From IMG/VR virus record IMGVR_UViG_3300034198_014967, positions 1-29,512 of that record: DNA of 29,512 bases; one strand, written 5' to 3'. Source of the DNA: a virus. Positions 1 to 29,512 of the stretch are shown here, piece after piece; the first letter of the stretch is position 1; each line of letters opens with the position of its first letter. Below the pieces are notes generated by a model. That model did no database searches, was not told the DNA's origin, and was given only the letters and a program-made list of their open reading frames with translations. The position numbers were made by a program, and so were the translations under genes.

Positions 1-7
1 CAATACT

Positions 8-385
8 ATGACTACACTATACAAAGGATTCAGCACTGTCAACAGATACAAAAAGTTTCGTGTCACTGACATTGACTTGATCAAACAAGATCTAATCAAT
101 CACTTTAATATTAAAAAAGGTGAAAAAGTCATGCAACCGGACTTTGGTACTATTATTTGGAGCCTGTTGTTTGAGCCCATGACTGCTACAGTACGACAGG
201 CCATCATCGACGATGTAAAAACTGTAGTTGGTTATGATCCGCGTACCAATTTACAAAACATCACCATTAATGAATATCAAAATGGCATACAAATAATGGT
301 AGATTTACTGTATATTCCCACCAATCAATTGACTGCATTGAACCTGCAGTTCGATTCTCGCACACAACGACTCACAGTAAGATAG
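8..385 (+). CDS. 25: Baseplate wedge protein, T4 gp25-like
   Basis: This is a 125-residue protein of the T4 gp25 family, a small structural component of the baseplate wedge that links gp6 to the inner baseplate and sheath. T4 gp25 is about 132 aa, so the gene looks full length. The family signature is visible near residues 42-58: a QPDFGT segment followed by LLFEPMT, matching the usual RPxFGxxxxxLLFEP pattern. The C-terminal half fits the mixed alpha/beta gp25 fold. The start at base 8 gives the N-terminus expected for the family, but only seven bases precede it, so its ribosome binding site cannot be judged. It is followed after 56 bases by gp6, the usual T4-like order. I see no lysozyme catalytic motif and do not claim enzyme activity. 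Confidence 0.93.
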   Translation: MTTLYKGFSTVNRYKKFRVTDIDLIKQDLINHFNIKKGEKVMQPDFGTIIWSLLFEPMTATVRQAIIDDVKTVVGYDPRTNLQNITINEYQNGIQIMVDLLYIPTNQLTALNLQFDSRTQRLTVR

Positions 386-412
386 CTAATAATATACGTT
401 GTTTTCGATTGT

Positions 413-420
413 AATAAATA
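413..420 (+). promoter_or_regulatory. Candidate T4-like late promoter box
   Basis: AATAAATA differs by one base from the T4 late promoter TATAAATA and fits the NATAAATA form described for T4-like cyanophages. It ends 21 bases before the gp6 start, in one of the few intergenic gaps. A start about 6-7 bases downstream would give a leader of about 15 bases carrying the Shine-Dalgarno AAGGGA (427-432). The same spacing recurs before the gene at 16801. Confidence 0.5.
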
Positions 421-441
421 CTCTATAAGGGATATTTACGC

Positions 442-3400
442 ATGTCTATCACTACACGTCAAACAAATTTATTGGTAAATCAGGACTGGACTACCCTGTA
501 CCAAAGTTTTCAAAATGCCAACTTTCAAAGTTACGACTTTGAAACCATACGCAAAAGCATGATTGATTATTTACGTAACTACTACCCAGAAGATTTCAAT
601 GATTTTACCGAAAGTTCAGAGTACATAGCACTGATTGACTTGATTGCTTTTTTAGGGCAGAGCCTAGCATTTAGAACAGATTTAAATGCACGTGAAAGTT
701 TTTTTGACACAGCACAACGACGTGATAGCATTTTAAAATTGGCTAGCTTGATCAACTACAATGCCAAGCGTACAACACCGGCAGCAGGCTATTTAAAAAT
801 TGACAGCATCACCACAAGTGAGAGTGTGACCGACAGCAACGGATTGAATTTAGCCAACCTGTTGATCAATTGGAACGACACCACCAACGAGGATTGGCAA
901 GAGCAGTTTACTGCGGTATTTAATGCTGCTTTGATCAGCAATCAAAACATCGGCACTCCGGGTAACACACAAGACATCAACGGTATTTTAACCAGTGAAT
1001 ACAGCATTAACCTGTTGGGCGGTGTTATTCCCACCTACACTTTTAATGCTACAATAGAAGGTACAAGCACAGCATTCGAAGCGGTGAGTGCCACATCGGT
1101 GGGACAAAGTTATGTGTACGAAGCCAGTCCAGCACCCAGTGGTAGATTCAATATTTTGTATCAAAACGATAATCTTGGCAATGGCAGCAACAACACCGGT
1201 TACTTTGTTTATTTTAAACAGGGCACACTGAACAATTTAGTGCTAAATCTACAGCAAAGTTTACCCAACCGTGTGGTGAATGTCAATTACGACAATATCA
1301 ACAACACAGATGTTTGGCTATACAAACTAGACAACGCCGGAGTGCCCAGCTCCATATGGAGCAGTGTTCCTGCTGTGGCCGGCATCAATATCATTTACAA
1401 TCAAAGCACCAGTCGTAACCTATATCAAATCAACACAAGAGCCAATGATCAAATTGACTTGGTATTTGGTGATGGTAGTTTTGCCAATATTCCACAAGGC
1501 AATTTTCAATTATTTTATCGAGTCAGCAACGGATTAAATTACAAAATTACCCCAGACGAAATGCAAAATATTGTAATTGCAATAAACTATGTCAGCAAAA
1601 ACAACCGAGTAGAAACACTCACCATGCGTGCCAGTCTATACTACACTGTCACTAATGCTGCCACAAGAGAGTTGATTGATGATATTCGTGTGAAAGCACC
1701 ACAGCAGTACTATACACAAAATAGAATGATCACCGGTGAAGACTATAATCTTTTCCCTTATACCAACTTCAGCAGTATTTTAAAAGTCAAGGCAGTGAAC
1801 AGAACCAGTTCTGGCATCAGTAGATATCTAGATGTGCTGGATGTCACAGGCAAATATTCCAGCACCAATATGTTTGGCACCGACGGATGGTTATATCAAC
1901 AAAATTCTGTACCCAGTTCAACGTTTAGTTTTACATCAACTAATGACATAAACAACGTAATTTATAACACAGTAATACCTATTTTAAACAGTACTGAAGT
2001 CAAGCATTTTTATTATGCCAACTACACAAGATATGCTCCAGCGTCCACAACCACGTGGACTCAAGCCACTGCTGATTCTGGAAGCAGCTCCGGCTACTTG
2101 GTGAATGGCACTGTGATACAAAATGTAGGATATGTAACCAATACTAACTTTAAATACATCACCACCGGGGCACTATTAAAATTTACAGCCGGTACAGGCA
2201 ACTATTTTAACGCACAGAACATAATAGTATCGGGCACTCCTGTATACGCAAACGATAAAAAATACATTTGGTCATTGGTGTCCTCGGTCACCAACAGCAA
2301 CACACTGCAAATAACACAAAATATTCCCACTGGTGCTGTGCTTGAAAGTATTATTCCTGTATTTAAAAATGATCTCAGCAACTTGACTTTTGTCAACACC
2401 ATGGTTAATTTGATAAAAAGTTATAAAAACTTTGGGATTAGATACGATGTGCCCGCACAGACTTGGAAGATTATTGCACCGGCTGATTTGAACACCACCA
2501 CTGCGTTTAGCCTGACCAATACTGGTAGCACCACGGGAACTGGATTAGACAGCAGTTGGATAATAGCATTTGCTTATAACGGGGTCAACTATAATCTAGC
2601 TCATCGTAACTTAAAATATGTATTTGAAAGTTTAGAACAAACACGTTTCTACTTTGATAAAAAAGTAAAAGTATTTGACAGCAAGTCGGGATCAACTGTG
2701 ATTGACCAAGTTTCAATATTAAAAAACAACACAGCACCCGATAGTTTAACCGCAACACTGGGGCAGGATCAACGCTGGTATATTTACGACAATGTCATTA
2801 CCGCCGACGGAAGAATCGACTATACACAGGTATTGGTTACCTTTAGTGCTGTTAATAACGATGGTGTTCCTGATGATCCGGATATTTTTAGCAACATAGC
2901 CAATACCACACCCAGTGGACGATACGTATTTTTCCAACAAGTCACTGATGCCAACACCAATGCTGGGAATTTTTTAACAGCGGCTCCGGTAGACAACACA
3001 TCGATAGTAACAATATACACAACTCAAAGTGCTATATTAGCCAATCAAAATTTATATGTCAACGGGCAAGTATTTTATGCCACCAGTGAAAACAAATTTT
3101 ATGTATTGTCAATATCTGTTGCAGGAACACGTACACTTGCACAGTCTACCAGTTACATAGCTGAAATTGGTAGACAAAATTTGAATTTCCAATATAGACA
3201 CAACAGTCCAAACACACATCGTGTAGATCCCAGTCCAAATAATATCATGGACCTGTACTTATTGACTGCATCATATACCTCGGACTACACAGCATGGATA
3301 CGTGACACCACTGATACTCTCACTGAGCCAGCATTGCCCACCAATGAAGAATTAAAATTAGCCTATGGTTCTGGTGCCACCAGCTTGGAAAATTACAAAG

Positions 3401-3831
3401 CACTCAGTGACACAATTATTTACAATCCTGGTAGATATAAACCAGTATTCGGTGCCAAGGCCAACCCCTCCTTGCAAGCCACATTTAAAGTGGTTAAAAA
3501 TCCAAATTTAATCATTAGCGACAACGATGTAATCAGCGGAGTAGTTGTTGCAATCAATACTTATTTTGACACAGCCAATTGGAACTTTGGTGAAACCTTT
3601 TATTTCAGTGAATTGGCCACTTATTTACACAACGCATTGGCACCAAATGTAGCCAGCATTATTATTGTACCCGCCAGTACTGAGTTGGCATTTGGCGGAC
3701 TCATGCAGATCAACGCCAATCCAGATGAAATTATTGTAAGCTGTGCCACAGCCGATAATATACAAATCATCAGTGCTATAACTGCTGCACAAATTAATCA
3801 GACCTTGGCCGGGTCAAACATCATCGTATAA
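442..3831 (+). CDS. 6: Baseplate wedge protein, T4 gp6-like
   Basis: This 1,129-residue protein belongs to the gp6 family, which forms the dimeric clamp ring of the baseplate wedge. The N-terminal 120 residues carry the well-conserved opening of marine T4-like gp6 proteins: a helix with IRKSMIDYL, then an ESSEYIALIDLIAFLGQSL segment and NARESFFDTAQRRDS. FGDG at residues 342-345, followed by a Pro-Gln-Gly turn, is typical of gp6/J-type baseplate proteins. The C-terminus (NWNFGETFYFSELATYL) also fits the family. T4 gp6 is about 660 aa, so the extra 450 or so residues are probably beta-rich insertions between about residues 450 and 960. AAGGGA nine bases upstream supports the ATG at 442. The stop lies 12 bases before the next start, implying co-transcription. 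Confidence 0.92.
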   Translation: MSITTRQTNLLVNQDWTTLYQSFQNANFQSYDFETIRKSMIDYLRNYYPEDFNDFTESSEYIALIDLIAFLGQSLAFRTDLNARESFFDTAQRRDSILKLASLINYNAKRTTPAAGYLKIDSITTSESVTDSNGLNLANLLINWNDTTNEDWQEQFTAVFNAALISNQNIGTPGNTQDINGILTSEYSINLLGGVIPTYTFNATIEGTSTAFEAVSATSVGQSYVYEASPAPSGRFNILYQNDNLGNGSNNTGYFVYFKQGTLNNLVLNLQQSLPNRVVNVNYDNINNTDVWLYKLDNAGVPSSIWSSVPAVAGINIIYNQSTSRNLYQINTRANDQIDLVFGDGSFANIPQGNFQLFYRVSNGLNYKITPDEMQNIVIAINYVSKNNRVETLTMRASLYYTVTNAATRELIDDIRVKAPQQYYTQNRMITGEDYNLFPYTNFSSILKVKAVNRTSSGISRYLDVLDVTGKYSSTNMFGTDGWLYQQNSVPSSTFSFTSTNDINNVIYNTVIPILNSTEVKHFYYANYTRYAPASTTTWTQATADSGSSSGYLVNGTVIQNVGYVTNTNFKYITTGALLKFTAGTGNYFNAQNIIVSGTPVYANDKKYIWSLVSSVTNSNTLQITQNIPTGAVLESIIPVFKNDLSNLTFVNTMVNLIKSYKNFGIRYDVPAQTWKIIAPADLNTTTAFSLTNTGSTTGTGLDSSWIIAFAYNGVNYNLAHRNLKYVFESLEQTRFYFDKKVKVFDSKSGSTVIDQVSILKNNTAPDSLTATLGQDQRWYIYDNVITADGRIDYTQVLVTFSAVNNDGVPDDPDIFSNIANTTPSGRYVFFQQVTDANTNAGNFLTAAPVDNTSIVTIYTTQSAILANQNLYVNGQVFYATSENKFYVLSISVAGTRTLAQSTSYIAEIGRQNLNFQYRHNSPNTHRVDPSPNNIMDLYLLTASYTSDYTAWIRDTTDTLTEPALPTNEELKLAYGSGATSLENYKALSDTIIYNPGRYKPVFGAKANPSLQATFKVVKNPNLIISDNDVISGVVVAINTYFDTANWNFGETFYFSELATYLHNALAPNVASIIIVPASTELAFGGLMQINANPDEIIVSCATADNIQIISAITAAQINQTLAGSNIIV

Positions 3832-3833
3832 TT

Positions 3834-3837
3834 GGGA
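3834..3837 (+). promoter_or_regulatory. Ribosome binding site deciding the giant gene's start
   Basis: GGGA is followed by six bases and then ATG at 3844. The alternative TTG start at 3832 lies on top of this site and has no site of its own, so ATG 3844 is preferred. The giant protein then begins Met-Ala-Ser-Ile-Lys. Confidence 0.55.
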
Positions 3838-3843
3838 ACAGCA

Positions 3844-6800
3844 ATGGCATCAATAAAAACTGCAAATTTTTTACCAGAAGTATTTAGAACGGACAACAAT
3901 CGTAAATTCTTGGGTGCCACCTTAGATCAATTGGTGACCCCACCGGATTTAAGAAAAGTCAATGCCTATGTAGGACGTAAATTTGCACCCACGTATCAAA
4001 ACTCCAATAACTACCAGCCCGAAAGCAGTGGCTTAAGACAGAATTATCAGTTGGAACCCAGTGTGGTTGTTAAAAACAAAACTGGTACAGTTGATTTTTT
4101 CAGCAGTTACATCGATTTAATTAATCAAATTGCCTACAGTGGTGGTATAACCGACGATCACAGCAGACTATTTGCCACCGAAACCTACAGCTTCGATGGT
4201 TTATTTGATTTTGACAAATTTGTAAATTTTAATCAATACTATTGGCTCACCAACGGGCCTGCAACAGTTGACGTGTTTGGTGCCGGAGTTGATCAAACTC
4301 AAACTTTCACAGTGACAAGAGATGCCGGCACTGGATCTTATCACTTTTCTGGATCAGGCACGGCAAAGAATCCAGCACTGCGTTTGGCACGTGGCGGTAC
4401 TTATAAATTTGTAGTGAATCAACCCGGATACCCTTTTTGGATTCAAAGTTCCGCGGGCACATCGGGGTTAAAAAATAATCAAAGCAATCTAAGCAGCAGA
4501 GATATACTGGGAATAGAAAACAATGGCACAGATGTGGGCACAGTTACATTTCGAGTCCCACAAGCCACAGCACAAGATTATTATGTTTATATGAAGTATC
4601 CCAACGACGACATAGTATCGGGCACTGTTGATGCATCAACCGAATTACACTACAGTCAAATTCAAGGTGCCACTCTCAGTCAACTCACAGCACTGGGTGG
4701 ACTTGATGGGGTACGCTCACAGTTGTTGGGTAAAACTTTTATTTTTATCAATCAAGACATTGACGACTTGTACTGGACTGCCGGAGGCCTCACAATACCA
4801 AGAGCCACACGTAGAAATGTTTGGCAAATCCAAGCGGTTGATCCATTGGCTGCTGATCCAGTTATTAATTTGATATCTGTTACCAATGTACTAAAAAATC
4901 AAAAAATTTATGTATCTAGTGGTCAAAACTATGCGGAATATAGTTTTTATTTAGACCTACAATTTTTAACATACAAACAAATTCCAAACATCACAGCACC
5001 CCTTGATACAATATATTATCAAGACGGAGCAAGTGCCGGCTATGTTGGGCAACTTAATTTGGTCAACATCAACGACAATACATTGAAAGTAGATGATGAT
5101 ATTGTTGGCAAATCAGATTATACCAGTCCCAACGGTGTTGTATTCACTAACGGCTTAAAAATTCAGTTTGATGCCAGTGCTGTTCCTGCCACTTATGCCA
5201 ACAGAACATACTATGTTGAGGGAGTAGGAACTGCAATACAATTATTACCGGAAACAGATTTTGTAACACCTGAACCTTATGCTGTCAATGGTATTGCATC
5301 TCCGGATTATATCACAATCAATCGAGCCAGTCAAGATTTAAATCCTTGGACACGTAGTAACCGTTGGTTTCATATCGACGTTATCAAAGCTGCGGCTGAA
5401 TATAACAATGATGTTCCTGTTTTTGATCAAAATGTTAGAGCCAATCGTCCTATAATCGAATTTGAAGCCGATCTACAGCTTTATAATTTTGGTCGTGTAG
5501 CAAAGACTCCGGTGGATATATTTGATTTGACTACAACTGATGCACGTAACACAGTAGAACTCAGTACAACGTTCCAATTAAACGGTGTTTCTTTACAAAA
5601 CGGGCAACGTGTAATCTTTGCCAATGATTTTGATCCCACAGTGAGAAATCAAATATTCATTATCAGTATTTCTGAAATCAATCAAACACCTGTGGTTACT
5701 CTAAGCCCAGCAGAGGACAGTGTAATCAGCACTTTCAATAACTTAATTGTGTTACAGGGCAACAACCGTGGTGTAGAATACTGGTTTGACGGTAGTGACT
5801 GGATTGTTGGACAGCAAAAAACTGGAGTGAATCAAACTCCCATGTTTGATGTGTATGATAACAACGGCATCAGTATTGGCGATACAGATTTGTATCCGTT
5901 ATCTACTTTTGCCACTGCTACTAATAATCTTGGCACGGTAGTGGGCGGAACAAAAATCTTTTCATACCGTACGGGCACTGGGGTTAATGATCAAATTCTA
6001 GGGTTCCCTTTAAGTTATAGAACATTTAATCAAGTTGGGGATATACAGTTCAACAATGATTTTGATACAGATGTATTTTCGTATACACTTGCTTCAACAG
6101 CAACAACAGAAAATATACATTCCTTGGGGACACTGAGAAAAAATTCTGGACTGGTGAATGGTACGGCAAGAAACACATGGACCAAAGTTGTTGAGCCCAG
6201 TCGTCAATATCAAATAATATCCGGAGTATACAACGGAGTAAATCGTTACTTTGAAATAGACATACGACCCGAGGCTAGAAATACAATACCATATTTTAAG
6301 GTATTTAAAAACTTTACTGAATTGACCACTGCACAGTTTCAAGTGGTATCGGCCGGTGTTAAACTGTATGTGAAAATAACTGATCCTGATCTAGTCACTG
6401 ACGATAAAATAGATATTCTAATTTACAGCAAAACAGTCAGTGCCTTGGGACACTATCAAGTGCCCGATAATCTCAATTTCAACACAGAAAATGCTAACTT
6501 TGCCAGTTTAACTTTGGGTCAATTGCGTAATCATTTAGTAACACTGGTGTCCAATAGCAATCAAGTTACGGGATCGGCATTTGGCGACAACAATCTTAGA
6601 GATAGGCCTATCAAAGCCCAAGGCGGAAATATTTTACAAAATGCCGGCCCGGTGTTGTACAGTGAATTATTTTTAGTTGATCCTGAAATTAATTTCTTAA
6701 AAGGGCTGGAGCTGGCAAGACACAACTACGGTAGGATTAAAAATAAAATACTTGAATCGGCCATCAAATTAAAAAATATAAACACCGATGATATTCCCGG

Positions 6801-9800
6801 CATGTTGGACGCTATACTGTTGACCATTAACGGAGTAAAAAACAATTCGTTTCCTTGGTACTACAGTGATATGGTTCCTTATGGCCCGTTAAAAAACACC
6901 ATCACTTACAAAGTGATTGAAGCAGAACAAACTGATTATGAAATAACAAATATATTTGTTGACACCAAGTTGAGTAATCAATCAGTATTGGTGTATGTCA
7001 ACAATGTTCAATTAACCAAAGGCACGGACTATGTATTTGATACTACCCGTGCTGGAATCACATTTAAAACTGCATTGGCGGTGGATGATGTCATTACAAT
7101 TAACGAATACAGCAACACAGACGGAAACTATATTCCTGATACTCCTACCAAGTTGGGATTATATCCTAAATTTACTCCTAAGATATATCTAGATGAAACT
7201 TACGTCACGCCCATTAATGTAATACAAGGACATGATGGTAGTGTAACTCCAGCGTTCAACGATTTTAGAGATCAGTTACTGTTGGAATTTGAATTACGCA
7301 TTTACAATAATATTAAAATTGACACCACATTGGTCAGTGACAATATCTATAACACAGTTCCTGGTAAATTCCGCGAAACCGATTATAGTCTTGCGGAGTT
7401 TACACGGTTATTGAGTAAAAGTTTTTTACAATGGGTCGGGGCCAACAGGGTCGATTTTACCAGTAACACGTATTTTGTTGGCGACGATCCGTTTACGTGG
7501 AACTTTGCTAGATTCGTAGACACAGTCAACGGAGAAGCGTTGCCGGGAACTTGGCGTGCCATTTATCAATATTTTTACGACACTGTAGCTCCCAATACAG
7601 CGCCGTGGGAAATGTTGGGCTTTAGTGAAGAACCCGAGTGGTGGGAAACACGTTATGGAGTTGCACCCTACACCGGGGGAAATTTAGTAATGTGGGGCGA
7701 TTTAGAAGTTGGTTACGTATGGAACAACGGTGACAGTTACACCGACACAAGATTTGCACGTCCGGGACTGTTGAGTATTATACCTGTGGACGAAAACGGC
7801 AATCTACGTAACCCAGCACAATTTTTAGTAAAGTCTTTCAACAGCAACCAAGCCAACGGTAGTTATGCAGTGGGCCAACAGGGCCCAGTGGAAACAGCTT
7901 GGAGACGTAGCAGTGATTATCCTTATGCTGTGCAAGAAGCCATTGCTCTAGCCAAGCCGGGATATTTCTTTGGTACACTGATGGATGTCACTAGATATTA
8001 CAAAAATACAACTCTAGATCAATATACATTGAGCGATAGTTTACAACGTATCACTCCGGGGGCAATTCACATCAACGGTGAGAGTTCGGGCTCAGGCAAC
8101 TATCGAGTTGCGGGATACATAAACTGGATTGCCGATTACCTACGTAGCCAAGGCATAGAACCAGTGAGCAAAATTACTGGATACTTGGACTTGGTTACTG
8201 TGCAATTGGCCTATAAAATGGCCGGATACAGTGATAAATCATTTTTACAAGTATTGGCCGAACAAGCCAGCCCCACCAGCACCACTAACAGTGTGGTAAT
8301 TCCAGCAGAAAACTACACACTGGAATTGTATAAATCAACACCGGTGAAAACAGTCACCTACAGTGCAGTTATAGTAGAAAAAAGCGAAAACGGATATACC
8401 GTGAGTGGATACGACACTGGTAATCCTTACTTTACAATTATTCCCAGTCTAGCCAATAATAATGCTTATCCCATAACAGTGCTAAACGACACTGGCATAG
8501 TGTATCAAGACTATCAAAAATACAAGATCACTGTGCCTTACGGATTTGAGTTTACCAATAAACAACAAGTGGTGGATTTTTTAATCAGTTATGAAAGATA
8601 CTTGGTTGGTAGTGGATTTGTATTTGCTGATAAAGATCCCAACTTGGAAACACAGCGAGACTTTAAACTCAGTGTTCAAGAATTTTTAGCATGGAGTCAG
8701 CAAGGGTGGGCAGTGGGCACTGTTATGATATTGAGTCCGGTGTTGAATCACTTGACTGTAAACAACACCCAAGGAGTTATTGATAAAATAGAAAATGCAC
8801 CATTGCAATCTAGAATTTTAGATCCTGAATTTAATTTTATCAAGTACAACGAACTCACAGTGTCAAGAACCGACAACGTATTCACATTGACTGCTATATC
8901 TGGTCGCACCATAGCGTTGGCTGTGTTGGATGTAGTAGAATACGAACATGTGTTAATTTTTGACAATGTTACAGTGTTTAATGATGTAATTTATGCACCA
9001 AAGTTGGGCAACAGACAATACAGATTAAAGCTAGTGGGACAAAAAACTGGTGCATGGACCGGTGCTCTTAATCCTCCTGGCTTTGTATACAACAGTGCCG
9101 CAGTGGACGCATGGCAACCTGGAGTTGATTATTTGTTGGGTAGTTTGGTGGTATACAAAAATACCTATTATACCAATACACAGAATTTAACAGCCACCAC
9201 AACATTTGTGCCCGCACAGTGGAAACGCCTTGCTAAGAATCAAATTCAAACAGGGTTATTGCCAAATTTCAGTTACAACGCTGGAAAATCATTGAGATAT
9301 AATAATTTCAATGACCCAGAATTACAAGGCGACTTTGCTAACTTTGTGGGTAACGAAGTGGGATTTACCCCTAGACAATACTTGACAAACTTTGGTATTG
9401 ATACTCCCACACAGGCTAAATTTTATCAAGGGTTTATTAGACAAAAAGGCACACTGAATTCTGTCACAGCATTTACTGCGGCGGGATTCAACGGTGTAAG
9501 CAGCACAGTCAACTTGTATGAAGATTGGGCCATGCGTGTGGGAGAATTTGGTGCATTGAATAACAATAGATATGTTGAACTAATACTCAGCGAGGGTGTG
9601 TTCACGGGCGAGCCCGCTGTGTTTAATTTTTTAAACAACGGAGCTACAACCACTGACAACATCGTTGCTGTTTATCCCGATGACATATACCGGTCCAGCA
9701 AGGGTTACTCTCCTGCAATTTTTAAAGATAGAGACAACTCTAGTTTTTATGAAAATGATTTATTAACTGCTGGATATGTCAATGTTGCCGATGTAGATGC

Positions 9801-12800
9801 ACAGATATTTAATATACAAGCATACGGACAACTCAATTCACAATTGGCCAATGTGGCTCCGGGTTACAAAATCTGGGCTGCACGAGACAACATCACCACC
9901 AGTTGGCAAGTATATCGCGTAAACGAAACTAATGTACTGGTAAATTCAGTGTTCTATAATGTAGATTACACTGTTACAGTAACCACAACCCGAGCTCATG
10001 GTTCAGTTCGTGGTGATTATGTTGTGATCAAAGGATTTGACGGCCGAGTGGATGGGTTTTATCAAGTCTCGTCTGTGGTTGACAATTATAGGTTCAACAT
10101 AATCATTGATGTCAACAGTTACCCGGTGCTGAAATCTGCAGGAACCATCACAGGATTGGGTGTTTTGTACCGATTACAATCACTGAGAATAAAAACAGCC
10201 ACAGACTTGAACGCCATCACTCCGTTGAATCAATGGCAGGATGGAGATAAATTATGGGTTGACCAAGATCAAAACACCGCGGGTTGGGTGGTATACAACA
10301 AGTCTACACCTTGGGTCACATCCAACGCCAGTGTGACGTCCAATCCTCTCAGTATGCAGTTAGATGCCAACAGTTACATCAGTAATTCAGGATTTGGTAC
10401 AGTGTCGACTATAAATCAGACTGGTACATTTGCAGCAGCCAGTATGCCTAATTTAGGTAAGGGCAATGTAATTGCATTTGTCTCTAATATCTCCAATGGT
10501 TATAACTTTACCATGGTGGCTAATCTTGGTGCTCCAGTGGCCAACAGTGTGAGTTTATTTGGTGCCAGTTTAGATTCTGCTGGTAATTTATTATACGTTG
10601 GCAATCCCGGCAACGGAAGCACAGAGTATGGTAGAACGCATATCCATAAATTTGATGCTACTGGTACTCCTACTGTAAACACTACTGCTGTTATTACTGC
10701 CCTCCTACAAGCGTCGGTTGATATTGAACCTGCAAAGACTTTATTTAAAACAACAACAGTTGGTGGAAGGCCACTAGGCGACATTAACAATTCTGGGACA
10801 CTATCTCCATTGGATGCCTTGTACTATGGCCAATGGGATGCAGGAACCAACACAGATCCAGGGCAAATTTCTTGGATTACAGGAACGTTAAATCCATACA
10901 TATTAGCAAACCCCACCAATTATGGGGCATATCTTAATTACTTCTTTACTTTATCACAAACATTATCGAGCCCATTCACCGGTAATATCGGAGATCAATT
11001 TGGCTACAGTGTAAGTGCCAGTAGTGATAGTGCTTGGTTATATGTTGGCGCTCCCGGTGCCGGCAATGTGTATGTGTATCATGCCAATGCCAACGGTTAT
11101 TACAGTTATGCCAACACCATTACAGGTAATAGTTATGTCACTTCAGGCAATGCTATATTGGCACGATTTGGCCTTGTAGTTAACACCACCTCCGAGGGCG
11201 ATTACACTGCCGTTGGTGCTCCAGGCGAAACTGTCGCAGGCGTATCATCGGCTGGTGCAGTTTATACGTTTAATCGCAGTCAAGAATCATTTGTTGCCAC
11301 AGGCAATACAGCATATTATCCACAGTACCCGATCACTGCCAGCACCTTATTGGTAACAGTCAACGGTAATGTTGTAACCACAGGTTACACCAGTAACAGC
11401 AGTGCTGTGACATTTACAGCAGCTCCGGTGGTGGGTACAACAATCACTGTCGACACCAACAAGATACAATTGGTAAAAAAATTAACAGAAACTATACCCG
11501 GCAGTGGAAATCAATTTGGAACAGTGGTACACATAGCCGGTAATGATGCAGATGTATATGCATCCAGCCCTGGTTATAACGAAGTGGGATACCACAGTGG
11601 TGTTGTTTATAGATTTGCCAACTACGGTGCCAATTACGGCACAGCCACTGGCAATGTATACGATCCAGTAGTCACTGTGGGCGATAACCTGTATATTAAC
11701 GGACGACTGGTGACATTTGGAGCCAACGCCACAGGTAGTCTTGTGGGCAATTTGCAATCCATTGTGGCTAATATTAATTCGGCCAATATACCAGGGATCA
11801 CCGCAACAGCACAGGATTATGGATTGTTGACTCTAACTAGTAATGTAGCAATACCATACAAAAAATTATTGATTACCCCGGGCACAGGAACAGCGTTGGC
11901 TAATATTGGACTCGATGTTTACACTAATGTTCAATCTATCAAGCACCCTGGTGCTGCCGATGTTAACTCTTTTGGTAGTCAACTTACATCCAGTGTGGAT
12001 AGTACCAATTTAATAATCAGTGCTAGTCGAGGGCAAACTAACACAGCAATGACTTTTGATCAAATGCTGACTCGGTTTGATGCAGAAGCTACATCATTCA
12101 GCGACACACAAGCAGGTTCTGGGGTAGTATACATTTATGGATTGGTTGAAGGATCGTTAACTTCAAGTACATTGGATCAGTATGTATTGGTACAACAGTT
12201 ACAAAACAATGCAGTAAGTTCCAATGATCAATTGGGCAGTGGATTGTCGATGAATGTCGACACAATATTGGTTGGGGCTCCCGGAGACAGCAATCATCTA
12301 ACTACTGATTCAGTGAGCCAAGCATTGACCAGTATTCCCAATGCTGGCACCTACTACACATACAAAAACATCAGCGGTAATGTGGGATGGGACATCATCA
12401 GCAGTGAACAACCTCGTGTGGACATTGACAGTATTACTAGAATGTACATATACAACAATGTCACTGATACACTATTGACAAACTTTGATCATATTGATCC
12501 AGTCAAGGGCAAGTTACTGGGCATTGCCGAACAAGACCTAGACTATATCACTGCATACGACCCGGCTGTTTACAATGCCGGCGGTGGGCCCGAAGCTGGC
12601 CCCCTAGGCGGAGCCAGCCCTGACTTTCACTGGGGCGCTGCACAGGTTGGAAAAACTTGGTGGGACACCAGCTTGGTTCGGTATGTTGATTACGAACAAG
12701 GAAATTTAACCTATCGTGCCAATCACTGGGGCGAGATGTTCCCGGGCAGTACAGTGCAAGTATGCGAGTGGGTAGAGAGTTCTGTTGTACCTGACCAATA

Positions 12801-15800
12801 CACCGGCAGTGGTGTACCTCTTTATACAGAATTTCAATCTTATGTTGAAGAAAACTACGTAGATACAGCAACCAAAGTTGTACGCACTAGATATTACTTT
12901 TGGGTCAAAGATAAAACCACTGTAGAAACAAATTCAACAAGACGAAACAGTGTTAAAATTTTACAAGAAATTATTGCCAACCCCACTGCTCAATCGGTAC
13001 CCTATGCTGCAGTACTACGCAACGATGCTGTGGCTTTATATAATATTGGTGACTACTTAACTGGTGCCGGCAACACAGTGGTGTTTCACGCTGATACAGA
13101 TGCACTCACTAATACCAACATTATACACAACGAATGGCAACTGGTTCAAGAAGGCAACAGCAATAGTTTAATACCTGATAGAATTGTTGAAAAAATGATC
13201 GACAGTCTAGCCGGAGTGGACCGGTATGGAAATACAATTCCCGCAGTAAATTTATCCCCACAGACACGTATTGGATTAGACTTTACACAAACTGTGTTTG
13301 TGGACAGAATGCTGGCCTTGAAAAACTTTGTCGAGTATGTCAATAATGTAATGATTCAACATCCTATTGTAGAACAACGCAACATCAATAATTTATATAG
13401 TGCTGAAGCCCAGCCCGACATCACTGAGTATGATCTTGCTATTGCCTCCCGTGCCGAATTGGACTACATCAACACTGCAACTTTATTATCAAATTACACT
13501 GTGTTAGTAATCGCTGACGAAACACAAAACGAATTATGGACTATGCACACATGGACCGGAACAGCATGGTCCACTGTTCGCACTCAAAGTTATTATACTC
13601 CGTTTTACTGGAGTTTTGCTGACTGGTACGACAGCACCTACAACTCCAGTGACACCATAAAATATTCGGCCAACACCTATGCCGATTTAGCTTCTCTAAC
13701 CCCAACCGTTAATGATTCGGCTCGAGTGGCCAACAGAGGCAATGGTGAATTTGCTGTTTATCGTTATAACGGTACGATGTGGGATTTAGTAGGACTTGAA
13801 AATGGCACTGTTCAATTCGACAGCACATTGTATACCAGTGCAGTGGCCGGCAACGAGATCAGAATACTATTTGAAACTGTGCGTGATGATATTTTTGTCG
13901 ACACACTGATTGGTAACTTTAACGGATTGTTCTTTTATTTGATCAACTACATTCTAACCGAACAAAAATCTGTGGATTGGATATTTAAAACCAGCTTTGT
14001 TACAGTGTTACATCAACTAAAAAAATTAGAACAATTCCCAGCGTATATTCAAGACAACCAAACATACTATGAGAATTACATCAACGAGGTCAAACCGTAT
14101 AGAACCAGCATACGTGAATATTTGATTAATTATCAAGGCAGTGATGCGTTTTCTGGAGACATTACAGACTTTGATATACCAGCAACTTATATTGCCAACA
14201 TCAACGCTTATCGTAGTCCAGATGGCAGTTTACCGTCAGACAGCTACAGTTTAACTACATTACCTCAATATAGCCAGTGGAATAACAATCACAGTTACAG
14301 TATCAATGCAGTTACAGTGAGTAACTCGGGTGCTAACTACTACACAACTCCCACAATTACAGTGATCGGTGGTGGTGGTACAGGTGCCACTGTAGAGGCA
14401 GTACTTGATGTAGTCAGCAACACTATTGCTAGATTTGATGTTGTTAATGCAGGATCGGGATATACTTCTACACCCACAATACAAATCAATGGATCGGGCA
14501 TAAACGCTGCTGGTTATCCAAAATTAGTGTCTGAGCAATACATCACCAGTGTGCCCTTACAAACTATAACTCTTGTGGGCAACGCTGTTGTTTATGTAGG
14601 CAACATTATTACACAGCCCCTCACAGGTGCATCGGGGGTAGCCTACACAGCATCTACCGGCAACATTATTACTTTGAAAGATGTTGTTGGTACATTTGTC
14701 AGCAACCAATGGTTATTTAGCGACTCTAGTAATTTATCGATACGCCCGGGAGTTGCCACAGTGTCAATGAAGTTGACCGGCAATCTTTCTGCTTATACAG
14801 GCAATATTATTACCCAACCCGCCAGCGGTGCTCGAGCAGAGGTATATTCCGACTCCTCAGGAAAAGTCGTATCACTGTGGAACTACTCGGGAACTTTTAT
14901 TGGTAACGCATATCTATATAGAAATGGCTCAAATCTCAATGTTAGGCCCGCATACTACACTGTTTCATCAGTTCCACTCGCTGTTCCTTATACCACTTTT
15001 GTTGATCAAAGTTACAATAAAGTTAGAACATTTACCACGCACGTAAAATTTGATAGAACCTCATATTCCAGCAATATTTCAGCATGGAAACCCAACATCA
15101 CTGTGACAGCAAATTCACGTGTGAGCTATCAAGGCAGTGCATACCAGGCCAATTCTACAGTGTACAGCAGTGCAACACTTAAATTAACTGCCAACGTTTC
15201 GGCCAATGTGGGCGACTATATCACACAGAGCAACAACTCCACAGCCAATGCTAGAATCATTTCAATTGCCAGCAACAGTTTAATCACAGTGGCCAATTTG
15301 AGTGGTAATTTTATAAGACGTACAGGTAATATTGTAATTAATGGAGTCACTTCTATTGCTGCACCAATATCGGTTACAAATATATTTGACTATGGAAAGT
15401 ATTCATTATTAGCAACTGCCAATTTAACCAATGCCAGCGATCGAATTACTGCTGCTTATCAACCTGGCTCGGGCATGCCAAGTTTAGACCTAGCACAGTT
15501 AATGTCGGGAATAGAGTATCCGGGTGTACAAGTACAGGGTGTAAAATTTGGAGCTACAACTTCAAATATTTCATCTAACGTACTGTATTATTACAGCAGT
15601 ACTTCAACCTTGTATAGTTCCAATTTGGCCTTGATTGATTTTACCATGTATGGGCTACAACCTAAATTACCCGTATCTGTTGTTAATAACGATACCGGAT
15701 TTAGAAGTAATGTTACTATATTAAATATCACTCCAGGATCAATATTTTTAGTTGGATCGATGCCCGACATCACACTGGGCTCCAACGTCAGCATAGTCTA

Positions 15801-16737
15801 CTACGACTACAATGACCCTGCATATTTAGACACCAATATACAGAGTTTTTATAATGACTCAGCATTGGGTACTAGACCCGAGGACATCAATGTTGATGGT
15901 GGCAGATACTACGATACCTATAGTAGTCATGCTCCTGAAGAACTAGTACCGGGCATAACATTTGATAGTTTAAACATGGCAGTGTATACACAAATTGGGG
16001 CAGCCAACGTTGGGTATCGTATAGTTCACAACATGAATACCAATGCTGCTAGTACAGATATTAGTTATTGGCCGCAGTACTATGCTATCCGCTCGGTGGA
16101 AACTTCTCCGGTGCTGACGGCAAACTTGAACTTAACCGACACCGATATATATGTAAGTAATGCAGGATTATTACAAACACCAGATGCCGCGTATGCAGTA
16201 CCGGGAGTAATTTACATAAACGGCGAAAAAATTGTATATTACACTGTTGATATTTACAACAATGTATTGGGACAGATACGTCGTGCAGTGGATGGTACCG
16301 GAGCACCTGCCGTGCATCCTGCGGGATCTCTAGTCAGTGATGCATCGGCACACTATCGGTTACCATCGTCTAGCACTGGCAGTGCCAACGTGCATTTGAG
16401 CAGTTGGTTAAACTTGAGCACAAGTTCTTACCCGCAAGAATTTTTAACATTGTCCGCAAATGCCACTGTGTTTGCAGGAAATACTGTTACTCAATTTGCA
16501 ACCGGGGCGTCGGGTATAGTAGCAGCCAACAGTACTGGAACTACAATCGCACTATGGGCGGCCAATATCACTGGAACATTCTCTGCTAATATCTCAGCCA
16601 ACACTTATGTTTATAGAAATGGCTCTAATTTAAGTGCTAAAACCACAGGCATTTCGTACACAGTGGTTGACGGATCTGGGTTGGCGGGTAGTAGTACGAC
16701 TCAAGCGGAGTTTATCAAAAGCCATCAAACCCAATAA
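3844..16737 (+). CDS. Giant multidomain baseplate/tail structural protein (gp7 position)
   Basis: This 4,297-residue protein occupies 44% of the window and directly follows gp6, where T4 carries gp7 (about 1,030 aa). It is almost certainly a virion protein; equating it with gp7 rests on position. Recognisable parts, numbered from the ATG, are: N-terminal conserved region 1-145; cupredoxin-like domain about 150-262, with RGGTYKF then PFWI; beta-rich mixed region to about 2,200; FG-GAP blades about 2,239-2,845 with an EF-hand/dockerin-like loop at 2,313-2,324; a conserved segment with YYFWVKD near 3,013; a helical segment with NYINEVKPYRTSIREYL near 3,410; a pair of GSGYTSTPT-like strands near 3,490-3,556; and four repeats of about 65 residues up to the C-terminus. 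No signal peptide, membrane segment or catalytic motif was seen. Large multidomain tail proteins occur in marine T4-like phages, but this one is unusually long. It may bridge the baseplate and the fibres. Confidence 0.82.
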   Translation: MASIKTANFLPEVFRTDNNRKFLGATLDQLVTPPDLRKVNAYVGRKFAPTYQNSNNYQPESSGLRQNYQLEPSVVVKNKTGTVDFFSSYIDLINQIAYSGGITDDHSRLFATETYSFDGLFDFDKFVNFNQYYWLTNGPATVDVFGAGVDQTQTFTVTRDAGTGSYHFSGSGTAKNPALRLARGGTYKFVVNQPGYPFWIQSSAGTSGLKNNQSNLSSRDILGIENNGTDVGTVTFRVPQATAQDYYVYMKYPNDDIVSGTVDASTELHYSQIQGATLSQLTALGGLDGVRSQLLGKTFIFINQDIDDLYWTAGGLTIPRATRRNVWQIQAVDPLAADPVINLISVTNVLKNQKIYVSSGQNYAEYSFYLDLQFLTYKQIPNITAPLDTIYYQDGASAGYVGQLNLVNINDNTLKVDDDIVGKSDYTSPNGVVFTNGLKIQFDASAVPATYANRTYYVEGVGTAIQLLPETDFVTPEPYAVNGIASPDYITINRASQDLNPWTRSNRWFHIDVIKAAAEYNNDVPVFDQNVRANRPIIEFEADLQLYNFGRVAKTPVDIFDLTTTDARNTVELSTTFQLNGVSLQNGQRVIFANDFDPTVRNQIFIISISEINQTPVVTLSPAEDSVISTFNNLIVLQGNNRGVEYWFDGSDWIVGQQKTGVNQTPMFDVYDNNGISIGDTDLYPLSTFATATNNLGTVVGGTKIFSYRTGTGVNDQILGFPLSYRTFNQVGDIQFNNDFDTDVFSYTLASTATTENIHSLGTLRKNSGLVNGTARNTWTKVVEPSRQYQIISGVYNGVNRYFEIDIRPEARNTIPYFKVFKNFTELTTAQFQVVSAGVKLYVKITDPDLVTDDKIDILIYSKTVSALGHYQVPDNLNFNTENANFASLTLGQLRNHLVTLVSNSNQVTGSAFGDNNLRDRPIKAQGGNILQNAGPVLYSELFLVDPEINFLKGLELARHNYGRIKNKILESAIKLKNINTDDIPGMLDAILLTINGVKNNSFPWYYSDMVPYGPLKNTITYKVIEAEQTDYEITNIFVDTKLSNQSVLVYVNNVQLTKGTDYVFDTTRAGITFKTALAVDDVITINEYSNTDGNYIPDTPTKLGLYPKFTPKIYLDETYVTPINVIQGHDGSVTPAFNDFRDQLLLEFELRIYNNIKIDTTLVSDNIYNTVPGKFRETDYSLAEFTRLLSKSFLQWVGANRVDFTSNTYFVGDDPFTWNFARFVDTVNGEALPGTWRAIYQYFYDTVAPNTAPWEMLGFSEEPEWWETRYGVAPYTGGNLVMWGDLEVGYVWNNGDSYTDTRFARPGLLSIIPVDENGNLRNPAQFLVKSFNSNQANGSYAVGQQGPVETAWRRSSDYPYAVQEAIALAKPGYFFGTLMDVTRYYKNTTLDQYTLSDSLQRITPGAIHINGESSGSGNYRVAGYINWIADYLRSQGIEPVSKITGYLDLVTVQLAYKMAGYSDKSFLQVLAEQASPTSTTNSVVIPAENYTLELYKSTPVKTVTYSAVIVEKSENGYTVSGYDTGNPYFTIIPSLANNNAYPITVLNDTGIVYQDYQKYKITVPYGFEFTNKQQVVDFLISYERYLVGSGFVFADKDPNLETQRDFKLSVQEFLAWSQQGWAVGTVMILSPVLNHLTVNNTQGVIDKIENAPLQSRILDPEFNFIKYNELTVSRTDNVFTLTAISGRTIALAVLDVVEYEHVLIFDNVTVFNDVIYAPKLGNRQYRLKLVGQKTGAWTGALNPPGFVYNSAAVDAWQPGVDYLLGSLVVYKNTYYTNTQNLTATTTFVPAQWKRLAKNQIQTGLLPNFSYNAGKSLRYNNFNDPELQGDFANFVGNEVGFTPRQYLTNFGIDTPTQAKFYQGFIRQKGTLNSVTAFTAAGFNGVSSTVNLYEDWAMRVGEFGALNNNRYVELILSEGVFTGEPAVFNFLNNGATTTDNIVAVYPDDIYRSSKGYSPAIFKDRDNSSFYENDLLTAGYVNVADVDAQIFNIQAYGQLNSQLANVAPGYKIWAARDNITTSWQVYRVNETNVLVNSVFYNVDYTVTVTTTRAHGSVRGDYVVIKGFDGRVDGFYQVSSVVDNYRFNIIIDVNSYPVLKSAGTITGLGVLYRLQSLRIKTATDLNAITPLNQWQDGDKLWVDQDQNTAGWVVYNKSTPWVTSNASVTSNPLSMQLDANSYISNSGFGTVSTINQTGTFAAASMPNLGKGNVIAFVSNISNGYNFTMVANLGAPVANSVSLFGASLDSAGNLLYVGNPGNGSTEYGRTHIHKFDATGTPTVNTTAVITALLQASVDIEPAKTLFKTTTVGGRPLGDINNSGTLSPLDALYYGQWDAGTNTDPGQISWITGTLNPYILANPTNYGAYLNYFFTLSQTLSSPFTGNIGDQFGYSVSASSDSAWLYVGAPGAGNVYVYHANANGYYSYANTITGNSYVTSGNAILARFGLVVNTTSEGDYTAVGAPGETVAGVSSAGAVYTFNRSQESFVATGNTAYYPQYPITASTLLVTVNGNVVTTGYTSNSSAVTFTAAPVVGTTITVDTNKIQLVKKLTETIPGSGNQFGTVVHIAGNDADVYASSPGYNEVGYHSGVVYRFANYGANYGTATGNVYDPVVTVGDNLYINGRLVTFGANATGSLVGNLQSIVANINSANIPGITATAQDYGLLTLTSNVAIPYKKLLITPGTGTALANIGLDVYTNVQSIKHPGAADVNSFGSQLTSSVDSTNLIISASRGQTNTAMTFDQMLTRFDAEATSFSDTQAGSGVVYIYGLVEGSLTSSTLDQYVLVQQLQNNAVSSNDQLGSGLSMNVDTILVGAPGDSNHLTTDSVSQALTSIPNAGTYYTYKNISGNVGWDIISSEQPRVDIDSITRMYIYNNVTDTLLTNFDHIDPVKGKLLGIAEQDLDYITAYDPAVYNAGGGPEAGPLGGASPDFHWGAAQVGKTWWDTSLVRYVDYEQGNLTYRANHWGEMFPGSTVQVCEWVESSVVPDQYTGSGVPLYTEFQSYVEENYVDTATKVVRTRYYFWVKDKTTVETNSTRRNSVKILQEIIANPTAQSVPYAAVLRNDAVALYNIGDYLTGAGNTVVFHADTDALTNTNIIHNEWQLVQEGNSNSLIPDRIVEKMIDSLAGVDRYGNTIPAVNLSPQTRIGLDFTQTVFVDRMLALKNFVEYVNNVMIQHPIVEQRNINNLYSAEAQPDITEYDLAIASRAELDYINTATLLSNYTVLVIADETQNELWTMHTWTGTAWSTVRTQSYYTPFYWSFADWYDSTYNSSDTIKYSANTYADLASLTPTVNDSARVANRGNGEFAVYRYNGTMWDLVGLENGTVQFDSTLYTSAVAGNEIRILFETVRDDIFVDTLIGNFNGLFFYLINYILTEQKSVDWIFKTSFVTVLHQLKKLEQFPAYIQDNQTYYENYINEVKPYRTSIREYLINYQGSDAFSGDITDFDIPATYIANINAYRSPDGSLPSDSYSLTTLPQYSQWNNNHSYSINAVTVSNSGANYYTTPTITVIGGGGTGATVEAVLDVVSNTIARFDVVNAGSGYTSTPTIQINGSGINAAGYPKLVSEQYITSVPLQTITLVGNAVVYVGNIITQPLTGASGVAYTASTGNIITLKDVVGTFVSNQWLFSDSSNLSIRPGVATVSMKLTGNLSAYTGNIITQPASGARAEVYSDSSGKVVSLWNYSGTFIGNAYLYRNGSNLNVRPAYYTVSSVPLAVPYTTFVDQSYNKVRTFTTHVKFDRTSYSSNISAWKPNITVTANSRVSYQGSAYQANSTVYSSATLKLTANVSANVGDYITQSNNSTANARIISIASNSLITVANLSGNFIRRTGNIVINGVTSIAAPISVTNIFDYGKYSLLATANLTNASDRITAAYQPGSGMPSLDLAQLMSGIEYPGVQVQGVKFGATTSNISSNVLYYYSSTSTLYSSNLALIDFTMYGLQPKLPVSVVNNDTGFRSNVTILNITPGSIFLVGSMPDITLGSNVSIVYYDYNDPAYLDTNIQSFYNDSALGTRPEDINVDGGRYYDTYSSHAPEELVPGITFDSLNMAVYTQIGAANVGYRIVHNMNTNAASTDISYWPQYYAIRSVETSPVLTANLNLTDTDIYVSNAGLLQTPDAAYAVPGVIYINGEKIVYYTVDIYNNVLGQIRRAVDGTGAPAVHPAGSLVSDASAHYRLPSSSTGSANVHLSSWLNLSTSSYPQEFLTLSANATVFAGNTVTQFATGASGIVAANSTGTTIALWAANITGTFSANISANTYVYRNGSNLSAKTTGISYTVVDGSGLAGSSTTQAEFIKSHQTQ
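4291..4629 (+). other. Cupredoxin-like beta domain within the giant protein
   Basis: Residues about 150-262 of the giant protein follow a recurrent phage structural pattern: a hydrophobic strand, NPALRLARGGTYKF, then GYPFWIQ, and later a strand pair ending DDIVSGTVD. This resembles cupredoxin-fold domains in marine phage tail proteins, where the strand before PFWI is typical. The usual blue-copper ligand set is not evident, so copper binding is unlikely. The fold assignment is inference from motif shape alone. Confidence 0.45.
10558..12376 (+). other. FG-GAP / integrin-alpha-like propeller segment of the giant protein
   Basis: About six blade-like units occur in residues 2,239-2,845. Each combines an FG- or LG-containing strand with a following (V/A)GxPG or related loop and an aromatic strand. 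They begin near 10558 (FGASLD...VGNPG), 10987 (DQFGYSV...VGAPGAG), 11164 (RFGLVV...AVGAPGE), 11497 (NQFGTVV...SSPGY), 11959 (NSFGSQL...SASRG) and 12223 (DQLGSGL...VGAPGDS). The FG...GAP signature defines the beta-propeller repeats of integrin alpha chains and many bacterial adhesins. Spacing is irregular because extra domains are inserted between blades, the largest between the fourth and fifth. A seventh, diverged blade would be needed for a standard propeller. An adhesive or scaffold role is inferred. Confidence 0.6.
10780..10815 (+). other. EF-hand/dockerin-like calcium loop in the giant protein
   Basis: Residues 2,313-2,324 read DINNSGTLSPLD, a 12-position calcium loop with Asp1, Asn3, Ser5, Thr7, Ser9 and Asp12, followed by a helix (ALYYGQW) as in dockerin type I half-repeats. 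Only one loop is visible, whereas true dockerins have two, so this is best called an isolated dockerin-like EF-hand. It sits between the first and second FG-GAP blades, where calcium could stabilise the structure. Confidence 0.55.
14308..14511 (+). repeat. Paired GSGYTSTPT-type beta repeats in the giant protein
   Basis: Two related units of about 34 residues lie around residues 3,489-3,556. The first has NSGANYYTTPTITV followed by GGGGTGAT, and the second has AGSGYTSTPTIQI. The pattern GsGYtxxPTxxI/V plus a Gly-rich turn is a recurrent beta-repeat in marine phage tail proteins. It probably forms short stacked beta strands. Function unknown. Confidence 0.5.
14566..14766 (+). repeat. C-terminal repeat, copy A (about 67 aa)
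   Basis: First copy of a repeat in the giant protein. Its features are an opening ITLVGN strand, then VGNIITQPLTGASG, a central G-T-F segment, and closing SSNLSIRPG. It abuts copy B with no linker. Confidence 0.65.
14767..14967 (+). repeat. C-terminal repeat, copy B (about 67 aa)
   Basis: Second copy, the same length as copy A. It has KLTGN, TGNIITQPASGAR, SGTFIGNAYLYRNGSNL and RPAYYTVS. The RNGSNL tail matches copy D. Confidence 0.65.
15178..15375 (+). repeat. C-terminal repeat, copy C (diverged)
   Basis: Third copy: LKLTANVSANVGDYITQ, then a variable stretch and LSGNFIRRTGN. It is more diverged than A and B and separated from B by about 70 residues. Confidence 0.5.
16444..16665 (+). repeat. 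C-terminal repeat, copy D (near the C-terminus)
   Basis: Fourth copy: LTLSANATVFAGNTVTQ, FATGASG, NITGTF and YRNGSNLSAK, ending about 24 residues before the stop. The terminal position suggests this repeat type forms an exposed tip or a docking site. Confidence 0.55.
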
Positions 16738-16770
16738 ATATAAGAATACAGTTTTGTGGTGACAAAAAGC

Positions 16771-16778
16771 AATAAATA
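16771..16778 (+). promoter_or_regulatory. Candidate T4-like late promoter box
   Basis: AATAAATA ends 22 bases before the ATG at 16801, almost the same spacing as the box before gp6. A second AATAAATA (16733-16740) overlaps the giant gene's stop. A TATAAT (16785-16790) is also present but has no -35 box at 16-18 bases, so the late-type box is the better candidate. Confidence 0.45.
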
Positions 16779-16800
16779 TATAGATATAATTAGGTACACT

Positions 16801-17493
16801 ATGACAGACACAACTCAACACTCCCAAACCCCAAAACCCGAGCCTAGACCAGATGATGTGGGCGGAATATATGTTCGCGGACATATTAAAATTTTTGATC
16901 CAACGACTCAAGAAGTTTTAGTAGATAAATCAAACGCTATACACTACGAAAACATCAGTCAAGCCATTGCCTACTGTTTGGCCAATAAAAATGGCACAAA
17001 CGGTAATTTCATCTATGAAATGCGATTTGGCAACGGTGGATCCAGTATTGATCCAACCGGGGTCATTACATACTTGCCGCCCAATACCACTACACAAAAC
17101 AGTAACCTGTACAATCCCACTTACAGTAAAATTGTTGATGACACAACCAGTGCAAACCTAGACCCCACAAGAAATTACATACAAATTCGTCATGTTCCCG
17201 GCACAGTTTACACAGATATATTGGTGAGTTGCTTGCTAGACTACGGTGAACCAGCGGGGCAAAGTGCATTTGACAACAGTCAAACACTAGCAGATACATA
17301 CACATTTGATGAATTGGGACTGGTGGGACGGGATCCCACTGGCACAGTTGATGTATCGGGCAGTGGAACATTCACCTCCGACGCCGGACCCCTGTTGACT
17401 CATGTGATCTTTCATCCTGTACAAAAAGCACTGAATAGATTGATTCAAGTTGACTATACAGTGAGAATACAAACCTTGACAAATTTAAGCTAG
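16801..17493 (+). CDS. Virion structural protein of unknown role (230 aa)
   Basis: I do not recognise this protein by family. It starts with a Pro/Thr-rich N-terminus, followed by GGIYVRGHIKIFD and a beta-rich body that ends in a strand pair with VDYTVRIQ. A fully beta protein of 230 aa between the giant baseplate gene and the fibre genes is most likely a baseplate or fibre-attachment component. It shows no visible similarity to T4 gp8. The ATG at 16801 is chosen over the upstream in-frame GTG at 16756 because a late-type promoter box lies between them and AGG sits six bases before the ATG. The stop overlaps the ribosome binding site of the next gene (AGGA, 17492-17495), so the two are probably translated together. 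Confidence 0.7.
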   Translation: MTDTTQHSQTPKPEPRPDDVGGIYVRGHIKIFDPTTQEVLVDKSNAIHYENISQAIAYCLANKNGTNGNFIYEMRFGNGGSSIDPTGVITYLPPNTTTQNSNLYNPTYSKIVDDTTSANLDPTRNYIQIRHVPGTVYTDILVSCLLDYGEPAGQSAFDNSQTLADTYTFDELGLVGRDPTGTVDVSGSGTFTSDAGPLLTHVIFHPVQKALNRLIQVDYTVRIQTLTNLS

Positions 17494-17501
17494 GATAAAC
17501 A

Positions 17502-19493
17502 ATGAGCTATACTATTACCCAAACTGATGGAACAATAATATTACAGTTGCCCGATGGCACTGCTGATGGGCCAGACGTTAATCCTGGGTTGAACAGAACT
17601 GACATCAACTTAATTGGCAAAAATTACGCCACCTATGGGTTGATACAAAATGAAAATTTTATAAAATTATTACAAAATTTTTCCTATGATACTCCGCCGT
17701 TGAATCCGTTAATTGGACAACTGTGGTATGATACATCTGATAGTTTTTTAAAAGTATATTCGGGTAGCGTATGGTCGGCAGTGAGTCCATTGACAGTGGG
17801 CGACACCGCACCGTCGCCCGCAGTCACGGGTGCAGAATGGTGGGACACTGTAAATTATCAACTTAAAATGTTCAATGGCAGCAACTGGACCACCATTGGT
17901 CCAGGTTATAGTTATTTAGATGGTATTTCTGGTGCCATAGTTGAATCTATATTAGACACTCTCAGTGCAACTCACGTTGTAATTAAAATGTACATCAAAG
18001 GTGTAGTAACCAGTATCATCAGCAATGATGCGGCATTTACTCCGGCAGTGGCCTTGACCGGGTTCTCCACAATACAAACTGGTATCAACATGAGCACTGC
18101 TTGTTCGGGTATCTTTATTGGAACAGCAACCAACAGTCAAAATTTAGGCAACATTGCTCCTGCCAACTATGCAAGAAATGACATCACTTCGGTGTTTGCA
18201 GCAAACCTATACATTGGGGGCGGCAATCTTACATTTAAGTCAGCCACCAGTGGTGCCGCCTCCATCAGCAACCCGGTATTGAACGCCAATGTCACTGTAT
18301 ACAACAATGTTGGCGGCGTAACGACACCAACATTAAATATCAATGGGGCAAATGGGTTGATAACAGTGGTGGGTGATCCTGTTTCTGCCAAAGGCGTCGC
18401 AACAAAGAACTATGTTGACAACAATATAGCCACAGCAGTGGCTCCACTGGCACCGTTGGATAGCCCGGTGTTGACGGGAACTCCAACTGCAACTACAACT
18501 TTGATCACCGACAATAGCACTAGAATAGCAACCACAGCATTTACTCAGGCTACTATTGCAGATAGTTTACTTATTCTTTCACAATACGCAAGAAACGACG
18601 TCAATTCCTCTTTTGCAGCCAATATCAACATTGGTGGAGGTAGATTGGTATTTAACTCGGCTGTTGGTAGTGCTTCCATCAGCAACACAGTATTGAACGC
18701 CAATGTTATTATATACAGCAATGTTGGTGGGACTAGTACACCAACACTAACTATTAATGGATCAACTGGATTAATCACAGTAGTGGGTGACCCCACTACT
18801 AATTTTGGAGTAGCAACAAAAAAATATGTTGACGACAGCATAGGCACAGCAGTGGCTCCACTGGCACCGTTGGATAGCCCGGTGTTGACGGGAACTCCAA
18901 CTGCAACTACACCCGCAACTGTCAATGACAGCACTAGAATAGCAACCACAGCATTTACAAAAGCTGCCATTACAGACAGTTTAACCATTCTTTCCCAATA
19001 CGCAAGAAACGACATTGATTCCTCTTTTGCAGCTAATATCAACATTGGTGGAGGTAAATTGACATTTAAATCAACTCCGAGCGGGATCGCTTCTATTAAT
19101 AATACTGTATTGAATGCCGGAGTTACTGTGTACAACAATGTTGGTGGGACTAGTACACCAACACTAACCATCAACGGATCAACCGGATTAATCACAGTAG
19201 TGGGCAACCCCACCACTGAGTATGGAGTCGCAACAAAGAAATATGTTGACGATGGCATAAACAACGCAGTATCTCCATTAGCTCCAAAACTAGATCCCTC
19301 GTTGACAGGAATTCCACTATCGACTACACCCGCAACTTCTGACGACAGCACTAGAATAGCAACCACAGCGTTTACAAAAGCTGCCATTGCTGCCAGTACA
19401 CTGTCGCTATGGCAAGGCAGTCACCAATTTGTCAGCACTGTGACTCCCACAGCGTTAGATGGTGCAGTGGGAGATTTTTGGTTCCAAATCTAA
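17502..19493 (+). CDS. Tail fibre protein with triple tandem repeat
   Basis: This 663-residue fibre protein has three parts. Residues 1-135 form an N-terminal module with DGTADGPDV, NLIGKN, NENFIKLLQNF and two GxxWwDT...LKvYxG/FNG units; it is shared with the fibre gene at 21480 and is probably the attachment end. Residues 223-633 hold three tandem repeats of about 138 aa. Each starts YARND, contains AANxxIGGG, TPTLxINGxxGLITVVG, VATKxYVD and DSPVLTGTPTATT, and ends DSTRIATTAFTxA. The last motif is the classical phage tail fibre repeat seen in lambdoid fibres. Residues 634-663 are a short cap ending GDFWFQI. The protein is probably a trimeric fibre shaft. AGGA six bases upstream supports the start. 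The start of the next gene is four bases after the stop. Confidence 0.85.
   Translation: MSYTITQTDGTIILQLPDGTADGPDVNPGLNRTDINLIGKNYATYGLIQNENFIKLLQNFSYDTPPLNPLIGQLWYDTSDSFLKVYSGSVWSAVSPLTVGDTAPSPAVTGAEWWDTVNYQLKMFNGSNWTTIGPGYSYLDGISGAIVESILDTLSATHVVIKMYIKGVVTSIISNDAAFTPAVALTGFSTIQTGINMSTACSGIFIGTATNSQNLGNIAPANYARNDITSVFAANLYIGGGNLTFKSATSGAASISNPVLNANVTVYNNVGGVTTPTLNINGANGLITVVGDPVSAKGVATKNYVDNNIATAVAPLAPLDSPVLTGTPTATTTLITDNSTRIATTAFTQATIADSLLILSQYARNDVNSSFAANINIGGGRLVFNSAVGSASISNTVLNANVIIYSNVGGTSTPTLTINGSTGLITVVGDPTTNFGVATKKYVDDSIGTAVAPLAPLDSPVLTGTPTATTPATVNDSTRIATTAFTKAAITDSLTILSQYARNDIDSSFAANINIGGGKLTFKSTPSGIASINNTVLNAGVTVYNNVGGTSTPTLTINGSTGLITVVGNPTTEYGVATKKYVDDGINNAVSPLAPKLDPSLTGIPLSTTPATSDDSTRIATTAFTKAAIAASTLSLWQGSHQFVSTVTPTALDGAVGDFWFQI
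18168..19400 (+). repeat. Three tandem DNA repeats of 417, 414 and about 400 bp
   Basis: Units start at 18168, 18585 and 18999, all at a TAC codon of the YARND motif. DNA identity is locally perfect: 18431-18497 equals 18845-18911 over 67 bases. A stretch starting caatgttggtggg is also shared between units 2 and 3 over about 33 bases. The third unit is more diverged in the LTGTP region (SLTGIPLSTT). Whole-codon differences keep all units in frame. Confidence 0.9.
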
Positions 19494-19496
19494 CCT

Positions 19497-21455
19497 ATGA
19501 CCTATTTACCATACGGACTAACTAGAATCAAACAAGGTTCCACATGGAAGCCCTTAAGAAGCCTTTGGTATAAAAACTCTGCGGGCACCTGGACGCCAGT
19601 AAAAACAGCATGGACCAAAAGATCTGATGGAGTATGGGAAAGAATTTATCCTACACCCGCCGGTGTCAACACTGTGACCACTGCTCCTATTGCAGTAGAA
19701 GTATACCAAAATTGGTATCCGGCTGTAAAATTTATAGATTTTGTCAATACCGGCGATAGAGCGTTGACCATTGCCAATGTTGTTGCTTACGACGGTGCAA
19801 AAACCAGCACCACGTTGACCCTATCGGGCATGAACGGTGGTGTACCTTATACCATGGGCGTTGGTGGCACCGGATATCTCGAGGCTAAAATTTATGGTAC
19901 TGTGCTGGGAACCAGCACAGGTAATATCACCTTTGTCAACGATGTTGGGTATTTTGGTTCTGATGGTAATGTTGCTTACTGGCCCGGCAATCGAACTGTG
20001 ATTCCCATTACCACCACAGTATTGCCCGGTTATAGCGATATCACTACTAATCCCGGTGCTGGTAAAGAGTACATCTACTACCAAGGTAAGTCTTACTCGG
20101 GTCTATGGAACATTGAACTCACCAACATCGGTCAAGGTGCCAATCTTGTAGTGTCCAGCGTCACATCTGGCGGCTACATAGGAGTTGATAATTTTGCTGG
20201 TACTATTGGCTTTAATCCCAACAGTGTCAGCGTGCCTATTACCCTTGCCAATTTAAAAGCTGGTACATACCAAGATCAAATTGTTGTCAATAGCAACGCA
20301 CGTGACAAAAATACATACGCTGTTCCGGTTACTCTTACTGTAAGGGCTGCTCACGGTGAGCAGACCTTTCTTGCACCTGGCCTACATTCTTGGACTGTGC
20401 CCGAGGGAGTATTAAGTATCAATGTTTGGGCATTGGGCGGTGGCGGGGGCGGTGGCGGTAATGACGCCTATGCCGGACATGCTGGATATACAGGACATTT
20501 GATCTACGGACCTCTGAATGTGGTACCCGGAGACGTTTTGACATTTTATGTCGGTGGCGGCGGACAAGGCGGATATATGAGCTATAGTTCTCCCGTGGGC
20601 AGTGGGCCCGGGGGACAAGGTGGTAGCACATACGATGGCGGTGGTGGTGGTAATGCTGGGCCAATTGGTAGAAGTGGTGGTGGTGGCGGTGGTGGTGCTG
20701 CCACTGTTATATTAAAAAATGGATCGCTTGTGGCTGTGGCTGCAGGCGGCGGTGGTGGTGGTGGCGGTGGACGGAGCAGTGCCGGAAGAGGCAGATCCGG
20801 ATACAGTTCAAGCGGTAGTACTGCAGGTAGTGCAGGACAAGGCCACCCCTGGGATGGCGGCGGAGGCGGCGGCGGCGGTGGTGGATACTTGGGCGGTTCT
20901 GGTGGTGGATTGCCGGGCGGAGACGAAGGTGCTTATTCCGGCAGCGATGGTGCTGACTTAGTGCCCGGCGGATGGGGTCAATCGGGACAAAGTGGAGACA
21001 GTGGCTGGTATGCCACCGGTAATCAAGCACCGGGTTTTTGGAACAATTTCTTATCAACCTACGGTATATGGATTGGTGGCATCAGTGATGCTACTACATT
21101 GAGTTATAGCACTACTTTAAATTTCCCACAGTCGGGATCTTACACCTTTAATTTATCGATTGACAATCTAGGTGATTTAACAGTGGACGGAGTTTCAATG
21201 GTAACCAGCGGTCTCGATGATAGAGAAGGATGGAGAAGTGTCAGTTCTGAATCAGTTTACATCTCTGCCGGAAGCCATACTGTGACTGTGACTGGTACCA
21301 ATGATGGGGGCCCTGGCGGCATCGCAGCTCAAATCATAAATCCCAACGGTACAGAATTATGGAATACCCTGAGAGCATTAGATACCGGCACCAATTACAA
21401 CGGTGGTGCAACTGCGGCATCAAGTAGCGGTGGTTATATATACTTTTCGTGGTAA
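19497..21455 (+). CDS. Polyglycine receptor-binding adhesin with Ig-like domains
   Basis: This 652-residue protein has an N-terminal segment rich in Trp (YGLTRIKQGSTWKPL, SDGVWERIY) resembling fibre-tip attachment modules. Residues about 60-295 look like two Ig-like beta-sandwich domains; the first contains FVNTGDRALTIANV, which resembles the ASH/Hydin-type pattern. Residues 314-498 are glycine-rich, with several runs of seven or more Gly separated by short loops. This resembles the polyglycine-sandwich specificity domain of T-even adhesins such as the Gp38 type. Residues 509-652 form a PA14/GLEYA-like beta-sandwich (GSYTFNLSIDNLGDLTVDG), a carbohydrate-binding fold in some proteins. Host recognition is inferred. 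It lies between two paralogous fibre genes. No clear Shine-Dalgarno precedes the ATG, four bases after the previous stop, so coupling is likely. Confidence 0.8.
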   Translation: MTYLPYGLTRIKQGSTWKPLRSLWYKNSAGTWTPVKTAWTKRSDGVWERIYPTPAGVNTVTTAPIAVEVYQNWYPAVKFIDFVNTGDRALTIANVVAYDGAKTSTTLTLSGMNGGVPYTMGVGGTGYLEAKIYGTVLGTSTGNITFVNDVGYFGSDGNVAYWPGNRTVIPITTTVLPGYSDITTNPGAGKEYIYYQGKSYSGLWNIELTNIGQGANLVVSSVTSGGYIGVDNFAGTIGFNPNSVSVPITLANLKAGTYQDQIVVNSNARDKNTYAVPVTLTVRAAHGEQTFLAPGLHSWTVPEGVLSINVWALGGGGGGGGNDAYAGHAGYTGHLIYGPLNVVPGDVLTFYVGGGGQGGYMSYSSPVGSGPGGQGGSTYDGGGGGNAGPIGRSGGGGGGGAATVILKNGSLVAVAAGGGGGGGGGRSSAGRGRSGYSSSGSTAGSAGQGHPWDGGGGGGGGGGYLGGSGGGLPGGDEGAYSGSDGADLVPGGWGQSGQSGDSGWYATGNQAPGFWNNFLSTYGIWIGGISDATTLSYSTTLNFPQSGSYTFNLSIDNLGDLTVDGVSMVTSGLDDREGWRSVSSESVYISAGSHTVTVTGTNDGGPGGIAAQIINPNGTELWNTLRALDTGTNYNGGATAASSSGGYIYFSW

Positions 21456-21479
21456 ATAACAATAATATGGAAATTTTCT

Positions 21480-22865
21480 ATGGCGTATAGTCTAAAAAAA
21501 ACAAACGGTTCTACTCTACTAAACTTAGCTGATGGTGTAGCCAACGGCCCAGACGTTGATGTCAACACTGCGGTTGCCAGTGTTAATTTAATTGGAAAAA
21601 ACAAATCCAGTTATGGTTTTTATTTAAACGAAAATTTCATAAAACTATTAGAAAATTTTGCCTACAGTATTGCTCCTGTTAGCCCAATCACAGGACAAAT
21701 TTGGTGGGACACCACCAATTCTGTGTTAAAAGTTTACAACGGCACAGCATGGAAAGAAATAGCACATTCGGCCTCGGGCAGTACCAGTCCAAGCAATGCT
21801 ATTTCTGGTGATCTTTGGTGGAATTCCACAGCCAGCACATTGAATGTATACAGTGGAAGCTCTTGGATCACCATTGGTCCAGCTATTCCTCCAGGTGCAG
21901 CTGTGACACAATTCATAAACAATGCTTTGACAGACCCGCTGGCAGCGATACATAATGTGGGCAATGTTGTTGTCAACAACAAACTTGCAGCAGTGGTCAG
22001 CACAGAGTCAACCGCATTCACTGTGTCAACACCAGTATTGGGGCAAACTACAATAGCACCAGGATTTATTATAGATAAAAATCTTGTTGTTGGTGGCAAC
22101 ATTTCCAGCACCGGTATTTCCAGTTTGTCGACTATTAATGCCACCACTGTCAACGCCAGTACCGTAAATGCTGCTACAATTGGTAACTCGGGCGCCACAC
22201 TAACGGGTACAATAAGCACTGCAAGTCAAACCAACATTACATCACTTGGTACATTGTCCGGACTAACCATAGCCGGTGATCTCCGCAGTTACCGTACTCC
22301 TGGAACAACGGGTGTGGTATATTTGTCAAGCAGCAATTCCTACTACTTGTATTGGGATGGCACAAACTACAACATGCCCGGCGGTAATTGGTTACCCAGT
22401 GCTGCTGGCACTTATAATTTGGGTAGTCCCACACAATATTTCAATACACTATACGGTAAATCAACTTCAGCACTATACGCTGACTTGGCAGAAAGATTTG
22501 CAGCAGATCAACCCATGTCGCCTGGTACTGTAGTGGCATTGGGCGGGACCGCGGAAATCACAGTGGAGGATCAAGAATTAAGCGAAACTGTGTTTGGGGT
22601 CATAAGTACTCAAGCAGCTTATTTAATGAATGCCACAGCAGGAACAGACGCGACTCATCCCGCTGTAGCGGTGCAAGGTCGGGTGCCTGTTCAAGTCACA
22701 GGCATAATACACAAGGGTGACAGATTGGTTTCGGCTGGAAATGGTCGAGCACGTGCTGGTGCACGTGATGAAATTACCGCATGGAACGTCATAGGCCGTG
22801 CATTGGTTGACAAACTGGATTTGGGCCCGGGCGTTATTGAAGCTATAGTACAATTAAATTCGTAA
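21480..22865 (+). CDS. Tail fibre protein with C-terminal chaperone/autocleavage-like domain
   Basis: This 461-residue fibre protein opens with the same module as the gene at 17502 (residues 1-140: DGVANGPDV, NLIGKN, NENFIKLLENF, two GxxWWxxT...VYxG units). The middle contains LTGTISTASQTNITSLGTLSGL, a known fibre-shaft repeat type. Residues about 315-332 (YNLGSPTQYFNTLYG) match the lead-in to intramolecular chaperone domains. Residues 333-461 (YADLAERF, GTVVALGG, VFGVISTQAAYLMN, VAVQGRVPVQVTG, KGDRLVSAGNG) resemble a domain in marine T4-like phage fibres related to the Peptidase_G2/IMC autoproteolytic group. I cannot confirm self-cleavage and cannot assign catalytic residues. GGAA seven bases upstream supports the start. 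Fibre role is solid; the C-terminal assignment is moderate. Confidence 0.82.
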   Translation: MAYSLKKTNGSTLLNLADGVANGPDVDVNTAVASVNLIGKNKSSYGFYLNENFIKLLENFAYSIAPVSPITGQIWWDTTNSVLKVYNGTAWKEIAHSASGSTSPSNAISGDLWWNSTASTLNVYSGSSWITIGPAIPPGAAVTQFINNALTDPLAAIHNVGNVVVNNKLAAVVSTESTAFTVSTPVLGQTTIAPGFIIDKNLVVGGNISSTGISSLSTINATTVNASTVNAATIGNSGATLTGTISTASQTNITSLGTLSGLTIAGDLRSYRTPGTTGVVYLSSSNSYYLYWDGTNYNMPGGNWLPSAAGTYNLGSPTQYFNTLYGKSTSALYADLAERFAADQPMSPGTVVALGGTAEITVEDQELSETVFGVISTQAAYLMNATAGTDATHPAVAVQGRVPVQVTGIIHKGDRLVSAGNGRARAGARDEITAWNVIGRALVDKLDLGPGVIEAIVQLNS

Positions 22866-22868
22866 GGA
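22864..22868 (+). promoter_or_regulatory. Strong ribosome binding site overlapping the upstream stop
   Basis: AAGGA lies six bases before the ATG at 22875 and shares its first two bases with the TAA stop of the fibre gene. This favours termination-reinitiation between the two genes. Confidence 0.6.
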
Positions 22869-22874
22869 ATAAAA

Positions 22875-23774
22875 ATGACGTATGCATCGGGCGGCTTGAT
22901 TCAAGCCGCAGATTATAATAACTTTATAAATGGCTCAAATCAGTTAAACACTGTTTGGAGCACTGGATCGGGAGCTGTTGGCTATGGTCAAACTGCACTA
23001 TCCACTGTGTCGGCCGGCGGTGTAGTGACAGCTGCTCAGTGGGCTTCCTTGATCAACACATTGAACAATGTTAGAATACATCAAACTGCATCAGGTTCGG
23101 GCATCAGTGCCACAACTGCTGGCTCTCGCATAGACTATTTAAGTACCCTTGCTTCACAAATCAACTCGGCATACTCCAGTGCAGCCTCGTACTATGCACA
23201 AGGAACCACTATAACTGGATCAACATTTAGTCTAGCGGTTTCAAGTACCACAGGTGTTAATACCTATGTGGATCGTACTGTATCTTTTGCTACTACTCAA
23301 GCTGCTAGATATTTTTTCAATGCCGGCGGACAACTGACTCTGGTAGTAGGCACCAACACCAGTAATGGATCGGGCTCCAGTTCAAGTTTGGCAAGATTAA
23401 TCACAGGATTGGGCGGAGTCACAGTGAGAAACACCACCAACACCGGCAGGTCGGGTACAGGTATTACATTAAACACCAATAATACTGCGTTTGGATATAG
23501 AAATATTGTCTACGCAACCAATACCCCTATTATACAGGTAACAGATACAGGCGCGGCCTACACAGCCGATGCTGCGTCAATTGGCTTGTATACCAACAGC
23601 AATGACACTACCTCGGGTGCAAATGGATACCAAGTTAATTTTAGAATTGCCTATTATGTGGCAGACCACACTTGGGACGACACAATAAGTTTGAATCTCA
23701 CCAGTAGAGTGGATATTACTCCTCCAGAATCCACATATTTAACCAATGTGTGGGGCACTCCCACTATAGGCTAA
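22875..23774 (+). CDS. Tail-associated structural protein (299 aa)
   Basis: The 299-residue product has an N-terminal region (residues 1-100) with GLIQAADYNNFINGSNQLN, GSGAVGYGQTALSTV and VTAAQWASLINTLN. This layout recurs in small structural proteins next to fibre genes in marine phages. The rest is Ser/Thr/Gly-rich and beta-prone, with a central FFNAGGQL strand and a long C-terminal beta region. No enzymatic motif or membrane segment is visible. It is the last gene of the structural block and is followed by a weak hairpin and then a host-type promoter, so it probably closes the late transcription unit. A structural role is well supported by context; its exact location in the tail is unknown. 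Confidence 0.75.
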   Translation: MTYASGGLIQAADYNNFINGSNQLNTVWSTGSGAVGYGQTALSTVSAGGVVTAAQWASLINTLNNVRIHQTASGSGISATTAGSRIDYLSTLASQINSAYSSAASYYAQGTTITGSTFSLAVSSTTGVNTYVDRTVSFATTQAARYFFNAGGQLTLVVGTNTSNGSGSSSSLARLITGLGGVTVRNTTNTGRSGTGITLNTNNTAFGYRNIVYATNTPIIQVTDTGAAYTADAASIGLYTNSNDTTSGANGYQVNFRIAYYVADHTWDDTISLNLTSRVDITPPESTYLTNVWGTPTIG

Positions 23775-23783
23775 TCGGATCAA

Positions 23784-23811
23784 CCAAAAGTATTGATTCC
23801 TTTGGCTTTTT
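23784..23811 (+). terminator. Weak hairpin plus T-tract, possible terminator
   Basis: CCAAA (23784-23788) can pair with TTTGG (23801-23805), followed by CTTTTT. The stem is only five base pairs with a 12-base loop, so this is a weak candidate. It overlaps the -35 box of the promoter described next. If real, it would end the structural operon ten bases or so after the stop at 23774. Confidence 0.3.
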
Positions 23812-23821
23812 CTGCTATAAT
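23793..23821 (+). promoter_or_regulatory. Host-type sigma70 promoter with extended -10
   Basis: TTGATT (23793-23798; four of six match TTGACA) is followed by a 17-base spacer, the optimal length, and then TATAAT (23816-23821), a perfect -10. TG at 23813-23814 makes it a perfect extended -10 (TGCTATAAT). This is typical of promoters read by unmodified host RNA polymerase. The expected start, seven bases beyond the -10, is at 23828, exactly the A of the ATG of the next gene. The motif is seen in the sequence; activity and timing are inferred. Confidence 0.72.
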
Positions 23822-23827
23822 TTCACT

Positions 23828-24175
23828 ATGAATGAAATTGAAAAACTCACCAGCGAAGTTCGTCGAGCAACTGACTATCAAATCAATAGGCAAATTTTAC
23901 GTGAAAAGATCTTAACTGATCTGCATGTACCATTCAATGGTGGGCTATTTTTGGTAACACAGGAATTAATTGCTTTTGTGTATGCCTGGCAGGGCACACA
24001 GGACATTTGGCCGTGGGACGGAGGTCAAGACATGTATATTGAAGATGTTTATCACAATCCCATACACATCGCCGATCGTAAAGAATTTTATAAAATTATT
24101 TGCCAACACTATCAACAAGTGATGAACACATGGCACCAACAACATGCACACCTTAAAAAAATACGAAAAATCTAG
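23828..24175 (+). CDS. Small hypothetical protein, first gene of the accessory operon
   Basis: This 115-residue protein is of unknown function. The N-terminus is helical and charged (EKLTSEVRRATDYQINRQ), the centre is Trp-rich (AWQGTQDIWPWDGGQDMYIEDVYHNPIHI), and the C-terminus is helical and His/Lys-rich. No catalytic signature is recognised. I chose ATG 23828 because it coincides with the predicted transcription start of the extended -10 promoter. The in-frame upstream ATG at 23750 lies inside the previous gene and would need a separate transcript. No Shine-Dalgarno exists in the six bases between the -10 and the ATG, consistent with leaderless translation. It overlaps the next gene by 32 bases, so the two are probably co-expressed. 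Confidence 0.7.
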   Translation: MNEIEKLTSEVRRATDYQINRQILREKILTDLHVPFNGGLFLVTQELIAFVYAWQGTQDIWPWDGGQDMYIEDVYHNPIHIADRKEFYKIICQHYQQVMNTWHQQHAHLKKIRKI

Positions 24176-24968
24176 AGGAGTAGTGGTATTTGCATTCAAC
24201 ACTGCTACAGTGGATTATGTTGCCATAGCAGATTGCTCTAGTAGATTAACTACACAGCATTTACAGTTGCCCATTACACTGATCACTGACCACTCTGCTG
24301 ACCCCAAATTTGCATACGATGAAATCATAAGAATTGATGCCATTGCCGGCAATGTTCGCAACGACTTGAACAATCGTTCAGTGGAATGGCGTAATTTTGG
24401 TAGATACCTGGCATACCAACTATCGCCCTATGATGAAACTGTGTTGTTGGATACCGATTATCTAGTGCTGGACCACAGCATATCAAAACTGTGGAGTACA
24501 GAATTTGATTACCAATTGATGCATGTGAATAGAACAGCAAAGGGCATAGACGCCAGCGTCATGGGAGTGAATTCTTTGCCATTTGTTTGGGCCACTGTGG
24601 TGCTATTTAGACGCAGTGAACGTGCTAGACTGTTTTTTGATTTAATCGGACGTGTACAAAGAAACTATTCTTACTACAAACAGTTGTACAGTATACACGA
24701 GACAAGTTATAGAAATGATTATGCTTTTGCCATAGCCAATATAATATTGAACGGGTACACAGTGAATGCATTGCAAGGCATTCCTTGGAGCATGTTCACA
24801 GTGGATGAGAAGATAGAACGGATGACGCTGGCGGATTCGCAAATTAGAATTCACCACCGAGACTACGCAATAGTTGTACCTCGCAGTAATATACATGTCA
24901 TGGATAAAGAATATTTACAAAGCGATGATTTTCAACAACTAGTGGAGACTGTGTGTGAGTCGGCATAA
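24144..24968 (+). CDS. Glycosyltransferase-like protein, DTD type
   Basis: This 274-residue protein looks like a GT-A-fold glycosyltransferase of the GT8-like kind. The hydrophobic strand GVVVFAFNT (residues 12-20) opens the nucleotide-binding half, and ETVLLDTDYLVLD places a DxD metal/nucleotide-sugar motif at D103-T-D105. A later strand (FVWATVVLFRRSERARLFFDLI) resembles the acceptor-side strand usually written as NxGxxxF, followed by a helix. It is paralogous to the next gene; the shared opening is (R/Q)G-hydrophobic-FAxNT. The start overlaps the previous gene by 32 bases. A GAGGAG lies too near an in-frame GTG at 24183, and the paralogue also has about eight residues before the first strand, so ATG 24144 is favoured. 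Donor and acceptor are unknown. Confidence 0.68.
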   Translation: MHTLKKYEKSRGVVVFAFNTATVDYVAIADCSSRLTTQHLQLPITLITDHSADPKFAYDEIIRIDAIAGNVRNDLNNRSVEWRNFGRYLAYQLSPYDETVLLDTDYLVLDHSISKLWSTEFDYQLMHVNRTAKGIDASVMGVNSLPFVWATVVLFRRSERARLFFDLIGRVQRNYSYYKQLYSIHETSYRNDYAFAIANIILNGYTVNALQGIPWSMFTVDEKIERMTLADSQIRIHHRDYAIVVPRSNIHVMDKEYLQSDDFQQLVETVCESA

Positions 24969-25806
24969 AGAACAGCAGGGATTCGTTACCTTTGCACAAA
25001 ATACACAAGATGTAAATTACCTAGAACTGGCCTACCTACAGTGCTTGAATGTCAAGGCCACACAAAAGAACAACAGTTATGCTGTCATAGTGGATGCTAA
25101 AACTCGTGCTCTAGTAGAAGACCGTCACTGCAACACTTTTGATTACATTGTTGAGCTGCCACAGGATTACGATGAGGTCTACGGCAACGGAAAATTTGCC
25201 AATGAGTGCCAAGTGTTTACTCTTACTCCGTTTAAAGAAACTGTCAAGTTGGAAAGCGATCTGTTGTTTACACGAAGCATAGATCACTGGTGGACCGCAT
25301 TTAGATTACGCGATGTTTGTCTCAGCACCGGTGCTAAAAACTATCGCGGCATAATATCTGGTGTAAGAAAATATCGACAGTTGTTTGATGAAAATAATTT
25401 ACCCGATGTGTACAACGGCTTGATGTATTTTAGATATTCAAGACAGGCCGCAGATTTTTTCAACACAGCTCAATTAATTTCACAGCATTGGGAATTTTAT
25501 CAAGAGCAATTGAAGAACTGCAACGATGAAACCCCCAGCACAGATGTGATATACGCCATTGCCGCATTGACAGTGGGCACAGACTCTGTCACCATGCCCA
25601 CCATGGACTTTATAAATTTTGTACACATGAAGTCGGGCTTCAACGGCTGGAGTGACGCACAAAGTTGGTTAGACACAGTGGTGCATGAACGTGACGGAGA
25701 TGTTGTACGTATTAATAATTTGAATCAATATCATCCTGTACACTATCATGACAAAACCTACGCTACTAGAGAGTTAACAGAATATTATGAATCAAGAAGA
25801 ACGTGA
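24955..25806 (+). CDS. Glycosyltransferase-like protein, ESD variant of the DxD motif
   Basis: This 283-residue paralogue of the preceding protein has QGFVTFAQNT at residues 8-17 and TPFKETVKLESDLLF, where the DxD position reads E100-S-D102. DVYNGLMYFRYSRQAADFF matches the NxGxxxF strand plus helix of GT8-like enzymes. The first acidic residue is Glu rather than Asp, so metal binding may be altered or the specificity may differ from the neighbour. It starts with GTG, seven bases after GGAG (24944-24947), overlapping the previous gene by 14 bases. The C-terminus reads TEYYESRRT, and its TEYY codons form part of a sequence repeated at the next gene junction. Family assignment is moderate; catalysis is not proven. 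Confidence 0.63.
   Translation: MSRHKEQQGFVTFAQNTQDVNYLELAYLQCLNVKATQKNNSYAVIVDAKTRALVEDRHCNTFDYIVELPQDYDEVYGNGKFANECQVFTLTPFKETVKLESDLLFTRSIDHWWTAFRLRDVCLSTGAKNYRGIISGVRKYRQLFDENNLPDVYNGLMYFRYSRQAADFFNTAQLISQHWEFYQEQLKNCNDETPSTDVIYAIAALTVGTDSVTMPTMDFINFVHMKSGFNGWSDAQSWLDTVVHERDGDVVRINNLNQYHPVHYHDKTYATRELTEYYESRRT
25776..25790 (+). repeat. Gene-junction repeat, copy 1
   Basis: AACAGAATATTATGA spans the end of the ESD glycosyltransferase gene and the ATG (25787) of the small protein gene. The identical 15 bases occur at 26116-26130, at the equivalent place in the next junction. Both overlaps are 20 bases. Confidence 0.85.
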
Positions 25807-26146
25807 TTTTTGGGCGGAAGTCGAAAGTTTAATCTGCCCTGCTCCTGCGGTTGAAATTGAATATAGATTGCACTACAACGAATCAGGTGAGATCGTCATG
25901 TGCAGCATGGTGGATCATCCCGAAACCTCTGCCCACGTTGTGGTATCAAAAGACGAATACGAACGTTACTTTGATTATTGTGTAGTCAAAGGGCAATTGA
26001 CAAAGATAGACAAAAGTGCCAGCTATAGTGTAAAATTAACTAAATCCACTGCCGGCAGCCGGACAGTGAAAAACCACGCTGGCATTGTTTTAGAGCCGGG
26101 CGAATCCTACACAGAAACAGAATATTATGACCACAGAAATCATTGA
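25787..26146 (+). CDS. Small acidic hypothetical protein
   Basis: This 119-residue protein is of unknown function. It has an acidic helical start, then EYRLHYNESGEIVMCSM, a HVVVSKDEYERYFDYCVVKGQL segment, and a Gly/Thr-rich C-terminus (LEPGESYTETEYYDH). The pattern of a YxxxYxxxG-I strand followed by a VxxxEY...VVxGxL unit resembles small beta-rich proteins found near tail genes in marine phages, so a chaperone or adaptor role is possible but unproven. It overlaps both neighbours by exactly 20 bases and has no strong ribosome binding site, so translation probably depends on the upstream gene. Cys residues near 17, 39 and 64 give no clear metal motif. Confidence 0.68.
   Translation: MNQEERDFWAEVESLICPAPAVEIEYRLHYNESGEIVMCSMVDHPETSAHVVVSKDEYERYFDYCVVKGQLTKIDKSASYSVKLTKSTAGSRTVKNHAGIVLEPGESYTETEYYDHRNH
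26116..26130 (+). repeat. Gene-junction repeat, copy 2
   Basis: Identical to 25776-25790. It spans the TEYY codons of the small protein gene and the ATG (26127) of the next glycosyltransferase-like gene. Confidence 0.85.
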
Positions 26147-27029
26147 TGTTGCAGATTTAGACTGCATTTTTTTAACCTATGATGAGCCCAACCGAGAAAT
26201 CAATTGGATTCGAATCCAAAACATGATACCATGGGCAAAACGAGTGGACGGAGTCAAGGGATCAGATGCAGCACACAAGGCCGCTGCTAGAGCCAGCGAT
26301 ACTGATCGTTTTATATTAATTGACGGCGACAACATTCCCGATCCTGATTTTTTTAATTTACAGTTGGCACTCAACGATGCCAATCGAGACTGTGTATTTA
26401 GATGGCGGGCTAGAAATCACATCAATGGACTCATGTACGGCAACGGTGGCGTCAGCTGTTGGACACAAGAGTTTGTGGAGACTATGTGTACACACGAGGC
26501 CACTGATGGTGCCGCAGAAAATGATGTGGAGTTTTGTTTTTACCCCAATTATTGGGCTATGTCGGACTGCTATTCAACCACTTACCCCAATGCCTCACCA
26601 TTTCAAGCATGGCGAGCTGGATTTCGTGAAGGTGTTAAAATGTGCTTGGATCGTGGTGCCAAACCCAGCTTGCAAGAATTTGAACGCCGGGTACACAATC
26701 GTAACTATGATCATTTGTGCATATGGCAAACGGTAGGCCTTGATGTTGACAACGGTTTTTATAGTATATTGGGTGCTAGAACAGGTACTTACATGACCAT
26801 GCTGACCGATTGGGATTATAAAAAAGTGCAGGATTTTTCTGTATTAGAAAAAATTTGGGAAAACAACAGCAAGGAAGATCAAGATGCTGATCGTTGCAGT
26901 GAACTAGGAGACATACTACGTCGCAAATTGGGATTGCCTATTGTAGACCTGTCGGCAGAGGCCAGCAGATTCTTTAAACATCATTACAAATCGCAGTTTA
27001 AAAATTTGGGACCAATGGTTCGTGAATAA
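26127..27029 (+). CDS. Glycosyltransferase-like protein with DGDN motif
   Basis: The 300-residue protein begins with DCIFLTYDEPNREINW, typical of the first strand and helix of GT-A enzymes acting on nucleotide sugars. RFILIDGDNIPDPDFF places the metal-binding DxD at D66-G-D68, followed by Asn69. RVDGVKGSDAAHKAAA is typical of the acceptor-side helix before it. The C-terminal half is long and helical, with RRVHNRNYDHLCIWQTVG and GFYSILGARTGTYM, segments that fit a family of marine phage glycosyltransferase-like proteins. Its sequence differs from the GT8-like pair upstream, so it is a separate type. The gene starts in the junction repeat, overlapping the previous gene by 20 bases. Donor and acceptor are unknown. 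Confidence 0.68.
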   Translation: MTTEIIDVADLDCIFLTYDEPNREINWIRIQNMIPWAKRVDGVKGSDAAHKAAARASDTDRFILIDGDNIPDPDFFNLQLALNDANRDCVFRWRARNHINGLMYGNGGVSCWTQEFVETMCTHEATDGAAENDVEFCFYPNYWAMSDCYSTTYPNASPFQAWRAGFREGVKMCLDRGAKPSLQEFERRVHNRNYDHLCIWQTVGLDVDNGFYSILGARTGTYMTMLTDWDYKKVQDFSVLEKIWENNSKEDQDADRCSELGDILRRKLGLPIVDLSAEASRFFKHHYKSQFKNLGPMVRE

Positions 27030-27702
27030 ACCTACTGTAATTGCTTTTTATCCTGGAGCCGGGGGTAATCGTTATCTTAGATATCTTACAGGTAAAGAAT
27101 ACCTAACCCCTGATATAACATATGATAATAAGTTCACAGATCAAAAATTTGAATTTAGGTATCTATTAGAAAAAGTAAAAGTAAATCAAGAATTTATACT
27201 AACACATTGTTTAAATTATTCTCACATCAATGAACAGTTAAATCCTAAAAAAGTAATTATGATAAATTCTGATTTTAAAAAAAGTCTAAGAAGAGAGTGG
27301 TGGTTGAATGGTAATAACTTATACAAACAAAAAGTACAATTAGTAAATCAAGATTGTATGTTGACTACTTATAATAATATTAAAGATCCAAATTGGCCTA
27401 ATATTTTGACAGTTGAGGACATGCTTCCTGACCATAAAAAAGAAACAATGGAAAAGATGTCAAAATACAATGTACCAGAAGAATTAAATTCTGCTTGGGC
27501 AACTGTCAGCTGGCATCATGCATACTATGAAAAATATCCAGTTGAGTTGGGATACGCTGAAATTGCCAATGATCAAGAATTTGTAAATTTTATGGAATAT
27601 GAATTAAACAAATATGATAATGAATACTTTAATTTTAGTTGGGATATATTTAATCGGTATGGACCAAACGCAACTATAAACGAGTTATATCTTGACAAAT
27701 AA
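27022..27702 (+). CDS. AT-rich hypothetical protein, possibly P-loop/sulfotransferase-like
   Basis: This 226-residue protein carries AFYPGAGGNRYLRYL at residues 8-22, resembling the phosphate-binding loop of sulfotransferases and related P-loop proteins. It lacks the classical GK(S/T), so the assignment is tentative. The rest is helical, with many aromatic and Lys/Asn residues. The DNA is far more AT-rich than its neighbours: 27121-27180 has 12 G/C in 60 bases, against 32 in 60 at 26401-26460. Codons favour AAT, TTA and AGA, suggesting recent acquisition. It begins with GTG inside the last codons of the previous gene (8-base overlap), with no strong ribosome binding site. It ends 10 bases before the ATG of the radical SAM gene. 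Confidence 0.62.
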   Translation: MNKPTVIAFYPGAGGNRYLRYLTGKEYLTPDITYDNKFTDQKFEFRYLLEKVKVNQEFILTHCLNYSHINEQLNPKKVIMINSDFKKSLRREWWLNGNNLYKQKVQLVNQDCMLTTYNNIKDPNWPNILTVEDMLPDHKKETMEKMSKYNVPEELNSAWATVSWHHAYYEKYPVELGYAEIANDQEFVNFMEYELNKYDNEYFNFSWDIFNRYGPNATINELYLDK

Positions 27703-27712
27703 AAGTGATTTT

Positions 27713-29080
27713 ATGTCTGCTGCGGAGCAGATGCAAGCAAAACTTGGCAACTCACTCTGCTTGGCCAAATGGCAACAGGTGAGTCTACATCTTCCCACCG
27801 GTCTCAACAATTCATGTTACCATCCTCCCTTGCATCCAATAGATGCCTCGGTGTTACAAGATAATCCCAGTGCATTACACAACACCGAGTATAAAAAATC
27901 TCAACGCATCATCATGTTGAAAAATGAAAAACCCAGTGAATGCAGTTATTGTTGGAACATAGAAGCACATGGGCAATTGAGCGATAGACATTATCGTTCC
28001 AGCGAACCCTGGGCCGTAGAACATTACGAAGCAATCAAAAACTCTCGAGGAGACGAAGATGTTGTACCTAGTTATGTGGAAGTTAATTTTAATCATGCCT
28101 GCAACTTGGCTTGTAGTTATTGTAGCCCCCAATTCAGTAGCACCTGGCAAGCTGAGGTTGATCGGTGGGGCGGTTTCCCTACTAGTCGTGTCCATAATGA
28201 TCCTAGCCACTTTGTGGGTCGTAATAGACCTATACCAGCTAGTCAAGATAATCCTTACGTAGATGCATTTTGGCGTTGGTGGCCAGAACTGTATCCCAAA
28301 CTGCGACACTTTAGAATGACCGGTGGTGAACCACTAATGGATCGGAACACTTATCGAGTGTTTGATTATGTGTTGGCCATGCCAAAACCCGATTTGCATT
28401 TAAATGTCACCAGCAACTTCAGTGTGGAACCGGTGCTGTTTGAACGATATTTGGGCTATGTAAAACAGTTATGTACAACACAGATAGAACATTTCATGCA
28501 GTATGTCAGCTTGGATTCTGGCAACATCAAACATGCAGAATATATCCGACACGGGTTGAATATGAATCGACTACATGAATATGTCAACAGATACTTGACA
28601 GAAGTTCCCTATCGCAACAGTCTAACATTCATCATCACCATGAATAATTTAACTGTGCTGGGTCTACAACGTCAACTGCAATGGATACTGGATTTAAGAA
28701 AACGTCACAGTACCACATACCAACGTGTTTGGTTTGATACTCCCTTGCTACGTACACCCACATGGCAAAGTTTACAAATACTGCCACCGGTGTATGTGGG
28801 TGTGTTAGAACGTGTGGCTGACTGGATGGAACTGCGTTTAGAAACAGCAGAAGATCCATTTCACGGATTCAAAGATTACGAAGTACAACGCCTACGCAGA
28901 GACATAGCATGGATGCAGGAAGGTTGCAAGTTGGACCCCGACTATGTTAAACTGCAACGTGCAGACTTTTATCGTTTCTTCAACGAGCACGACAAAAGAC
29001 GTCAAACAGATTTTTTAACTACTTTTCCCGAAATGCGTGAATTTTGGAAAGAATGCGAATACCATGCCAAAAATACATAA
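27713..29080 (+). CDS. Radical SAM protein with N-terminal twitch/SPASM-like module
   Basis: This 455-residue enzyme belongs to the radical SAM family. The cluster-binding motif CNLACSYC sits at C130, C134 and C137, and MTGGEPL (G204-G205-E206) is the SAM-binding GGE motif. N-terminal to the core, C35 (NNSCYHP) and C77-x2-C80 (ECSYCW) are spaced as in twitch/SPASM domains that hold an auxiliary iron-sulfur cluster. Here the module precedes the core, as in a marine group called twitch domain-containing radical SAM proteins. Substrate unknown; such enzymes often act on peptides, but also on other substrates. ATG 27713 is preferred; an in-frame TTG at 27692 would overlap the upstream gene. The next gene is a paralogue. 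Confidence 0.85.
   Translation: MSAAEQMQAKLGNSLCLAKWQQVSLHLPTGLNNSCYHPPLHPIDASVLQDNPSALHNTEYKKSQRIIMLKNEKPSECSYCWNIEAHGQLSDRHYRSSEPWAVEHYEAIKNSRGDEDVVPSYVEVNFNHACNLACSYCSPQFSSTWQAEVDRWGGFPTSRVHNDPSHFVGRNRPIPASQDNPYVDAFWRWWPELYPKLRHFRMTGGEPLMDRNTYRVFDYVLAMPKPDLHLNVTSNFSVEPVLFERYLGYVKQLCTTQIEHFMQYVSLDSGNIKHAEYIRHGLNMNRLHEYVNRYLTEVPYRNSLTFIITMNNLTVLGLQRQLQWILDLRKRHSTTYQRVWFDTPLLRTPTWQSLQILPPVYVGVLERVADWMELRLETAEDPFHGFKDYEVQRLRRDIAWMQEGCKLDPDYVKLQRADFYRFFNEHDKRRQTDFLTTFPEMREFWKECEYHAKNT
29057..29066 (+). repeat. Related gene-junction motif, copy 3 (diverged)
   Basis: GAATACCATG resembles GAATATTATG within the two 15-base junction repeats. It encodes CEYH near the end of the first radical SAM protein and supplies the ATG of the second, with a 17-base overlap. 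Confidence 0.45.
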
Positions 29081-29512
29081 AGAAACAGATTTAGAATATC
29101 GACGCAGAGTAATTGACATCAAGAGTGAAAGCTTCTGCGGCGCGAAATGGTACAACGCCACTGTATGGCTGGGATCGGGTCAAACCACCAGTTGTCACCA
29201 TCCCTTGCCACATCAAATAGACATCAACGAGATTCGTACAAACCCCAAAGCCATACACAACACACAAAAGAAAAAAATGGAACGCGAACAGATGCAACGC
29301 GGAGAACGGCCCGCCGGTTGCGAGTACTGTTGGAAAATAGAAGACATTGGAAGAGACAACATAAGTGATAGAGTTTACAAAACAGTTATATATTCAGACA
29401 AGGACTTAAGAGATGCATTCGCTCAGCCAGCCAGCACAGATGTGGATTTACAAACGCTTGAAATCGCTTTTGATCGCACATGCAATTTTGGGTGTAGTTA
29501 CTGTAACCCTGC
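29064..29512 (+). CDS. Second radical SAM protein, partial, cut by the window end
   Basis: The gene opens at ATG 29064 and stays open to the last base, giving 149 residues so far. It is a paralogue of the preceding gene: C44 (TTSCHHP) and C86-x2-C89 (GCEYCW) match its twitch-like cysteines with identical 42-residue spacing, and CNFGCSYC (C140, C144, C147) is the radical SAM cluster motif. The conserved SCxHP, HNT, P-x2-CxYCWxIE order is the same in both. The 3' part, including the SAM-binding region, lies outside the window, so completeness cannot be judged. It overlaps the previous gene by 17 bases. Two tandem copies may act on different substrates or as a pair. Confidence 0.82.
   Translation, partial: MPKIHKETDLEYRRRVIDIKSESFCGAKWYNATVWLGSGQTTSCHHPLPHQIDINEIRTNPKAIHNTQKKKMEREQMQRGERPAGCEYCWKIEDIGRDNISDRVYKTVIYSDKDLRDAFAQPASTDVDLQTLEIAFDRTCNFGCSYCNP

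Follow-up and report, generated by a model that had tools for sequence, protein, structure and literature searches.

Conserved gene order links five radical-SAM genes and putative glycosyltransferases to a fibre gene in phages resembling RaK2 and Atu_ph07

What does a phage do with a row of glycosyltransferase-like and radical-SAM genes placed directly behind its fibre genes, and which molecule would their products modify? The question is raised by the virus record IMGVR_UViG_3300034198_014967. Its 29,512 nt, analysed here as a whole and called the window, hold about half of such an operon. The window corresponds to bases 43707-73218 of a longer record, IMGVR_UViG_3300032216_001891 (G001, 154,554 bp), with 29,511 of the 29,512 bases identical. 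Beyond the window the operon can be followed in G001, where R2 is whole and R3, R4, X, R5, Y, S1, S2 and CB come after it.

A first-pass annotation had described eight overlapping genes, two of them for radical-SAM enzymes, behind a single promoter that follows the fibre genes. The eight genes on the plus strand are real, with overlaps of 32, 14, 20, 20, 8, 11 and 44 nt when computed with the starts of the ORF table. So is the promoter, TTGATT-N17-TATAAT, which lies six bases 5' of the first ATG. The extent of the operon was underestimated, however: it is about twice as long as the part in the window, with some fifteen genes in all, and contains five radical-SAM genes instead of two. The features of the window are collected in Table 1.

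Table 1. Features of the window discussed in the text, with the basis of each assignment.
Feature	Description	Position	Strand	Basis or remark
gp6	gp6-type baseplate wedge gene	442-3831		phrog_10646, 959 bits
Giant virion protein	giant virion protein gene	3832-16737		phrog_10938, 1081 bits
u461	fibre/structural protein before u299	21480-22865	+	phrog_14394 virion structural; late-type motif in relatives
u299	fibre-like protein, candidate substrate	22875-23774	+	directly upstream of A
Operon promoter	sigma70-type; TTGATT (23793-23798), 17 bp, TATAAT (23816-23821)	23793-23821	+	sequence
A	conserved 115-aa protein	23828-24175	+	333 viral loci
B	tentative GT8-like glycosyltransferase, paralogue of C	24144-24968	+	invariant DxD (D103, D105)
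C	tentative GT8-like glycosyltransferase, conserved family	24955-25806	+	weak glycogenin similarity
D	119-aa protein	25787-26146	+	position conserved, sequence weakly so
E	putative GT-A-type glycosyltransferase	26127-27029	+	invariant DGDN, weak GT-A-like model
F	P-loop-like protein, variable cargo	27022-27702	+	this phage and loci L032, L034
R1	N-terminal-twitch radical-SAM enzyme	27692-29080	+	NF033640, 289.5 bits
R2	second N-terminal-twitch radical-SAM enzyme, cut by window end	29037-29512	+	NF033640

Judged from its genes, the phage, one of a group of large uncultured phages, resembles the RaK2/Atu_ph07-like jumbo phages. The nearest named relatives of gp6 share 32-34% identity over 95-98% and are found in Atu_ph07, Salicola SCTP-2, Vibrio 2.275.O, Phosso and the Erwinia/Serratia BF-type and K64-1-type phages. 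Further, the order of gp6 wedge, giant virion protein and fibre genes is common to the window phage and Atu_ph07. C, E, A and u299 have no match among GenBank phages; R1 and R4 recovered only, at about 25%, the Vibrio phages K566 and K567 and a record from a marine single cell. With no close relative found among GenBank phages, the earlier label "marine" was not borne out.

Is the operon expressed together with the fibre genes? A motif of the form TTGAC-N15-19-TANNNT is present in the gap between u299 and A at 53 of 104 loci, against 1.4 in simple mononucleotide shuffles, the background used for all motif counts; every other gap tested lacks it. The fibre genes are preceded by NATAAATA, which, where the gap allows, stands 5' of u461 in 57 of 69 gaps (3.5 in shuffles) and 5' of the fibre gene u663 in 24 of 45 (3.0 in shuffles). 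Before A this motif is near background, with 7 of 104 against 3.6 in shuffles. T4-type late promoters are an established class and served for comparison with the fibre-gene motif. Because the motif before the fibres resembles them and the one before A is of sigma70 type, the fibre genes look late and the operon looks driven by the host polymerase, from the motifs alone.

The genes between the promoter and the radical-SAM genes are the more difficult to assign to families. No family match was found for A in Pfam, PHROGs and NCBIfam. B and C had been annotated as a GT8-like pair. For C this holds weakly, as its profile matches glycogenin at E 0.005, with no match in Pfam; B belongs to the pair only through C, the two profiles cross-matching each other. 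B gave no match in the same three collections, and a PDB profile search with it returned nothing significant. For E, annotated as glycosyltransferase-like, the DGD(N) motif is invariant, but the GT-A-like fold model (pLDDT 75) is weak. Its similarities are weak and mixed, to folds of GT-A enzymes as well as of nucleotidyltransferases (Foldseek best E 7e-3; structural match with VIA Z 7.0, rmsd 4.5 and 131 residues), and the E profile found nothing significant among PDB sequences. From this weak family and fold evidence we infer putative sugar-transfer roles for B, C and E. F, proposed before as a possible P-loop or sulfotransferase protein, is present, but it has no family match in Pfam, PHROGs or NCBIfam and lies outside the conserved core.

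The radical-SAM genes were assigned with NF033640 (N_Twi_rSAM), whose curated cut-off is 170 bits. When taken whole, all five score above it: R2 312.9 (108.9 for the part in the window), R3 401.3, R4 334.1 and R5 282.8 bits, and R1 as in Table 1. R2 is complete in a related locus (L003:11346-12728), and it could also start at an ATG at 29064. In R1 the cysteines C23, C42, C84, C87, C137, C141 and C144 are invariant in 109 sequences. The same is seen in each paralogue, where the three cysteines of CX3CX2C, and with them four or five N-terminal ones, never vary (70-109 sequences per paralogue). The annotation of two tandem radical-SAM genes with N-terminal cysteine modules was correct. Because the radical-SAM and the N-terminal cysteines are invariant in every paralogue, R1-R5 are all expected to be active enzymes. 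Further, NF033640 matches number 6-16 in each of the 31 related records searched, among them K566.

Downstream of R5 lies Y, a conserved operon gene whose profile gave nothing significant against PDB sequences. CB is a Nol-like carbamoyltransferase with both the Carbam_trans_N and the Carbam_trans_C domain (PF02543 126.9, PF16861 164.1 and phrog_1601 318.6 bits). S2 reaches 16.9 bits with PF13472, below the Pfam cut-off of 32.9, and S1 has no GDSL match in Pfam and is labelled SGNH-like from an N-terminal GDS motif only. Seen as a glycan cluster, the operon has a sure carbamoyltransferase and weak glycosyltransferase assignments. A precursor peptide between R5 and Y was considered and rejected: the gap contains no conserved ORF, and the core genes overlap.

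Do these genes belong together, or are they random cargo in a hypervariable region? Viral contigs were scanned for relatives, which numbered 183 for R1, 159 for E, 15 for B and 333 for A; from each of the larger sets the 80 best were taken for comparison of the loci. Loci sharing identical sequence were merged, which left 114 groups; a simple ORF caller was used, and the R paralogues were assigned by best BLAST match. The order u461-u299-A-B-C-D-E-(insertions)-R1-R2-R3-R4-(insertions)-R5-Y-S1-S2-CB is kept across about 100 dereplicated loci, all of them closest relatives fetched by R1, E, B or A. From u299 to E the stretch is found unchanged in 87 loci, and others show minor variants. Among the loci that span E to Y, R1-R5 are complete in 61 of 69, and all 61 have them in identical order. 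In the loci anchored on A, a set that overlaps the first in contigs, u299 is directly upstream of A in 76 of 76. A radical-SAM gene is absent from 14 A-anchored loci, which end or reach the contig end shortly after the cassette. Neighbouring core genes overlap here as well (median gaps -4 to -32). The median identity to the reference is 71% for E, the most conserved member outside the radical-SAM genes, 74% for R1, 75% for R5 and 67% for R2, compared with 39% for u299 and 46% for B.

Neither scattered homologues nor random cargo emerged from the comparison for A-E and the radical-SAM genes, and random cargo is rejected for the core by the kept order. The neighbourhood is real and conserved, and it is therefore very likely that the core genes form one pathway. 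The first-pass annotation had inferred as much, and the kept order of A-E and of R1-R5 supports it strongly. Its further suggestion, that a virion protein, a host glycan or a peptide would be acted on, is plausible. F behaves as random cargo, being found in two other phage loci only, and together with X and the other insertions it is accepted as variable cargo. The insertion slots of the phages were also seen to hold AMP-binding and further radical-SAM genes.

The constant neighbour of the operon, u299, consists of 28% Ser and Thr and contains no Cys. Its AlphaFold model (pLDDT 89) has a helical N part and a beta-sandwich. Compared with the PDB this fold gave nothing significant (best Z 5.8, no usable match), and a viral library gave three matches below 1e-3, one from an uncultured Caudovirales phage and two without a name there.

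Relatives of these genes are also present on bacterial chromosomes. With R1 as query, two loci were recovered from a single scan of GTDB genomes, each in a MAG of Bdellovibrionota (Bacteriovoracaceae and Oligoflexia), and NF033640 is above its cut-off in 40 of 144 sampled Bdellovibrionota genomes. In a FastTree tree R1-R5 are each monophyletic (support at least 0.999), and each has its own Bdellovibrionota sister (parent support 0.92-1.0), where Bdellovibrionota only were sampled and closer relatives elsewhere are possible. One MAG (L238) has relatives of R2, R5, R4, R3 and R1 together, with no glycosyltransferases or E nearby; R1-R5 may therefore act on something other than a glycan. By eye, this set sits between obgE-like and lgt-like genes.

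Among the matches listed for Bdellovibrionota E homologues, 23 of 36 have an NF033640 gene within 5 kb, counted by hand, against about 3% by chance, a rough rate for each case. All 21 E-bearing Bdellovibrionota genomes contain NF033640, compared with the 40 of 144 sampled (p 6e-11, which is overstated because the E-bearing genomes are related). Relatives of E and Y are also found near R1-like genes in this phylum. GT2, sugar nucleotidyltransferase and flavin oxidoreductase genes are part of several of its clusters, and the radical-SAM clusters include Asp/Asn hydroxylase-like and PP-loop genes.

In general these chromosomes differ from the phage operon: phage structural genes are absent, the order is another, and one genome alone has u299-A-B-C. 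In this genome, on contig L249, radical-SAM genes come after u299-A-B-C-(D-like)-E, and trmD-, pheS- and pheT-like genes are neighbours. The profile E-values range from 2e-15 (A) to 2e-98 (E), and the D-like gene, with no profile match, is equated by position and a short motif only. C was found in this one genome of 369, and the module may be a phage remnant. Flagellin was considered as a bacterial substrate, as R1 adjoins flagellin genes in 2 of 26 genomes and lies about 7 kb off in a third; the idea was dropped because this proximity was judged close to chance.

How does the operon compare with other phages? In Atu_ph07 and Phosso several radical-SAM genes are found at the matching locus, after gp6, the giant virion protein and the fibre genes. 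Unlike in the window, they are of the C-terminal SPASM type, no glycosyltransferase is recognised, and they surround a protein with a Cys-His-Ser tail. This protein ends CHSSCHASCHNSRSRR or CHTSCHASCHSSRSRR (CHxSCHASCHxSRSRR); the overall identity is 38%, and the tail is far better kept. The radical-SAM genes are closest to models of peptide maturases (DynA, PapB and HxsB), all far below cut-off. For gp171 of Atu_ph07 the best models are such maturases that carry a C-terminal SPASM domain, also far below their cut-offs. The two phages hint, independently, that a protein of the virion locus can be the target of radical-SAM enzymes encoded at this position, although enzyme type and tail differ.

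Radical-SAM cassettes near phage fibre genes are already published. Pelagimyophages, which are T4-like, carry them with glycosyltransferases in host-recognition clusters beside the tail-fibre genes (PMC7029224). These clusters are hypervariable and gradually diverging, and a change of the host O-chain was proposed for them, whereas the operon has a fixed order and five orthologous radical-SAM genes. A T4-like marine phage genome can hold up to 12 radical-SAM genes, plus Fe-S carrier genes (PMC5332604). The window phage also has many such genes in one T4-like genome; in that study they are discussed as Fe-S metabolism, and no fibre-linked operon is described. In jumbo cyanophages glycosyltransferase clusters occur, with carbamoyltransferases in a second cluster type, and capsule/LPS clusters of cyanophages and jumbo phages carry genes for NDP-sugar synthesis (PMC7824862). 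Glycosyltransferases and carbamoyltransferases are shared with the operon, while radical-SAM genes are unmentioned there. A fixed set of five such enzymes tied to one fibre gene is described in none of these reports (PMC7029224, PMC5332604, PMC7824862). A description of the operon was not found in the open-access literature on radical SAM with fibre, glycosylation, carbamoyltransferase or jumbo phage.

What, then, is the operon for? We tentatively favour a phage-encoded pathway for glycan-type decoration, with u299 as its likeliest target. The operon would be a dedicated pathway of the RaK2/Atu_ph07-like large phage clade, and the motifs suggest that its transcription, by host RNA polymerase from a sigma70-type promoter of its own, is separate from that of the late fibre genes. 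B, C and E would transfer sugars, as their weak family and fold similarities suggest. R1-R5 would then perform successive radical steps on the sugar product, which is consistent with the conserved cysteines and order; their N-terminal cysteines are predicted to hold an auxiliary Fe-S cluster. The SGNH-like proteins and the carbamoyltransferase may add or trim small groups. The best candidate for the final carrier is the adjacent u299, and the virion would then leave with a modified receptor-binding or shielding part. The ordered u299-A-E and R1-R5, the invariant cysteines, the NF033640 scores of all five enzymes, the L249 contig, the closeness of E to NF033640 genes in Bdellovibrionota, the GT2 and sugar nucleotidyltransferase genes of several clusters there, the Nol-like CB and the loci of the cousin phages all point this way, and we rank the decoration of u299 first because u299 accompanies the module even on a chromosome. 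Against it, the promoter seems to separate the operon from the late fibres, and remodelling of the host would fit that at least as well; the steady adjacency of u299 can come from common descent; the bacterial module was seen once among 369 genomes and may be a phage remnant; the R1-R5 set of L238 has no glycosyltransferases nearby; and family evidence is weak for B and E.

Such remodelling is a close rival, though a somewhat less likely one, and is ranked second because of the promoter class and published precedents. Early in infection the enzymes would make or change the O-chain or capsule of the infected cell and so block the attachment of other phages, as proposed for the glycosyltransferase clusters of pelagimyophages and cyanophages, that is, of T4-like and jumbo phages (PMC7029224, PMC7824862). 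A promoter of sigma70 rather than late type suits this, as do the carbamoyltransferase and SGNH-like genes and the clustering of bacterial E and radical-SAM genes with GT2 genes. However, no flippase, polymerase or membrane glycosyltransferase was recognised in the phage operon, its fixed partner is a fibre gene, and the core glycosyltransferases, with E at a median identity of 71%, are unusually constant for O-chain diversification. That the radical-SAM enzymes directly modify a phage protein, by cross-links, epimers or RiPP-like chemistry, with the glycosyltransferase-like proteins secondary, appears improbable. The SPASM genes around the Cys-His-Ser-tailed protein of Atu_ph07 and Phosso speak for it, but they differ in type from NF033640, u299 has neither a cysteine nor such a tail, and no precursor peptide gene was found. 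We give least credit to a small metabolite, derived from an amino acid or a sugar, as the product. The hydroxylase-like and PP-loop genes of Bdellovibrionota, the R1-R5 set without glycosyltransferases, the AMP-binding and additional radical-SAM genes in the insertion slots and a carbamoyltransferase-containing metabolite cluster proposed for jumbo cyanophages (PMC7824862) would agree with it, yet exporter or assembly-line genes were not recognised and the link to the fibre gene is fixed.

The decoration of u299 can also be put in a bolder form, in which the five radical-SAM enzymes form an ordered relay that, combined with glycosylation, has a tail-fibre protein as its dedicated substrate, by a module shared with Bdellovibrionota chromosomes. 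We consider this unlikely as a whole. If true, a virion part would receive chemistry of the natural-product type, and phages would have a chemical means of diversifying their receptor-binding parts, or the envelope of the host, that goes beyond variation of the fibre sequence. Further, a biological context would be provided for the NF033640 family, for whose members we found no substrate assigned. With an invariant gene order, and radical-SAM genes at the same place in the cultured Atu_ph07 and Phosso, the question can be addressed by mass spectrometry. As a minor observation on the host, two proteins of G001 look TctC-type receptor-like by eye, which would fit Burkholderiales.

The cultured cousin phages Atu_ph07 and Phosso each encode, at the locus matching the operon, a protein with a Cys-His-Ser tail. 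The C-terminal ends read CHSSCHASCHNSRSRR in gp170 of Atu_ph07 and CHTSCHASCHSSRSRR in the Phosso counterpart: these tails are near-identical, while identity over the whole proteins is 38%. The tail looks like a candidate radical-SAM substrate in cultured phages.

Positions of the phage protein genes discussed here
Gene product	Location	Strand	Remarks
Atu_ph07 gp170	L207:23119-24009	minus	fibre locus, flanked by radical-SAM genes
Phosso counterpart	L341:5001-5921		fibre locus, flanked by radical-SAM genes
1341-aa protein	L180:5949-9974 (G001 85949-89974)		downstream of operon
u652	window 19497-21455		fibre-region protein, long glycine-rich stretch
TctC-like protein	G001 118032-118916		likeness by eye
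TctC-like protein	G001 152526-153479		likeness by eye

In Bdellovibrionota, genes of the twitch radical-SAM family NF033640 number up to 20 per genome. On one chromosome, more than 10 genes for twitch radical-SAM enzymes form a run of roughly 30 kb (L338 and L339; G321:C1:738001-778000), accompanied by an Asp/Asn hydroxylase-like gene. In one genome of this phylum a relative of the conserved protein Y (L252:4359-5291) has relatives of the putative glycosyltransferase E roughly 3 kb away and an R1 relative at a distance of some 6 kb, so Y may be part of the same pathway. Further, a Bdellovibrionota MAG contig contains u299-A-B-C-(D-like)-E together with radical-SAM genes (L249:5060-17512), neighboured by trmD/pheT-like genes; this set would be either what is left of a phage or a module of the chromosome that combines fibre and modification genes.

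The 1341-aa protein of the larger record G001 matches none in Pfam, PHROGs or GenBank phages, and the glycine-rich stretch of u652 looks reminiscent of polyglycine-type adhesins. The two TctC-like products look like putative TctC-type solute receptors, a possible hint to the host. The motif NATAAATA, found at related loci in the gaps upstream of the fibre-region genes u461 and u663, is probably the late promoter of this phage clade.
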